Shown: positions 1-64,000 of the stretch, one piece after another
Layout of the letters: every line of letters starts with the position of its first letter
How positions within the stretch are numbered: the stretch's first letter is position 1
Assembly (NCBI RefSeq): GCF_900114495.1
Contig: NZ_FOZI01000001.1
Span: 1,259,469-1,323,468, forward strand
Direction: 5' to 3'
DNA: 64,000 bases
DNA from: Dyella sp. OK004
GTDB lineage: Bacteria; Pseudomonadota; Gammaproteobacteria; Xanthomonadales; Rhodanobacteraceae
Notes under the pieces: model-generated
What the model was told of the DNA's origin: nothing
Database searches by the model: none
The model's input: only the letters and a program-made list of their open reading frames with translations
Translations under genes and position numbers: made by a program

Positions 1-2
1 TG

Positions 3-380
3 CAACGGCTGCTGGAGGCGCACCCCGGTCCCGCACAGGATGCGGCATTGAAGCGACTGGTCCAGTCGTCCACGCACAAGGTGCATCTGATCTGCGACCG
101 CACCCACCGATTGCTGGCGGTGTCACCCTCGCGCTTGGCCGAGTGGCGCAGGCCGCTATCAGAATTGCTGGGCACGTCGTTGCTGGTCTATGCCACACCG
201 GAAATCCTGCAAGCGGAATCCACGCTGGAACGACGCGGCTGGTACGAAGGCATGCAAAGTTCGCTGCAAATCACCACCGGCACCAATGCCTCGCTGCCGA
301 TCCGCCCCGGCATGGCGCTATGGGAACGCGTGCCGCTGGCTGACGGCAGCGCCGGCCGATTGGTCACGGCTGTGGCCTGA
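3..380 (+). CDS. C-terminal fragment of an unrecognised protein, 5' end outside window
   Basis: The reading frame is open from the first bases of the window to the TGA ending at 380, giving 125 residues of a protein that starts upstream. An internal TTG at 48 is not a convincing start because the frame continues upstream with sensible composition. The segment has no transmembrane stretch. The run HLICDRTHRLLAVSPS followed by an alternating hydrophobic pattern resembles a small sensory (PAS-like) fold, as found behind helix-turn-helix domains in some regulators, but no diagnostic motif is visible, so I assign no function. An SDR gene follows 87 bases downstream on the same strand. Confidence 0.6.
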   Translation, partial: QRLLEAHPGPAQDAALKRLVQSSTHKVHLICDRTHRLLAVSPSRLAEWRRPLSELLGTSLLVYATPEILQAESTLERRGWYEGMQSSLQITTGTNASLPIRPGMALWERVPLADGSAGRLVTAVA

Positions 381-467
381 GCGCGCCAGTGCATAATTTA
401 TGCGTGGCCGCGCCGACATACCGTTGCTAGGCTGGCGATCTGCACACAGGCAACACGAGAGCACGCC

Positions 468-1454
468 ATGACCATCCTGGTGACAGGCAGCGCCGGCCAT
501 CTCGGCGAAGCGTTGATGCGCAGCCTGCATGCCGCGTCGCGCAGCGCCATCGGTATCGATCGCAAAGCTTCGCCATTCACGCAACGCGTTGGCGATATCG
601 CGGACCGCGCCTTTGTGCGCACTGCCATGCGCGGTGTGCGTGCGGTGATCCATACCGCCACGCTGCACAAGCCGCATGTGGCCACGCATTCGGCGCAGGA
701 CTTTATCGACACCAATATCAGCGGCACGCTGGCCTTACTGGAAGAAGCCGTCGCCGCGGGGGTGAGCGCGTTCGTGTTCACCAGCACCACCAGCACCTTT
801 GGCGCTGCACTGACACCCGGCACGGGTCAGCCGGCGGCGTGGATCAACGAGCACGTGGCGCCGATTCCCAAGAACATCTACGGCACCACCAAGCTCGCTG
901 CCGAGAACCTGTGCGAACTGTTCCACCGCAAGCAGCGCCTGTCGGTACTGGTGCTGCGCACCTCGCGCTTTTTTCCCGAGGCGGACGACCACGCGGGGAC
1001 GCGCGACGCCTATGACATCGCCAATGCGCAAGCGAACGAGCTGCTATACCGCCGTGCCGATATCGAGGATGTGGTGAGCGCGCATCTGCTTGCCGTAGAA
1101 CGCGCGCCAGCCGTCGGCTTCGGCCGTTACATCATCTCCGCCACCTCGCCGTTCGCCCCGGAGGACCTCGCGCTACTGCACCGCGATGCGCCCGCCGTGG
1201 TGCAACGTTTGTTCCCTTCTTTCCAGGCGCTGTACAACGCGCGCGGTTGGCGCATGTTTCCGCGCGTGGACCGCGTCTACGTCAACGCACTCGCGCGGCA
1301 TGAGCTTGGCTGGCAGCCGAAGTATCACTTTGCGCAGGTGCTGGCTTGTCTTGCGGCGGGGCGCGATTTCCGCAGCCCGCTCGCGCTAGCCGTCGGTGCG
1401 AAGGGATATCACGACACCACGTTCGGCGACATGCCGTACCCCGTCACCCCGTAG
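468..1454 (+). CDS. NAD(P)-dependent epimerase/dehydratase (extended SDR)
   Basis: The 328-residue protein begins with a Rossmann fold containing the glycine-rich motif TGSAGHLG at residues 6-13, the NAD(P)-binding signature of extended short-chain dehydrogenases. A catalytic YxxxK motif is visible as YGTTK, with the upstream Ser/Thr in FTSTTSTFG. It probably acts on a nucleotide-sugar or related carbonyl substrate in the cytoplasm, but the substrate cannot be told from sequence. The final codons are CCG TAG, and that TAG is the first part of a palindromic repeat starting at 1451, so the repeat supplies the stop. The convergent AraC gene ends in the same way. Confidence 0.85.
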   Translation: MTILVTGSAGHLGEALMRSLHAASRSAIGIDRKASPFTQRVGDIADRAFVRTAMRGVRAVIHTATLHKPHVATHSAQDFIDTNISGTLALLEEAVAAGVSAFVFTSTTSTFGAALTPGTGQPAAWINEHVAPIPKNIYGTTKLAAENLCELFHRKQRLSVLVLRTSRFFPEADDHAGTRDAYDIANAQANELLYRRADIEDVVSAHLLAVERAPAVGFGRYIISATSPFAPEDLALLHRDAPAVVQRLFPSFQALYNARGWRMFPRVDRVYVNALARHELGWQPKYHFAQVLACLAAGRDFRSPLALAVGAKGYHDTTFGDMPYPVTP

Positions 1455-1548
1455 GAGCGCACCCGGTGCGCGACCCGACTTGCTAGGGCGTACATCTACA
1501 GACATGGGCCCGCGTTGCGGGCCTTTCGCGCACCGGGTGCGCTCCTAC
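1451..1548. repeat. Palindromic repeat filling a convergent intergenic space
   Basis: The 23-base arms 1451-1473 and 1526-1548 are perfect reverse complements (core GTAGGAGCGCACC and GGTGCGCTCCTAC) around a 52-base centre. The element exactly fills the space between two convergent genes, and its TAG on each strand forms both stop codons. A half copy lies at 15279-15301 and a diverged whole copy at 56970-57028. A bidirectional terminator role is possible, but there is no T-tract. Confidence 0.9.
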
Positions 1549-2354
1549 GGCGTAGCCTCGCTTCGCGCGTATTCGGCGGGGGTGCGGCCCACCAGTTTGC
1601 GGAAGTCGCGGATGAAATGGGCCTGGTCGAAGTAGCCCAGCTCCAGCGCCAGCTCGGCCCAGGCAACGGCGCGGCCTTCCTGCAATTGCGCGATGGCTTC
1701 GTGCAGGCGATAGCGGTTGATCACCCACTTGGGGCCAATGCCAACGTATTGCTGGAACAGCCGCTGCAACGCACGCGTGCCCAGTCCACTTTGTTCGCAT
1801 ACCTGCTCGACCGAGGTGATGCCGCGATCATCGGCAATGCTGGCGACGATGGTGCTGACGCGCTCGACCATCGCGTCGTGTGGCGGCAGGCGATCGAGCA
1901 GGAAACGCTCGGCGAGGGCGATCATGGCATCGACATCCGCCGCCGCCAGCACGTCGGCCTCAAATGACCCGGCATCAGCACCGAATACGTCGGGCACGGC
2001 GAGCGATGTGTCCATCAGTGTGGCGACCGATGATTTCAGGAAAGGATAGAAACCGCCGGCTTTGAACTTGATGCCAAACGTGCGCCCCTGTTCTTTCAAC
2101 TCGCAGGTGAAGCGGCCGCTATGCACACCATAGATACGCGCCTGCGGCGGCTCGATCACCAGATGCACGTTGGGGTGCGGCAAGGTCTCCTGCGTTTGCG
2201 GCGGCAAGCCGCGCAGATCCCAGCCTACAAACCAGAAATGCTCGATCAGCCAGGCCAACGGCGGGCAGGGCAGCCGGCGTTCGTGCTGAAAACTGCCATG
2301 CTCCAGCTTTGACCGCAGTACACCGCGCGCCTTACCCGCTTCGGCATTATTCAT
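1545..2354 (-). CDS. AraC-family transcriptional regulator with DUF6597-like N-terminus
   Basis: This 269-residue protein has a C-terminal pair of helix-turn-helix motifs typical of AraC/XylS regulators, ending with the signature LGYFDQAHFIRDFRKLVGRT. The N-terminal region has the feature LIEHFWFVGWDLRG seen in the DUF6597 type of AraC regulators, which carry a ligand-sensing cupin-like domain. It is transcribed away from the DUF3224 gene 113 bases upstream, making that gene its most likely target; this is inference from position. Its stop codon lies in the palindrome that also ends the convergent SDR gene. Confidence 0.85.
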   Translation of the reverse strand: MNNAEAGKARGVLRSKLEHGSFQHERRLPCPPLAWLIEHFWFVGWDLRGLPPQTQETLPHPNVHLVIEPPQARIYGVHSGRFTCELKEQGRTFGIKFKAGGFYPFLKSSVATLMDTSLAVPDVFGADAGSFEADVLAAADVDAMIALAERFLLDRLPPHDAMVERVSTIVASIADDRGITSVEQVCEQSGLGTRALQRLFQQYVGIGPKWVINRYRLHEAIAQLQEGRAVAWAELALELGYFDQAHFIRDFRKLVGRTPAEYARSEATP

Positions 2355-2467
2355 GGCTGCGGCCTCGCGTGATGCTGTCGCGTTTTTCCAATCATCGGCC
2401 CACCGATCCTGTTGTCATACACCCCAAGGCGGCGAGGCGCGCCGCGCCATAGGGCAGGGCCACCGCC

Positions 2468-2950
2468 ATGCATAGCCGACACATACGGGCCGCTGCGATC
2501 ATGCTGACCCTTGCGCTGACCGCAGCCGCACATGCCACTTCCAAGGAGACCACGATCATGCACGCCAGCGGCGATTTTGACGTCAAGATGGGGCCACAAC
2601 CAACCACACCCGGTTTTGAAGCTACCGGTGTGGGCCGGCAAACCATCGACAAACACTTCCACGGCGATCTGGAAGGCAGCAGCCAGGGCGAAATGCTGGC
2701 GACGATGACCGAGACGCAAGGCTCAGGCGCTTATGTGGCGCTGGAAAAGGTCAGCGGCACCCTTCACGGCAAGCGCGGCACCTTCATCTTTGTACATAGC
2801 GCCACCATGCATCGCGGCGTACCGGATTGGTCGGTGAAGGTCGTGCCGGATTCGGGTACGGGGGAGCTGGTGGGTTTGAGCGGTGCGATGGTGATTCACA
2901 TCGATGAGAAGGGGAAGCATACGTATACGTTTGACTATGAGTTGCCGTGA
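2468..2950 (+). CDS. DUF3224 domain protein, possibly exported
   Basis: The body of the protein (HASGDFDVKMGPQ onwards, with FHGDLEGSSQGEML and GTFIFVHSATMH) matches the DUF3224 family, a small beta-barrel related to allene oxide cyclase-like folds and without an established enzyme activity. The ATG at 2468 gives a 160-residue form with an apparent signal peptide (LTLALTAAAHA). An alternative ATG at 2558 has a strong Shine-Dalgarno sequence AAGGAG at 2543-2548 and would give the cytoplasmic 130-residue form usual for the family. The sequence does not settle which is used. It is divergent from an AraC regulator. Confidence 0.75.
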   Translation: MHSRHIRAAAIMLTLALTAAAHATSKETTIMHASGDFDVKMGPQPTTPGFEATGVGRQTIDKHFHGDLEGSSQGEMLATMTETQGSGAYVALEKVSGTLHGKRGTFIFVHSATMHRGVPDWSVKVVPDSGTGELVGLSGAMVIHIDEKGKHTYTFDYELP

Positions 2951-3016
2951 GAAGCGATTGAAGTCTGTAGATGCTACGTAGCAACACTATCTCGAGCACC
3001 CATCACCCCTCCCCAA

Positions 3017-3040
3017 CCCTCCCCTGCAAGCAGGGGAGGG
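3017..3040. repeat. Small palindromic repeat (CCCTCCCCTGC type)
   Basis: Arms 3017-3027 and 3030-3040 are perfect 11-base complements around AA. The same arms occur inside the Lhr helicase gene at 43679-43702. It lies in the 2951-3447 gap, which holds only repeats and no convincing gene. Confidence 0.85.
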
Positions 3041-3104
3041 AGAAATGCTGCATTAGGTGATGCGCAGCGAGCCTATGACGCCCGTGCGGCGATGAGGGTT
3101 GGAC

Positions 3105-3345
3105 AATAAGGCCCCGAAGAAAACCATCCCCACGCCTGACACTGGAAAAGGCGCAGCTACAGAGCCCACCGCCTGCTCTCAGGCCATTTCTCTTTGGTTA
3201 CTTTCTCTTTGGGCCAGCAAAGAGAAAGTGACCCGGACCGCGGCAGCGGTTCGGAAGCCCGCCGCAGGCGAGCCAGGGCACGCAGACGCTAAAACCGAAC
3301 GACAACGCCACTGGATCCCTGCCTACGCAGGGATGACGAAGTGGG
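3105..3345. repeat. Dispersed ~240-bp repeat with ACTTTCTCTTTG hairpin, copy 1
   Basis: This stretch is nearly identical to 55965-56232 and has a diverged inverted relative at 40146-40262. Its core is a 12-base perfect inverted repeat, arms 3200-3211 and 3218-3229, with loop GGCCAG. It ends in a REP-like half element (CCTGCCTACGCAGGGATGACG). A further small hairpin, CTTCTCCC/GGGAGAAG, lies just beyond at 3391-3409. Open frames through this region are repeat-derived. Confidence 0.85.
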
Positions 3346-3447
3346 AGGGAATGGCGCGAGACCGAACCCTCATCCGACCCTTCGGGCCATCTTCTCCCAA
3401 AGGGAGAAGGATCAAGGCGAGCACGGGGCCACTGAAGAGAAAACAAG

Positions 3448-4083
3448 TCAAAAGAAGCGACGCACCCCTTCCAACATCGCCCCCACCCCCATCACCACCA
3501 ACAACACCCCCACCCCTTTACCCACCGCCCGCGCAAAGACCGGCCGCGCCACCAACCACCCCTGCGCCCCACCCGCCGCACAAGCCAATCCCCCATACAC
3601 CGCCAACTGCGTCACCACGATCACCAACCCCAGCACCACCGCCTGCCCCCACAACGCCCCGTTCTCCCGCCGCATGAACTGCGGAAACACCGCCAGCATG
3701 AACAAGTAGGCCTTGGGATTGAGCAGGCACGTCACCGCGCCGCGCCGAAACGTGACCCAACGCGAATGCCGCTCGGCGGCGGCGGGCAGAAAAGCGGTGT
3801 CGCTGCGCCAGATCGCGTAACCGATCCACACCACATACGCAGCGCCGAGCCACAACACCACATCAAACGCCGCCGGCCAAACCTGCAGCACCACACTGAT
3901 CCCCAGCGTCGCCATCACCACATGGCATACCCCGCCGAGCATGATGCCGCCCACTGCGGCCAGCCCGCTGCGTCGCCCGCCCATTAGCGAACTGCCCAGC
4001 ACATACGCCATATCCAGCCCGGGCAACACGATGATGCCCAGCACCAGCAGGAAGAACAGGCTCAATTGCACCGAAGGAATCAT
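3448..4083 (-). CDS. LysE/RhtB family amino acid exporter
   Basis: The 211-residue protein has about six hydrophobic segments and the family pattern near the N-terminus (IIVLPGLDMAYVLGSSLMGGRRSGLAAVGGI) together with the mid-protein signature CLLNPKAYLFMLAVFPQF. LysE/RhtB proteins export amino acids or related metabolites across the inner membrane; the substrate cannot be predicted here. Length is normal. It is divergent from a WYL-domain regulator that starts 85 bases away and may control it. The end of the gene borders the repeat-rich gap 2951-3447. Confidence 0.88.
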   Translation of the reverse strand: MIPSVQLSLFFLLVLGIIVLPGLDMAYVLGSSLMGGRRSGLAAVGGIMLGGVCHVVMATLGISVVLQVWPAAFDVVLWLGAAYVVWIGYAIWRSDTAFLPAAAERHSRWVTFRRGAVTCLLNPKAYLFMLAVFPQFMRRENGALWGQAVVLGLVIVVTQLAVYGGLACAAGGAQGWLVARPVFARAVGKGVGVLLVVMGVGAMLEGVRRFF

Positions 4084-4168
4084 GTCGCCGGGCCTCTATT
4101 GGGTATGGCCGCAGCCTACGAGGTAATCAGGGCGGCTTTAGCCCTGTTTGTTGGCTATGCTCCGCGCC

Positions 4169-5137
4169 ATGTACCACCCCACCACCCGCGCCCTGGCCGT
4201 ACTCGAACTGCTGCAGACGCACCGTCGCATCAGCGGTGCGGAGATCGCGCGCCGACTAGGGGTGGATACGCGCACGGTGCGCCGCTACATCGCCACGCTG
4301 GAGGAGATCGGCATACCGATCACCGCCGAGCGCGGGCGCCATGGCGCGTATCTGCTGATCGCCGGCTTCAAGCTACCGCCGATGATGTTTACCGACGACG
4401 AAGCGCTGGCGCTGTCGATCGGCCTGCTCGCCGCACGCAGCATGGGACTCACCGAAGCCTCCGCCGCGGTGGCCAGTGCGCAGGCAAAGCTGGAGCGCGT
4501 GATGCCGGAGCGGCTCAAGGGCCGTACGCGCGCAGTGGCGGAAACGGTGATGCTGGATCTGTCGCGCTCCTCCGCCGCAGGCGCTAGCGACACCTTGTTC
4601 ACCCTGAGCACGGCGGCGCAGCAGTATCGCCGCGTACACATGCGTTATCGCTCGGCGGAGGGCGACGAAACGGAGCGCGAACTCGACCCTTACGGCCTCG
4701 CCCATCGCGGCGGGCAATGGTACGTAGTGGGCATGTGCCACCTGCGAAAGGGGCTGCGCTCGTTCCGGCTGGATCGCGTCACGGAAGCAGGGATGCTCGA
4801 TGCGACCTTCGTGCGTCCGTCCAATTTCGACGCGGTGGCACATCTCACGTTCGGCATCGCCACCCTGCCGCGCTCGATCACCGCCGAGATCGTGTTGCGC
4901 ACCACATTGCAGGACGCCCTTGAACGGCTCGGCGGCAGCATGGGCTTGTTTGAACCAGTGGAAGATGGCGTGCTGCTGCGTGCCCAAGTGGACGAACTCG
5001 ATTGGCTGGCGCGGCAGTTGGCGCGGCAGCCATTTGATTTCGACATCCGAGAGCCGGCAGAGCTGCGTGATGCATTGCGTGTTTTATCGCAACGATTGAG
5101 CAAGTTGTCGGACACACACGCCATCGCCCTAGTGTGA
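4169..5137 (+). CDS. YafY/DeoR-type regulator with HTH and WYL domains
   Basis: The 322-residue product opens with an HTH_11 winged helix (LLQTHRRISGAEIARRLGVD then TRTVRRYIATLEE) and has a central WYL domain containing RELDPYGLAHRGGQWYVVG and LRSFRLDRV, then a C-terminal WCX-like extension. WYL regulators bind small molecules or nucleic acid ligands and control nearby genes. I chose ATG 4169 because the family normally begins a few residues before TRALAVLELL; in-frame TTG 4148 and ATG 4157 are alternatives. The divergent neighbour is a LysE exporter, the probable target. Confidence 0.85.
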   Translation: MYHPTTRALAVLELLQTHRRISGAEIARRLGVDTRTVRRYIATLEEIGIPITAERGRHGAYLLIAGFKLPPMMFTDDEALALSIGLLAARSMGLTEASAAVASAQAKLERVMPERLKGRTRAVAETVMLDLSRSSAAGASDTLFTLSTAAQQYRRVHMRYRSAEGDETERELDPYGLAHRGGQWYVVGMCHLRKGLRSFRLDRVTEAGMLDATFVRPSNFDAVAHLTFGIATLPRSITAEIVLRTTLQDALERLGGSMGLFEPVEDGVLLRAQVDELDWLARQLARQPFDFDIREPAELRDALRVLSQRLSKLSDTHAIALV

Positions 5138-5337
5138 AGCGGGGTAGGCCGGTAGATGAATGAAGCCCGGCTCAAGAGCCCCTTGCAATCTCTATCTGCA
5201 AACAAGTGGATGAGCAAAAAGCCAAACACTCCCCCCTGCGTGTCCCACGGGGACTACTTCGGTCCAGCAGAGGAAGGTTGGGGTGGGATCAAGCCCCTCA
5301 CGAATGCACGAAGCGATTCAAAGCCCCAAGTAAGCCA

Positions 5338-5811
5338 TTAACTGCTGTGATCCAGGATCACTTTCCAGCCATCCTTGGTCTTCTCCCACACTAGCGAAAA
5401 CACACCGTCATCCTTGGCAGCCGCACCATGCACCGTGCGGCCGAGGTGGAAACGACCGGTCGCGGTGGCGTATTGGGCATGACCGTCCGCGCATGGCAAT
5501 AACCGAACCTCGATGTCGGAGTAAGTCAGCGTGCCCATCTGCTCCTTGGTGGCGTAGTTCTTCTTGTAGCTCTCAAGGATGGGCTGGAAGCCCTTGCGCA
5601 CCCTGGCACCGATGAAGGTGGTATCCGGCGCATCTTTGTATGTAGCCATGAAACCGACGATATCGCCACGGTTCCACGCCGCTTCGGTGGTCGTCAGCAC
5701 TTGCTGTATCGCTGCCTCATCGCTTGCAGTAGATGGCGAAGCAGCGAAGCCTGCGAAGCTGGTCATCAACAGCAGCGCGCCGACCCATAAGGAAAGCTTT
5801 TCCACCCTCAT
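5338..5811 (-). CDS. Secreted SnoaL/DUF4440-like protein
   Basis: The 157-residue protein carries a signal peptide (LSLWVGALLLMTSFAGFAASP) and a nuclear-transport-factor-2-like fold: the pattern AAIQQVLTTTEAAWNRGDIVGFMATY is the usual first helix of SnoaL/YybH proteins, and the end WEKTKDGWKVILDHSS is the usual last strand. Members range from isomerases to binding proteins, so no reaction is assigned. It stands alone between the WYL regulator and the fimbrial operon. The preceding 5138-5337 contains nothing I can identify. Confidence 0.75.
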   Translation of the reverse strand: MRVEKLSLWVGALLLMTSFAGFAASPSTASDEAAIQQVLTTTEAAWNRGDIVGFMATYKDAPDTTFIGARVRKGFQPILESYKKNYATKEQMGTLTYSDIEVRLLPCADGHAQYATATGRFHLGRTVHGAAAKDDGVFSLVWEKTKDGWKVILDHSS

Positions 5812-5921
5812 CTGTTACCCCTCACGTGTGTGGCCGCCTTATCGCGGGTTCGTCGCTATGGCGCTTGGAACTCACGCCATAGCGCACACAGTAACTGCAA
5901 CGGTCGGCTGTAGTGCAATCC

Positions 5922-6941
5922 TCAGTTGTAGCTCATCGCGACAGTTGCTTGAGCACTTACTTTTCCCGCGTCCACCGAGGCTCCGGTCTTGTAGTACTGA
6001 GCCGTCAATGGCAATACTCCTCGGCCACCAACGATCGGGATCGTGCGCGCATTGGTGGTGCCGTTGGCTCCAATGGTCTGGCCATCGTTGGAAAACAATC
6101 GCACGCCTACGCCCGTGGCACCGGCCGTATTCCTGAAAATGACCGGATTGACCGGATCCGGGGCTCCGGTGAAAGTGAAAGTGGCCGCCACCGCATTGTT
6201 GATGCAGTTATCAACGGTGATGGTGAACGGCTTGTCAGCCGCACTCACGCTGTTGATGAAGTCGCTTATTTTTGCCGAATTGAGCGTCACGGTTTTGTTG
6301 ACATCACCCGCACTAATCGAACACGTAGGGTCTGGGCCAACTATTTCGACGGGACCAAGGTAGAGAGCCACAGGCGACAAAGTTCCAAAGTTAAGCAGGT
6401 TACCTGTTTGACCGATTTGTCCACCGTTAACCGTACCGCTGGCGACAGGGTCCGCCGTCTTATAGAAAACAACGGTGTAATTCACTGCATAAAGGGTTGG
6501 CTTGTTTATTGGGCCCCAGAACGTCCAACCGCGATCGATCGGGTAGGGAGGAGCCGTGAATGGCTGTCCAATCTGCCCCGCGGCGCTGCTGAGCGACAAG
6601 ATCATGCCCACGCCAGACACATTGGTATTCAGTGCCAGACCGAGCGTAGAGCCAAGATTGAGATTCGAATAGGACGTATACGTCACCGCCCGATGATAAA
6701 TGCGCGCCACCCCTTCATTGCCTACGCAAATGACATTGGTTGGATTGTAGGGCAGGGTTTGACGGGCAAGTTCATCGCCGATTTTTGTGCCAACAGAAGC
6801 AACAATCTTCGGAATGTTGAATGTCACGGCGACCGTTGATGAGGCGATGCAAGTGGCGAATGTCTGTCCGTTTGCCACCATGAAAAGTATCGCGAGTACA
6901 GTAATTTTAAATATGCGCGGCCTGCAATTTTCATTCTTCAT
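5922..6941 (-). CDS. Two-domain fimbrial adhesin, third of three in tandem
   Basis: The 339-residue protein has a signal peptide (ITVLAILFMVANGQTFA) and ends in a type 1 pilin domain (CSISAGDVNKTVTL, DNCINNAVAATFTFTG, QTIGANGTTNARTIP, and the terminal VAMSYN) preceded by about 180 residues without pilin similarity. This is the architecture of FimH-like tip adhesins, where an N-terminal lectin-like domain binds a receptor and the C-terminal pilin domain is held by donor-strand exchange. A ribosome site AAAGGGA precedes the ATG. It is the last gene of the fimbrial operon and its pilin half is clearly paralogous to that of the gene ending at 8403. The receptor is unknown. Confidence 0.85.
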   Translation of the reverse strand: MKNENCRPRIFKITVLAILFMVANGQTFATCIASSTVAVTFNIPKIVASVGTKIGDELARQTLPYNPTNVICVGNEGVARIYHRAVTYTSYSNLNLGSTLGLALNTNVSGVGMILSLSSAAGQIGQPFTAPPYPIDRGWTFWGPINKPTLYAVNYTVVFYKTADPVASGTVNGGQIGQTGNLLNFGTLSPVALYLGPVEIVGPDPTCSISAGDVNKTVTLNSAKISDFINSVSAADKPFTITVDNCINNAVAATFTFTGAPDPVNPVIFRNTAGATGVGVRLFSNDGQTIGANGTTNARTIPIVGGRGVLPLTAQYYKTGASVDAGKVSAQATVAMSYN

Positions 6942-6988
6942 GAAAATCCCTTTCCAATTCCTTGTGGGAACACGAACAACCTTTCGTT

Positions 6989-7073
6989 ACGCTGGATAAC
7001 CAGCTTCGCTGTTATGAAGTGCCTCCGGTTTTCGCCGAAGCGCTTCATAACAGCGAAGCTGGTTATCCAGCGT
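6989..7073. repeat. Long perfect inverted repeat between two adhesin genes
   Basis: Arms 6989-7019 and 7043-7073 are 31-base perfect complements, with further partial pairing in the 23-base centre. The sequence CCAGCTTCGCTGTT and GCCTCCGG recur in the repeat at 56179-56220, so it is a member of a dispersed repeat family in perfected form. It could form a very stable hairpin in the mRNA between the second and third adhesins. No T-tract follows on the minus strand, so a classical terminator is unlikely. Confidence 0.9.
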
Positions 7074-7178
7074 CTTTGTTTATCAGGAGCTTGAAGTCAC
7101 AGGAGCCCGACTCTTGCCCCCTTTTTTCGGGGTCCATCGGGATAACGGGCTTGATGGATGGTTTTTCGCCACGGCCGC

Positions 7179-8165
7179 TCATTTGTAAGTGAACGTGGCT
7201 GTCATCCTGGCGTTGGCAGCGCCCGACGAGACATCACCGATACGATAATAGCGCGCTGCTATCGGGATACTCAATGTGCCGTCCGGAGCAGCATTACTGA
7301 TCGGGTAAGTTTGTCCACGCACAGCATTGGCGTTGTTGCGCACCAGCTGCACCGCAATACCCTTTGCAGCATTTGCATCCGCCGTCAACCCAAAAACGTT
7401 ATTATTTCCCGAAACCGCAACGCCATTGATGCTCATGGATACATTCGGCGAATTTTGGCAATTGAGATTGATATTATAATTTTGACTCAAGGAAGACGTG
7501 GAACCTACGGCAGTAAATATGCTTGCCTGCACATTTCCAAGAGGAATAACCACATTCGTTGTAGTGACATTGCACGTAGCTGGCGTTACTCTCGCATTAA
7601 CATAGGGGCAATAGGATATGCCGTTACCGTTCTGCCCTACGACTATTGAGGTTATACAATAAGGGCCGGAATTAATAAATGATATATCACCCGTTTTCAC
7701 AAGTTCAATGGCAATACTTCCCTGAAAAAACAATTTTCCGCCACCTGGACCTATTCTCCAAGTTTTTGCCAAAAAACCACCAACACCACTTAAGCTATCC
7801 AGTGCTACAGGCGCATTATCCACAAGGATTCTAACTCCAAGACCGCTCGCCATGCCGCTAGCAGTGTAAACATTCGTGTAGCCAGGAACGAGCTGCCAAC
7901 CCAATCGCCCAAAACCAATTCCTGCGATCCCACTTTGGCCACTTGAACATGCACCATACTGCGTACGCGGAATTGTATCTGAACCACGCACGATAACTTG
8001 GCCGTTGGCGAGATTGCTCGGCACATTCGCAGTAAGAGTTTCAGTTCGATTATATATCGACGTGACAGATGTGCAGTTAGCGGCGAAACTGTCGTGCCAA
8101 AAATAAAATAAGCCCATGAAAAGTAAAAAATTCAGCCACATTTTTCCACGACAACCATTAATCAC
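7179..8165 (-). CDS. Two-domain fimbrial adhesin, second of three
   Basis: The protein (328 residues from this start) has a signal peptide (MWLNFLLFMGLFYFWHDSFA region) and a C-terminal pilin-like domain ending RYYRIGDVSSGAANARMTATFTYK. I chose GTG 8165 because GAGGAG lies eight bases upstream; ATG 8141 is an alternative. The C-terminal domain is less like the other two adhesins and has the form seen in FimH-type subunits (CNVTTTNVVIPLGNVQ, LNCQNSPNVSMSINGV). The gene is visibly AT-richer than most of the window, suggesting separate origin. It probably forms an alternative fimbrial tip. Confidence 0.82.
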   Translation of the reverse strand: MINGCRGKMWLNFLLFMGLFYFWHDSFAANCTSVTSIYNRTETLTANVPSNLANGQVIVRGSDTIPRTQYGACSSGQSGIAGIGFGRLGWQLVPGYTNVYTASGMASGLGVRILVDNAPVALDSLSGVGGFLAKTWRIGPGGGKLFFQGSIAIELVKTGDISFINSGPYCITSIVVGQNGNGISYCPYVNARVTPATCNVTTTNVVIPLGNVQASIFTAVGSTSSLSQNYNINLNCQNSPNVSMSINGVAVSGNNNVFGLTADANAAKGIAVQLVRNNANAVRGQTYPISNAAPDGTLSIPIAARYYRIGDVSSGAANARMTATFTYK

Positions 8166-8402
8166 AACAATTTCTCCTCGCAGTGAAGATTGAAAATTCC
8201 ATGAGCTTATTGACGCCCGACTGCGGACGAGACTCAACTATCGCGAGCTTTACGGCCATATAAAAAATATAGACTTAAACTGACCGCCGTCATTCAAATT
8301 TCATATCAAACACTTAATATCACTGTGGCGAATTGTGCCAAACGCGACTATTTAGCTTGCGCATCGTCAAGACATTTAGTGGTGGCGTTCCACGCAATCG
8401 CA

Positions 8403-9377
8403 TCAGTTGTAGCTCATGGTGACGGTTGCTATAGCAGTAACCTGTCCCGCGCCAACGGTGGCTGCGGTTTTGTAGTACTGGGCGCCCAGCGAGAGGACGG
8501 CTTGTCCACCCTGGCCGCCGGTAACCTGAGCCGTTTGCACGTTGTTGGTGCCGTTGGCGCCGATGGTCTGGCTGCTGTCGCTGCCCGGATAAATGCGAAC
8601 GCCTACGCCTGTGGCGCTTCCCGTGTTCTTGAACAACACCGGGTTGGCCGCATCGGCCGTACCGGAGAAGGTAAAGGTGGCCAGGCTCGCGTTCTGGCAG
8701 TTGCCCGCCGTAAGGGTAAAGGGCATATCGCCCGCACTCGGGCTGCCATTGAAATCGCTGCTCTTCACCTTTGGCAAGGTCACTGTTTTATTGATATCAG
8801 TGCCGATGATCGTGCAAGTTGGAACAACAGGCGGAACGATATTACCACCAGTAATTCTATGAATAATTATATTAACTCCGTCGAAGCTAAAATAGCTCAT
8901 ATCGCCAAAAGTAAGAGCCCCTCCACTCGTAATATCTGCTGTTTTAATTAAATAGACGGAATAAGAACTAGTATCCGCAAAGGTCTGAAATCCGGACGGC
9001 CAATATAAGCTCCGCAATCCATATAAATAGGCAACAAGTATCCCAACTCCTCGAATATTGGTTTCATACAATTGGTTCTGATAATGACTCAAACTTGAGT
9101 CTGTAGGGATCACTGCACTCTTAGTTGGAAATAACGGCCCTTTTAAGCCACCAAAGGTTGCCGTGTCGCCCCGGCAATAAATACTCGAACCAATTCCGAC
9201 TGGCCGAATTTGGGCAATGGTGTCACCAACCTTAAGAGATGGCGAAACTGCCACCTGTCCAAAATTGTAATTTATAGTACCAAGATAAGGCATACATCCC
9301 GCCGCTGCCTTGCTCGGCAAAAGCGCAAATGCAATCATGAATAATATAAAGGTCGTTAATAATTTTTGCCTGCACAT
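8403..9377 (-). CDS. Two-domain fimbrial adhesin, first of three
   Basis: The 324-residue protein begins with a signal peptide (QKLLTTFILFMIAFALLPSKAAA) and has an unfamiliar N-terminal domain of about 165 residues, then a pilin domain (TCTIIGTDINKTVTL, TAGNCQNASLATFTFSG, IGANGTNNVQTAQVTGG, terminal VTMSYN). ATG 9377 was chosen for its signal peptide and the upstream GAGTGG; ATG 9413 is possible. The DNA for the N-terminal half (about 8830-9340) is AT-rich whereas that for the pilin half is GC-rich and matches the minor pilin upstream, which suggests domain shuffling. It follows the minor pilin by 73 bases. Confidence 0.85.
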   Translation of the reverse strand: MCRQKLLTTFILFMIAFALLPSKAAAGCMPYLGTINYNFGQVAVSPSLKVGDTIAQIRPVGIGSSIYCRGDTATFGGLKGPLFPTKSAVIPTDSSLSHYQNQLYETNIRGVGILVAYLYGLRSLYWPSGFQTFADTSSYSVYLIKTADITSGGALTFGDMSYFSFDGVNIIIHRITGGNIVPPVVPTCTIIGTDINKTVTLPKVKSSDFNGSPSAGDMPFTLTAGNCQNASLATFTFSGTADAANPVLFKNTGSATGVGVRIYPGSDSSQTIGANGTNNVQTAQVTGGQGGQAVLSLGAQYYKTAATVGAGQVTAIATVTMSYN

Positions 9378-9450
9378 TTTAACCCACTCATAAATTGACT
9401 TGATCGCCGCCATTACGAGGCGGCGCAATAATATCAAGCATGCAATTACA

Positions 9451-10005
9451 TCAGTTGTAGCTTGTATTAACAGTCGCCACCGCCGAAACCGAACCGGCCG
9501 TTGCAGTGACGCTCGGCAAATGCCAATAACCCGCCTGGAACGTAAGCACCGCCTGGCCACCCGTGATCTGCGCCGTCAACACGTTGTTCGTCGCATTGGC
9601 CCCGATGGGCACTCCGGCACTCGATTCCAGCTCCACCGCCACGCCTTGCGCGGTTCCGGTGTTTTGCCAGCGCACGAGATCGGTGGCGTCGGACGTACCT
9701 GTGAAAGTGAACGTCGCAGTGCTCAGGCCGGCATCGCAGTTGTCGACGGTAAGCGTGACGTTCTGGAGGGCCGCTGCTCCAGAAGCCGGCAGATCGGAGG
9801 TCTTGATGGTAGCCAGGGTCACGTTCTTGTTGACGTCACCCACTGAAATGGAACAAGTGCCTGCATCGATGGTGCCATTGATGGTGACGGTTGCCGTGTC
9901 TGCACCGGCGGTTCCGGCCGTGGCCGCCAACCCCATGGCCAGGAGTAGCCCGATCAGGGCGCGCTGCGATGCTGGCTTGCACGAATGGTTCAATCGACGT
10001 TCCAT
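9451..10005 (-). CDS. Minor fimbrial subunit (type 1 pilin)
   Basis: The 184-residue product has a signal peptide (ALIGLLLAMGLAATAGTAGA) and a single pilin domain: conserved cysteines in GTCSISVGDVNK and VDNCDAG, and a C-terminal beta strand AVATVNTSYN. ATG 10005 has AGGAGA seven bases upstream. The pilin domain is closely related to the C-terminal halves of the adhesins at 8403 and 5922, so one of these likely arose from the other. It sits immediately after the usher gene, the usual place for adaptor or tip subunits assembled by the chaperone-usher route. Confidence 0.87.
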   Translation of the reverse strand: MERRLNHSCKPASQRALIGLLLAMGLAATAGTAGADTATVTINGTIDAGTCSISVGDVNKNVTLATIKTSDLPASGAAALQNVTLTVDNCDAGLSTATFTFTGTSDATDLVRWQNTGTAQGVAVELESSAGVPIGANATNNVLTAQITGGQAVLTFQAGYWHLPSVTATAGSVSAVATVNTSYN

Positions 10006-10018
10006 GGATTTTCTCCTG

Positions 10019-12892
10019 TTAGAGCTGATCTGCTGCGCCGGAAAGGCCCAGACCTGAAGCGATGACGGCACTGACGATGGCGCGACCTTTGCGAGCGTTT
10101 TCGGCCGCCTCCGCTTGCGCATCGGATGATTTACTTGTGGTGTCGGATACGGCCGGCCCCGCGCCCTGCGTACACGGCAGCTGGAATTTTTCGTAATCCA
10201 TGTGTTTGCCCTTGGCCTGCGGGGGCAGTGCTACCTGGATGCGGCAGCTGTCGTTGGGCTCGTCGCCCCAACGCACGGTCAAGGTGCCGGACTTCTCGAG
10301 GCCGCGAACGAATACGCGGCTGGCCTGGCCGGCAATGCCCACGCTATTGCCGTTTTCGTCGAATACGTCGGCACCGAACGGAATCGGCGCACCGTCTTCC
10401 AGACTGCTGTCGATCAGCAAGGCGCGACCGGCCTTGGTCTTGTATTTCAGAAGCACGACCGAGCCAGAACGTGGTGCCACGTTCTGCGTGGTGCCTTCCA
10501 GCTCCACTGCCGCGGACGTGCCCTTCGGGTCGAGAGACACGGTGTTGAGCTGATAAGGCGATAGGTAAGGCACCACGGCATAACCGCGCGAGTCCACCTT
10601 CGATCCCAGACTGCTGCCCACACCTGCACCGGCAGCGTCTGGCGCGTAAACCAGGCCGATGGTGTCGCCCGTGGACGGCGACAGCGTCAGGCCGCCACCG
10701 TGGACCACCACAGCGCCGGAGGCACCCGCACTGAACTGACGGTAGCCACTGCCCTGGCTGTAACCTGCCGAGAGGTTGGCACTGCTACCGCTGTATTGGC
10801 CATAGAGGCCGCCATTGCTTTGGCCTCCTGCGTGCGACAGGGAGGCGTTGTAGTTGAAACGATGGTCCTTATCCAGAGACCCGCTGATACCCGCCTGGCC
10901 GCTGGAGCCCGTAATATCCGAGTGACTGGCCATGGCATTGAACATGGGTGCGCGATCGCCCGCGCCCAGCGGCACGCTCACCGTGAACCACAAGGTGGTA
11001 TCGCGGCGTGTGTTGAAGAGTGGCCTGCCCGTCGGCGTGGGAGCGCCAGGAATATTGTCAATGGGACCGATAGTGGAGGACGGCACGTAGTATGCCGACG
11101 TATCGCGTGTGCGCTGTGCGGAGAAGCTGTAGCTCAGCGATTTCCATTGATTGCTGTAACCCGCCGAGAAGCTGATCTGACGTCCGTTCTGGTTCCAGTA
11201 ATTACTGGCCGAACCAGAGAAATACACCTGGCCGCCACGACCACCCAGCGTCTGATAGATGCTGGCGTCGACACGGCTGCGCGGACGCGCCACAACGTTG
11301 CCGCTCTGCCCGCGAGCCACCGCCGTACGCATGGACACCGCATCATTGAGGCCAACGAAACCACTGGTGGAATAACGGTACGCTGCCACCGCAAAATTGG
11401 TGCCGGTTTCCGCGATGTTCTTGTTGTAGGCCACGCGCAGACTAAGGCCGGTCGTACCCTTCTGGCCCGGTACCTTGTTGCGTCCCTGGGTCAGGTCGGC
11501 CGAGAACGCACCGATATTGGTATTGAGCGCGGCACCGGCCAGGATGGCGTGATAAGCCGTAGCGAAGTTGGCACCACCATAGGCGGTGATCTTGTTGGTC
11601 AGGCCACGCCGATATGTCGCCTGCGCCATGAAGGGCGCATTGAGCGCATTCGCTTCGGCAATCTTGCCGATGTCCACTTCCCAGGTGCTCTGGCCCGGGC
11701 GCAGCAGCTGCGGCACCGCGGAGTACGGCACGGTGAAGCGCTCAATGCGTCCATCGGCCTCTTGCACCTCGACGTCCAGATCGCCACCGTAGCCGGTGGG
11801 GAACAAGTCATCGATGACGAACGGACCTGGCGCGACTGTTGTTTCGTAGATCACATAACCGCGCTGCTTGACCTGCACCCTGGCATTGCTGGTCGCCACA
11901 CCACGGACGATCGGCGCATAACCCTGCTCCGATGAAGGCAGCATGCGCTGGTCCGCGTAAAGGCGCGCTCCGCGCAAGCGCACGCTGTCGAAGATATCGC
12001 CCGCCGTGTAGATTTCGCCGGCCGCGGCCTGCGCCTTCCATTCGGGAATATCGTGCTGCGCGTAAGTGGCGTTGCTCTGATAATGGGCACCGCCATGCTC
12101 GGTCCACGAAGCCGAGCCCTGATGTACGAGATGCCATGACCCAAGGCTTAGCGAGGCATTAATACCAATATAGGCGCTGGTCTGGGCACGGCCATTCCGG
12201 TTGCTGCGATAGAAATTGGTGTTGTAGTTGAGTACGCCCGCATTGACGCCGGCGTCCCATTGCGATGGATCGACGTAACCACGCGCATTGCGCAGCGTGT
12301 AGATCTGCGGCACGGAAAGCGAGAGCGACTGCTCGTTGCTATCGAACTCTGCCGAGGCACCTGGAATATAGTCGCTGATGGATCCGCAAAACTCTCCCGT
12401 GACTGGAACTGGCCGGCTTGGGACCTGCTCCGGCTGCATGTGCGTAGCGACCTTGTGCAGGTCCACACCCCAGTTGGTGAGCGTGGCCGCATCGAAACAG
12501 GGCTGGGCCGATTCCTTGCCCGCCACGCCGCGCATAACGATGTCGGTACGCGCGCGCCAGCCTTTGTTGACATAGACATCGCCGTGGTAAGTACCAGGCG
12601 CCGTGATGCCATCTTTCTCGAAGCGTGACAGATCAACCTTCTGCCCGGACGAGGCTGGAAAGAACTCTTGATCGAAGCTGAGTGCTGGCGACGGCGCTGC
12701 CGGATCGATGAGCGCAGCTGGATCGATGGGAGCTGCTGGATCAACGGGAGCTGCCGGGTCGATCGGATCCACTACTGCCGCATAGGCCGGCTGCACCAAC
12801 GCACCCAATACCAAGGTCGGCAACAGCGCCAGACGCAAGCCATTCCTCGCTACCGAAGATGTTGCACGGTTACTGGAATCCACTCGAGACAC
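10019..12892 (-). CDS. Fimbrial outer-membrane usher
   Basis: This 957-residue protein has the full usher layout: signal peptide (LRLALLPTLVLGALVQPAYA), N-terminal domain starting FDQEFFPASSGQKVDLSRFE, a beta-barrel with usher signatures (GARLYADQRMLPSSEQGYAPIVRG), plug domain (RVQVKQRGYVIYETTVAPGPF), and C-terminal domains (DENGNSVGIAGQASRVFVRG). It threads pilins through the outer membrane. GTG 12892 is preferred, as AGGAG lies six bases upstream; GTG 12913 extends it by seven residues. Between signal peptide and N-terminal domain lie about five short PIDPAAP-like repeats, and the C-terminus carries about 50 extra residues rich in Ala, Ser and Asp. Chaperone lies upstream. Confidence 0.93.
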   Translation of the reverse strand: MSRVDSSNRATSSVARNGLRLALLPTLVLGALVQPAYAAVVDPIDPAAPVDPAAPIDPAALIDPAAPSPALSFDQEFFPASSGQKVDLSRFEKDGITAPGTYHGDVYVNKGWRARTDIVMRGVAGKESAQPCFDAATLTNWGVDLHKVATHMQPEQVPSRPVPVTGEFCGSISDYIPGASAEFDSNEQSLSLSVPQIYTLRNARGYVDPSQWDAGVNAGVLNYNTNFYRSNRNGRAQTSAYIGINASLSLGSWHLVHQGSASWTEHGGAHYQSNATYAQHDIPEWKAQAAAGEIYTAGDIFDSVRLRGARLYADQRMLPSSEQGYAPIVRGVATSNARVQVKQRGYVIYETTVAPGPFVIDDLFPTGYGGDLDVEVQEADGRIERFTVPYSAVPQLLRPGQSTWEVDIGKIAEANALNAPFMAQATYRRGLTNKITAYGGANFATAYHAILAGAALNTNIGAFSADLTQGRNKVPGQKGTTGLSLRVAYNKNIAETGTNFAVAAYRYSTSGFVGLNDAVSMRTAVARGQSGNVVARPRSRVDASIYQTLGGRGGQVYFSGSASNYWNQNGRQISFSAGYSNQWKSLSYSFSAQRTRDTSAYYVPSSTIGPIDNIPGAPTPTGRPLFNTRRDTTLWFTVSVPLGAGDRAPMFNAMASHSDITGSSGQAGISGSLDKDHRFNYNASLSHAGGQSNGGLYGQYSGSSANLSAGYSQGSGYRQFSAGASGAVVVHGGGLTLSPSTGDTIGLVYAPDAAGAGVGSSLGSKVDSRGYAVVPYLSPYQLNTVSLDPKGTSAAVELEGTTQNVAPRSGSVVLLKYKTKAGRALLIDSSLEDGAPIPFGADVFDENGNSVGIAGQASRVFVRGLEKSGTLTVRWGDEPNDSCRIQVALPPQAKGKHMDYEKFQLPCTQGAGPAVSDTTSKSSDAQAEAAENARKGRAIVSAVIASGLGLSGAADQL

Positions 12893-13013
12893 AGACTTCT
12901 CCTGCGCTGCCACATGGCGGCAACTGTCCCTGCCGTCGCCCTACGGGCACGGCATATTTATTTCTGAATAAAATGACTTGATCTAACTAAAAGGCTTTCG
13001 GGAAGGCTCGCAC

Positions 13014-13763
13014 TCAGGGTGAGAGCGATGCTTCTTTTTCGCCTAGCGCGCCGTAATCGTTGATCACTGTAAAAAGAGCGCGCGCGTTGCTGCCAGGGCG
13101 CGTGGCCAATGCGCTGATGGGGAACGTAGCGCTTTCACCTGGCGCCACCATGCCACCCCCCTGCTCCTGAATGCTCCGCTCGCCGACCTTGACACCAAGA
13201 CTGGCAAAGTTGACGTAGTAGGGCGTGGGATTGCTCACTTCCAGCGCAAAACCCTTGCCATCCTTGCCGCTAACCAGCTTCCACGTCAGTTTGTCAGATG
13301 CCTCAGTCGCGTTCCCCGATAGACCGTCTGGACGAAAGAACACCTTGATGCGTGTGCGGAAGGCGAACTGCAGCAGATTGCGTTCATTGGTCGCCTGCGC
13401 CTTTGGCGGCACTTCGAGCACGTTAAGCCAGAACAGCGACTCTTTGTCGGTCGGCAACGGTTCTTTGGTGTAGACCATGCGCAATGCCTGACCCTTGCCT
13501 GCATCGAGGCGATTGATCGGCGGCGTGATCGTAAACGGTACTTTGGCGGTATCGGGCGTCGATTTATCGTCGCCACTATCCAGCCAGGATTGCACCAGCA
13601 CCGGCGTTTTTCCTTCGTTGGTCAAACGCACCGTGACTTCTCTTTCCTGAGCCGGGTACACCACACGCGTGCCGCCGATCACCACGCTCGCCTGGCTGCT
13701 TCCGACGAACATGGCGGTCGCGAGCAACAGGCCCGACATGGCATAGCGCAATACGTTAGACAT
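13014..13763 (-). CDS. Periplasmic fimbrial chaperone (PapD/FimC type)
   Basis: The 249-residue protein has a signal peptide ending SSQAS and the two-immunoglobulin-domain chaperone fold: VVIGGTRVVYPAQEREVTVRL at the mature N-terminus, the family motif FWLNVLEVPPKA, and NPTPYYVNFASLGV in domain two. Such chaperones bind pilins in the periplasm by donor-strand complementation and pass them to the usher. It lies between the major pilin and the usher, and is of normal length. The start at ATG 13763 has GAGGTG upstream. Confidence 0.93.
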   Translation of the reverse strand: MSNVLRYAMSGLLLATAMFVGSSQASVVIGGTRVVYPAQEREVTVRLTNEGKTPVLVQSWLDSGDDKSTPDTAKVPFTITPPINRLDAGKGQALRMVYTKEPLPTDKESLFWLNVLEVPPKAQATNERNLLQFAFRTRIKVFFRPDGLSGNATEASDKLTWKLVSGKDGKGFALEVSNPTPYYVNFASLGVKVGERSIQEQGGGMVAPGESATFPISALATRPGSNARALFTVINDYGALGEKEASLSP

Positions 13764-13836
13764 ACATCACCTCAAGAGAATTCGTAGTGTTGGCGGCCGT
13801 ATGCACAGCCGCCAACGTTTTCATACAAACAACGGA

Positions 13837-14412
13837 TTAGTTGTAAGTAACCTTGTAGACCACGGCCGAGCTGACCAGACCGGCGGTCGGAGCAGCATTC
13901 ACCGCCAAGTACTGCGCACCCATGCGGATGATCGCCTGGTTGTTGGCAATCGCCGGCGACATGACCACGGCCGACGCGTCGGACAGGTTGATGGCCGTCT
14001 TGTCGTCCATGGTCAGCTGAATTTCGGCGTTGGTAGCTTCGCCGGTCAGCACGTTCTTCAGCGCGCCGGTGCTGGCGTCGATGTGCGAATCCAAGCTGTC
14101 GAACATCAGGGAGGCGACCTTGCCGTTCTGGCAGGTGGTTTCGCCAGGTGCACCGAACTTCACCGAGAACGGGGTGTGGCCAGCCACATCACCAGCGGCG
14201 GTCATGTCGGAGGCCGGAGTCGGTGTCAGCTGCACGGTGAAATTGCCGGTGCCTTCGTCGGTGTTCTCGCCACCCTGGATGGTGCAGGTGGTATCGGTCA
14301 GTGCACCCTTGAAGTTGATGGTGCCGCCGGCGCTCGAAGCTGCGCTGGCCGTACCGACAACGGCAATACCCATGGCCAGAGCGATGGCGGAGGCAATCTT
14401 GAAGTTCTTCAT
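13837..14412 (-). CDS. Major fimbrial subunit (type 1 pilin)
   Basis: The 191-residue protein begins with a signal peptide (IASAIALAMGIAVVGTASA), followed by a pilin domain with the first cysteine in TDTTCTIQGGEN, the second in ETTCQNGKV, and the C-terminal strand AVVYKVTYN. ATG 14412 is preferred over an upstream in-frame ATG because AAGGA lies eight bases before it. As first gene of the operon, before the chaperone, it is probably the shaft subunit. It diverges from the IS remnant and secretion operon across a repeat-rich control region. Confidence 0.9.
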   Translation of the reverse strand: MKNFKIASAIALAMGIAVVGTASAASSAGGTINFKGALTDTTCTIQGGENTDEGTGNFTVQLTPTPASDMTAAGDVAGHTPFSVKFGAPGETTCQNGKVASLMFDSLDSHIDASTGALKNVLTGEATNAEIQLTMDDKTAINLSDASAVVMSPAIANNQAIIRMGAQYLAVNAAPTAGLVSSAVVYKVTYN

Positions 14413-14671
14413 AATGTCATTCCTTAAATTGAGTCCCGCCATCTAGGCAGGTCTGGTCGATCGACCGGAGAGCTTGCTGTTGAGAAACAAATGTTGACGG
14501 CGTGAACCGGAAGAACCAGCAGGCGCCCCATCCCTTGGGGCACACCTGAAAACCCCTTGCCACTCCGTGGCAATCCGTATTCACACCGCCCAACAACGCA
14601 CCCTTCCTCGAGTGCGGCGCCAGTCTAGGCGGCGCGATTTCGCGCTCCTATAGAAGAACTTTTAAAGTGCG

Positions 14672-14695
14672 TTTAGAGACAACACGTTCTCTAAA
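14672..14695. promoter_or_regulatory. Inverted repeat TTTAGAGA-N8-TCTCTAAA upstream of fimbrial operon
   Basis: Two perfect 8-base arms separated by eight bases lie about 260 bases upstream of the major pilin start. The same octamer recurs as TCTCTAAA at 15419-15426 and TTTAGAGA at 15582-15589, just ahead of the type I secretion operon. A shared operator is possible; no factor can be named. The rest of 14443-14754 shows no gene and no clear -35/-10 pair. Confidence 0.4.
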
Positions 14696-14754
14696 TTTAC
14701 GAGCATCAGGCGTTACAGTCCGCCCCCACTTCCACGGAATGAAGGAGACAGGAC

Positions 14755-15018
14755 GTGAGGAAACGTTTCTCAGAAGCGCAGATTCTCGGCTTTCTGCGCG
14801 AGGCTGAAGGCGGTTTATCAGTGAAGGATCTGTGTCGTCGGCATGGCTTCTCAGAGGCCAGCTACTACTTATGGCGCAATAAGTTCGGCGGCGCACAAGT
14901 ATCCGACAACAAACGGTTGCGCGAGCTGGAGGCGGAGAACACACGCCTGAAGCGGCTGCTGGCCGAATCGATGCTTGAAAATGAAGTAGCCCGCGAGGCG
15001 CTTGAAAAAAAGCGCTGA
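14755..15018 (+). CDS. IS3-family transposase OrfA (stranded)
   Basis: The 87-residue protein RKRFSEAQILGFLREAEGG with helix-turn-helix DLCRRHGFSEASYYLWRNKFGG and a leucine zipper-like tail (RLRELEAENTRLKRLLAE) is a typical IS3-family OrfA that binds the insertion sequence ends. GTG 14755 has GAAGGAGA upstream. The gene ends with the classic slippery heptamer A AAA AAG at 15006-15012 used for the -1 shift into OrfB, but OrfB is missing, so no transposase can be made and the protein is probably inert. Confidence 0.88.
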   Translation: MRKRFSEAQILGFLREAEGGLSVKDLCRRHGFSEASYYLWRNKFGGAQVSDNKRLRELEAENTRLKRLLAESMLENEVAREALEKKR

Positions 15019-15056
15019 GCATTGCGGCGGATATTGCAATGTATCGAAGGCATTAG
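14755..15056 (+). mobile_element. Truncated IS3-family insertion sequence remnant
   Basis: After the slippery site the -1 frame reads KKALS, matching the usual start of OrfB, then unrelated residues and a stop at 15054-15056. Thus the element is broken within a few codons of the frameshift. A plausible left end lies near 14708-14735 (CGCCCCCACTTCC), but I could not find a matching right end. Confidence 0.75.
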
Positions 15057-15597
15057 TGTGACGGCGCCTGGGATAGCGGCGAACATTTCTGGCACCCGCC
15101 GCTTGCTTGGTCATGACGAACATGGCAAGCGAAAGCAGTCATATCATCTAGCCATCTGGACGGCCAGACAATCTATATGACGTCGGGATTCTAAGAGGAC
15201 AAACACGACTAGGACGCGCCCTTTTGGGAGCTCACCCTATATGCGGCGGACGTAAAGTCACTCTGTTGCGCAAACTGGTCGCGCACAGGGTGCGCTCCTA
15301 CGGGATGTTCTGCTTGGGAATCGAGCTTTTTTGAGTTCGTTGCTTCGGTGGACCACTGGTGAAGAGACGTTATGGGTGCGCCCTTGAATAAGAGTAGATC
15401 CCATACGAAATTGAACCGTCTCTAAAGGCGGTATCCACACAAGGCGGCGCCCAGTCTCGGCGGCGCGCGCTTTCGTAGTTGTTCTATGTCCACTGCATAG
15501 CGCTGTTGTCAGGCTTCGTCACAGCCTGCGATCGACTCTTTCTTCGTGGGTCTCACACCTTTGTAGTGCGATCACATTCTATTTAGAGAGTCTAAGA
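15057..15597. other. Non-coding, repeat-bearing leader region of the secretion operon
   Basis: No convincing gene lies here. It holds a half copy of the GTAGGAGCGCACC palindrome at 15279-15301, octamer TCTCTAAA at 15419-15426, and the segment GGCGCCCAGTCTCGGCGGCG at about 15445-15464, which resembles GGCGCCAGTCTAGGCGGCGC at about 14617-14636. The last pair forms an imperfect direct repeat bracketing the IS remnant. A promoter for the downstream ABC transporter gene should be here, but I cannot place it. Confidence 0.6.
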
Positions 15598-17820
15598 GTG
15601 AACTCCAATGCCGCCGATTCCACGACACCGAAGCGCCTTGATCTACAGGCACGTTCGGCCGTCGTAGATACGCTTCTAGCCAGCCTTATGTGGCTGTGCA
15701 AGCACCACCAAATCGATAAAAGCGCGCAGGCGCTGAAAGCCGGCCTGCCGGTCGGCGGCATGCTGGAGCCATCGCTGGCACTGGCCGCGCTCGAGCAGTC
15801 GGGTATGTCCGCTGCGGTGGTGGAACGCAAGGTTGCGCAGATCTCCGCGCATTTGTGGCCGGTGGTTTTGCTCCGAAAGGATTACGGCGGCTGCGTGCTG
15901 CTGAGTCATCGTAAGACGGACGATGGCGTGCGCTATCGCGTGGTCCTGCCTGAACTCGGCGATGACGCGGTGGAGATCGACGCCGACGAAATGGATGCGA
16001 CGTACGTCGGCTTCGCGATCCTGGCCAAGCCCAAGGCCAAGGTTGATCACCGTGCCGGCGCGCCGGAGCCGGAGCGTGCTGGCCATTGGCTAATCAGCAC
16101 ACTGTGGCGCTATCGCCGCTATTACGGCAATGCGGCGTTGGCGACGGTACTGGTCAACGTGCTGTCGCTCGCCAGCATTTTTTTCACCATGAACGTGTAC
16201 GACCGCGTGGTACCGAACTACGCCGTGGTGACGATGTGGTCGCTGGCGATCGGCGTGGCGACCGCCATGATCTTCGAAGGTCTTTCGCGTTTTATCCGCA
16301 GTTACATACTGGATATCGCCGGCAAGAAGGCGGATCTGGTGATGGGTAGCATGCTGTTTCGCCAGGCGCTGGCGATTCGAATGGAATACAAACCCAGCTC
16401 GCCTGGCACGTTCGCCAATCAGTTGCGCGAGTTCGATTCGGTGCGCGACTTTGTCACCTCGGCAACGCTGTCGGCCATTGCTGATCTGCCGTTCGTGCTG
16501 TTGTTTGTCGGCGTGATCTTTGCCGTCGGTGGACCGCTCGGATGGGTGCCGCTGTTGCTGATTCCGATCGTGATCATCGTCAGCGTGGTGGTGCAGTGGC
16601 CGCTGGCGCGCATCATGAATGAGAACTTGCGTGAGACGTCGCTCAAGCAAGGCGTGTTGATCGAATCGATCGAAGGTCTGGAGACGTTAAAGGCCGTTGG
16701 TGGCGAGAGTTTCATGCAACGCCGCTGGGACCGGTTCAGCGCATTGGCTGCGGCCACCTCGATGAAGTCGCGGCATCTGTCTGGCTTGGCGACTGGTCTC
16801 ATCACCTTCTTTCAGCAGATCCAGACCGTAGCGATCGTGGTGATCGGCGTGTATCTGATCGAAGCCAAGGAGCTGACCCAGGGCTCGCTAATCGCCACAG
16901 TGATGCTGGCCAGCCGCGCCATTGCGCCGCTGAATCAGGTGATTGGCTTGGCGGTGCGCTATCAGCAGGCCAAAGTGGCGCTGAAGTCCATGAACCAGCT
17001 GATGGCGATGCCGACTGAGCGTAACGCCGAGCAGGACTATCTCGCCGACCACGAGCTCAGCGGCCAATTGCAACTACAGGATGTCGGCTTTTCCTATCCT
17101 GTACCGATGGGGCAACCGGCACCCCCGCCGATGCTCAGCAGCATCAGCTTCACGGTCGCGCCGGGCGAGCGCGTTGGCATCGTGGGCAAGGTCGGTAGCG
17201 GAAAATCGACTTTGCTCAAGGTTATCGCGCGTCTATACGAGCCAACCGACGGCCAACTCCTGGCTGATGGCTTGAACGCCTCGCAGATCGACCCGGCAGA
17301 TTGGCGCCATGCGGTGGGTTACGTGGGCCAGCACTCGCGATTGTTCTACGGCACCTTACGCCAGAACATCCTGATCGGCCGGCCGAGTGCCACGGCGCAG
17401 GAGTTTCTCGACGTGCTCCGTCTGACCGGCCTGGAGAGCATCGCCGCACGTCATCCGCTCGGCGTGAATTTACCCATCGGTGAGACCGGCGAAGGTTTGT
17501 CGGGTGGTCAGCGGCAACTGGTGGCGCTGGCACGCGCGCTGATCGCACGTCCGAAAGTGCTTCTACTCGACGAACCGGCCAGTGGTATGGATGCCCAAAC
17601 CGAGGCGCGCTTTGTCGAACAACTCAAACACGTCATGCATGGGCAGACCTTGCTGCTTGTTACGCATCGTCCCTCGCTGCTGACACTGGTTGACCGCGTG
17701 CTGGTGATGGACGAAGGCAAGGTAGCGATCGATGGCGACAAGGCCACGGTATTGGCGCAGCTTTCCGCCGCCCAAAAGGTACCGACCGCGCGGGCCCTGG
17801 CGCAGGAGGACGCGGCATGA
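15598..17820 (+). CDS. Type I secretion ABC transporter/permease (LapB-like)
   Basis: The 740-residue protein has an N-terminal C39-like domain (about residues 20-150) lacking the QxxxxxC catalytic motif, so it should bind and not cleave its substrates; then a six-helix membrane domain starting LATVLVNVLSLASIFFTMNV, and an ATPase domain with Walker A GKVGSGKST near residue 532, signature LSGGQRQ, Walker B VLLLDEPAS and a terminal THRPSLL switch. It powers export in one step through both membranes. The start is GTG 15598. The adaptor gene overlaps its stop by four bases (ATGA), a sign of translational coupling. Confidence 0.93.
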   Translation: MNSNAADSTTPKRLDLQARSAVVDTLLASLMWLCKHHQIDKSAQALKAGLPVGGMLEPSLALAALEQSGMSAAVVERKVAQISAHLWPVVLLRKDYGGCVLLSHRKTDDGVRYRVVLPELGDDAVEIDADEMDATYVGFAILAKPKAKVDHRAGAPEPERAGHWLISTLWRYRRYYGNAALATVLVNVLSLASIFFTMNVYDRVVPNYAVVTMWSLAIGVATAMIFEGLSRFIRSYILDIAGKKADLVMGSMLFRQALAIRMEYKPSSPGTFANQLREFDSVRDFVTSATLSAIADLPFVLLFVGVIFAVGGPLGWVPLLLIPIVIIVSVVVQWPLARIMNENLRETSLKQGVLIESIEGLETLKAVGGESFMQRRWDRFSALAAATSMKSRHLSGLATGLITFFQQIQTVAIVVIGVYLIEAKELTQGSLIATVMLASRAIAPLNQVIGLAVRYQQAKVALKSMNQLMAMPTERNAEQDYLADHELSGQLQLQDVGFSYPVPMGQPAPPPMLSSISFTVAPGERVGIVGKVGSGKSTLLKVIARLYEPTDGQLLADGLNASQIDPADWRHAVGYVGQHSRLFYGTLRQNILIGRPSATAQEFLDVLRLTGLESIAARHPLGVNLPIGETGEGLSGGQRQLVALARALIARPKVLLLDEPASGMDAQTEARFVEQLKHVMHGQTLLLVTHRPSLLTLVDRVLVMDEGKVAIDGDKATVLAQLSAAQKVPTARALAQEDAA

Positions 17821-19049
17821 AGATGCCCGCCAAGCCACGCGGCACCACGACGCTCATGCATCCGGGCGATGCTGCCTATATCGGCGATATCAAGGAAGCG
17901 ATGCTCGCCCAATCCACACCGGGCGCCAAGGCCGTGCTGTATCTGATCGCCACGGTAATGGTGGTCGGTATGACGTGGGCGCATTTTGCACGCGTCGAAG
18001 AAGTCACACGCGCCGAAGGCAAAGTGATTGCCGCCGGTGGCGAACAGCAGATCCAGAGCCTGGACGGCGGCATCATCGAAGAGATGCCAGTACGGGAAGG
18101 CGAGACCGTGGCGAAAGGGCAGCTGCTGCTCAAGATCGATCCCACGCGCGCCAATGCCGGCTATCGCGAAGTGCAGTCAAAGGTCATCGGCCTGAAGGCC
18201 ACCGTGGCGCGCCTGAAAGCCGAAGCCTATGGGCAGGCGCTGAGCTTTCCTGACGATGTGTTGCGGGATACCAAAGTGGTGAAGGAGGAAACGCAAACCT
18301 TCGAGGCGCGTCGACGCGCGCTGGATGAGAGCGTGGTCTCGCTGCAGAAAAGCTACGACCTGGCCATGAAGGAGCTCGCACTGTCCGAGCCACTGATGCG
18401 TAAAGGCCTGATGTCGGAAGTCGAGATCCTGCGTATGCGCCGCGATGCCAACAGTTTTCAGATGCAGATCGTGGAGCAGCGTAATCGCTTCAAGGCCACG
18501 GCCAATTCGGAGTTGTCACAGGCGCAGCTGGAGCTGGCGCAGACCACCGAGAAGCTGGCCGGCAATGCCGATGTGGTCGATCGCACCGAAATCCTTGCGC
18601 CGGTGCGCGGCATCATCAAGAACATCCGCATCAAGACAATCGACGGTGTGGTGCGTCCCGGCGAGACCATTATGGAAATCTCGCCCATCGACGAGCAGTT
18701 GCTGGTGGAAGGCAAAATCAAACCTTCCGACGTGGGCTTTGTCCATCCGGGCCAGATGGCCACGATAAAGATCTCCGCCTATGACTATGGCATCTACGGC
18801 GCGCTGAAAGGCAAGGTTGAACGGGTCAGCCCCGACACACTCGAGAACGAGAAGAAGCCAGGCGACGAAACCACCTATTACCGGGTGGTGGTACGCACCA
18901 ATGCCAATGCGCTGACGGCGGGCGGCAAACAACTGCCGATTATCCCCGGCATGGTCTCGACCATCGACATTCGCACCAGCGAAAAAACTATTCAGGACTA
19001 CATCCTGAAACCGCTGTTCAAGGCGCGCGAAGCATTCCGCGAGCGATAG
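17817..19049 (+). CDS. HlyD-family periplasmic adaptor of type I secretion
   Basis: The 410-residue membrane fusion protein has one N-terminal transmembrane helix (AVLYLIATVMVVGMTWAHFA), a lipoyl-like half motif (VIAAGGEQQIQSLDGGII), a long alpha-hairpin (about residues 105-245) and a beta-barrel with RGIIKNIRIKTIDGVVRPGE and GMVSTIDIRT. It spans the periplasm and links the ABC transporter to the TolC-like channel. The start codon overlaps the transporter stop. It resembles the LapC/HlyD class used by large adhesin exporters. Confidence 0.93.
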   Translation: MKMPAKPRGTTTLMHPGDAAYIGDIKEAMLAQSTPGAKAVLYLIATVMVVGMTWAHFARVEEVTRAEGKVIAAGGEQQIQSLDGGIIEEMPVREGETVAKGQLLLKIDPTRANAGYREVQSKVIGLKATVARLKAEAYGQALSFPDDVLRDTKVVKEETQTFEARRRALDESVVSLQKSYDLAMKELALSEPLMRKGLMSEVEILRMRRDANSFQMQIVEQRNRFKATANSELSQAQLELAQTTEKLAGNADVVDRTEILAPVRGIIKNIRIKTIDGVVRPGETIMEISPIDEQLLVEGKIKPSDVGFVHPGQMATIKISAYDYGIYGALKGKVERVSPDTLENEKKPGDETTYYRVVVRTNANALTAGGKQLPIIPGMVSTIDIRTSEKTIQDYILKPLFKAREAFRER

Positions 19050-19285
19050 CTGCTGCCCGCGTCGAATTTTGGCCATGCGAGCTCTTGACTCCCTCCTCGC
19101 GACCGCAGGAGATGGAGAGAGCTGCACTGCAGAGATTCAACGCTGCGCAAGTTGGACTTTTACGAAAACGATCATTCGGGAGGGGATGAGCGTAACCACG
19201 ACAAACAGGCAACGAAACAGACTCGATGGGTGGTCGATTGAACGCATGTTCGACGGACGCCTAGGGTTTGAGGAGCAATAGATAC

Positions 19286-21115
19286 GTGAACTCGCGCGAC
19301 ACATCATGGGCAAACCGCAACGTGGTCATCAGTCGACAACCGCTGGCCGTGGCCTTTGCGCTTCTCAGTCTTGCGCTGCCCGCGATCAGTGCCGCTGAAC
19401 CCGCGACTGACGCATCGCCAAAGAAGTACGCCTCCTGGCGTGACGAGTTCGACGTTGTCCGATTCGGCGCATCGCGGGTAACAGCGACATCGTCGCCTTC
19501 GCAACCAACGGCGACGAAAACCCAAACCTCTGCGACTCCGAACGATACGACGCGTTCGCCCGCCGCAACGGACGAGCGCATGGCTTCGGTGAGCACAACA
19601 ATAGCCTCACCGAAAGAGAGCGCTCCTGTCGCCGACCTCAGCCCCCAACATTCTGTAGCGAGCCGGGTACCGCCCACACCATCCACGAATGTCGAGTCGG
19701 TGGCTTCCGCGCCGACACCAGCGGCACCGCGTGAGACAAACATCACTAAAGAGGCAGTTGCACGCACTCCGTCTCCCGCGAGTGCGGCGACCGCGACCAC
19801 ATCGCAGACCGTGTCAGCGGCGGTGCTCTCGCAATGGCTCGACGACCAGCCGGTCGACGAAGCGGCGCGCCGTAACGCACCCGGTATCACTGAAACCCAA
19901 CTGCGGCAGCGTTTTTACGACGCGATCCGGGTCGCCGCCGAGCGCAGCCCCAATGTGTCGCAGGCGTTGGCGCAATGGGAGGCCACCCGTTACGACGTGA
20001 ATAACGCACGCGGGCAACGCCTGCCGCAGGTGAAGCTCAGCGGCCAGTCGCCTACCCGGACTTTCGGTGGTCCGACGCCAGCCAGCAATCCAAGTCTCGG
20101 CGCATCGGTGTCGGTAAATGTCACTACGCCAGTGTTTGACTGGGGCACCGGGCGCAAGGCTGTACAGAGCACCCGGCATCTCGCGGAAGCGGCGGAGCAG
20201 GGTTATCAGGCCACGCTGGAAAGTACCGCGCTGGATGTGTCCAACACCCTGCTGGAACTGGGCCGCTATCGCAGCATGACGGCGATCGGCGACGCCTACG
20301 TGAAACGCATGCGTTCCCTGGTCGACATGCTGGCGCAGATATCAGCCGCGGATCAGGGACGGCGCAGCGAGTGGGTGCAGGCAAAAGCGCAGCTACTGCA
20401 GGCCATGGCCAACCGCGATGCCAGCGCAGCGCAGGTGCGGCAGCTGGAAATCAAGATGGGCATTCTGCTCGGCGACCATTCGGTGGCCCTGCCCGCCGAT
20501 GGGATATGGCCGATCCAACCGGCTGACGCGAACCGTCTGCTCGCCCATTTTCAGGACCATCCCGCCATCCGGCAGGCCAAAGCCACGGCGGATGCCGCCG
20601 ACCTGAGCGCCGACGCGCAGCGCGCATCCAAACGGCCGCGGCTGGACTGGGTGGTCAACAAGACCGCTTTCCGCGATGCACAGGGACCGCAGCAACCCTG
20701 GGCCACGTCGCTGCAACTGAGCTGGTCTCTGTTTAGCGGCGGCTCGGACCGCGCGGCCTATCGCGCGGCACTTGCGCGCGCGGATGCAAATCGCCAGCAG
20801 GTGGAAGTGCTCAAACGCAACTACGAATACCAGGTACGCGACGCCGCACAGACCGCGGTCGATGCGTTTGCACGCGCCGACGCGTATGCCGATCTCTCCA
20901 ACGAAACCTTGCAGGTGCGCAAGGCGATGTTCGAGCAGTGGTACCAGCTGGGCAAGCGCAGCCTGCTCGACGTACTCACGTCCGAAACCGATCACTACAA
21001 CGACATGGTCGGTGAAGTCAGTAATCGATTCGATGCGTACGAGGCGGTGTTCAGCGCCTATGACGGTGCAGGAAAGCTGGTGGATTGGCTGGCGGGAGAT
21101 CAGGCGCGCCACTGA
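19286..21115 (+). CDS. TolC-family outer-membrane channel with long low-complexity extension
   Basis: The C-terminal part (about residues 195-609) is an outer-membrane efflux protein: two OEP repeats, beginning LRQRFYDAIRVAAERSPNVS and later PRLDWVVNKTAFRDAQGPQQ, with QWYQLGKRSLLDVL near the end. A signal peptide (AFALLSLALPAISA) precedes it, but between lie about 150 residues rich in Ser, Thr, Pro and Ala, unusual for the family. GTG 19286 is favoured (AGGAG ten bases upstream). The gap from the adaptor is 236 bases with no convincing gene. It completes the three-part secretion system and precedes its likely substrates. Confidence 0.9.
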   Translation: MNSRDTSWANRNVVISRQPLAVAFALLSLALPAISAAEPATDASPKKYASWRDEFDVVRFGASRVTATSSPSQPTATKTQTSATPNDTTRSPAATDERMASVSTTIASPKESAPVADLSPQHSVASRVPPTPSTNVESVASAPTPAAPRETNITKEAVARTPSPASAATATTSQTVSAAVLSQWLDDQPVDEAARRNAPGITETQLRQRFYDAIRVAAERSPNVSQALAQWEATRYDVNNARGQRLPQVKLSGQSPTRTFGGPTPASNPSLGASVSVNVTTPVFDWGTGRKAVQSTRHLAEAAEQGYQATLESTALDVSNTLLELGRYRSMTAIGDAYVKRMRSLVDMLAQISAADQGRRSEWVQAKAQLLQAMANRDASAAQVRQLEIKMGILLGDHSVALPADGIWPIQPADANRLLAHFQDHPAIRQAKATADAADLSADAQRASKRPRLDWVVNKTAFRDAQGPQQPWATSLQLSWSLFSGGSDRAAYRAALARADANRQQVEVLKRNYEYQVRDAAQTAVDAFARADAYADLSNETLQVRKAMFEQWYQLGKRSLLDVLTSETDHYNDMVGEVSNRFDAYEAVFSAYDGAGKLVDWLAGDQARH

Positions 21116-21242
21116 TTCGACGGCTCGGCAGCAAATGAATGCTGTCGGGATGAACAACCTCCCAGGTTCTTGGGAGATCTGCCTGATGAAAAACCCGATT
21201 GACCGATTTGCCCTTTCCCCGTTTGATAAGGATTTTTGAAAC

Positions 21243-24200
21243 ATGAGCGACACTCCCACAAAGCTGCCTGCGCAGCCCATTTACGACAGCGGCCTGTCAG
21301 ATGTTTACAGCACCGAAGCCGCAGCTAGCGCTGTTCCCGGGACACCCGTATCCATCGTCAGGGCGGATGGTGGAGAAGATCTTGGCCCCGGCTACATTGC
21401 CGACGGGACGACGACCGACAATGTGCTGCCGCGCCTGGTCGGTACCGCCGATATCCTCGATATCGGCTGGGATGACGCCGATCGCTGGATCACCATCATG
21501 GACAATGGTGTCGTGGTGGGCCAAGTCTTGGCGGACCATTTCGGTAACTGGGAATATCAGCCCAGTCTCCCATTGAGCACGGGCGAGCATCATTTCACCG
21601 CCGAATTCAGCAAGTATCCCGATGGCCTGGGTGGGAGCCCAGCGAGCGCGCCTTACACCATCGATGTCGAACCTGCCTCAGTGACGATGCCGGGGCCGGC
21701 GCTGACCGAACAAGGTGAGCTGGTATTGCATGTGGTGAGCTACGAGACCAACCCGCGTGGAGATGAGCTGCACAACGGCGACTCGGTGGGCTATCTGCAT
21801 CCGAGTCTTCAGGGCACGGCCGTCGCCGGCAGTTGGGTGACAATCATGGATGGCGCCACGGAGGTGTGCAAAGTCCAGGCTGGTGCCGACGGTCGCTGGA
21901 TCATCGATCCGAGGCTGAGTGAAGGTCACCATAGCTTGTCCGCCATGTTTGCCGATGGCACAGCCACTGCGCCGGTCGACTTCACCGTCAATATCCCGCT
22001 GTCGATCGTCGTTGTTTACGACAACCTCGGTGGCTCGCCGGCCAACCAGCACGGGCAAGAGTCCGGTGGCACCATCGCTTATCCGGGCCAAGGATTCGGC
22101 GGCAAAGCCCATCCGGGCAGTGTGGTCACACTAATGGATGGCGACCATGAATTGGGCCATGCACAGGTCGACCGCAACGGTTCCTGGGTCCTCAAGCTGG
22201 ATACCGACCTGTCGCCGGGCGAACACCATATTACCGTTGTCTCGGCAGACGGGAACGAGGTGAGCCAGTCGTTTGACATCAATTATGTGCCCAACCCGCC
22301 GGCACACGGCGACGTGGGATCACTGTCGTTGAACGACGTACTCGGCACCGGCGAAGGCGAGCTATTCGCCACCGATCACACCCACGACAACGCACAGCTC
22401 AGCACGCACGGCGTTGAGGCGACGGACGACTCGGTGACGAACGGCGTACAGGCAAAAATGCCCGCCATCACCCATATTTACGATGACGCGGATCTCTCAC
22501 AAGAACTCGGCCGAGGGGATACGGCGCATAGTGCGTACCCAACTCTTCGAGGTACGGGCGAGCCGAACAGCCTGGTTGAACTTTGGGATGGTGGTAAATC
22601 ATTGGGTACGGCCCAAGTCGACGGCGATGGCAACTGGTCGTTTACGCCGACCGAACCGCTAGCCGACACAACGCCCAGCACCATCCACTTTCTCTTCGTT
22701 TCGTCGGATGCGGGTGCATCGGATTGGTTTCCCCTCTTTGTCGATACCCATTGGTCGGTAGAAGAGCCGCCAATGATTGGCCACGTATACGACGGCGCCG
22801 ATAGCTCGCATGAAATCGGGTCTATGGGTACCACTCACGACTCGCGTGTGAAACTGGAAGGTACGGCGAAGGCCGGCAGCACCGTGACGATCTATGACGG
22901 CCATACGCCAATCGGTACGGCGCAGGTGGACGGCAACGGTCATTGGGTGTTCGACACGCCCTCGCTCGGCAACGGCGGGCATACGTTGATAGTAGAGGTC
23001 GATGGTCAGAGCAGTGCTCAGTTCTTGATCATCGTGCAAGTTCCTGTCACGCCGCCGCCAATCATCGGCCATGTGTACGACGCTGATGGCTCGCATGAAA
23101 TCGGGTCTATGGGTACCACCCACGACTCGCATGTGAAACTGGAAGGTACGGCGAAGGCCGGCAGTACCGTGACGATCTATGACGGCTACACGCCAATCGG
23201 TACGTCACCGGTAGATGGCCAGGGCCACTGGACGTTCGACACGCCCTCGCTTGGCAACGGCGGGCATACGTTGATAGCAAAGGTCGACGGTCAGAGCAGT
23301 ACACAGTTCCTGATCATCGTGCAAGTTCCTGTCACGCCGCCGCCAATGATCGGCCACCTGTACGACGCTGATGGCTCGCATGAAATCGGGGCTATGACCA
23401 CCACACACGGCTCGCACGTGAAGTTGGAAGGTACGGCGAAGGCCGACAGCATCGTAACGATCTACGATCGCAACACGCCAATCGGCACGGCGCAGGTGGA
23501 CGGCAACGGTCGCTGGATGTTCGACACGCCCGAGCTGGTCAGTGGTGGGCATACGCTGACCGTGTCCGTCGACGGTCAGAGCAGCTCGCAGTTCTCGTTC
23601 ATCGTCCAGCCGGCCTATGTCACACCTACACCGGAAATCAACCAGGTGCAGGAGCATTTGGGTACTCCGAACTACCATGGCGAGCTGACCAGTGGCGCAA
23701 CTACGGCTGATGGCCATCCGCTGATGGCTGGCACAGGGTTAGCCAACAGCATCGTGACGATTTACGACGGCAATGCGCTGATTGGCACGGCAAAGGTGAA
23801 CAATGCCGGCCACTGGGGGACGACGCTGCCCGACCTCGGCGATGGCGTGCACAACATCAGCGTGGTTTCGGCCGATGGCAAAGCCAGTGCGCCGTTTGTG
23901 TTGGTGGTCGAGCATTCCGTTGCACAACCGACGATCGCTTATGCGCATGATGATGTCGGCGCCACACAAGGCAATCTTGCTAGCGGCGGCACCACCGACG
24001 ATACCCATGCCACCTTGCATGGCACGGGCGCACCCAACAGCGTCGTGACGATCTACGACCGATTCGTGGACAGTGCCGGTGGCTCCCACACGGGCATCGC
24101 AGGTACGGCAGAGGTTGACGGAAGCGGGCGCTGGTCGTTTACGCCAAATGCCGAACTGGAATACGGCACGCACCACTTCACTGTGGCAGCAAGCGACTCC

Positions 24201-24494
24201 AACTACAGCCAAGTGTTCACGCTGGTGGTCGATCTTGATTCCTGGATCCCCAATCATGCCGATACATTGTCGTTGAACGACGTGCTTGGTACTGGCGAGA
24301 GCGATCTATTCGCGATGGACCATAACCACGACAACGCACAGCTCAGCGTTCACGACGTCGAAGCCGTGGCGATGAACGACGTGGCCGCCAACGCATCGGC
24401 GACGAATGGCGCGAGTGTCACCGCACACGATGTGGCCGCACTCAACGCTAACCTGGTTTTGCCGCACGAGCAGATGCATACGCATGTGATGTAA
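21243..24494 (+). CDS. Large Ig-repeat protein 1, probable type I secretion substrate
   Basis: The 1083-residue acidic protein has no signal peptide and consists of about nine bacterial Ig-like repeats of roughly 95 residues, each with a core such as GSTVTIYDG, then IGTAQVDGNGHW and GGHTL. No RTX GGxGxD nonapeptides are seen and no N-terminal retention module. The C-terminus carries LSLNDVLGTGESDLF, then HDNAQLSVHDVEA, then LNANLVLPHEQMHTHVM, shared with the next two genes. A second copy of the LSLNDVL to HDNAQLS segment sits internally at about residues 360-390, suggesting gene fusion. Its place behind a type I exporter and the lack of signal peptide support secretion through it; adhesive function is inference. 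Confidence 0.85.
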   Translation: MSDTPTKLPAQPIYDSGLSDVYSTEAAASAVPGTPVSIVRADGGEDLGPGYIADGTTTDNVLPRLVGTADILDIGWDDADRWITIMDNGVVVGQVLADHFGNWEYQPSLPLSTGEHHFTAEFSKYPDGLGGSPASAPYTIDVEPASVTMPGPALTEQGELVLHVVSYETNPRGDELHNGDSVGYLHPSLQGTAVAGSWVTIMDGATEVCKVQAGADGRWIIDPRLSEGHHSLSAMFADGTATAPVDFTVNIPLSIVVVYDNLGGSPANQHGQESGGTIAYPGQGFGGKAHPGSVVTLMDGDHELGHAQVDRNGSWVLKLDTDLSPGEHHITVVSADGNEVSQSFDINYVPNPPAHGDVGSLSLNDVLGTGEGELFATDHTHDNAQLSTHGVEATDDSVTNGVQAKMPAITHIYDDADLSQELGRGDTAHSAYPTLRGTGEPNSLVELWDGGKSLGTAQVDGDGNWSFTPTEPLADTTPSTIHFLFVSSDAGASDWFPLFVDTHWSVEEPPMIGHVYDGADSSHEIGSMGTTHDSRVKLEGTAKAGSTVTIYDGHTPIGTAQVDGNGHWVFDTPSLGNGGHTLIVEVDGQSSAQFLIIVQVPVTPPPIIGHVYDADGSHEIGSMGTTHDSHVKLEGTAKAGSTVTIYDGYTPIGTSPVDGQGHWTFDTPSLGNGGHTLIAKVDGQSSTQFLIIVQVPVTPPPMIGHLYDADGSHEIGAMTTTHGSHVKLEGTAKADSIVTIYDRNTPIGTAQVDGNGRWMFDTPELVSGGHTLTVSVDGQSSSQFSFIVQPAYVTPTPEINQVQEHLGTPNYHGELTSGATTADGHPLMAGTGLANSIVTIYDGNALIGTAKVNNAGHWGTTLPDLGDGVHNISVVSADGKASAPFVLVVEHSVAQPTIAYAHDDVGATQGNLASGGTTDDTHATLHGTGAPNSVVTIYDRFVDSAGGSHTGIAGTAEVDGSGRWSFTPNAELEYGTHHFTVAASDSNYSQVFTLVVDLDSWIPNHADTLSLNDVLGTGESDLFAMDHNHDNAQLSVHDVEAVAMNDVAANASATNGASVTAHDVAALNANLVLPHEQMHTHVM
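22771..23628 (+). repeat. Three near-identical tandem Ig-repeat units within protein 1
   Basis: Units beginning at 22771, 23059 and 23344 have lengths of 288, 285 and about 285 bases and are highly similar at DNA level (for example GTGAAACTGGAAGGTACGGC recurs). Such direct repeats permit copy-number change by recombination. Confidence 0.85.
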
Positions 24495-24506
24495 GCAAAG
24501 ACGAGC

Positions 24507-24535
24507 TTTGTGCCGGCCATGATGGCCGGCACAAA
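24507..24535 (+). terminator. Hairpin after Ig-repeat gene 1
   Basis: Arms 24507-24520 and 24522-24535 are complementary (TTTGTGCCGGCCAT), starting 13 bases after the stop codon. No T-tract follows, so it may be a transcript-stabilising hairpin. Similar hairpins follow the two paralogues. Confidence 0.55.
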
Positions 24536-24735
24536 ACCATATGCATCTGTTACGGGACACCGTGCAAGCCATGCCTTGGCAGTGACATCCGTTGTTCGAC
24601 ATGCGTGATGCAGCGACTTTACACAGACTTTCGAGCTAATGAGATCCCAGCAGTTTCACCCCACCCAAAGGACCGCCAACCAGAACGTTTCATCGATGTA
24701 TGTAGGACTTCAGTGATCAACAACAAGGAATGAAC

Positions 24736-27192
24736 ATGGAAACGACGAAGACGGGAAGTAACTTTGCACCATTGTCGCGGGACGCAATGCATGATTTGTT
24801 TGGCGAAAGCGCGGCACCGCTTGCCGATAAACCACCGCTTTCCATCAATGGCTTATGGGAGTCAGGCGCATTCGGCGGCGGCTCGGTGTGCAACCATCAG
24901 ACCACCGAAGATCCCAATCTAACGCTGACCGGTACGATCGACATGAGCTCGCCCTGGGTGGCGGCCATGGCAGGCAATCTGTGGGTAAAGGTCCTGGATG
25001 ATGGTGTAGAAATCGGACGATTCAGGATCACGGAAGGCACGGGTTTCTGGGAATTCGATCTCCCATCGCCGCTGTCGCTTGGCGAACATCATTTGACCGT
25101 CCAGCTTGGGGACAGCCCCGTAAGCAATGCCTTCGATATCACTGAAATTCCACATGTCCCCGTTGAGGTGCCAGACATAGCGCCCACCATTACCCACGTC
25201 GTCGACGCCCCGAACCATGATGTCGGTCAAGACGGCGCCACGGGCAACACGCGCCCGTTATTGATCGGAAACGCGGCCCCCGGTAGTTGGGTGACGATCA
25301 TGGATGGCGCGACCGTACTGGGCAAGGTCAAGGCCGGCCTGGGCGGCACCTGGATGTTTACGGACAACGATTATCGGAGCGCGCTGGGCGACGGCCCGCA
25401 CCACCTTGCCGCCGTTTCGGACAGCGGCAACGCCAGTGCGGCGTACGATTTCAATATCGATACGACGCCACCGCCGATTCCGGCGCCAGAAATCACCTAC
25501 GTTGTCGATGGCCCGAACCACGATCTTAATCATGGCACCACGGACAATACGCGTCCGTTATTGATTGGCACCGCGGCCCCCAGTAGTTGGGTGACGATCA
25601 TGGATGGCACGACCATACTGGGCAAAGTCAAGGCCGGCCCGGGCGGCGCCTGGATGTTTACGGACAACGATTATCGGAGCGCGCTGGGTGATGGCACGCA
25701 TCATCTCTCGGCTGTTTCGGACAGCGGCAACGTCAGCGCAGTGTACGATTTCAATGTCGCTACGACGCCTGTGCAACAGCCGACGCCGCAGATCGATTAT
25801 GTGTTCGATGCTCAGGGCTACAACCTTGGCCAGGGTGGCACGACGGTCGATACGCATCCGCGCGTGATGGGTCATGGCGCCGCTCCCAATAGCTGGGTGA
25901 CCATCAAGGATGGCGAAATAGAGTTAGGCAAAGTCCAGGCGGACTCGGCGGGTAATTGGACGCTCGACACCTATGCGGCTTCGTTGGGCGACGGCCCGCA
26001 TCACCTCGTTGCCGTCTCGGCCGACGGTAACGCCAGCGCGCCGTTCGATATCAACGTCCATGTGATCGCGGCGCCGGTAATCGACCACGCCTATGGCGAA
26101 ACAGGTGGCGTGGAAACAGCGATTGGTGCGGATGGAAAAACGGACGACAGGCATCCAAGGCTCGAAGGCTCGGCCGAACCCAACAGCTGGGTGACGATCA
26201 GGGATGGCCTGGTTGAGATTGGCCGGGTTCAGGCAGACGACAAGGGCCATTGGGTGCTCAACAGCTCGGACTATAAGGTGGACCTGAGCAACGGCGCACA
26301 TCATCTTGTCGCCGTATCCGACAGCCACACCAACAGTGCGCCGGTGGATTTCACGGTGGACACCACGCCGCCAGCCGAAGCACCGTTCTTTATCGGCGCC
26401 CAGGCGGGAGATGACCAGATATTCCTGTACAACACCGACAAGACGGACGAGACACGCCTTACGTTCTTTGGTAAAGGCGCTGAACCGGGCGCTACGGTGA
26501 CGATCATGGAAGATGGTCACGTTATCGGCACGGCAAAGGCCAGCCCTACAGGCGCTTGGATGTTCGCGTACGACGCCGCGGTGACCGATGGCTTTCATCA
26601 TTTCACCGCACAGGTGGGTGATGGCCCGGTCAGCAAGCCATTCGATGTCGCCGTGGCCACGGCGGAGCCGCACATCATCACAGTGTACGACTCCAACATC
26701 GGCGGCTATTACAACCACGACGGCATATCCACGACGGATTCAACACCGAGGTTCACCGGTGAAGGCCCCAAGGGCAGCGTCGTGACGCTGATCGATGTGG
26801 ATAGCGGAAAGGTGCTGGGCACCACCACGGTCAACACACAAGGTTTGTGGTCGATCGAACCGAGCCTTGGGCCGGGCGAGCACCATCTGCGCGTCGAGGC
26901 AGACAACGGCAAGGTGAGCAGTACGGATTTTGACATCCGTATCGAAAGCACTCCGTCTGCGTCCAGCCAAGCCGAGGGCCATTCGTTGAGTGACGTGCTT
27001 GCTGCCGGCGAAGGCGATTTATTCGCGACGGATCATGGCCACGACAATGCCATGCTGAGCGTGCATGACGTGGAACCCACTACGGAAGGCATGGCCGTGA
27101 ATGGCTCGAATGCGCCAACGCACGACGTCTCCACGCTCAACGCCAACCTGGTGTTGCCGCATGAGCAGGCGCATACGCACGCCGTAATGTAA
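24736..27192 (+). CDS. Large Ig-repeat protein 2, probable type I secretion substrate
   Basis: The 818-residue paralogue has no signal peptide and about six to seven Ig-like repeats (cores GSWVTIMDGATVLGKVKAG, DGPHHLAAVSDSGNAS). It ends HSLSDVLAAGEGDLF, HGHDNAMLSVHDVE and LNANLVLPHEQAHTHAVM, matching proteins 1 and 3. ATG 24736 is preferred over 24730 because AAGGA is then correctly spaced. The N-terminal 40 residues (METTKTGSNFAPLSR) differ from the other two, so the shared part is C-terminal, consistent with a C-terminal secretion signal. Role in adhesion or matrix is inferred from repeats and locus. Confidence 0.84.
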   Translation: METTKTGSNFAPLSRDAMHDLFGESAAPLADKPPLSINGLWESGAFGGGSVCNHQTTEDPNLTLTGTIDMSSPWVAAMAGNLWVKVLDDGVEIGRFRITEGTGFWEFDLPSPLSLGEHHLTVQLGDSPVSNAFDITEIPHVPVEVPDIAPTITHVVDAPNHDVGQDGATGNTRPLLIGNAAPGSWVTIMDGATVLGKVKAGLGGTWMFTDNDYRSALGDGPHHLAAVSDSGNASAAYDFNIDTTPPPIPAPEITYVVDGPNHDLNHGTTDNTRPLLIGTAAPSSWVTIMDGTTILGKVKAGPGGAWMFTDNDYRSALGDGTHHLSAVSDSGNVSAVYDFNVATTPVQQPTPQIDYVFDAQGYNLGQGGTTVDTHPRVMGHGAAPNSWVTIKDGEIELGKVQADSAGNWTLDTYAASLGDGPHHLVAVSADGNASAPFDINVHVIAAPVIDHAYGETGGVETAIGADGKTDDRHPRLEGSAEPNSWVTIRDGLVEIGRVQADDKGHWVLNSSDYKVDLSNGAHHLVAVSDSHTNSAPVDFTVDTTPPAEAPFFIGAQAGDDQIFLYNTDKTDETRLTFFGKGAEPGATVTIMEDGHVIGTAKASPTGAWMFAYDAAVTDGFHHFTAQVGDGPVSKPFDVAVATAEPHIITVYDSNIGGYYNHDGISTTDSTPRFTGEGPKGSVVTLIDVDSGKVLGTTTVNTQGLWSIEPSLGPGEHHLRVEADNGKVSSTDFDIRIESTPSASSQAEGHSLSDVLAAGEGDLFATDHGHDNAMLSVHDVEPTTEGMAVNGSNAPTHDVSTLNANLVLPHEQAHTHAVM
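25198..25770 (+). repeat. Two near-identical ~300-bp Ig-repeat units within protein 2
   Basis: The segments around 25261 and 25561 are offset by exactly 300 bases and nearly identical over more than 200 bases (GTAGTTGGGTGACGATCATG and GGATGTTTACGGACAACGAT in both). Recent duplication is likely. Confidence 0.85.
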
Positions 27193-27244
27193 GCAGGCGA
27201 TGACGCCGGGCGCACTGATGTTGTTGCCAATGCGCCCGGCGTTC

Positions 27245-27279
27245 GGCCCCGTTCCGGCACATCGTGCTGGAACGGGGCC
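27245..27279 (+). terminator. Hairpin after Ig-repeat gene 2
   Basis: Perfect 11-base arms 27245-27255 and 27269-27279 (GGCCCCGTTCC) with additional inner pairing GCAC/GTGC, 52 bases after the stop. No T-tract. Confidence 0.55.
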
Positions 27280-27378
27280 TCCTGGTCGGTGAGTTGCCCA
27301 TCTTCATCCCGAAGGCGATACCTCAACGAACGGGCTGCATCGTTTCACTTTTTCCAATCTTCAGAATGGAGTTCATGG

Positions 27379-30060
27379 ATGACTAATCAGGTCATGACAG
27401 AAAGCATCACCGGTAACGAGCTTCCGGCCGTGCTTACCCTGCTCGGTCCGCAGGACAAGACCGGCTACGATCAGGGCTATGTACAGCCCTATCATTCCTC
27501 GGATGATGCGCGCCCGCAGTTTTCGGGCTATGCCACACCCAACAGCTTCATCACCATTTACGACGGCGATACGCCCATCGGTACGGCGCAGGCCGATTTC
27601 GAAGGCTATTGGCGATTCGTGCCCACGGCTCCATTGGCTGATGGTGGTCACGACATCAGCGTCACGGCCGCCAATGACGCCGGCACCAGCGATCGACTGC
27701 ACTACGACTTCCCGTTGAGCATCGACACCTCAGACGTTCAACCGGAACAGCTGGTCATCAACTCCGCCTTTGAAAACGGCGGTACACGGGTCGGCTATAT
27801 GTACGATTTCGACAGCCGGGTCGTTCACGACAATCGCCCGACTATCGAAGGCACTGCCAAGGCCAATAGCCTTGTAACGATCAAGGATGGCGACACCGTG
27901 CTCGGCACGGCACAAACTGACCAGTGGGGCAACTGGTCATTCACGCCTTCGCAGGCATTGGAGAATGGCCCGCATAGTCTGCATGCCGTGGTGGACGGCC
28001 AGAGCAGTGCGTCGTTCGATCTCAACATCGAGTCGGTTCCGGCACCGCAAGTCACTTATGTCTTCGACGACGTCGACGAACAGGGCTACCTCACCAGTGG
28101 CTCCACCACGGACGACACGAATCCAACCATTCAGGGTACAGCCGAGACCTACAGTCTGGTCACGATCTATGACAATGGCGTGCCCATTGGCACGGTGCAG
28201 GCCAACCGGCAGGGCGCATGGTCGTTCACGCCGGACACGCCGCTGAACGATGGCACGCATCATCTGAGCGCCGAGGTGAACGGCCAGTCGTCCGGCACAT
28301 CGTTCGTGATCAACGTTGCCAATCATACCGACGTACCGGCATTGACCATCGACTCTGTCTACGACGACGTGGGTAATCCGGGCTATGTGCAACCGGGTAC
28401 GACTACCGACGACAGCCATCCGAAATTGGAAGGTATGGCAGCAGCCGGCAGTCTGGTCACGATCTACGACAACGGTCAGCCCATTGGCACCGTGCCGGCC
28501 GATCAGTACGGGCATTGGCAGTTTGTGCCGCAGGCAGCACTGATCGATGGTTCTCACCAGCTGATCGCCAGCGCGGGTGGCCAGAACAGCGCGCCGTACG
28601 TGATCAATGTCGACACCCATGTGCCGGAGGCGCCGATCATCGAATTTGCCTACGGCGATGCTGGTGGCCAGCAAGATCACTTGTCCTCGGGTGCGACTAC
28701 CGCCAACAACCACCCTCAATTGCATGGCACGGCGGAAGCCGGCAGCCTGGTAACGATTTACGACCACGGTATTGCCGTGGGTATGGCAAAAGCCGATGAG
28801 CAGGGTGCCTGGACGGTCACGCTGGATGTGATATTGGGTGATGGTCCGCATAATTTGATCGCCAACGTGGATGGGCAAAACAGCGCACCGTTCGCGCTCA
28901 ACATCGGCACCCATGCGCCGGCGCCGGTCATCAGCTATGCCTACGACGATGTCGGCAGCAAACAGGGCTACTTGTCCTCGGATGCGACTACCGACGACAA
29001 CCATCCGCAGCTGCAGGGCACGGCCGCGCCCGGCAACCTGGTGACGATCTATGACAACGGCATCATCATTGGCACAACCCAGAGCGACCTTGGGGGGCAC
29101 TGGACGTTCACGCCGAATGCCGTCGCCGTATTGAGCGATGGTATGCACAGTCTGATCGCCTCGGTGGGTGACCAGACCAGTGCACCGTTCGTACTCAACG
29201 TCGACACGCATGTGCCGGTACCGGCCATCAGCGCCGTCTACGGTTACGGCCATCAGCCCGGTTATCTGGAGTCGGGTGATATCACCGACAGCACACATCC
29301 GCTGTTGCAGGGCACAGCAACGGCCGGCAGCATGGTGAAGATCTACGACAACGGTGAACTCATCGGTACGACCTGGGCCGATCAGCATGGCAACTGGTCG
29401 TCACAGCAAACCATTACGTTGGGCGAAGGCCAGAACAGCCTGACCATCGAGGCGAACGGCCAGATCAGTGCACCATTCGTGGTCAACATCGACAACCATG
29501 CGCCGCCTGCACTAGTGCTTGGCATTTCCGGCTATGAGACACCGGATGGCTACACCGGCGAGCCCGGCACCATCGATCACCCGTCGTACCTGATTTTGCA
29601 CGGCACCGCGCCCGCTAACACCCTGGTTACCATCTGGGACGGAAGCACCAAACTTGGCAGCTACCTGACGGATGCCTCGGGCACCTGGGATCTGCGTGTT
29701 CCGGACGGCCAGGCCACGAGCGACGGCATGCATCACTACACAGTGCAAAACTATCTGACCGGCGAAACGAGTGCCGCGTTCGATCTCACCATCGGTCACG
29801 TGGCTGACGCACAGGATCATGCCACCAACTTGGCGTTGAACGACGTGCTCGGCGCGGGTGAGGGCGAGCTGTTCACGGCGGACCATCACTGCGATAACGC
29901 CAAGCTGAGCGTGCATGACGTCTTAGCTTCTGCGGTGAACGACATGTCGACACAAGATGCGGTGACAGACGGGATGGATGTCCTCACCCAAGGTGCCTCC
30001 ACGCTCAACGCCAACCTGGTGTTGCCGCATGAGCAGATGCATACACATGCCGTGATGTGA
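27379..30060 (+). CDS. Large Ig-repeat protein 3, probable type I secretion substrate
   Basis: The 893-residue paralogue lacks a signal peptide and has about eight Ig-like repeats (cores GSLVTIYDNGQPIGTVPADQ, DGSHQLIASAGGQNSAPYVI). The C-terminus repeats the family pattern: LALNDVLGAGEGELF, CDNAKLSVHDV, and LNANLVLPHEQMHTHAVM. ATG 27379 is chosen because TGGAG lies seven bases upstream and the upstream in-frame extension is not hydrophobic or conserved. Together with proteins 1 and 2 it forms a three-gene family directly behind the exporter genes. The repeats resemble those of BapA/LapA-type biofilm adhesins, but this protein is much shorter and lacks an N-terminal anchor. Confidence 0.85.
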   Translation: MTNQVMTESITGNELPAVLTLLGPQDKTGYDQGYVQPYHSSDDARPQFSGYATPNSFITIYDGDTPIGTAQADFEGYWRFVPTAPLADGGHDISVTAANDAGTSDRLHYDFPLSIDTSDVQPEQLVINSAFENGGTRVGYMYDFDSRVVHDNRPTIEGTAKANSLVTIKDGDTVLGTAQTDQWGNWSFTPSQALENGPHSLHAVVDGQSSASFDLNIESVPAPQVTYVFDDVDEQGYLTSGSTTDDTNPTIQGTAETYSLVTIYDNGVPIGTVQANRQGAWSFTPDTPLNDGTHHLSAEVNGQSSGTSFVINVANHTDVPALTIDSVYDDVGNPGYVQPGTTTDDSHPKLEGMAAAGSLVTIYDNGQPIGTVPADQYGHWQFVPQAALIDGSHQLIASAGGQNSAPYVINVDTHVPEAPIIEFAYGDAGGQQDHLSSGATTANNHPQLHGTAEAGSLVTIYDHGIAVGMAKADEQGAWTVTLDVILGDGPHNLIANVDGQNSAPFALNIGTHAPAPVISYAYDDVGSKQGYLSSDATTDDNHPQLQGTAAPGNLVTIYDNGIIIGTTQSDLGGHWTFTPNAVAVLSDGMHSLIASVGDQTSAPFVLNVDTHVPVPAISAVYGYGHQPGYLESGDITDSTHPLLQGTATAGSMVKIYDNGELIGTTWADQHGNWSSQQTITLGEGQNSLTIEANGQISAPFVVNIDNHAPPALVLGISGYETPDGYTGEPGTIDHPSYLILHGTAPANTLVTIWDGSTKLGSYLTDASGTWDLRVPDGQATSDGMHHYTVQNYLTGETSAAFDLTIGHVADAQDHATNLALNDVLGAGEGELFTADHHCDNAKLSVHDVLASAVNDMSTQDAVTDGMDVLTQGASTLNANLVLPHEQMHTHAVM

Positions 30061-30072
30061 GATGAGTGACAA

Positions 30073-30109
30073 CCCGTTCGCACCGGCTGTGACAGCCCGT
30101 GCGAACGGG
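30073..30109 (+). terminator. Hairpin after Ig-repeat gene 3
   Basis: Arms 30073-30083 and 30099-30109 (CCCGTTCGCAC) plus inner GGCTGT/ACAGCC give about 17 paired bases, 12 bases after the stop. There is no T-tract; it may end or protect the substrate transcript. Confidence 0.55.
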
Positions 30110-30245
30110 CCTCATGAACTGTCCCGGCTGATACTGCCGGGACGCTTGCTGCGTCGAAGTGTGCTGACCCATATCCGTCAATACGCTGGCGCCATCCATC
30201 GCCAGCGACACCCATCAGAACGTCCTTACATCATGCAGACCGACG

Positions 30246-30890
30246 TCAGTTGGAGAAGCCTTGCCTTCTCAAGTAATCGAATAGCTCTGCGTCGTTGCGA
30301 ATGCCGAGCTTGCGCATGGCGTCGCTCTTCTGCTTGCTGATGGTTGTGACACCGCGATTGAGCTGATCAGCGATCTGCTTAACTTTCAGACCTGAGGCAA
30401 TCAGCCTGAGCACTTCCATTTCACGGGGCGAAAGCGATTTTTTTCCGTCGCCCGACATGTTTGCGTCGCCCGCTTCCCCAGCAAGGCGTTTAAGCGTCGT
30501 GCTGATGTAGGTATTGCCCTTGTGCACTGTCTGAATGGCGACAGGCAGCTCGTTCATGGAAGAGCCTTTGTCAATCAGGCCAAGCACGCCCAAGGACGAC
30601 ACCATTCGGAGTATTCCGACATTGTTGGAGACGCTGAGCATCAAAATAGGAAGAGTCGGATGGCTCCGTCGGATTCGTTCCATCATCGTATAGCCATCGG
30701 AATGCTTGCTTCCCGGCATCGATAGATCCGTCACCAGGACGTCGCACGGATGCCGCCCCAAATGACCGAGCAACTCGTCCACATTGCTGGCTTCGGCCAC
30801 GATGCCCCCAACTCCACTGGCTTCGATGACAGCCCGCGTGCCAATGCGGACTACGGGATGATCGTCGGCGAGAATGATACGTATAGACAT
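30246..30890 (-). CDS. BvgA/RcsB-like response regulator (NarL family)
   Basis: The 214-residue protein has a receiver domain with acidic pair in ILADDHPV, phospho-acceptor Asp in VLVTDLSMPGSKHSDG (about residue 55) and Lys in LIDKGSS, followed by a LuxR-type helix-turn-helix (LSPREMEVLRLIASGLKVKQ, then VTTISKQKSDAMRKLGI). The DLSMPG plus spacing is close to RcsB and BvgA. It should be phosphorylated through the adjacent hybrid kinase and act on promoters. Its ATG overlaps the kinase's ATG on the opposite strand. Likely targets are the neighbouring secretion and fimbrial operons, an inference from position. Confidence 0.9.
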   Translation of the reverse strand: MSIRIILADDHPVVRIGTRAVIEASGVGGIVAEASNVDELLGHLGRHPCDVLVTDLSMPGSKHSDGYTMMERIRRSHPTLPILMLSVSNNVGILRMVSSLGVLGLIDKGSSMNELPVAIQTVHKGNTYISTTLKRLAGEAGDANMSGDGKKSLSPREMEVLRLIASGLKVKQIADQLNRGVTTISKQKSDAMRKLGIRNDAELFDYLRRQGFSN

Positions 30891-33800
30891 GAATAGTGAC
30901 TCAAGATGTAAGGGAATAAAGAACGATGGCTGGAAGGCCTTAGGATATTTCAGCTATCCGATTCGTATATCCCGTCGCTCTGTTTTTCGTCATTTTCTTA
31001 CCGCCCTCGTGCTGCTCATCGCGATGAGCAGCCCCTTGGCCAAGGACGTATCGCTCAGCCCGAAACAGGCGCAATGGGTGCGGGAGAACCCTGTAATCAG
31101 GGTGGGTCTGTATAGCGACGATACGCCGCCTCTCGAAATATTCCGCAACGGAAAACCGGACGGTTTCAGTTACGACTATCTCGTGGCTATCGCTACGAAT
31201 CTGGGTCTGCGTGTAGAGGCCCGCAAATACAATAGCCTTGCCGAGGAGCTGGATGCCGCCTGCCGCGGCGAGATCGACGTCATCATGAATCTGATGATCA
31301 CGGCGGAGCGCACGAAGTGCCTGGCCTTCACTCAGGCCTATATACAGACTCCCGCAGCACTGACTGCGCGCATTGATGACGAACGACCGACTGCCAACGC
31401 CCATCTGACCGGCTTGCGCGTAGCCGTGGAACGCGACTTCTACACCAATGAGGGAGTGCGCGAGCGCTACCCTAATGCCATTCCGCTGGAGGCCAAAAAC
31501 ACGCTCGACGCTCTGCGCATGGTGTCCCGCGGACGGGCCGATGTCTATCTCGGCAACCCGTATCTCATCAACGCCCTTCTGCGTAAGCATGACATTCACG
31601 GATTGGGGCTGATCCAACAGAACGAGATACCACTGGCCAAACTTCACTATGGCGTGCCGAATTCGAAGGAACCGTTAGCCGGAGCCATTGACGCCGCTAT
31701 GGCGGCCATGCCCGATGCGCAGTCGCAGGCGATCAAGCAGCGCTGGCTTCCCGTACTGCCGTGGACAGCTGGCGAGCAGCCATCGCTGACGCCTTCCGAA
31801 GCGGCCGCGCTCGAGCACACCCTCAAGCTTGGCTTCGTAACGAACTTTCCACCCTTATCGTTTACGGATCCGAAAGGTGAGCCGACCGGACTCGCCGCGG
31901 AGTATCTGCGACGGTTTCGCGATGCTGGCGCGAAGTTCGAGTTGGTAAAAGCGAAAGACCTGGGGGATATCAAGGACAAGTTACGCAAGGGCGAAATCGA
32001 CGCCGTAATAGGTATGCCTCTGGGCACGCCGACTCCGAGCGACAGCTGGATTTTCAGCAAACCCTTCCTGACCGTGGCCGATGTCATCGTTACACGTGAG
32101 GGTAGCTATTCGGTGCGGGACATCCACGATCTCGGCGAAGGTCGCATTGCGTTGTCCGACCCCGACCGATTGGGTCCCTTGGTACTAGCCCAGGCGCCCA
32201 GCGCAAGATTCGTTCTGGCGCACAACGTTTATGAGGGCCTGTCGCTGGTCAGCAGCGGGCAGGCCGACGCGTATATCGGCAATCTCGCAGTGGTCGACCG
32301 GCTGGTGCAGGAGCACTACACCGGCAGCCTGCACCTCGCCGCGCCCGCCAGCATCAATGACGAATTCACCTTCGCTGCACGCCCCCAATACGCGTCAGCC
32401 GTTGCGGTCTTCGATCGTATGCGCAGCATGATGTCTCAGCGCGAACGCGCGTCGTTGCGAGGCGCCTGGATGGGCGTGGAGTATCGCAGCGGCATCGACT
32501 GGCGCGTCGCGCTGCGGTGGTTGCTGCCTATATGCCTCGCACTGTTGGCGGCGGCCTTGGTCGCCGCCATCGGGTACCGGCACCTGCGACGCGAGGTGGA
32601 GGAACGCCGTCGCGTCGAGAAGCGACTGGCCAAAGTCACGGACAATCTACCTGCGGTGGTATATCAGCTGCGCCGTACACCCGACGGTACATTTTCCTTT
32701 CCATTTATAGCGGGCGATGTGCCCTCGATGTTCGGCGCGACGGCCGACGCAGCGATGCGCGACGAACGCTATTTGTTCTCACTGGTGCATCCTGATGACC
32801 AAGTGTTGCTGGAACAGGCGCTGGAGATCGCGTCGATATCACTCGATAACCTCGCCATCGATTTCCGTGTGAAGTCCAGCGAAGGATGGCGCTGGATCCG
32901 TTCGCGCGGGCGACTGCATCAATCCGATCGAGGCATGCTGTTGTGGAGTGGCTTCTGGATCGACGTAACGGAAGCGCGCGCGCAATCCGAGGCGCTGGTG
33001 GCCGCCAAAGCCGAGGCCGAGCGCGCCGCCGCTGCCAAGGCCGAGTTCCTTGCCACCATGAGTCACGAGATCCGCACGCCGATGAGTGGTGTGCTTGGCA
33101 TGCTGGAAGTGCTCGCGCATACCGGGCTCGATGGCGAGCAACAGCGCGTCGTGAAAACCATGGAGGACTCCGCGCAGATGCTGCGTCAGATCATCGATGA
33201 CATCCTGGACTTCTCCAAGATCGAGGCGGGTGCGCTAACACTGGAGGCTACGCCCATCCATATGCGCGATGTAATCGACAACGTACAGCAGATGCTGTCG
33301 GCGCAGGCCGCGGACAAGCAGCTGCGCATCACCAACACTATTGACGCGCGTGTGGCAGCCACGCATCTTGCCGATGGCATCCGTCTGCGCCAGATTCTGT
33401 TTAACCTGCTCAGCAACGCGATCAAGTTTACCGAGCATGGCGGCGTGACGATCCTGCTCACAGTGCTCGACGAAAACGACGCAGATCAATCCCTGCGCCT
33501 GTCGGTGATCGACACCGGCGTCGGCATTTCGGACGAGCAGAAGGAACGCCTGTTCCGGCCGTTTTCACAAGCCGAAATCTCTACGCAGCGACAATACGGC
33601 GGCACCGGCCTTGGCTTGAGCATCTGCCAGCGGCTGGTCGACTTGATGGGTGGCGATATCCAACTCAACAGTGCGCCACACCAGGGAACGCGGGTCGATG
33701 TCACGCTGAACTTGCCCGTATGCATTGCCGGTGCGGCGGCTGATCATTCGGCCAGCAACGATCGCGTTTTGGGTGATAGCCGGACAGCTAAGGTCGACTG

Positions 33801-34581
33801 GAGCGGGCTGCGCGTATTGGTAGCGGAAGACCACCCCACCAATCAGACCTTGATGAAGTGGCGCATGAGCCAGCTGAATGTCGCATGCGATGTCGTGGCC
33901 GACGGCGCTACGGCCCTGGAAGCACTGCGCACAACCCCTTACGACCTAGTGATCACCGACTGCCATATGCCGGTGATGGACGGCTACGGCTTTGCGCGTG
34001 AGCGTCGGCGCGAAGAAGCCACGGCCTCGATGCCGCGTCTGCCGATCATCGCTTTGACCGCCAGCGCGGTAAGCGGTGAATCCGAGCTGTGCCGCGAATC
34101 CGGCATGGACGACTTCCTGGTCAAGCCGGTAAACCTAGTGGAATTGCAAGAAGCGATGGCGCGCTGGTTGCCCTCGAAGGAAGCGCGCCAGTCCGCCGTC
34201 GCCCACAAGGTGGACGATGCCGACACGGTAAGCGGCACCGCATGGCAATCGCTGCTGCAGCGCTTCGGTTCGATCGCGCTTGTGGAGGAGATCGTAGACA
34301 GCCTGGTTCCAGCCATGCACGACGATATAGCAGGATTGCGCAAGGCAGCCACAAGCGACGAGGCATCCGCGGTGCATGAACGGCTCCATCGCATCGCCGG
34401 TGCCGTCGATAGCATCGGCGAGGAAGATTTAGCCGAGCATGCCAAAGATCTGATGCATGCCATCGAACGGGATGGGATGACGGAATATGCCGAGGCTATC
34501 GATGACTTTCTGCGCGCGGCGGATGGATATGTGCGACAGCTTGAAGCGCCAGATACTAGTGTGGCTCCTTCCAATGCGTGA
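30889..34581 (+). CDS. BvgS/EvgS-like hybrid sensor histidine kinase
   Basis: The 1230-residue protein reads: signal anchor (FLTALVLLIAMSSPLA), two periplasmic Venus-flytrap (SBP_bac_3) domains at about 45-285 and 300-530, transmembrane helix (LLPICLALLAAALVAAIGY), PAS domain near 585-695, HisKA with phospho-His 726 in SHEIRTPMSG, HATPase (GTGLGLSICQRL), receiver with Asp 1024 in ITDCHMPVMDG, and HPt with His 1167 in ERLHRIAGAVDSIG. It is a four-step phosphorelay sensor like BvgS, feeding the divergent response regulator. ATG 30889 or 30874 may start it. The flytrap domains imply a periplasmic small-molecule signal, unknown here. Confidence 0.92.
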   Translation: MNSDSRCKGIKNDGWKALGYFSYPIRISRRSVFRHFLTALVLLIAMSSPLAKDVSLSPKQAQWVRENPVIRVGLYSDDTPPLEIFRNGKPDGFSYDYLVAIATNLGLRVEARKYNSLAEELDAACRGEIDVIMNLMITAERTKCLAFTQAYIQTPAALTARIDDERPTANAHLTGLRVAVERDFYTNEGVRERYPNAIPLEAKNTLDALRMVSRGRADVYLGNPYLINALLRKHDIHGLGLIQQNEIPLAKLHYGVPNSKEPLAGAIDAAMAAMPDAQSQAIKQRWLPVLPWTAGEQPSLTPSEAAALEHTLKLGFVTNFPPLSFTDPKGEPTGLAAEYLRRFRDAGAKFELVKAKDLGDIKDKLRKGEIDAVIGMPLGTPTPSDSWIFSKPFLTVADVIVTREGSYSVRDIHDLGEGRIALSDPDRLGPLVLAQAPSARFVLAHNVYEGLSLVSSGQADAYIGNLAVVDRLVQEHYTGSLHLAAPASINDEFTFAARPQYASAVAVFDRMRSMMSQRERASLRGAWMGVEYRSGIDWRVALRWLLPICLALLAAALVAAIGYRHLRREVEERRRVEKRLAKVTDNLPAVVYQLRRTPDGTFSFPFIAGDVPSMFGATADAAMRDERYLFSLVHPDDQVLLEQALEIASISLDNLAIDFRVKSSEGWRWIRSRGRLHQSDRGMLLWSGFWIDVTEARAQSEALVAAKAEAERAAAAKAEFLATMSHEIRTPMSGVLGMLEVLAHTGLDGEQQRVVKTMEDSAQMLRQIIDDILDFSKIEAGALTLEATPIHMRDVIDNVQQMLSAQAADKQLRITNTIDARVAATHLADGIRLRQILFNLLSNAIKFTEHGGVTILLTVLDENDADQSLRLSVIDTGVGISDEQKERLFRPFSQAEISTQRQYGGTGLGLSICQRLVDLMGGDIQLNSAPHQGTRVDVTLNLPVCIAGAAADHSASNDRVLGDSRTAKVDWSGLRVLVAEDHPTNQTLMKWRMSQLNVACDVVADGATALEALRTTPYDLVITDCHMPVMDGYGFARERRREEATASMPRLPIIALTASAVSGESELCRESGMDDFLVKPVNLVELQEAMARWLPSKEARQSAVAHKVDDADTVSGTAWQSLLQRFGSIALVEEIVDSLVPAMHDDIAGLRKAATSDEASAVHERLHRIAGAVDSIGEEDLAEHAKDLMHAIERDGMTEYAEAIDDFLRAADGYVRQLEAPDTSVAPSNA

Positions 34582-34720
34582 CATTGCCTTCTCCCTGCGG
34601 GAGAGGGGGAGGAAGTGAGGATTTCGGGCTTACATAAATCATCATCGATAGTGCTGCCGGGGTTACCCATGACTTCTCCTCGCGTGCTCATCGAGGGAGA
34701 AGGGTTTACTTAGGTCACAC

Positions 34721-34972
34721 CTAGATCTGATCCTCCGGCGGCACCAGATGGTGCTTCACCATCAACTCGTCCAGTCGCCCGCATAGCCAGGCACGATGGT
34801 CGTCCTCATCTTCGGCATCGTCCGACACACCCGAACATTCGATCGCATCCTCGGCCATGCGATCGAAGGCGGGCCAGAACTCGCAAGGGTCGGGATACTT
34901 CGCCAGTAATGTCGGGATCGCCGCATCGATTTCGGCGAGCATCATCTCCAGGTCCTGGCGCGTCTTGGTCAT
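34721..34972 (-). CDS. Small conserved-looking hypothetical acidic protein
   Basis: This 83-residue protein (KTRQDLEMMLAEIDAAIPTL at the start; DRMAEDAIECSG; many Asp/Glu in the middle) is predicted cytoplasmic and helical. I do not recognise a named family. Codon usage and helical amphipathic pattern look like a real gene. It lies between the hybrid kinase and an outer-membrane transporter. The space 34582-34720 holds GGGAGA/TCTCCC repeat fragments only. Confidence 0.6.
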   Translation of the reverse strand: MTKTRQDLEMMLAEIDAAIPTLLAKYPDPCEFWPAFDRMAEDAIECSGVSDDAEDEDDHRAWLCGRLDELMVKHHLVPPEDQI

Positions 34973-35022
34973 GCACCAAGCCTACGCCCAGGCTACGTTT
35001 TCCCGGTGTGTAGATCGCGCAT

Positions 35023-36030
35023 TCAATGCACGTAATTGATCGCCAGCGCGGGCGTGACGCTGCGCTCGGTGCGGCGGTTGCCCAGGATCACGCGCGTACC
35101 AAACAGCAGACCGAGATTGGCGTTGATGTTGTATTCGATGGCCGGCGCGAAGGCGAAAGCGACACTGGGGCCAGAGTTTGCGCGCACTTCCTGCTGCCCG
35201 GGCAGGCCAAGCGGATCGGAAGTGTCGGTGCCGCTCACCGTGGTGTTGCGGTTGTGCCGATAGGTCAGGTCCAGTGCCAGCACCCAGTTCTGCGTCAGGC
35301 TGTATTCCCACGACGCGTTGGCATAGAACGAACTACCTGGTTTGGCGTGACCGCGGAAACCCTGACCGGTGCCGTAGACGCTGACGCCTGTGACATCCAC
35401 TCGCCGCGAGAACGCTTGCGACACATTGAAGCGCATGCGCAGGATGCGTCCCGTCGGCATCCAGAAATAGGTCTGTGCGTTGATCTGAAGAATTGTGGTG
35501 TAAGCGCCGCTGCCCTGCGCATCGGCGGGGCGATTGCGCAAACGGTCGTACTTGCCGGTGGGAAGCGTTTCCTCCAACTGGACCGAGATAGTCGGCAGCC
35601 AGCTGCCTTCCTGGAACTGCGTGAGCCGGTACTGCGCCAGCACGCTGAGATCGCCCGCGCCGATGCCGGATGCATTGGGCCCGCCATCGACACGGTTGTA
35701 GCCGAACACAGGGATCAGGCCGATCGTCAGTCGATCGATCAAGCCGTAGTTGATGTAGGTGAGCGAGCCGAAACCGTCCGAGTGTTTCGAGTGCGCGTCG
35801 AACAGATAGGGCTCGATCAGGTAGTGACCTTGCGGCAAGGTCGCCGCCGAATTCGCCAGCATCGGGCCGGTCCACCATGCGTTGTCGCGCGACTGGCGCT
35901 CGAGCCCCTGATCCACCGGGGCACTTTGCGCCCACGCGGCAAGGGGCAGGGCCAGCAGCCCAAACACACCGCACCAGCCAAGCCGTCGCTTACGAGCAGA
36001 CGCTCTGGCGGTTCGTACACGGAAATTCAT
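35023..36030 (-). CDS. Outer-membrane beta-barrel transporter (MetA-pathway phenol degradation-like)
   Basis: The 335-residue protein has a signal peptide (CGVFGLLALPLAAWAQ) and a series of amphipathic strands with turns, including GHYLIEPYLFDAHSKHSDGF, GLIDRLTIGLIPVFGYNR and LPTISVQLEETLPTGKYD, the pattern of the family first described next to phenol meta-cleavage genes. The terminal segment ALAINYVH fits a barrel end. Function is probably passage of hydrophobic or aromatic compounds, but many members are of unknown role. ATG 36030 has GAGG upstream; the longer in-frame extension has no hydrophobic core and is likely untranslated. Confidence 0.75.
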   Translation of the reverse strand: MNFRVRTARASARKRRLGWCGVFGLLALPLAAWAQSAPVDQGLERQSRDNAWWTGPMLANSAATLPQGHYLIEPYLFDAHSKHSDGFGSLTYINYGLIDRLTIGLIPVFGYNRVDGGPNASGIGAGDLSVLAQYRLTQFQEGSWLPTISVQLEETLPTGKYDRLRNRPADAQGSGAYTTILQINAQTYFWMPTGRILRMRFNVSQAFSRRVDVTGVSVYGTGQGFRGHAKPGSSFYANASWEYSLTQNWVLALDLTYRHNRNTTVSGTDTSDPLGLPGQQEVRANSGPSVAFAFAPAIEYNINANLGLLFGTRVILGNRRTERSVTPALAINYVH

Positions 36031-36356
36031 GACATGCCTCGCAACGCATCGAAAGAAGCCAAGCCAAACACCCACAAACATCCCTGAAGACGCATCTCCG
36101 ACGCCACCCGTCGGACCGCGGAGTAAGCGACCTGCGGTGCCCGCCGCGCATGTGCCAGAAGACGTGACCGGGGGAAGGCCGCGCAAACACAGAGAGTGTC
36201 TTTAAAAGTGAAGCACAACACTCTGTTTCTTGGCATGCCAATAACGATACATTTTTTCGCGTTAGTGGCTATTGCGGGCGCCATCAAGGCGACCGAGACG
36301 CTCCCGCGCCAACGAAGCTGACGCGAGGCATTCGCCCGCCATGAGCGGGGCGCTGC

Positions 36357-36950
36357 TTACGCCATTTCTTCCCAGCGAAAATACTTCCGATGTGCGAGCG
36401 CGAGCATCGCCATGTCTTCGTGGGTATCGCCGTAGGCATAGAGTTGCCCGAAGCCGCCAAGGTCGTAGCGATCGCGTACGCGCTGGGCCTTCTCCTCGCC
36501 CACGCATTGCTCGCCGACATAGCGGCCGGTGAGGCGGCCATCCCTGGTTTCCAGTCGCGAGCAGATCAAATCGACGTTGTGCTGACTGCACCAATGCGTC
36601 AGGTAGACATCGAGGCTGCCGGAAACAACGGCCACGGTATCGTCTTGTGCCTGGTGCCAGCGCATGCGCTCAAGCGCATGCGGGCGCACGACGTTCGGCA
36701 GGATGTCATTGGAGAATCGCTTGCCGGCTTCATGCATCGTGTCCGCGGCAACACCGCTGAAGCCGAAGCGCACGACGCTGGAGCGGATCGCGCTACCGGA
36801 GACCATGCCCAATTTGTAGCCGGCATAGATGGGTGCGAACACCACATTGCCGAGCATGCGCCGGCCCGGCGGGACAGCAAAACGCACGAAGGGTGCGAAC
36901 ATTTCGTGCGTAGTGATGGTGCCGTCGAAATCAAAAAGTGCCAGATTCAT
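36357..36950 (-). CDS. HAD-IB family phosphatase
   Basis: The 197-residue protein carries HAD motif I DFDGTIT at residues 7-13, motif II in VAVVSGSLDVYL, and motif III/IV as YGDTHEDMAML near 175. Class IB members include phosphoserine phosphatase and PGP-like acid phosphatases. The cap region between motifs I and II is typical (helical, with FVRFAVPPGRRMLGN). The substrate is unknown. It follows the lipase and lies 40 bases from it on the same strand; a co-transcribed lipid or phospholipid role is possible. Confidence 0.85.
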   Translation of the reverse strand: MNLALFDFDGTITTHEMFAPFVRFAVPPGRRMLGNVVFAPIYAGYKLGMVSGSAIRSSVVRFGFSGVAADTMHEAGKRFSNDILPNVVRPHALERMRWHQAQDDTVAVVSGSLDVYLTHWCSQHNVDLICSRLETRDGRLTGRYVGEQCVGEEKAQRVRDRYDLGGFGQLYAYGDTHEDMAMLALAHRKYFRWEEMA

Positions 36951-36990
36951 CCTGCTTCCCTGCTAGACCCCATACGTCCTCGCCGATCGG

Positions 36991-37839
36991 TTACGGCAAC
37001 TTCTGCAACCAGTCGCCCAGCTGCTTCAGCACCTGACTACGCCCGGGCTCGGCTTCGTTGAAGAGCTCGTGATAGAGCGTGTCGAAGAAACGCGTGGTGA
37101 GATGGTTGCCGGCCCAGGCGGCGCTGGCAAAGTCGCGGCTGCCGGAAGAATCGACCAGACCGTCGGGACCTGACACCAGCAACAGCGTGGGCAGGTTCAG
37201 CCGGCTGGCGTCGGCGATGCTGCTGGCACCGGCGCGAAAGATAAAGTCAGCCATGCGCGGCGTGATGCGTCGATGGCAATGGGGATCGATACGATAGTCG
37301 GCCACCACCTGCGCGTCATGAGAGAGCTTGTCGAGCTTGAGGCCGTTGTTCAGCGGCAAACGCGGCGCAACCTTTGCCAACAGGCTGGCCAATTTCTGCA
37401 ACCACACAGGCTCGTGACAACGCAGGGCCGGTGACGACAACACCAACGCCGGCGGCGTGATGCGGCGGTCGAGCACACAACGCGCGGCAACCAGGCCGCC
37501 CATACTGTGGCCGAGTAGCAGCGGCGCCTGTGGCAACTGCATGGCGTACTCGTTGTAGACCACAGCCAAGTCTTCGAGCAGATCGTCCGGATGATCCAGC
37601 GCGCCGCGCTGGCCTTCGCTCTGGCCGTGGCCACGCTGGTCGTAGCTGCGCACCGCGTAACCGCGCGTGTGGAACCATTGCGCCAGCCGCTGATAGCGCC
37701 CGCTGTGCTCGCCCAGCCCATGCACGATCAGCACGGCACTGCGCATGCGGGCGTGCGGCCAGTCGCGCACGGCCAGCTGGCAGCCGTCGGACATGGTGAT
37801 CCAGCTCATTGTGTTTGCGTTGTCTGTCGCTACTTGCAT
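36991..37839 (-). CDS. Alpha/beta hydrolase, monoacylglycerol lipase type
   Basis: The protein shows the lipase landmarks: HGLGEHSGRYQRLAQWF after the first strands, YDQRGHGQSEG, nucleophile elbow GHSMGG, and acid/histidine region LLLVSGPDGLVDSSGS and LYHELFNEAEPGR. This is the monoacylglycerol lipase/lysophospholipase group, hydrolysing acyl glycerol esters in the cytoplasm. ATG 37839 gives 282 residues; further in-frame ATGs at 37809 and 37893 are possible because no clear ribosome site is seen. It lies between the S1 protease and the HAD phosphatase, all on the minus strand. Confidence 0.85.
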   Translation of the reverse strand: MQVATDNANTMSWITMSDGCQLAVRDWPHARMRSAVLIVHGLGEHSGRYQRLAQWFHTRGYAVRSYDQRGHGQSEGQRGALDHPDDLLEDLAVVYNEYAMQLPQAPLLLGHSMGGLVAARCVLDRRITPPALVLSSPALRCHEPVWLQKLASLLAKVAPRLPLNNGLKLDKLSHDAQVVADYRIDPHCHRRITPRMADFIFRAGASSIADASRLNLPTLLLVSGPDGLVDSSGSRDFASAAWAGNHLTTRFFDTLYHELFNEAEPGRSQVLKQLGDWLQKLP

Positions 37840-37918
37840 GGTCTGTTCGTGCTGTCCGTGGTTGCCCGCCGCAGCATGGGCGAGCGCTATCAAGCGTCGC
37901 CCGCGCGCGAACCGCCGT

Positions 37919-39892
37919 TCAATGCTCTTTGATCTGAATGTCCTTGAGCAACAGATCGAGCTTGGGCTTCATGGTGTCCTGCGACTGCGTGCCCGCCATG
38001 ACATAGAACACGGAGTACAGCACGTTGGACGAGGCGTTCTGGCCATCGCCAGCCGGCGCGGCGATATTGGTTTCGCCGTCGGTGGTATAGGCCACGCCTT
38101 CATAGGGATGGCGGCGCTTCTGCAGTTTGTCCCAGTAGCTCTTGAAGCTGTCGTCCATGTCGGTCGGCGGAGCCACGTTGCGCTCGATGTGCAGGCGGTC
38201 CGGGTCCTGCTGGCTGGCTCGCATCGACAGCGTGTTCACATCCCACACCACTTTGCCGTGATCGGGCAGGAAGCCCGCGCCCAGGGTCAGCACGCTGTCC
38301 GGCTCGATCTTCTGCAGGTCGGGCGCGAAGGCGAACGTCAGCCGCTTCGAGGCGTAGCTGAAGCGGTGCTGGTAGTCGATGTCGATGTGAATGTCCTTGA
38401 ACGCGCCCGGCAACAGCGAAGTGTTCTGCAGATAGTCCTTCCACTGCGCCAGGGTGCCGTCGTAACCCACCGCGACAAAGTCGGTCAGCACGCGCATGTC
38501 GGCCATGGTGTCATAGCTGTTGCCCGGCATGGCGAAGCGCATGAGCATGGCGTAGCCGTCCGGTACCGGCAGCGAGTAAGTCACCACTTTGGTATTGGCG
38601 AACGGCAGCGCCCATACACGCAACTGCCAGCGGCGCTGCCATTGGTCGGTGTACACGGTGTCGGTCACCGGCTTGCCCAGCGAAGTGATACGGATCTGCT
38701 CCGAACCCACCGGGCGCATGAAGATGCCGAGCTTGCACAGCAGTTCGGCGAGCGCCAGCGGATCGCTGTAGAGCTTGCTGGCCGGCAAGGTATCCGGCCG
38801 GCGCAGGTGAAAGAAGAAGGTGCGATTCAGCACACCGGCCTGTACGTAGCCGTTCGCAGGCAGCGACATCCGGTTGCCTTCCTTGATGTTCAAGCCCCAT
38901 TCGCCGGTACTGCTGCGCGCGATCAGGCCGGGCAAGGTGTTCGTCCAGGATTCGCCGTACAGCAGCCGGTTGGAACTCTCACCGTGCGGGAACAGCTTGT
39001 CGGCATCCTTGGCCAGGATTTCCTTGAGCTGTGCGTCGACGTAACCATCGAACCGTTTCTGATACTCAGTGAAGAACTCGGATAAGCCGAGCGGCAACGC
39101 GAACTGGCTCTTGATCTGATTGCTCAGCGTCGTGTTGAAAATATCCAGCTGATACGGCACGCGACGGTCGAGCACCGCCTGGCCAGACGGCGCATTCAGT
39201 ACATCGCCGATCTGCAGTGCATAGTTGAGATTCTCGTTGGCCGATTTCATCAGCACCACGCCGATGACCTTGCCCTCTTTGTTGAGCAGCGGGCCACCGC
39301 TGTTGCCGGGCGAGGCCGCGGCGGAGAAGCGCATCCACTTCCACGCGCCGCTCTCCTGCTCGGGCGTGTCCGAGGTATACAGGCCATCGCGGATCACAAC
39401 GCCGGTACCCAGCGCGTTGCCGACGGCGTAGACCTCCTGGTTGAGCACCGGCTTGGTGTCGACATCCAGCGGCGAAGGCGCCGGATCGCCGGTCAGCGAG
39501 AACACCACGAAGTCGCGGCGCAGATCGAACTTTTCGACTTTGTCGATCGCATAGACATGGCCGCTCGCATCGCGCAACGAGGGCGCGCCCCACAAGCTAT
39601 CCACGCCGGCCAGCAGCACATGACCCGCGGTCACGTAGCGGTTATGGCCGATCGCAAAGGCGGTGCCGATGGAGTGGTATTTGTCGTTGCGCTCCTGAAA
39701 GGGGAGCAGGTCCAGCGGTAGGGGCTTTTCGTAGGTTAGCGGGTCATTGACCGGCTTGGCGGCCACCACTTCGAAGGTGGCGCCCTGGATTTTCGGCAGC
39801 AGGCCGGCATCCAGACTGGCGGCCGAGGCGGTCGATAACGCACCCAGGCTTATGACGAGCGCTGCGATCCAGCGCACCGGAATCAAGGCCAT
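37919..39892 (-). CDS. Secreted trypsin-like serine protease with large unknown C-terminal region
   Basis: Residues 1-26 form a signal peptide (WIAALVISLGALSTASA). The N-terminal 240 residues are a trypsin-like domain with catalytic His 91 (VTAGHVL), Asp 127 (LRRDFVVF) and Ser 198 (PGNSGGPLL). The remaining 400 residues, including FFLHRRPDT-like and FAFAPDLQKIEPDSVLTLGA segments, are soluble and match no family I recognise. ATG 39892 has AGAGG at seven bases; ATG 39931 is the longer alternative. It probably acts in the periplasm as a protease or peptide sensor, without a PDZ domain, unlike DegP. Confidence 0.8.
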   Translation of the reverse strand: MALIPVRWIAALVISLGALSTASAASLDAGLLPKIQGATFEVVAAKPVNDPLTYEKPLPLDLLPFQERNDKYHSIGTAFAIGHNRYVTAGHVLLAGVDSLWGAPSLRDASGHVYAIDKVEKFDLRRDFVVFSLTGDPAPSPLDVDTKPVLNQEVYAVGNALGTGVVIRDGLYTSDTPEQESGAWKWMRFSAAASPGNSGGPLLNKEGKVIGVVLMKSANENLNYALQIGDVLNAPSGQAVLDRRVPYQLDIFNTTLSNQIKSQFALPLGLSEFFTEYQKRFDGYVDAQLKEILAKDADKLFPHGESSNRLLYGESWTNTLPGLIARSSTGEWGLNIKEGNRMSLPANGYVQAGVLNRTFFFHLRRPDTLPASKLYSDPLALAELLCKLGIFMRPVGSEQIRITSLGKPVTDTVYTDQWQRRWQLRVWALPFANTKVVTYSLPVPDGYAMLMRFAMPGNSYDTMADMRVLTDFVAVGYDGTLAQWKDYLQNTSLLPGAFKDIHIDIDYQHRFSYASKRLTFAFAPDLQKIEPDSVLTLGAGFLPDHGKVVWDVNTLSMRASQQDPDRLHIERNVAPPTDMDDSFKSYWDKLQKRRHPYEGVAYTTDGETNIAAPAGDGQNASSNVLYSVFYVMAGTQSQDTMKPKLDLLLKDIQIKEH

Positions 39893-40145
39893 TCCCCGAC
39901 CTCTCCCCATCCACCCCTTCGTTTTGAGCATACGTTTCCCGCGCGCATGAAGACCGCCGCCGGCACCCCCTCCGGGTATCCAGGCTCACGACGGACTGGC
40001 GCGCATAGTGACATGGGCGCGGGGGCGTTTGTATGGCGCACCGCGGGCGTGCGGGAAATGGGCGACGCGCGCACCCCTACTTGCAAAGGAGGGGTAAGCC
40101 CTTGGTTCGCAGCTTCCTACTTTGAGTATTGGATTATCGCGACCA

Positions 40146-40262
40146 GGCCGCTTATGCAGCGGGCATTTCGGACGCCTGCCGGCGCCCGAGTCACTTTCTC
40201 TTTGCTGACCCAAAGAGAAAGTAACCAAAGAGAAATGGTCTAAAGAGCGCGACGTGCTTCGT
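40146..40262 (-). repeat. Diverged, inverted copy of the ACTTTCTCTTTG hairpin repeat
   Basis: Arms 40193-40204 and 40211-40222 are 12-base perfect complements with loop CTGACC. Flanks resemble the reverse complement of 3105-3345. It lies in the 39893-40454 gap, which contains repeats only and no gene I can support. Confidence 0.8.
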
Positions 40263-40302
40263 AGCTGCGCATCTTCCAGTGTCAGACGTCGGGTTTGCTT
40301 TC

Positions 40303-40446
40303 ACTCCCTCCCCTGCTTGCGACGCGAAGCTAGTCCCGTGGGACAGGGGAGGGTTGGGGAGGGGTGGCTCTTGAGAAAGAGCATCGGGAGAGGTTTTCTC
40401 AAGGGCGTACCCCCTCCCAACCTCCCCCTGCTAGCAGGGGGAGGAG
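40303..40446. repeat. Composite two-hairpin repeat downstream of TonB receptor
   Basis: It begins with a CTCCCCTGC-type arm, ends with palindrome CCTCCCCCTGCTAGCAGGGGGAGG at about 40422-40445, and between has TTGAGAAAGAGC and GGTTTTCTCAAG. Its reverse complement matches the insertion in the Lhr gene at 43586-43702 in order and content, showing both to be one element family. Confidence 0.85.
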
Positions 40447-40454
40447 CAAAGCGC

Positions 40455-42707
40455 TTACAGGTCGGCGCGGAACTCGACGCCGATCACGCGCGGATCGTTG
40501 ACGAACGCGGTGCGGTTGTTGAAGTCGATGGCGCCGGTGATCACGCGCTTGTTGGTGAGGTTGCGGCCGTACAGGGCCACCTCACGCTTGCCGAAGTCCC
40601 AGTTGTAGCCGACGCGCAGGCCGCCCTCGAGGAACGGCTTGCTCTGGAACTCCTTCGACTCGTAGAGGAAGAAGTTCACGTCGCTGCGGTAGTTCCAGTC
40701 GGTATAGACGAAGAACTCGCCGCTCTCACCGTAGGGGATGCCGTAGCGCGCGGTGAGAGTGCCGATCCACTTCGGTGCGTTGGGCAGCGGGTTGCCGTTG
40801 ACCAGGGCGTTGCCGTTGGCGTCCAGCGGGTTGAGCACCGTGCACTGGGCACCGCACGGCGCGACGGCCAGGGTCGGGTCTTTCAGCTCGGTGTGGTTGT
40901 AGCTGCCGCCGGCGGTGACGATGAAGTTCGAGGTGAGGTAGGCCTCGAGGTCAAACTCTGCGCCGTAGCCCTTGGTCTTGCGCGCATTGAGCAGACGGGT
41001 GACGTTGATGTCGCCGCCCACCGCGGTGAGCTGCTGGTTATGCATGTTGTAGGCGTACACATCCGCGTTGAAACGCACGCGATTGTCCATGCCGGTGGTC
41101 TTCACACCCAGCTCATACGAAGTGATCGTTTCCGGCTTGGCCTGCGAGATGCTGTCGGCGAACAGCACGCGACCCTGCACGCTCGGCGCGCGGAAGCCGT
41201 TGGCGATGCGGCCGTACACGTTGACGTTCGGGTTGATGGTCCAGGTGCCGGTGAGGTCGCCGCTCCAGCGCGAGTCGTGCGGATCGGCACCGAGCGTCAG
41301 CGGGCCGCCGCCGATCGGCGACAACAGGCGATCCACGCGGAAGGTGCGCGAGTCGTGCGAGTAACGCGCACCGGCGCGCACGTCGAAGTCGTCGGTGATC
41401 TTGTAGTCGGTGGAGGCGAACACAGCCCAGGCCTTGGTGCGCTGGGTCTGGTTGGCGTAGCCGTTGAGCGCGTGATTATTGAGCGTGTCGTACGAGAAGT
41501 TGCTGATCTGGATGTCTTCGTCGAAGTAGTACGTACCGACCTGCCAGCTCAACTGCTCCTTGGGATCGCTGGCCAGGCGGAATTCCTGGGTGATCTGGCG
41601 ATCGTGCGGCAGCGCATCGGCGGTCTCGGACGGGAACGGCGTCACCGCGGACTGCTGGCTCGGGTTGTGCGGAATGGCGATGCCACCGTCCACGTCGCCC
41701 AGGCTGTAGGTGGTGGCGCGCTCGAGGCCAGTGATCGAGGTGAGGGTGTAATTGCCCAGCTTCCAGTTGAGGTGCAGGTTGCTGCCCCAGCTGAAGAGAT
41801 GCTGCTTGTTCTTGCCGTCCTGGATCACCTTGTAGCGGTCGAAGCCCGGCACAAAGCTGTTCTCGCCCAGTTCGATCGCATTGGCGCGGTTGACCATGGC
41901 GCTGCCATCGAGCCAGCGCGCATGCGCACTGATCAGGGCGTTGAAGTCACCGTTCTCATACAGCGCCTGCAGACGCACGGCGCGGTCGTTGTAACCGCCT
42001 AGCGCATCCTTCTTGCCGGTGTAGTCGTTGTCGATCCAGTCGTCGCGATGCTGCGCCAGCGCGGAGACGCGGCCCGACCAATGCGAGCTGAGCGCGCCAC
42101 CCAGGGCGGCTTCGGCGTTGGCGGTACCCAGCGTGCCGTAGGAAACGCGGGCATAGCCGCTGGTTTCCTGGCTCGGCTTGCGCGATTCGAACTTGATCAC
42201 GCCAGCCGGCGAGTTACGGCCGAACAGCGTGCCCTGCGGGCCGCGCAGCACTTCCACCTGCTCCAGATCGAACAGAGGGAAGCCCTTGAGGATCGGGTTC
42301 TCCTGCACGATGTCGTCGTACACCATCGATACCGGCTGCGACGCGTTCAGATCGAAATCGCTGTTGCCGAGGCCGCGGATGTAGAAGCGCGGGAACTCAC
42401 GGCCGTACGAGGTCTCGGCGTACACGCTCGGCGCACGCGAGGCGAGCTGCAACACGGTGTCGCCGGACTGGCCGAAGGATTCGAGCTTTTCCGGCGTCAG
42501 CACGGTCATGGAGATCGGCACCTTCTGCAGGTTCTCCACACGCTTTTCAGCGGTGACGTTCACCGCCTGCAACTCCACTGGCTTCTTCTTAGCGGGAGCG
42601 GCGCCCTGCTGGGCGTTGGCATCCTGCGCCTGTGCGGCAGCGGCCGACAGAGCGAGGGCAATGGAAACGGCAAGCACGGCGAACCGCGACGGGTGGGCGA
42701 CGGTCAT
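40455..42707 (-). CDS. TonB-dependent outer-membrane receptor
   Basis: The 750-residue receptor has a signal peptide (AVLAVSIALALSAAAAQAQ), a TonB-box-like LQAVNVTAEKR, a plug domain (PRFYIRGLGNSDF, LEQVEVLRGPQGTLFGRNS) and a 22-stranded barrel ending GVEFRADL. It imports a substrate across the outer membrane using TonB energy. Substrate is not evident: there is no adjacent siderophore or sugar gene, though the style is that of siderophore and vitamin receptors of the iron complex type. ATG 42707 has AGGGA six bases upstream. Divergent gene is the Lhr helicase. Confidence 0.9.
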   Translation of the reverse strand: MTVAHPSRFAVLAVSIALALSAAAAQAQDANAQQGAAPAKKKPVELQAVNVTAEKRVENLQKVPISMTVLTPEKLESFGQSGDTVLQLASRAPSVYAETSYGREFPRFYIRGLGNSDFDLNASQPVSMVYDDIVQENPILKGFPLFDLEQVEVLRGPQGTLFGRNSPAGVIKFESRKPSQETSGYARVSYGTLGTANAEAALGGALSSHWSGRVSALAQHRDDWIDNDYTGKKDALGGYNDRAVRLQALYENGDFNALISAHARWLDGSAMVNRANAIELGENSFVPGFDRYKVIQDGKNKQHLFSWGSNLHLNWKLGNYTLTSITGLERATTYSLGDVDGGIAIPHNPSQQSAVTPFPSETADALPHDRQITQEFRLASDPKEQLSWQVGTYYFDEDIQISNFSYDTLNNHALNGYANQTQRTKAWAVFASTDYKITDDFDVRAGARYSHDSRTFRVDRLLSPIGGGPLTLGADPHDSRWSGDLTGTWTINPNVNVYGRIANGFRAPSVQGRVLFADSISQAKPETITSYELGVKTTGMDNRVRFNADVYAYNMHNQQLTAVGGDINVTRLLNARKTKGYGAEFDLEAYLTSNFIVTAGGSYNHTELKDPTLAVAPCGAQCTVLNPLDANGNALVNGNPLPNAPKWIGTLTARYGIPYGESGEFFVYTDWNYRSDVNFFLYESKEFQSKPFLEGGLRVGYNWDFGKREVALYGRNLTNKRVITGAIDFNNRTAFVNDPRVIGVEFRADL

Positions 42708-42895
42708 GGGTTTTCCCTGGAAGTGAAGGCAACGGTGTAGCAACGAACGCATACGGAGGCGCATTGCTGTGCCGCAATATTGTCATGCAAAGCTGCTAGC
42801 GACGGAAGCGAATATTCTTGCGCGGCCTTGCCGCCAGCAAGGGCCAACCCCATCTAGAATGTTCTTCCTGTCTTGCTCGACGCGGGTCCAAGTCC

Positions 42896-45800
42896 ATGTC
42901 CCTGCTCGATTTTCACCCTGCCGTCCGCCAGTGGTTCCAGCGCACCTTCCCGGCGCCCACCGCGGCACAGCTGGCCGCCTGGCCGTCCATCCGCGAAGGC
43001 CGCCATACGCTGGTGGCGGCACCTACTGGCTCGGGTAAAACGCTGACGGCTTTTCTTGCTGCCATCGATGGCCTGGTGCGCGAAGGTGTCGCTCGCGGCG
43101 GTGCGCTGCCGGATGCGACCACGGTGGTGTACGTGTCGCCACTGAAGGCGCTGTCGAACGACATCCACATCAATCTCGAAGCGCCGCTGGAAGGCATCCG
43201 CGCCGAACTGGAAGCGCTGGGCTTGCCTGACGTGGCGATCCGCACAGCCGTGCGCACCGGCGACACGCCGCAGGTCGAGCGCACACTGATGCGCAAGGTG
43301 CCCCCGCATATTCTGGTGACGACGCCGGAGTCGCTATACATCCTGCTCGGCTCCGAATCCGGGCGCACGATGCTGGCGGGCACGCGCACGGTGATCGTGG
43401 ATGAAATCCATGCCATCGCGGCGAGCAAGCGCGGTTCGCATCTGGCCTTGTCGCTGGAGCGACTGGAGGCGCTGTGCCAGCGGCCGTTGCTGCGGATTGG
43501 CTTGTCGGCGACGCAGAAGCCGATTGAGGAAGTGGCGAGGTTTTTGGTGGGGGCGGGTGAAGATGCGGCGCTGCCTGATCTTGCTCCTCCCCCTGCAAGC
43601 AGGGGGAGGCTGGGAGGGGGTGAAGCTCTTGCGAAAACCTTTCCCGAAACGCTTTCTCAAGTACTTACCCCTCCCCAACCCTCCCCTGCAAGCAGGGGAG
43701 GGGGTTCGCGTTGCGCCATCGTGGATGTTGGCCATACGCGCCACCGCGACCTCGCCATCGAAGTGCCGCCGGTACCGCTCGAAGCAGTGATGTCCAACGA
43801 CACCTGGGAGCTGGTCTACAACCGGCTCGCGGCCTTGGTGCAGGGACATCGCACCACGCTGGTGTTCGTCAACACGCGGCGCATGGCCGAACGCGTCGCG
43901 CGCCATCTCTCCGAGCGCATGGGCAAGGAAGTCGTCGCTGCGCATCACGGCAGCCTTGCGCGCGAACAACGACTGGATGCGGAGCAACGACTCAAGCGTG
44001 GTGATCTGAAAGTGCTGGTCGCGACGGCGTCGCTGGAACTGGGTATCGACATCGGCGACGTGGATCTGGTCTGCCAGCTCGGCTCGCCGCGCTCCATCGC
44101 CGCGTTCCTGCAGCGCGCGGGCCGTTCCGGCCATGCGGTGGATGGCACGCCGAAGGCGCGACTGTTTCCAACGACGCGCGACGATCTGATCGAATGCACG
44201 GCGCTGCTCGATTGCGTGCGCCGCGGCGAACTGGATGCGCTGATCCTGCCGCCACAACCGCTGGATGTTCTGGCGCAGCAGATCGTGGCCGAAGTGGCCT
44301 GCCGCGAATGGGACGAGGATGCGCTGTACGCGATGGTGCGCCGCGCGCATCCCTACCGCGAGCTGCCACGCGAACAGTTCGACGGCATCGTGCGCATGCT
44401 GGCCGACGGCTTCACCACTCGGCGCGGTGCGCGTGCGGCGTATATCCATCGCGATGCGGTGCACAAGCAGTTGCGCGCACGACGCGGCGCGCGGCTGACT
44501 GCTGTTACGTCCGGCGGCGCCATCCCCGATACCGCGGACTACCTGGTGGTGCTGGAACCGCAGGCCACCGTGATCGGTTCGGTGCACGAGGATTTCGCGG
44601 TGGAAAGCCTGGCCGGCGACATCTTCCAGCTCGGCAACACCAGTTATCGCATCCTACGCGTGGAGCGTGATCGCCTGCGCGTGGAAGACGCGCACGGCGT
44701 GCCGCCAAGCATCCCGTTCTGGCTGGGCGAGGCGCCGGGGCGCACGAATGAGTTGTCGTTCGGCGTGTCGCGCCTGCGCGAAGAAGTCTCCACGCAACTG
44801 GATGAGGGCGGCGCAGCGGCCGCGTTCGAGTGGCTGATGCGGACGCTCGGCTTGAACGAATCCGCCGCGCAACAACTGGCTGATTACCTGGCCAAGGCCA
44901 AGGCCGCGCTCGGCGTGTTGCCGACGCAGCACACGCTGGTATTCGAGCGTTTCTTCGACGAATCCGGCGGCACCCAGCTGGTGATCCATACGCCCTGGGG
45001 CAGTCGCATCAATCGCGCCTGGGGCCTGGCGTTGCGCAAGCGCTTCTGCAGGCAGTTCAATTTCGAATTGCAGGCGGCGGCGACGGAAGACGCCATCGTG
45101 CTGTCGCTATCGACCAGCCACAGTTTTCCGCTGGAAGAAGTGGCGCGCTATCTGCACTCCAACACCGCCGAGCACGTCTTGGTGCAGGCGCTGCTCGATG
45201 CACCGCTGTTCCCGGTGCGCTGGCGCTGGAACGCCACCACCGCGCTGGCGTTGCCGCGCTTCCAGGGCGGGCGCAAAGTGCCGCCACAACTGCAGCGCAT
45301 GCGCAGCGAGGATCTGCTGGCCGCGGTGTTCCCCGATCAGGTCGCCTGTCTGGAGAACATCGTCGGTGAGCGGCAGATTCCCGATCACCCGCTGGTCAAT
45401 CAGACCTTGTACGACTGCCTGCGCGAAGCGATGGACGTGGACGGCCTGCTGCATATCCTGCGCAGCCTCGAAAGCGGCCAGATCGAAGTGGTGGCGCGCG
45501 ATCTCACCGCGCCGAGTCCGCTTGCCAGCGAGGTGCTTAGCGCCGCGCCGTACGCCTTCCTCGACGACGCGCCACTGGAGGAACGCCGTACTCAAGCGGT
45601 GCAGACGCGACGCTGGAACGATGCCGAGAGTGCCGATGACTTGGGCCGGCTCGATCCTGACGCCATCGACGCTGTGCGTGAAGAAGCCTGGCCGCAAGTA
45701 CGCAGCGCGGATGAAATGCACGAAGCACTGAACGTGCTGGGCTTCGTTACCGCCACCGAGGCGACGGACAATCAGGGCTGGGACGACTGGCTGCACGCGC

Positions 45801-47497
45801 TGGCAAAAGCGCGCCGCACCACCTTGCTTACCTCGCAGCAACTCTGGGTCTGCGCCGAGAAGCTGCCGCTATTGCAGACAATCCATCCCAGCGCTGCAAT
45901 GCACCCGCCGATCGAGGCACCTGTCGAATTCGCCGCGCAGGCGTGGAGCCGTGAAGATGCCTTGCTGGAGCTGGTGCGCGGCCGGCTGGTCGGCCTCGGC
46001 CCGGTGACCGTAGCGCAGCTTGCCGCTTCGCTGAGCGTGGAACCCTCGGATATCGATCTCGCCTTGCTGAGCCTGCAGTCGGAAGGCTATGTGATGCAGG
46101 GGCGCTTCACGCCGGAAGCGGTCGATACCGAATGGTGCGAGCGCCATCTGCTTGCACGCATCCACCGTTACACCATTGGTCGCCTGCGCCGCGAGATCGA
46201 ACCGGTCAGCCGCCGCGATCTGATGCGCTTCCTGTTCGAGTGGCAGCACGTCGCGCCCGGCACTCGCCTGAGCGGCCCCGACGCCCTGCCGGCCGCACTG
46301 ACCCAGCTCGAAGGCTATGAGGCCGCCGCCGGTGCGTGGGAGGCGGAAATCCTACCCGCACGCATCGACGACTACGCCATCGGCTGGCTGGATGATTTGT
46401 GCCGCGCTGGCCGCATTGGCTGGAACCGCCTGCGCGGCGGCAGCGGCGGTGGCGGTGGCCCGGTGCGCGCCACGCCGATCGTACTGTTGCCGCGCAAGAG
46501 CATGCCGCTGTGGACGGCCATGGCCGGCACCAGCAACCCGCAGGATGTGTTGCTTTCCTCGCGCGCACAGGCGGTGGCGGATGCGTTGCGCGAACACGGT
46601 GCGTTGTTCTTCGACGAGCTGATGAGCGCGGCGCATCTGTTGCGCACGGAGTTGGAGGATGCGTTGGGTGAGTTGGTCGCGGCCGGGCGGGTTACTGCGG
46701 ATAGCTTTGCTGGACTGCGCGCCTTGCTGTTGCCTGCGGCGAAGCGCGATGCGCATCGGCATAAGCGTTTGCGGCGGCATATGTTGAGCGGCATCGAAGA
46801 TGCCGGACGATGGTCTCTAGTGAAATCCCTTCTCCCCTCCGGGGAGCCCAAGCCCATTGCCCTTCTCCCCTCCGGGGAGAAGGTGCCCGGCAGGGCGGAT
46901 GAGGGGCGGGTGCTCGCGAAGGCTTTGCCTAGTGCGACGGCTTCACTAGACACCTCAAACCAACGTGTCCCCTCACCCCAGCCCTCTCCCCCGAGGGGAG
47001 AGGGAGCAAGAGCTGAAGCCATCGAGCACATCGCCCGCACACTACTGCGCCGCTACGGCGTGGTGTTCTGGAAGCTGTTGGAACGCGAAGCCTCCTGGCT
47101 CCCGTCATGGCGCGAACTACTGCGCGTGTATCACCGGCTAGAAGCGCGCGGCGAAATCCGCGGCGGCCGTTTCGTCGAAGGCTTGGTCGGCGAACAGTTC
47201 GCCCTGCCCGAAGCCATCGGCAAGCTGCGCCAGGTGCGGCAGCAGCCGAACGATGGCCAGCACATCTGTCTGAGCGGTTGCGATCCGCTGAATCTGGTCG
47301 GCACGGTATTGAGCGGGAACCGCCTGCCCGCGCTGATCGGTACGCGCGTGCTATATGAAGACGGCGTGCCAGTGGCCGCGCTGGTGGCGAGCAAGCCGCA
47401 GTGGCTGGTCGAGGCCAGCAAGGAACAGCAACAACGCTGGCATCATGCGCTGTTGCGGCGCCCGGAACCTGACGCCGCACTATCGCGTGCAGGCTAG
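42896..47497 (+). CDS. lhr: Lhr-family ATP-dependent helicase with two repeat-derived insertions
   Basis: The protein is 1533 residues from ATG 42896, where [18 protein letters not shown] is the usual start. Helicase landmarks are Walker [12 protein letters not shown] box VDEIHAIA, motif III SAT, and motif [10 protein letters not shown], then Lhr winged-helix and C-terminal domains. Lhr helicases unwind DNA or DNA:RNA hybrids and are linked to repair. Two stretches, from about 43583-43704 and 46826-47006, encode low-complexity proline/glycine/arginine-rich peptides and are copies of intergenic palindromic repeats, inserted in frame. They lie after [16 protein letters not shown] and after GRWSLV, in likely surface loops. 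Stop codon overlaps that of the next convergent gene. Confidence 0.9.
43586..43702. repeat. Palindromic repeat inserted in frame within lhr, site 1
   Basis: First palindrome: arms 43586-43596 and 43599-43609 (CCTCCCCCTGC) around AA. Second: arms 43679-43689 and 43692-43702 (CCCTCCCCTGC) around AA. The middle contains CTTGCGAAAACC and CTTTCTCAAG. The whole is open in the helicase frame and encodes [12 protein letters not shown] and [12 protein letters not shown]-type peptides. It matches 40303-40446 and, in part, 3017-3040. Confidence 0.9.
46826..47004. repeat. Palindromic repeats inserted in frame within lhr, site 2
   Basis: Palindrome arms CCTTCTCCCC 46861-46870 with 46874-46883, and CCCTCTCCCC 46982-46991 with 46995-47004. 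A partial third (TTCTCCCCTCCGGGGAG) lies at 46830-46846. The coding frame runs through as [14 protein letters not shown] and [12 protein letters not shown]. The second palindrome recurs at 56266-56288 between genes. Confidence 0.9.
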
Positions 47498-48225
47498 TTC
47501 CGCACATCAGGCGTAGACCATTCCGCAAGCAAGGCGGGCAAGTCACGCATCTCCTGGAACACGTGGGCGACACCGATCTGTCGCAAGGCTTCGGCGCTGC
47601 TGTGGCCGGGATGGTGCGGGCTATAGCCGAACACCGTAGCACCAGCGGCGAGGGCCGCCGTGGCGCCGGTCACCGTATCTTCCACCACGGCGCAACGGCT
47701 GGGATCCACACCGAGCGTAGCGGCGGCGGCCAGATAGACGTCCGGGTGAGGCTTGCTGCGCGGCAGATCATGGCCGCTGAAAACATGCCCCGCGAAGCAG
47801 TCGAGAATGCCGATCTTCGCCAGCTGCATTTCGACCTTGTGCAGGTCGGCGCCGGAAGCGACAGCGATGCGCCCGTCCAGTGCTTTGTGCAGAGCCCGCA
47901 CCGTTGCGGGAGCACCGGGAATTTCCACCAGCTCGCGATCCAGCGCCTTATTACGCCGCTGCCGGAATTGCGCCATCCACTCTGCGTTGATCGCGAAACC
48001 CGTGCGTGCCTGGATCACTGCAGCCTCATCCTTCACAGCCTTGCCGAGAAAGATGCGCATGGTTTCCGCCGGACTGATCGCCCAGCCCAGTTCGCCGAGC
48101 ATGTCGGCAAGTATGCGATTGGTGATGGGTTCGGAATCAACTAGCACACCGTCACAATCGAAGATGACAGCGTCGAAAGGAAATTCAGTCACAGTGATGC
48201 TTCGTTGATGAAGGCGGCTCAGCAT
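47494..48225 (-). CDS. HAD-IA hydrolase, beta-phosphoglucomutase-like
   Basis: The protein carries motif [13 protein letters not shown], then [13 protein letters not shown], and motif [23 protein letters not shown], the pattern of HAD subclass IA (phosphoglycolate phosphatase or beta-phosphoglucomutase types). ATG 48225 gives 243 residues; GTG 48192 just before [10 protein letters not shown] would give 232. It is convergent with lhr, the stop codons sharing the palindrome CTAG at 47494-47497. The substrate is likely a small sugar phosphate, but this is not determined. Confidence 0.86.
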
Positions 48226-48267
48226 ATCGCAAGCGGGCTTATCCAGACCCGCCGCTCCGGCCGCCAG

Positions 48268-48642
48268 TTACTCGCTGTAATCGGCGATATAAGCCAGCAA
48301 CCCATTCGTGACGCGATACTCGCTGCGCCCCGTCATGGAAATGCCTTGTCCCGCGCGAATGCCATTGGGCAGATCGATGGCGAAGGTGCCGTCGAACAGG
48401 ATGTCCGCCGTGGCGGCGGTATCGCCGTGCTCGCGGAATGCAGTAATGATCTGACGCCGCGACGCGAACAAATGCAGCGAACTCAGCGCCAGATGGCTCA
48501 ATTCATCGACGCCCTGCGTGCGCACGCTCAGCACACCCTTGGTGTAGTTCTCGAACACCACTTCGCGGTCCATGGTTGCCAGCATGGCGGGCACGTCCAT
48601 GCGGTTGTAGGCGTCGATATAGCGGTCGATGAGTTCGCGCAT
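48268..48642 (-). CDS. SnoaL-like (NTF2-fold) cytoplasmic protein
   Basis: The 124-residue protein starts RELIDRYIDAYNRMDVPAML, the typical first helix of SnoaL-like domains, and ends GRSEYRVTNGLLAYIADYSE, the usual last strand. There is no signal peptide, unlike the distant relative at 5338. Members are isomerases, dehydratases or ligand binders; no catalytic set can be recognised. It sits between an S10 peptidase and a HAD phosphatase, all on the minus strand. Confidence 0.75.
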   Translation of the reverse strand: MRELIDRYIDAYNRMDVPAMLATMDREVVFENYTKGVLSVRTQGVDELSHLALSSLHLFASRRQIITAFREHGDTAATADILFDGTFAIDLPNGIRAGQGISMTGRSEYRVTNGLLAYIADYSE

Positions 48643-48730
48643 GGCTGGATGACAAATAGGTGGTGAGGAGTGAGCGACGGGAGAAGCCTAACAGCACTCC
48701 CACTCGTTTCTCACTCCCGAACACTCTTTT

Positions 48731-50338
48731 CTAGCGCTTCACGTTATCGGTTTCCCCGATAAACCGCGCTACGTTGTCGTGCAGCTTCTTCAGCGAGTCC
48801 TCGTGGGCATAGACCATGTGGCCCGAGGGATACCAGTCGTAGGAGATGTTTTTCTGCAGGGCAGCCTGGACCGGCATGTGATGCATTTCATAGTCAGCGG
48901 CGAAGTAGGGTGTGGCCAGGTCGTAGTAGCCGCCGTGCAGGGAGACTTTGAGGTTGGGATTGGTTTTCATCGCCATGGCGAGGTCGGGCATGACGTTGGT
49001 GGATTGCTGCAAGGCCTCACCGTTGACGCCAGGCGCCTTGTGCGTGAAATCCCAATGGTCAGCGTCGGCGAACAGGCGGTATTGCTGGCCCTCGCCGTAT
49101 TTCAGCTGCCGGCGCACGTAGTCGTTGAAGGCGGCCACATAGGCGGAGCTGATCGCGGAGGACTGCGGGTCGTACTCGGAGTCCTTGCTCAACGGGTCGA
49201 GCGAGGGACCGGAGAAACGGCTGTCGAGGCGGCCGGTGGTGAGATCGCCATCGCCCTGCAGCTCGTGTTCGAACATGCCGCCGCCAACGCGCAGGTCGGC
49301 TTTCATCAGATAGGCGACGGACAGGCCGGTGTATTGATGCAGCTTCTCGGCCACCACCTGCTTGCGCGCGGTATCCAGCCGTGAGCCTGCCATCAGTGCC
49401 TGCGCATAGTCGCCCAGCGCGTACTGCTCCACCTCGCGCAGGAACGGCTCCAGCGCGGCAGGCTGTTGCGGCAGCTTGTGGTGGTAATAGGCAGTGGCGG
49501 CGAAGGTGGGCAGCGCGACGATATAAGGCAAATCGACACCGGGATTGAATTGCGGGCCGTCGATGCTGGTATCAAAGCTGAGGATCTGCGACAGCAGGAT
49601 CACGCCGTTGAGATCGACACTGGATTCGTTCTCCAGAATATTGGCAAGCACGGCGGAACGCGTGGTGCCGTAGCTTTCGCCGAACAGATACTTGGGCGAA
49701 TTCCAGCGACCGTACTTGGACAGGAACTGCGTGATGAACTGCGCGAAGGCATGGCCGTCGCCGTCCACGCCGTAGATCGCTTTGCGGCGCTCCTTCATCT
49801 GGTCCTCGCGCTTGCCCTTGTCTTCCTCGGTAGCGATCAGACGGCTGAAACCGGCACCGGGCGCGTCGATGAACACCAGGTCGGAGGCATCGAGCAGGCT
49901 GTAGTCGTTGTTGACCAGGTTGTACGGCGCGGCGGGTGTGTGGCTGTCGTCGGAAGTCACTACGCGCTTCGGCCCGAACGCGCCCATGTGCAGCCACACG
50001 GTGGCCGAGCCGGGGCCGCCGTTGTAGATGAACGTCACCGGCCGCTTCGCCGCATCGGCGCCTTTCTTGAAATAGGCGGTATAGAACACGCTGACCTGCG
50101 GCTCATGCTCCTTGTCGCCACTGCCATGCAGCACCAGCGTGCCGGCCACCGCTTTGTAATCGATGCTCTTGCCCTCGACCCGCACGGAGCCGGTAGTTTC
50201 AGAAGACTGCGGCTGCAGCAGCGCGGCATCGGGCTTGGCTTCCGCCGGCTTGTCCTTGGTCTCGTGCTTGTCGGCGGCGTACGTGGTGCTGACCAGCAGC
50301 AAGGAAGCCAGGGCGGCGACCAGAGAGCGCTTGTGCAT
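48731..50338 (-). CDS. Exported S10 serine carboxypeptidase
   Basis: The 535-residue protein has a signal peptide (VAALASLLLVSTTYA) and an S10 fold: oxyanion region NGGPGSATVWLH near 106-117, nucleophile Ser 222 in LFGESYGTTR, and likely catalytic Asp in YYDLATPYFAADYE and His in PSGHMVYAHE. This family removes C-terminal amino acids from peptides at acidic pH; it is often found in Xanthomonadales. ATG 50338 has AAGGA seven bases upstream. Role is probably peptide scavenging in the periplasm or outside the cell. Confidence 0.9.
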   Translation of the reverse strand: MHKRSLVAALASLLLVSTTYAADKHETKDKPAEAKPDAALLQPQSSETTGSVRVEGKSIDYKAVAGTLVLHGSGDKEHEPQVSVFYTAYFKKGADAAKRPVTFIYNGGPGSATVWLHMGAFGPKRVVTSDDSHTPAAPYNLVNNDYSLLDASDLVFIDAPGAGFSRLIATEEDKGKREDQMKERRKAIYGVDGDGHAFAQFITQFLSKYGRWNSPKYLFGESYGTTRSAVLANILENESSVDLNGVILLSQILSFDTSIDGPQFNPGVDLPYIVALPTFAATAYYHHKLPQQPAALEPFLREVEQYALGDYAQALMAGSRLDTARKQVVAEKLHQYTGLSVAYLMKADLRVGGGMFEHELQGDGDLTTGRLDSRFSGPSLDPLSKDSEYDPQSSAISSAYVAAFNDYVRRQLKYGEGQQYRLFADADHWDFTHKAPGVNGEALQQSTNVMPDLAMAMKTNPNLKVSLHGGYYDLATPYFAADYEMHHMPVQAALQKNISYDWYPSGHMVYAHEDSLKKLHDNVARFIGETDNVKR

Positions 50339-50695
50339 GAGTCATTCCTTCGCGGAAGAAGTAGCGAGCTTAGGTGTAGCGGCCGCCTGCTTTCACACGC
50401 CAGAAGTCACAGTTGCGATCATGTAAACGCCTCGCTATGCGTGTTTTGCGATGCGCATCGCGCGCAGTCATCGGGCTTTGTCTTAGTCCGCATTTTGCGA
50501 AATATTGACACTCGTCCGGTAACATCCCCTTCACGCCGACGCATCAGCGTCGCCTTCGCGGGCCCATTCGCTGGCATGCCTTCATGCCGCATCCACCTGG
50601 CCCGCTTCATCGGGATGTTGAGGTCGCTCTGAACGGCCATGCCATCGCACCGCCCGAGTGCGGTGTGTTCATCCGCATGCCATAGGGAGTACTAC
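50339..50695. other. Intergenic stretch between divergent genes
   Basis: This 357-base region between the S10 peptidase and the MFS gene holds no convincing gene. A TTGACA hexamer at 50505-50510 could be a -35 box for the MFS gene, but I see no -10 at the expected spacing. Confidence 0.4.
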
Positions 50696-52192
50696 ATGCC
50701 GCCACATCACCCTTACCGTTCCCATTTCGGCTGGTTCAAGCGCGCACGACAGGTGCAGGTGGACGACATCACCATTGTCGACCAGCCGATGGTGCGCCGC
50801 GCCGTCGGCGCGGCGGCGCTGGGCAATGCGATGGAATGGTTCGACTTTGGCGTGTACGGCTATATCGCGGTCACGCTAGGCAAAGTGTTCTTTCCCGACG
50901 GCAATCCCGCCGCACAATTGCTGGCCACCTTCGCGACGTTCGCCGTGGCGTTTCTGGTGCGGCCGATCGGCGGCGCGGTGTTCGGGCCGTTGGGCGACCG
51001 CTACGGACGCCAGAAAGTATTGGCCGCCACGATGATCATGATGGCCGCCGGCACGTTCTCGATCGGCCTGATTCCCAGCTATGAGCGCATCGGCATCTGG
51101 GCGCCGGTGTTATTGCTGCTCGCGCGCTTGGTGCAAGGTTTCTCCACCGGCGGCGAGTATGGCGGCGCGGCGACGTTCATCGCCGAATACGCGCCCGACC
51201 GCAAGCGCGGCATGCTCGGCAGCTGGCTGGAGTTCGGCACGCTCGGCGGCTATATCGCCGGCGCGGGCGTGGTCACGCTGCTCACTACCGTGCTGAGTCC
51301 GGCCGACATGCTGGCCTGGGGCTGGCGCGTGCCGTTCCTGATCGCCGGCCCATTGGGTCTGCTCGGTCTGTATATGCGGCTGAAGCTGGAAGAGACGCCC
51401 GCGTTCCAGGCCTACGCGGACGAGCTGGACAAGCGCGAGCGCGAGAAGCCCACCAGCGGATTGCGCGATCTGGTTACCGTGCATTGGCGTCAGCTGCTGA
51501 AATGCGTCGGCCTGGTGATGGTGTTCAACGTCACCGACTACATGCTGCTGACGTACATGCCGAGCTATCTCTCGGTAACCCTGGGCTATCCGGAAGCCAA
51601 GGGCTTGCTGCTGATTCTGGTGGTGATGGCGGCCATGATGCCGCTCAACATCGTGGGCGGTTATCTGAGCGACCGGCTCGGCCGCCGGCCGATGATCATC
51701 GGCGCCTGCGTGGCGCTGCTGGTGCTGTCGGTGCCGTGCATGCTGCTGGTGGATAGTGGTAGCGAGCTATGGGTGTTTGCCGGCCTGATGATCATGGGCG
51801 TGGCGTTGGCCTGCTTCACCAGTTCGATGCCATCGACCTTGCCGGCGCTGTTCTATACCCCGGTGCGCTACAGCGCGCTGTCGATTGCTTTCAATGTGTC
51901 GGTGTCGCTGTTCGGCGGCACGACACCGCTGGTCACAGCGTGGCTGGTGCAGAGGACCGGCGATCATCTGGTACCGGCCTACTACCTGATGGTGGCGGCC
52001 GCTATCGGCCTCATCACCATGCTATTCGTGCGCGAGACCGCGGGCCGTCCGCTGCGTGGCTCGCCCCCGTCGGTGACCTCGCGCAGTGAAGCGCGTGCAT
52101 TGCTTGCAGGCGATGCGCCGATGACAGTGGATTCGGTGTTGCCGGGTAGTGATGTACCGATAGCGGTGACGCCGAAGCAGGAGCCGGCCTGA
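50696..52192 (+). CDS. MFS metabolite:proton symporter (ProP/KgtP-like)
   Basis: The 498-residue protein has twelve predicted membrane helices and the signatures of the metabolite:H+ symporter family: GNAMEWFDFGVYGYIAVTLG at the start of helix 1, LVRPIGGAVFGPLGDRYGRQ between helices 2-3, and SDRLGRRPM between helices 8-9. Known members transport proline/betaine, alpha-ketoglutarate or shikimate; the exact substrate cannot be told. ATG 50696 has AGGGAG six bases upstream. It is convergent with an EamA transporter across a GGAGAAGG repeat at 52200-52250. Confidence 0.9.
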   Translation: MPPHHPYRSHFGWFKRARQVQVDDITIVDQPMVRRAVGAAALGNAMEWFDFGVYGYIAVTLGKVFFPDGNPAAQLLATFATFAVAFLVRPIGGAVFGPLGDRYGRQKVLAATMIMMAAGTFSIGLIPSYERIGIWAPVLLLLARLVQGFSTGGEYGGAATFIAEYAPDRKRGMLGSWLEFGTLGGYIAGAGVVTLLTTVLSPADMLAWGWRVPFLIAGPLGLLGLYMRLKLEETPAFQAYADELDKREREKPTSGLRDLVTVHWRQLLKCVGLVMVFNVTDYMLLTYMPSYLSVTLGYPEAKGLLLILVVMAAMMPLNIVGGYLSDRLGRRPMIIGACVALLVLSVPCMLLVDSGSELWVFAGLMIMGVALACFTSSMPSTLPALFYTPVRYSALSIAFNVSVSLFGGTTPLVTAWLVQRTGDHLVPAYYLMVAAAIGLITMLFVRETAGRPLRGSPPSVTSRSEARALLAGDAPMTVDSVLPGSDVPIAVTPKQEPA

Positions 52193-52199
52193 CCTTCGA

Positions 52200-52250
52200 A
52201 ATCCTTCTCCCTTCGGCGACCCGTAGGTAGTCCCCGTCGGAGAAGGGACA
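52200..52250. repeat. CCTTCTCCC-type palindromic repeat between convergent genes
   Basis: CCTTCTCCCTTCGG and the complementary CGGAGAAGGG form a loose hairpin of the family seen at 46861 and 3391. It may serve as a shared terminator; T-tract is lacking. Confidence 0.65.
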
Positions 52251-52262
52251 ACCATCGTGCTC

Positions 52263-53120
52263 TCAAGCTCGCGTCGCCAGCGCAATCGCCACCACTGCCA
52301 AGGCGACACCGGCGAGATTGAGCCGGCTGAGTTTCTCGCGGAATACCAGGGTGCCCACCAGGGCGCCCAACGCGACCACGCCGAGATTCATGCTGGAAAA
52401 CACCAGCGCCGGCTGCTGCGGCAGTGCCTGGTGCGCGCGCACGTAGAACACGATGTTGCCGAAGTTGGCCAGGCCCAGCAGCAGGCCACCCAGCGCGCTG
52501 CGCAGCGAGAAGCGCATCTGCCCGCGCGCGCGTCGCCACAGTTGAATCGCGAAGGACACCACCAGCGCCAGCGCGAACATCGCTTGCAGCGATACGGCGA
52601 ACGGCGTGCCCGCCTGCGCCACATGCTTGAACAGGATATCGATCGCCGCGAAGCCGGCGAGCACCACCACCGGCCATAGCCAGGCTTGCTTGCTGTCTCC
52701 CGCGTTGTCGGCTCCACCGCGCCATACCATGCAGCACAGTGCGACCAGACCAAGCACGATGCCCGCGAACTTGGTCGCATTGATCGCCTCGCCGAACAGC
52801 AGGAACGCGGCCAACAGCGAAATCAGCAGCGACAACCGCTGCGCTGCGTCGCTACGCACGATGCCGGCGTGCCGCACCGATGTCGCCAGCGCGAGGAAGA
52901 TCGCCGGCAGCAACACACAAAGACCGATCAGGCCCACCCACGGCACGCCGGGGCCATGCAAGATCTCCATGGAAGGATGGAAGATCCACGCGGTCAGCAG
53001 GCTGGTCGCCACGTAGTTCCAGGCGATGGCCTGCCCCACGTCGACCTGTTGCCGGCGCGCCAGCTTGAGCAGAACCGAAACCAGCACGCTGCAGAGGATG
53101 GCCAGGAAGATGTAGGTCAT
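52263..53120 (-). CDS. EamA/DMT-family transporter
   Basis: The 285-residue protein has about ten hydrophobic segments in two five-helix halves, with EamA-like patterns IVLGLVALCCMVW and ALGALVGTLVFREKLSRLNLAG at the end of each half. Members export metabolites, amino acids or drugs across the inner membrane. No substrate can be assigned. It lies between the MFS transporter and the FtrA-like regulator. Confidence 0.85.
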   Translation of the reverse strand: MTYIFLAILCSVLVSVLLKLARRQQVDVGQAIAWNYVATSLLTAWIFHPSMEILHGPGVPWVGLIGLCVLLPAIFLALATSVRHAGIVRSDAAQRLSLLISLLAAFLLFGEAINATKFAGIVLGLVALCCMVWRGGADNAGDSKQAWLWPVVVLAGFAAIDILFKHVAQAGTPFAVSLQAMFALALVVSFAIQLWRRARGQMRFSLRSALGGLLLGLANFGNIVFYVRAHQALPQQPALVFSSMNLGVVALGALVGTLVFREKLSRLNLAGVALAVVAIALATRA

Positions 53121-53178
53121 GGGAGCGTGGCGCCGTTAGGAGGTGAGTCGGAAGGAGCGGCGAAGCATACCGCCCGCA

Positions 53179-54150
53179 TCAATGCGCGAAGCGTTCGCGG
53201 TAGCGTGCCGGACTCAGCTTCAAATTGCGCCGAAAGTGATGCCGCAAGGTATCCGCGCTGCCGAAGCCGCACGCATCAGCAATCTGCTCCACCGCCAGAT
53301 CGCTGCCTTCGAGCAGTTCGCGCGCCCGTGCCAGGCGTTCATGGGTCAGCCATTGCTTGGGCGAGCAGCCGGTGGCTTCTTCGAAACGGCGCAGCAGGGT
53401 GCGTTCGCTCATGCGCGCGCGCTCGGCCAGCAGGCTCAATGGCAGGGGCTCGTCGAGATGGCGGCGCATCCATTCCAGTAACTTGCCCAGCGCCGCGCCT
53501 TGCTCCGGCAGCGGAGAGGGAATGAATTGCGCCTGGCCGCCGTCGCGATGCGTCGGCACCACTGCGCGGCGCGCCACCTGGTTGGCGATCTGCGGACCGA
53601 AGTCGCGGCGGATCAGATGCAGGGAGAGATCGATGGCCGCCGCGCTGCCCGCCGAGGTCAACAGGTTGCCTTCATCGACATACAAGACATCCGGCTCGAT
53701 GCGTATCTTCGGATAGCGCACGGCCAGCACGTCGGCATAACGCCAATGCGTGGTGGCGGTATGGCCGTCCAGCAGGCCTGCCGCCGCCAACACAAACACG
53801 CCGGAACAGAACGATAGCAATCGCGCGCCACGCTTGTGTGCCGCACGCAGCGCATCGAGCAAGGCCGGTGGCGGCTCCGTCTGCGCGCCGCGCCAGCCCG
53901 GCACGATGATGGTGCCCGCCTTTGCCAGCAGCGCCAGGCCACCATCCGCCTGCACGCGAATGCCGCCGGCGGCACGCATGGGGCCACGATCCACTGCGCA
54001 GGAAGCGAACTCGTACCAATGACTGAATTCCGGCCGCGCCAGCCCGAACATCTCGACGGCGATGCCGTACTCGAACGTGCACAGGCCGTCGTAGACCAGG
54101 GCAACGACAGAACGATTGGCGGGTCCGGAGCGCTTTGGCGGTTTTTTCAT
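53179..54150 (-). CDS. FtrA/GlxA-type AraC regulator with DJ-1/PfpI domain
   Basis: The 323-residue protein has an N-terminal class I glutamine-amidotransferase-like domain (VVALVYDGLCTFEYGIAVEM, RLLSFCSGVFVLAAAGLLDG with the nucleophile-like Cys) and a C-terminal AraC HTH (ARMSERTLLRRFEEATGCSP, then QIADACGFGSADTLRHHFRR). It matches the FtrA subgroup. ATG 54150 is used; ATG 54162 would add four residues. It is divergent from a rhodanese gene by 81 bases, which is the probable target because this pairing is common. Confidence 0.88.
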   Translation of the reverse strand: MKKPPKRSGPANRSVVALVYDGLCTFEYGIAVEMFGLARPEFSHWYEFASCAVDRGPMRAAGGIRVQADGGLALLAKAGTIIVPGWRGAQTEPPPALLDALRAAHKRGARLLSFCSGVFVLAAAGLLDGHTATTHWRYADVLAVRYPKIRIEPDVLYVDEGNLLTSAGSAAAIDLSLHLIRRDFGPQIANQVARRAVVPTHRDGGQAQFIPSPLPEQGAALGKLLEWMRRHLDEPLPLSLLAERARMSERTLLRRFEEATGCSPKQWLTHERLARARELLEGSDLAVEQIADACGFGSADTLRHHFRRNLKLSPARYRERFAH

Positions 54151-54231
54151 GATGACTGGCATTCTTGCCAATGTCAGAAGCAGGCGCCAGTGCCCACACT
54201 GCACCCATCGTCCAGCACCCGGAGCAGCACC

Positions 54232-54630
54232 ATGAGCAGTGTCGTCCAGCGCATTCCTGCCGCCGCCAGCCAGCAGGCTCTGGCCCACTTCCAGGCACGG
54301 CTGGCCTACGAGACCGATTGCGCCGATGTCTTCTACGCGACGAACCACGAAACCAAGGATTTCGTGCTGCTCGACGTGCGCACGCCCACCCTGTATGCGG
54401 CAGGCCATGTCCCCGGCGCACTCAATCTGCCTACACGCACCCTCAGCGAACAGCGCCTCGCCGAGTACCCGGCCGATACGTTGTTTGTCGTCTACTGCGC
54501 TGGTCCACACTGCAATGGCGCCAACAAGGCAGCGGTGAAACTGGCGCAGCTGGGGCGGCCAGTGAAGGAAATGATCGGCGGCCTCACCGGCTGGATCGAT
54601 GAGGGCTTTGGCCTGGAGCGAGGCGCCTGA
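54232..54630 (+). CDS. Rhodanese-like sulfurtransferase
   Basis: The 132-residue single-domain rhodanese has VLLDVRTPTLYAAGHVPGAL, the usual fold marker, and the active-site Cys 89 in VVYCAGPHCNGA. It transfers sulfane sulfur or handles thiol stress. GGAG lies seven bases before ATG 54232. It is divergent from an FtrA-like regulator and followed by DUF1272 and PhzF genes on the same strand with short gaps (53 and 24 bases), so the three may be co-transcribed. Confidence 0.87.
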   Translation: MSSVVQRIPAAASQQALAHFQARLAYETDCADVFYATNHETKDFVLLDVRTPTLYAAGHVPGALNLPTRTLSEQRLAEYPADTLFVVYCAGPHCNGANKAAVKLAQLGRPVKEMIGGLTGWIDEGFGLERGA

Positions 54631-54683
54631 GATGTCGCTGGCGTGCGCGCTACACGATACTTGCCCCGACCGAGGAGCCCGCC

Positions 54684-54989
54684 ATGCTGGAACTACGCCC
54701 CACCTGCGAGCACTGCAACAAGCCGCTGCCACCCGCTTCCACCGAGGCGATGATCTGCTCGTTCGAATGCACCTTTTGCCGCGACTGCGTCGAACAGCTC
54801 CACAACGTCTGCCCGAACTGCGGTGGGGGGTTCAGTGCACGTCCCATACGGCCCGTGCATGAGTGGCGCAGCGGCGTCTTTCTGGGCAAGTATCCGGCCA
54901 CTGATAAGCAAACGCACAAGCCTGTCGACCTTGTCGCACACGCACTGTTCGCAAGCAGGTTGAAAGGCGTGGCGCCCGAAGATCGCTGA
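54684..54989 (+). CDS. DUF1272 zinc-ribbon-like protein
   Basis: The 101-residue protein has cysteines in LRPTCEHCNKPLPP, CSFECTFCRDC and VCPNCGGGF, the DUF1272 signature, giving four CxxC-like pairs that should bind zinc. The function of the family is not established. GAGGAG lies six bases before the ATG. The C-terminal 30 residues after GGGF exceed the minimal domain and are not obviously conserved. Confidence 0.87.
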   Translation: MLELRPTCEHCNKPLPPASTEAMICSFECTFCRDCVEQLHNVCPNCGGGFSARPIRPVHEWRSGVFLGKYPATDKQTHKPVDLVAHALFASRLKGVAPEDR

Positions 54990-55013
54990 TCTCTCCACGA
55001 GCAACAATCCTTT

Positions 55014-55898
55014 ATGCCTTCCACTCGCCGTGTTCGCTTCATGCAGGTCGACGTCTTCACCTCGTCGCCGTTCAAGGGCAACCCGCTCGCCGTGGTGTTC
55101 GATGCTGACGATCTCGATACGGAGCAGATGCAGGCCATCGCGCGCTGGACCAACCTGTCCGAGACCGCCTTCCTGCTACGACCGACCGATCCGGAAGCCG
55201 ACTACCGCGTGCGCATCTTCACCACCACGTATGAAATGCCATTCGCCGGACATCCCACCCTCGGCAGCGCGCACGCGTTGCTGGCGAGCGGTTATCGCCC
55301 GAAACACGAGGGACGCCTACTGCAACAGTGCAATATCGGCCTGGTGCGACTCGCCGAGCAAGCACCCGGCCACTGGGCCTTCGCCGCACCATCGGCAACA
55401 TTCACGCCGCTGGATGCCGCACACCACGCCGCACTCGCACAGGCCTGGCACACCGACGCACTCGACCTCAGCGCACCACCGTGCCTGGTCAACAACGGCC
55501 CCGCATGGCTGGTCACGCGCATACAGTCCGCCGACGCCTGCCTCGCACTACACCCCGATCTCGCCCGACTCGAACGCTTCGCCCGCGACACCGGCATCCA
55601 CAAATTCGCCTTCTACGGCCCCCATCCCGCACACGGCCCCACCACCTTTGAAGTCCGCTGCATGATCACCGGCGGCGACATCGGCCTCGAAGAAGACCCC
55701 GTCACCGGCAGCGCCAACGCCGGCATCGCCAGCCTGCTCCACCAACATAACCAACACCCCGGCAACACCTACACCGTACGTCAGGGCACCGCACTCAAAC
55801 GCGATGGACGACTAAGCGTCCGCTACGACGAAACAGGCACGCCATGGATCGGCGGAACCACCGAAACGATGATTGAAGGAAGCATCCACTTGGCGTGA
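55014..55898 (+). CDS. PhzF-family isomerase-like protein
   Basis: The 294-residue protein begins FMQVDVFTSSPFKGNPLAVV and contains LSETAFLLRP with the conserved Glu and FTTTYEMPFAGHPTLGSAHA, the PhzF/diaminopimelate-epimerase fold markers; GDIGLEEDPVTGSANAGIA is the second half. PhzF itself isomerises a phenazine precursor, but most homologues in genomes without phenazine genes have unknown substrates, and none of the phenazine genes is in this window. The 3' half is extremely GC-rich. Confidence 0.88.
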   Translation: MPSTRRVRFMQVDVFTSSPFKGNPLAVVFDADDLDTEQMQAIARWTNLSETAFLLRPTDPEADYRVRIFTTTYEMPFAGHPTLGSAHALLASGYRPKHEGRLLQQCNIGLVRLAEQAPGHWAFAAPSATFTPLDAAHHAALAQAWHTDALDLSAPPCLVNNGPAWLVTRIQSADACLALHPDLARLERFARDTGIHKFAFYGPHPAHGPTTFEVRCMITGGDIGLEEDPVTGSANAGIASLLHQHNQHPGNTYTVRQGTALKRDGRLSVRYDETGTPWIGGTTETMIEGSIHLA

Positions 55899-55964
55899 GC
55901 ACGTTGCTCCGCTCCGGCTTTTGCTATTGATCTGCCGGCCGCTATGCGATGGAAGGACGGGACA

Positions 55965-56232
55965 ATCGGACCCCGAAGAAAACCATCCCACCGCCTGACA
56001 CTGGAAAAGGCGCGGCTACAAAGCACACCGCCTGCTCTTCAGGCCATTTCTCTTTGGTTACTTTCTCTTTGGGCCAGCAAAGAGAAAGTGACCCGAGCCG
56101 CGGCAGCGGTTCGGAAGCCCGCGGCAGGCGAGCCAGGGCACGCAGTCGCTAAGACCAAGCGACAACGCCACAGGATGACCAGCTTCGCTGTTGAAAAGCG
56201 CCTCCGGCCTGCGCCGGAATGACGAAGTAGGG
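55965..56232. repeat. Dispersed repeat with ACTTTCTCTTTG hairpin, copy 2
   Basis: Nearly identical to 3105-3345. Hairpin arms 56060-56071 and 56078-56089. Its right part, CCAGCTTCGCTGTT to GCGCCGGAATGACGAAG, differs from copy 1 and resembles the long hairpin at 6989-7073. The surrounding gap 55899-56297 has no supported gene. Confidence 0.88.
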
Positions 56233-56265
56233 AGCGGTGCACCGAGCACCCACCCCTCACCCCAA

Positions 56266-56288
56266 CCCTCTCCCCGAAGGGGAGAGGG
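56266..56288. repeat. CCCTCTCCCC palindrome near eda end
   Basis: Arms 56266-56275 and 56279-56288 around GAA. The arms are identical to those at 46982-47004 inside lhr. It lies ten bases downstream of the eda stop on the minus strand and may help to terminate it. Confidence 0.8.
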
Positions 56289-56297
56289 AGTCGAGCC

Positions 56298-56942
56298 TCA
56301 GCGCAGCGCCTTAGCCTCGCGCGCCAGCGCCTCAATTCCCGCCCAATCCCCAGCCAAAAGCTTATCCACCGGCGTCAGCCAAGACCCCCCCACACACACC
56401 ACGTTCGGCAACGCCAAAAACTCCGGCGCCGAAGCAAGACTGATCCCACCCGTCGGACAAAACCGGATCTGCGGCAGCGGACTGGCCCACGCGCCAAGCA
56501 ACTTCTGCCCACCCGCTGGCACTGCGGGAAAGAACTTCAAATGGCGATAACCACGCTCCAGCAAACTCATCGCCTCCGACGCTGTAGCCACACCCGGCAA
56601 CAACGGCAACGAACTATCGTCAGCCGCATCCAGCAACCGCGGCGAAGTGCCCGGCGACACCGCGAAACGCGCACCGGCCTGTTGCGCGGCGTGCAGATCC
56701 TTGGCGGTAAGCACCGTGCCCACGCCGACGACAGCGCCTTCGACTTCGGCAGCAATCGCGCGGATCGCATCCAACGCAGCCGGCGTACGCAGCGTCACTT
56801 CAATTGCTGGAATGCCGCCTGCCACTAGCGCACGCGCCATCGGCACCGCCGCCCTGGCGTCGTCGATGATCACCACCGGCACCACTGGCGCCAGACGCAA
56901 GGTGGCTTCGACTTGCTGTTGCTTGGATTCCATGGTGCTCAT
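56298..56942 (-). CDS. eda: KDPG aldolase (2-dehydro-3-deoxyphosphogluconate aldolase)
   Basis: The 214-residue protein has the class I aldolase landmarks: base Glu in GIPAIEVTLRTPAAL, Schiff-base Lys in YRHLKFFPAVPAGG, and FCPTGGISLASAPEFL. It splits 2-keto-3-deoxy-6-phosphogluconate into pyruvate and glyceraldehyde-3-phosphate in the Entner-Doudoroff pathway. ATG 56942 is chosen among three clustered in-frame starts (56933, 56942, 56948). It is last in the zwf-pgl-edd-eda set, with a palindromic repeat at 56970-57028 between edd and eda. Confidence 0.93.
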   Translation of the reverse strand: MSTMESKQQQVEATLRLAPVVPVVIIDDARAAVPMARALVAGGIPAIEVTLRTPAALDAIRAIAAEVEGAVVGVGTVLTAKDLHAAQQAGARFAVSPGTSPRLLDAADDSSLPLLPGVATASEAMSLLERGYRHLKFFPAVPAGGQKLLGAWASPLPQIRFCPTGGISLASAPEFLALPNVVCVGGSWLTPVDKLLAGDWAGIEALAREAKALR

Positions 56943-56969
56943 ACGCATTCCCGCGATAGTTGTTTGAAT

Positions 56970-57028
56970 GTAAGAGCGCACCCCGTACGCGATGGGTGCC
57001 GCGGTTCGCGCACAGGGTGCACTCCTAC
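56970..57028. repeat. Diverged GTAGGAGCGCACC palindrome between edd and eda
   Basis: Ends GTAAGAGCGCACC (56970-56982) and GGTGCACTCCTAC (57016-57028) form an imperfect inverted repeat, related to 1451-1548. It may tune the relative expression of eda within the operon. Confidence 0.8.
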
Positions 57029-57034
57029 AAAGAA

Positions 57035-58852
<1,818 letters not shown>

Positions 58853-58930
58853 GAGTTCATTCCGGAATGTGGACGGAAGTGGGAAACGGGCGTTGAGGGC
58901 CGCCCGCTCCCCACCTCGGTTGCCTGGTAC

Positions 58931-59644
58931 TCAAGGGCACCAGTACACAGCGACGGGCACACGCGTCTGAGTCAGCACGGTGCGCACCGGATAATCCTTG
59001 GCAGCACCCAGGCCGAGCTGGGCGTCGGCCAGCAGCTGGCGCTTGGTCTCGCCTTCGATATGCAGATACAAGGCCTGCGTGTCGAGCAGCGCGGGCAGGG
59101 TGAAAGTGATGCGCGGTTCGCCGGCGCCGGCCGCGCGCATCGGCAACACGCGCGCGGTGCCGGCCAGATCCAGCGCTTCGGCAAGGCGGTCGCCGCCGGG
59201 GAAGAACGACGCGGTATGGCCGTCCGTGCCCATGCCGAGAATCACCGCATCGAACGGATACGGCAGTGCGGCCACACGGGCACGCACTGCGACCATGCCG
59301 GCTTCCGGCGTCGGCGCATCCGCGTACAGCGGTACAAAATGCGCGGCGCTGGCGGCGTGCTGCAACAGTTCGCTTTTCACCAGACGCGCGTTGGAGCGTT
59401 CGTGCGTCTCCGGTACCCAGCGTTCATCCACCAGCACCACCTGCACTTTCGGCCAGTCCAGCTCGATGCGGGATAGCTGCTGGAAAAAGCGCACCGGCGT
59501 GCTGCCACCGGAAACCGCCAGCAAGGCCTTGCCGCGCTCGGCGATACCTAGCCGCAGGCGCTCGGCGATGCGTTCGGCGAGCGCGCGGGCCAGCGCATCG
59601 CAGTCGGTGAAGCTATGGGTGGTGACATTCAGCGAAGCGGGCAT
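58931..59644 (-). CDS. pgl: 6-phosphogluconolactonase
   Basis: The 237-residue protein shows the family pattern LLAVSGGSTPVRFFQQLSRI, then VDERWVPETHERSNARL, and ILGMGTDGHTASFFPGGD, all markers of the DevB/Pgl type. It hydrolyses 6-phosphogluconolactone to 6-phosphogluconate. ATG 59644 (MPASLNVTTH) is preferred to the longer frame starting at 59743, which begins with unrelated residues. It lies between zwf and edd. Confidence 0.93.
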   Translation of the reverse strand: MPASLNVTTHSFTDCDALARALAERIAERLRLGIAERGKALLAVSGGSTPVRFFQQLSRIELDWPKVQVVLVDERWVPETHERSNARLVKSELLQHAASAAHFVPLYADAPTPEAGMVAVRARVAALPYPFDAVILGMGTDGHTASFFPGGDRLAEALDLAGTARVLPMRAAGAGEPRITFTLPALLDTQALYLHIEGETKRQLLADAQLGLGAAKDYPVRTVLTQTRVPVAVYWCP

Positions 59645-59768
59645 GACGGCGACTTGGCTAGCGGTGGATGGGTAACTCGCGTGGCGGGGAAGTCCGAGTT
59701 TAGGCAGCGGCCTGCAAGGTGGCGGTGAAACATCTGTAACCACAGCTTGCAGGGCTGCCTGCGATGGC

Positions 59769-61244
59769 TTACTCGCTGTCTTCGTTCCAGGTGCGGCCGT
59801 CGCGCTCGATCAGCGCCACAGCGGCGCTCGGACCCCAGGTGCCGGCGGTGTACGGACGCGGCGCCTCGCCGCTGGCGGACCAGGCGGCCAGGATCGGATC
59901 GGCCCAACGCCATGCGGCTTCCACTTCGTCGCGGCGCATGAACAAGGTGGGGTTGCCGCGCACCACGTCAAGTAACAGGCGCTCGTAGGCATCCGGCTGC
60001 TGCACGCCGAAGGCTTCGGCGAAGCTCATGTCCAGCGGCACGTGGCGCAGGCGCAAACCGCCCGGACCAGGGTGCTTGATGGTGAGCCACAGCTTCACGC
60101 CCTCATCCGGCTGCAGACGCAGCACCAGGCGATTCTGCGCAAGCGGGCCCGCGCTGGCGCCGAAGATGGAATGCGGCACCGCCTTGAACACCACCACGAT
60201 CTCAGACACACGCTCGGGCAAACGCTTGCCGGTGCGCAGGTAGAACGGCACGCCGGCCCAACGCCAGTTTTCGATCTCGGCTTTCACCGCAACAAACGTT
60301 TCGGTGTTGGATTTGCCACCGTCGAGTTCTTCCAGATAACCCGGCACGCTCTGCCCTTCGGCCGCGCCGGCGCGGTACTGGCCGCGCACGGTGAACTGGG
60401 CGGCGTTGCTCTCGTCGATCGGCTTGAGCGAACGCAGCACTTTGAGCTTCTCGTCGCGCACCGCATCGGGCGACAACGAGGACGGCGGCTCCATCGCCAC
60501 CATGCAGAGCAACTGCAGGATGTGGTTCTGCACCATATCGCGCAACGCGCCGGCACGGTCGTAGTACGCACCGCGGCGGCCGACACCCAGGGTTTCGGCC
60601 ACGGTGATCTGTACGTGATCGATGTGCCCCGCGTTCCACAGCGGCTCGAACAGCGCATTGCCGAAACGCAGCGCCAGCAGGTTCTGCACCGTTTCCTTGC
60701 CAAGGTAGTGATCGATGCGGAAGGTCTGAGATTCGTCGAACACGCGACCGACCGCGTCGTTGATCTGATTGGCGCTGGCCAGGTCGCGGCCGATCGGCTT
60801 CTCCAGCACCACGCGCGACTTGCCGCGGTTGAGGCCGTAGCCGCCGAGGCGGTTGCAGATATCCACAAACAATTCGGGCGACGTCGACAGATAGAACACG
60901 CGCACGTGGTCCGGCTCTTCACCGATCAGCGCGGCGAACGCATCCCAGCCTTCGTCCTTGCGCGCATCCAGCGGGCGGTAGCTGACGTGGTGCAGGAACT
61001 CATCCACCTGGGCCTTGGCGCCGCCGGCTTCGATCAGGGCGGTGCGCAGGCTGGCGCGATAGCCATCATCGTCCAGCGCCTCGCGGGCGATACCGATGAT
61101 GCGGCTGCCGGCCGGGATCTGGCCGTCGACAAAACGGTGGAACAGGGCAGGCAGCAGCTTGCGCACGGCGAGGTCGCCGGTGCCGCCAAAAATCACCAGG
61201 TCGAACGCTTCGACCGGGGGGGGAGAAGCCGTCACTTCGATCAC
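59769..61244 (-). CDS. zwf: Glucose-6-phosphate 1-dehydrogenase
   Basis: The 491-residue enzyme has the NADP-binding IFGGTGDLAVRKLLPALF near residue 18, the substrate site RIDHYLGKE, and the later motif GVPFYLRTGKRLPERV. It oxidises glucose-6-phosphate to the lactone and starts the pentose phosphate and Entner-Doudoroff routes. It is first gene of the set and divergent from a GntR regulator by 211 bases. A run of eight C residues (61216-61223 read as G on the plus strand) encodes part of PPP near residue 8. Confidence 0.95.
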   Translation of the reverse strand: MIEVTASPPPVEAFDLVIFGGTGDLAVRKLLPALFHRFVDGQIPAGSRIIGIAREALDDDGYRASLRTALIEAGGAKAQVDEFLHHVSYRPLDARKDEGWDAFAALIGEEPDHVRVFYLSTSPELFVDICNRLGGYGLNRGKSRVVLEKPIGRDLASANQINDAVGRVFDESQTFRIDHYLGKETVQNLLALRFGNALFEPLWNAGHIDHVQITVAETLGVGRRGAYYDRAGALRDMVQNHILQLLCMVAMEPPSSLSPDAVRDEKLKVLRSLKPIDESNAAQFTVRGQYRAGAAEGQSVPGYLEELDGGKSNTETFVAVKAEIENWRWAGVPFYLRTGKRLPERVSEIVVVFKAVPHSIFGASAGPLAQNRLVLRLQPDEGVKLWLTIKHPGPGGLRLRHVPLDMSFAEAFGVQQPDAYERLLLDVVRGNPTLFMRRDEVEAAWRWADPILAAWSASGEAPRPYTAGTWGPSAAVALIERDGRTWNEDSE

Positions 61245-61316
61245 CTCGACGTATTGCGGGGCCTATGGCCGGGGGCGCTTATCGGATTCGTCACTGGATC
61301 GTACCGTACCACTGAG

Positions 61317-61445
61317 ATACCAGACAACACCACTTTTCCAAAAGAACGCGGCAGCGGCCTTTGCGGCTGGGTTTTCCGGTAACTGGTACCCCCCGCACCG
61401 CCCCGTTTTTACCCACGCTTGTGGAACTGGTATGGTCATTGGTAT
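61317..61445. promoter_or_regulatory. Candidate operator region with three TGGTAT hexamers
   Basis: TGGTAT occurs on the plus strand at 61428-61433 and 61440-61445, spaced 12 bases, and as ATACCA at 61317-61322, in the divergent zwf-GntR space. GntR/HutC proteins often bind such repeats. The pair just ahead of the regulator start suits autorepression. No -10/-35 pair was assigned. Confidence 0.4.
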
Positions 61446-61455
61446 CGTGGCCACC

Positions 61456-62208
61456 ATGGAAACCGCCCTGGCCAACGAATACCTCCGCCTCAGCCGCGAC
61501 GCGGTGACCCACCAGCCGCTGGCTTATCTGCGCTTGCGCCGGGCCATTCGCAATGTGGTGGAGCACCGCGATATCGAACCTGGTCAGGCGCTGCCCAGCG
61601 AACGCGATCTGTCGCGCGCGCTCAGCCTGTCGCGCGTCACGGTGCGCAAGGCCATCGCCGGCCTGGTGGAAGAAGGCATCCTGACCCAGCGCCACGGTGC
61701 CGGTACGTTCGTCGCCGAACGCATCATCAAGCCGATGTCGCGACTCACCAGCTTCACCGAAGACTTGCGTGCGCGCGGCCTGAATCCGCGCTCCGAATTT
61801 TTCGAGCGCGGCATCGGCGAAGTGACGCCGGAGGAATCGATGGCGATGAACCTGTCGCCCGGTGCGCTGGTGGCGCGCCTGCATCGCGTGCGCTACGCCA
61901 GGGACGAACCACTCGCGATCGAACGCACCGTGGTACCGGCCAGTGTGCTGCCTGATCCCATGCTGGTGCACGACTCTCTCTATGAAGTGCTGGAAAGTCT
62001 GGGCTGCCGCCCGCGTCGCGCGTTGCAGCGACTGCGCGCGGTATCGCTCGGCGCGCAGCAGGCGCGCCTGCTGCATGTACCCACCGGCAGCGCCGGGCTC
62101 AACATCGAGCGTCGCAGCTTCCTCGACGATGGCCGCGTGGTGGAGTTCACCACCTCCTGGTATCGCGGCGACATCTACGATTTCGTGGCGGAATTGCAGA
62201 CCGACTAG
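61456..62208 (+). CDS. GntR-family regulator, HutC subfamily
   Basis: The 250-residue protein has an N-terminal winged helix (ALPSERDLSRALSLSRVTVR followed by KAIAGLVEEGILTQRHGAGT) and a C-terminal UTRA sensor domain (LTSFTEDLRARGLNPRSEFF, then ARLHRVRYARDEPLAIERT). HutC regulators respond to sugar phosphates or amino-sugar phosphates. ATG 61456 is used; GTG 61447 is possible. Divergent from zwf and upstream of a TonB receptor, it may link sugar uptake to the Entner-Doudoroff genes, an inference. Confidence 0.88.
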   Translation: METALANEYLRLSRDAVTHQPLAYLRLRRAIRNVVEHRDIEPGQALPSERDLSRALSLSRVTVRKAIAGLVEEGILTQRHGAGTFVAERIIKPMSRLTSFTEDLRARGLNPRSEFFERGIGEVTPEESMAMNLSPGALVARLHRVRYARDEPLAIERTVVPASVLPDPMLVHDSLYEVLESLGCRPRRALQRLRAVSLGAQQARLLHVPTGSAGLNIERRSFLDDGRVVEFTTSWYRGDIYDFVAELQTD

Positions 62209-62244
62209 GACTGCTTCATGGCACCTCGAATAAATCTTCTTTTG

Positions 62245-62333
62245 CTCGTCATTCCGGCGCAAGCCGGAATCCAGCGACTTTAGGTTCTTGAAGAGCAAAG
62301 GCACTGGATCCCTGCTTTCGCCGGGATGACGAG
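62245..62333. repeat. Paired REP-like elements (CGTCATTCCGGC type)
   Basis: The ends CTCGTCAT and ATGACGAG are inverted; the left half contains ATTCCGGC-GCAA-GCCGGAAT, and the right half CTGGATCCCTGCTTTCGCCG. A related half element ends the repeat at 3318-3345. It follows the GntR gene. Confidence 0.85.
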
Positions 62334-62635
62334 CTAGATAGCAGGCTATTCGAGACGCCCTTCAGCCCGGCGCAAGCGTCGTGTTGATTTCTTGTTGATT
62401 ATTTCAGGGCGTACCGTAGGTCACGTTCTGCCCGATTTGGCCACGCAATGACGAAAGAAATTGCGCACTCTTTTAACGCCGCGAATAAATAGATTTTCAG
62501 CCGCTATTTTTTGCCGGATTAGATCCATCCAAATAATCGGGAGGATATGCGGAAGTTTCTTGCGCAGCTTGCCTAATTCTCCGAAACTTACGCGTAACTG
62601 TCTGTTATAAATCAAGAAAATTTACAGGCCTGGCA

Positions 62636-62652
62636 CTAGGAAATTTTCCTAG
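62636..62652. promoter_or_regulatory. Palindrome CTAGGAAA-T-TTTCCTAG upstream of TonB receptor
   Basis: A perfect 8-base inverted repeat lies about 110 bases before the receptor start, in an AT-rich stretch (about 62440-62660) unlike the rest of the window. It may be an operator or part of a promoter. I could not identify a bound factor. The rest of 62334-62764 has no supported gene. Confidence 0.4.
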
Positions 62653-62764
62653 CCGGTGCTTACATCCCCGCTGCGGATAAATTCTTCCGCCACTCCGCAA
62701 CCCACTGCGGAGACCTTTGAAAGCCGCTGGCTTCTGATTATTTCTTCTGGGGAGGGAAAGCATC

Positions 62765-64000
62765 ATGCGTTTCAAGACAAAGTTATTGCGCGATTCAATC
62801 GTTTTCGCGCTTGTGGCAGGCAGCACGGTTTTCGCCAGCACGGCAGCGGCGCAACAAGGCCCCAAGGATGAAGACACCAAGACGCTCGAGCGCATCGTGG
62901 TGACCGGCTCCAACATTCCGCGTATCGATACCGAAACCGCATCGCCGGTACAGGTGATTTCGCGGCAGGAAATCGAACGCACCGGCAAGGCGACCATCGC
63001 CGAATATCTGCAGACGCTGACCTCGGATGGCGCGGGCTCGATTCCCAAGACGTTCGGCAACGGCTTCGCCGGCGGTGGCGCGGGCGTCTCGCTGCGCGGC
63101 CTCGGCGCCGGCTCCACGCTGGTGCTGTTGAACGGCCGCCGCATGGCGCCGTTCGGCCTCGCCGACGACGGCCAGAAGGTGTTCACCGACCTCAGCACCA
63201 TCCCGATGGAAGCAGTGGATCGCATCGAAGTGCTGAAAGACGGCGCCTCGGCCATCTATGGTTCCGACGCCATCGCCGGCGTGGTGAACATCATCCTGCG
63301 CAAGGACTTCACCGGCGCGGTGGCGAAAGCCTCGTACGGCGTTTCCGACTACGGCGACGGTAACCAGTGGAAGGGCTCGCTCACCGCGGGCACCGGCACC
63401 CTGGCGAAGGATCGCTACAACGTGTTCTTCAACCTGGAAGCTTCGAAGACCGAAGAAATCTTCGTCAACGATCGCCGCGATCGCGAGTGGATCGGCAATG
63501 GCGACCTGCGCCCGTGGGGTTACAGCCTCACCGGCAGCACGAATCTGGGCGGTGGGATCACCGGCGGCGGCGCCGTAGGCGGCAATTCCCCCACTGGCAA
63601 CGTGCGCAATCCGGCGACGAGCCTCTATCAGTCGCTGCCTGGTTGCTCGACCTTCAGTCCCGTCATCTCCCCGGCTGATCCGGGTGGCGGCTGTCTGTGG
63701 CAGGTCGGCCGGTTCCGCACGCTGACTCCAAATGACGCCACCATCAACTTCTTTGCGCGCGGCACTTATGCACTGTCGGACCACGCTGAGCTGTACAGCG
63801 AGTTTGGCTATTCGAACAAAAAGACCAAGTTCCAGACCACGCCGTCGGGTGTGTCCGGTTCGTGGGGTTATCCCGGCGGCCCGGTGAATGCCAGCAGCGG
63901 CCCAGGCGCCGTGGTGCTTGGCGCCGGCCACCCGGACAACCCGTTTGGTGCGGCGGCCCGACTGCGCTATTCCGCCTGGGACGTGGGTCCGCGCAGGATC
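62765..64000 (+). CDS. TonB-dependent receptor, N-terminal part (runs off window)
   Basis: The frame is open from ATG 62765 to the window end, 412 residues. It has a signal peptide (SIVFALVAGSTVFASTAAAQ), TonB box LERIVVTGSNIP, and a plug domain (LRGLGAGSTLVLLNGRRMAP, MEAVDRIEVLKDGASAIYGS, AGVVNIILRKDF). This Oar-like type with a longer signal region is abundant in Xanthomonadales and often imports carbohydrates or peptides. GGAGGG lies upstream of the ATG. It follows the GntR gene on the same strand by 556 bases and could be co-regulated. The 3' end and substrate are not visible. Confidence 0.9.
   Translation, partial: MRFKTKLLRDSIVFALVAGSTVFASTAAAQQGPKDEDTKTLERIVVTGSNIPRIDTETASPVQVISRQEIERTGKATIAEYLQTLTSDGAGSIPKTFGNGFAGGGAGVSLRGLGAGSTLVLLNGRRMAPFGLADDGQKVFTDLSTIPMEAVDRIEVLKDGASAIYGSDAIAGVVNIILRKDFTGAVAKASYGVSDYGDGNQWKGSLTAGTGTLAKDRYNVFFNLEASKTEEIFVNDRRDREWIGNGDLRPWGYSLTGSTNLGGGITGGGAVGGNSPTGNVRNPATSLYQSLPGCSTFSPVISPADPGGGCLWQVGRFRTLTPNDATINFFARGTYALSDHAELYSEFGYSNKKTKFQTTPSGVSGSWGYPGGPVNASSGPGAVVLGAGHPDNPFGAAARLRYSAWDVGPRRI

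What the first reader, a model, noticed from the sequence alone, without database searches (positions are those of the whole stretch)
5922..9377. Three tandem fimbrial adhesins with mosaic composition
The N-terminal (binding) halves are AT-rich and mutually dissimilar, while pilin halves of the first and third are GC-rich and closely related to the minor pilin. This looks like swapping of receptor-binding domains onto a resident pilin domain, giving one fimbria several alternative tips.
Basis: partly seen in the sequence, partly recalled or inferred. Interest (0 to 1): 0.55.

Follow-up and report, generated by a model that had tools for sequence, protein, structure and literature searches.

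The report
Three tip adhesins, one fimbria operon
A bacterium related to the soil genus Dyella carries one set of genes for hair-like fimbriae with three different sticky tip proteins in a row; in one of them the binding half looks swapped in from elsewhere, a kind of part-exchange that related bacteria show more clearly.

Summary
The three genes are two-domain adhesins of a chaperone-usher operon (major pilin, chaperone, usher, minor pilin, then A3, A2, A1) in a Dyella-like genome. The composition claim is only partly right. A3 has a sharp GC3 step (0.33 to 0.73) at the domain junction, the strongest of 100 adhesins compared. A2 is AT-rich in both halves. A1 has no significant step. The pilin halves of A1 and A3 are 62% identical; the minor pilin (51% to A3) groups with minor pilins of other species. 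The binding halves cannot be aligned pairwise, yet RBD-only profiles place them in one MrkD-like superfamily: diverged relatives, not different folds. No second strain of this species is held. Other species show the predicted signature: similar pilin halves under unalignable or silent-site-saturated binding halves (Dyella orthologues, a D. nitratireducens tandem pair) and a cassette exchange in Alcanivorax. Best reading: binding-domain replacement on a conserved pilin domain in a tandem adhesin array, giving alternative tips. Sequence shows it for relatives; it is inferred for A3 and weak for A1 and A2. The operon lies in a 29-kb segment absent from D. subtropica. Tandem adhesins are already known (Salmonella ste).

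The parts
13837..14442 (-). major pilin
   Evidence: PF00419 27.0 bits, cut-off 25.6; in the clade of first-gene pilins of related operons, 20 rows, 97/94
13014..13763 (-). periplasmic chaperone
   Evidence: PapD_N 157.9 and PapD_C 65.7 bits
10019..12913 (-). outer-membrane usher (start codon not certain)
   Evidence: Usher 495 bits, PapC_N, PapC_C; up to 60% identical to ushers of other family members
9451..10005 (-). minor pilin
   Evidence: PF00419 52.3 bits; groups with other species' minor pilins, 100/97
8820..9296 (-). A3 receptor-binding domain, AT-rich (GC3 0.333)
   Evidence: MrkDrd PF22003 46.7 bits, cut-off 27; composition
8406..8819 (-). A3 pilin domain, GC3 0.732; composition change point at codon 199, about 8783
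   Evidence: PF00419 69.6 bits
7602..8078 (-). A2 receptor-binding domain, GC3 0.377 (gene read here from GTG at 8165; start not certain)
   Evidence: no Pfam RBD match; linked by RBD-only profiles; model resembles CupB6, FimH and MrkD1P
7182..7601 (-). A2 pilin domain, GC3 0.486, of another pilin lineage
   Evidence: PF00419 50.8 bits; groups with one adhesin and two pilins of G129, 99/94
6989..7073 (.). REP-like palindrome (37-nt arms) between A2 and A1
   Evidence: inverted repeat; 68 matches in the own genome with 40 of 52 candidates scored; fold z -13.3
6333..6851 (-). A1 receptor-binding domain, GC3 0.561
   Evidence: MrkDrd 19.5 bits, below cut-off; linked by RBD-only profiles; model resembles CupB6, FimH and LpfD
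5925..6332 (-). A1 pilin domain, 62% identical to that of A3
   Evidence: PF00419 72.4 bits
5796..35015 (.). about 29-kb segment holding the operon; absent at the same site in D. subtropica
   Evidence: colinear matching blocks on both sides, 58 bp apart in L243

Best explanation
One chaperone-usher fimbria with three alternative two-domain tip adhesins, produced by modular evolution. The pilin half is kept compatible with the operon's chaperone, usher and first pilin. The binding half, a diverged member of one MrkD-like family, is replaced by recombination with sequences from outside the operon. A3 is such a chimera: an AT-rich binding half joined at the domain boundary to a GC-rich pilin half. 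A1 is its older paralogue by the pilin half. A2 is an independent addition, AT-rich throughout. By established knowledge (recalled), a subunit that begins with a binding domain lacks the N-terminal donor strand and can only sit at the tip; each fimbria should then carry one of the three, with shares set by expression and by affinity for chaperone and usher. Shown: domains, composition, identities, and the contrasts in relatives. Inferred: the direction of transfer for A3, assembly of A1-A3 by this usher, one adhesin per tip, different receptors.
For: Domains. Models of A1 and A2 (mean pLDDT 81.9 and 82.4) have the tip adhesins CupB6 and FimH, and for A1 also LpfD, among their best solved matches. 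The A3 step lies at the domain junction and is the strongest of 100. A1-A3: pilin halves 62% aa and 67% nt identical, RBDs at shuffle level; at codons for identical residues 39 of 82 differ in the pilin half and 21 of 26 in the RBD, p 0.003. A3's RBD is closest to the D. subtropica adhesin (35%), whose pilin half is less similar (39%), while its pilin half is closest to A1 (62%) and a G154 adhesin (54%). Relatives: in orthologous operons of D. subtropica, D. psychrodurans, G022 and D. nitratireducens, five of the six adhesin pairs were computed: pilin halves 74-83% identical, RBD local scores 27, 43, 55, 73 and 99 against a shuffle 99th percentile of 57 and maximum of 73. D. nitratireducens tandem pair: pilin 97% identical over 119 codons with dS 0.17, RBD saturated. 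Alcanivorax group: 97-100% identical just upstream and 83-99% in the pilin half, but 50-77% over the first 525 bases between (L203 against L205 and L192). Changed codons at identical residues are fewer in the pilin half in 16 of 20 tandem pairs.
Against: A1 shows no significant step, and A2 none that isolates the RBD. RBD AT-richness is a general trend (80 of 100). All three RBDs belong to one superfamily, so fast divergence in place cannot be excluded for A1. No donor was found: the A3 RBD matches only 9 genomes besides its own among 233 of the family, at 36% identity or less, and only itself among 369 genomes of the class. The A1-A3 pilin halves are old (dS 1.34, near saturation), and part of their codon contrast comes from unequal base composition. 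Of the five Dyella orthologue pairs, two RBD scores (73, 99) reach or exceed the shuffle maximum, so some of those RBDs are recognisably related. 13 of 20 tandem pairs have no significant codon contrast, and 4 lean the other way. The tandem excess over cross-locus pairs is modest (8 vs 93 non-independent pairs, p 0.011), and cross-locus pairs lean the same way (mean -0.082). RBD dS values rest on poor alignments. The second D. nitratireducens adhesin contains a masked or gapped stretch. No expression or binding data.
Confidence: 0.6

Rival explanations
1. Pilin-domain conversion: A3 entered as a wholly AT-rich adhesin, as A2 still looks, and its pilin half was overwritten by a resident GC-rich pilin domain, which made it fit the operon.
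For: A2 shows an adhesin AT-rich in both halves. In Pseudomonas lactucae three adhesin pilin domains and two minor pilins form one clade, 100/100, as concerted evolution would give.
Against: The A3 pilin half is only 62% identical to its nearest resident copy A1, so a recent overwrite by a gene now in the operon is unlikely. In the Alcanivorax group the odd block is the RBD, with conserved flanks on both sides.
Confidence: 0.2
2. No recombination: tandem duplication of one adhesin, then rapid diversifying selection on the binding halves while the pilin halves were constrained.
For: The RBDs are one superfamily. The RBD diverges faster than the pilin half in many cross-locus pairs too.
Against: Selection on the protein does not explain silent-site contrasts (dS 0.17 vs saturation in D. 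nitratireducens; changed codons 0.23 vs 0.69 in the G126 pair) or the four-fold-site step in A3.
Confidence: 0.15
3. The composition contrast is a generic property of adhesin binding domains (residue make-up, weak codon selection) and says nothing about origin.
For: 80 of 100 adhesins show the same sign.
Against: The A3 step is -0.375 against a mean of -0.069 and sd 0.088 and persists at four-fold sites.
Confidence: 0.05

Closest known systems
Salmonella ste fimbrial gene cluster (PMC3373541, passages read)
   Same: [quoted passage not shown] in several strains a single adhesin gene whose size and composition suggested recombination between the two. The authors also note orthologous chaperone-usher genes next to highly variable predicted adhesins.
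   Different: The passages read do not resolve domains; here there are three adhesins, a composition step at the domain junction, and another host group.
CupB6 of Pseudomonas aeruginosa (PDB 5cyl; PMC5022761, passages read)
   Same: Top Foldseek match of both the A1 and the A2 model; a two-domain tip adhesin whose pilin domain is completed by the donor strand of CupB1.
   Different: The matches are at 15-20% identity with TM-scores of 0.31-0.49; the passages name CupB6 as the tip adhesin of its cluster and no further one.
MrkD-like receptor-binding domain (PF22003; MrkD1P of Klebsiella, PDB 3u4k)
   Same: A3 scores 46.7 bits, above the cut-off of 27; MrkD1P is among the structural matches of A2.
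   Different: A1 is below cut-off and A2 has no match; no mrk model is among the NCBIfam hits listed for the operon's proteins.
FimA/FimF/FimH of type 1 fimbriae
   Same: Pilin halves match FimA and FimF structures by sequence, and A2 and A3 also FimH.
   Different: No listed NCBIfam model reached its curated cut-off for A1-A3.

Membership tests
Chaperone-usher fimbrial operon | PapD-like chaperone, usher and PF00419 subunits in one transcription direction | tested here: met
Two-domain tip adhesin | signal peptide, N-terminal binding domain of about 160-175 aa, C-terminal pilin domain | tested here: met
   the signal peptide was judged by eye and, for A1 and A2, by the predicted N-terminal helix
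Two-domain tip adhesin | placement at the fimbrial tip and receptor binding | not testable with these tools
   needs protein work
MrkD-like receptor-binding domain (PF22003) | score above the curated cut-off of 27 bits | tested here: inconclusive
   A3 46.7 met; A1 19.5 not met; A2 no match. RBD-only profiles link all three at E 4e-11 to 6e-15, best shuffles 0.04-0.11
Domain-swapped adhesin | composition change point at the domain junction | tested here: inconclusive
   met by A3; not met by A1 (p 0.245) or A2 (p 0.055)
Domain-swapped adhesin | different binding domain on the same pilin domain in strains of one species | not tested
   one genome per species held; between species it is seen in relatives

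The most novel reading that the evidence does not exclude
Tandem two-domain adhesins in chaperone-usher operons of many Proteobacteria form a cassette system: the pilin half is homogenised within the operon and serves as a homology arm through which foreign binding domains are exchanged, so that one fimbria samples a shared pool of often AT-rich binding domains; the window operon is one such array, sited in a hotspot that holds different fimbrial genes from species to species.
Probability: 0.35. Interest if true: 0.6.

Novelty: new variant of a known kind. Interest (0 to 1): 0.4.

Why it matters
If the binding domains of fimbrial tips are exchanged as cassettes on a fixed pilin domain, what a fimbria binds cannot be read from its operon type, and bacteria could change targets without rebuilding the organelle. 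The silent-site contrast between the two halves of tandem adhesins is a simple test that can be applied across genomes.

Tried and rejected
Origin of the A1/A3 pilin halves from the minor pilin: not supported by the pilin-domain tree (141 columns for 120 rows, 37 of 117 inner branches open, bootstrap not settled). Three unrelated RBD folds: rejected by RBD-only profiles. A plasmid donor: tblastn of A2, A3 and A1 against 72,556 plasmid records (E limit 1e-5) matched 26, 15 and 17 records, all under 60% identity. A genomic donor for the A3 RBD: nothing above 36% in 233 family genomes, nothing but itself in 369 genomes of the class. Rfam: 0 matches at gathering scores in the window. tRNA: none. 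Promoter and terminator scans were no richer than shuffles (3 vs 5.3 and 13 vs 10.9). A near-duplicate 16-nt stretch upstream of A3 and of the usher was set aside as chance on a rough mental estimate. One search stopped with a script error after its GC3 table; the pairwise part was redone. Paper searches: 'gene conversion' with fimbrial, adhesin and 'pilin domain' gave 0 papers; some searches gave the two papers cited and otherwise only listings that I did not open. All cover open-licence papers only.

Artefacts in counts: some 'adhesins' are pilins with an over-long frame (L094 8504, L157 12465 and L096 7343 among them). One search left out L094 8504; one search left out L094 8504, L157 12465 and L161 6806. 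The last was left out wrongly as an artefact, since one search shows it to match the adhesin profile over its whole length. In one search the L096 row rests on overlapping frames and the L157 row on an RBD alignment of 9 residues (length). One search required an RBD match instead. The loci compared were chosen by me from the best usher or adhesin hits (20 stretches, 8, 7, plus the 80 loci), duplicates by C-terminus dropped.
Full report
WHAT IS THERE. The window lies in a 4.96-Mb genome (G000, contig C8). That identification by length is my inference; on it the window is from a Dyella-like species. On the minus strand, in order of transcription, are a major pilin (14442-13837), chaperone (13763-13014), usher (12913-10019), minor pilin (10005-9451) and the adhesins A3 (9377-8403), A2 (8165-7179) and A1 (6941-5922). 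All three adhesins end in a PF00419 domain. A3 matches the MrkD-like receptor-binding domain (RBD) at 46.7 bits (cut-off 27), A1 at 19.5, A2 not at all. AlphaFold models of A2 and A1 (mean pLDDT 82.4 and 81.9) have CupB6 and FimH, and A1 also LpfD, among their best solved matches; MrkD1P is on A2's list. TM-scores of the full-length matches are low (about 0.3-0.5), and parts of the RBDs are modelled with low confidence. A3 was not modelled.

COMPOSITION. GC3 of RBD and pilin half: A3 0.333 and 0.732; A2 0.377 and 0.486; A1 0.561 and 0.654; minor pilin 0.717, usher 0.706. Among 519 segments of 159 codons from 28 other long ORFs of the window the mean is 0.763 and the minimum 0.572. In A3 the best single change point is codon 199 (support 187-204; pilin domain from codon 187); 0 of 1000 permutations was as strong. 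The step persists at four-fold sites (0.38 vs 0.73). A2 (p 0.055) and A1 (p 0.245) have no significant step. Among 100 adhesins taken as downstream of an usher, 80 have the lower GC3 in the RBD (mean -0.069, sd 0.088); A3 is the most extreme, A2 16th, A1 32nd. So the mosaic is strong in A3 only, on top of a general trend. Other strong cases include Dyella-group adhesins: D. subtropica -0.314, D. nitratireducens -0.267, G022 -0.226.

RELATIONSHIPS IN THE WINDOW. A1 and A3: pilin halves 62% identical over 134 aa, RBDs at local score 51 where shuffles reach 57 at the 99th percentile. BLASTP nevertheless aligns the two proteins over nearly their whole length at 35%. RBD-only profiles, started from each window RBD with the other two kept out, collect 91 RBDs in a set with 97 from outside the window (the count given includes the seed) and find the other two window RBDs at E 4e-11 to 6e-15, with the best shuffles at 0.04-0.11. 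The RBDs are thus one superfamily. A2's pilin half is 27-28% identical to those of A3 and A1 and groups with one adhesin and two pilins of G129 (99/94). The minor pilin is 51% identical to A3's pilin half but groups with minor pilins of other species (100/97), not with A1/A3, against that part of the finding. At codons of identical residues, A1 and A3 differ in 39 of 82 in the pilin half and 21 of 26 in the RBD (p 0.003); part of that contrast comes from their different base composition.

RELATIVES. Orthologous operons of D. subtropica, D. psychrodurans, G022 and D. nitratireducens share the layout major pilin, chaperone, usher, adhesin, pilin or pilins and, at the end, two more chaperones. 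Five of the six adhesin pairs were computed: pilin halves 74-83% identical, RBD scores 27, 43, 55, 73 and 99, so three lie within the shuffle 99th percentile (57), one equals the shuffle maximum (73) and one exceeds it. In D. nitratireducens a second adhesin follows, with a pilin half 97% identical over 119 codons (dS 0.17) and an RBD at score 66; that gene contains a masked or gapped stretch. In a G126 operon the tandem pair has pilin dS 0.38 against a saturated RBD. Three Pseudomonas lactucae adhesins have pilin dS 0.66-0.72 against 1.35-2.62. RBD dS values come from poor alignments and are rough. In the Alcanivorax group, L203 and L205 are 97-99% identical in the 150 bases upstream and 84-99% from base 525 on, but 50-77% between, while L192 and L205 are 97-100% identical over that block: a cassette exchange between corresponding genes. 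Over 20 tandem pairs the fraction of changed codons at identical residues is lower in the pilin half in 16; 7 have p below 0.05, one of them (L157) resting on 9 aligned RBD residues; 13 are not significant and 4 lean the other way. For pairs with an RBD score of at least 180 the mean contrast is -0.168 in 8 tandem pairs and -0.082 in 93 cross-locus pairs (p 0.011). The pairs are not independent, some cross-locus pairs involve genes that are themselves in tandem arrays, and the cross-locus set alone was also limited to 60-97% pilin identity. One well-aligned tandem pair (L227) shows almost no contrast (0.41 vs 0.46).

HOW COMMON. Of 80 named loci with a related usher (the best 80 of 587 that the scan confirmed), 76 could be scored: 0 adhesins in 15, 1 in 50, 2 in 9, 3 in 2. 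One of the two with three counts an adhesin that shares a frame with the usher. Three in a row is rare in this set but not unique.

SITE. Matching blocks that lie at window positions up to 5795 and from 35016 are 58 bp apart in D. subtropica, so about 29.2 kb of the window is missing there. No direct repeat was seen by eye at the ends, and no tRNA is in the window. Whether this is a gain here or a loss there is not settled. Of 6 genomes in the genus, 4 (G000, G002, G003, G005) have pilin-domain or usher genes within about 20 kb of the same WYL-type regulator gene and 2 (G001, G004) have none in the 16-kb stretches read. 'WYL-type regulator' is my naming from the sequence; it was not scanned. 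The segment also carries type I secretion genes and large Big-domain proteins.

MECHANISM. Established knowledge, recalled: pilins are joined by donor-strand exchange, and a subunit whose N-terminus is a binding domain lacks the donor strand and can only be the first, distal subunit. From this, A1-A3 would compete for the tip. That this usher assembles A1 and A2, how much of each is made, and that receptors differ are inference. The palindrome between A2 and A1 (fold -69.8 kcal/mol, z -13.3) belongs to a dispersed family (68 matches in the genome, many being one place read on both strands) and could lower A1 expression; untested.

PRIOR ART. PMC3373541 (passages read; [quoted passage not shown] The general phenomenon is therefore known. 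I saw no domain-resolved silent-site analysis in the listings; these search open-licence papers only, and I opened just two papers.

VERDICT. Observation partly confirmed; interpretation partly supported; a new variant of a known kind.

Noticed in passing
6989-7073: REP-like palindrome with 37-nt arms between A2 and A1; 68 matches in the genome (40 of 52 candidates scored), many of them both strands of one place.
   Followed up: partly
5796-35015: About 29-kb segment absent from D. subtropica at the same site; three other genomes of the genus have fimbrial genes near the same regulator gene.
   Followed up: partly
15598-34581: ABC transporter, HlyD-like and outer-membrane efflux genes followed by consecutive large ORFs, of which the three scanned are rich in bacterial Ig-like (Big) domains: a likely type I secreted giant adhesin, perhaps in several genes (the ORF at 30874-34581 was not scanned).
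   Followed up: no
L221:9812-13189: Usher and a two-domain adhesin in one open frame in Cupriavidus basilensis OR16; could be a fusion or a sequencing error.
   Followed up: no
L192, L203, L205: Binding-domain cassette exchange between Alcanivorax/Alloalcanivorax records with conserved flanks.
   Followed up: partly
L108 (G000:C7:285000-300000): Second chaperone-usher operon in the same genome with one adhesin.
   Followed up: no
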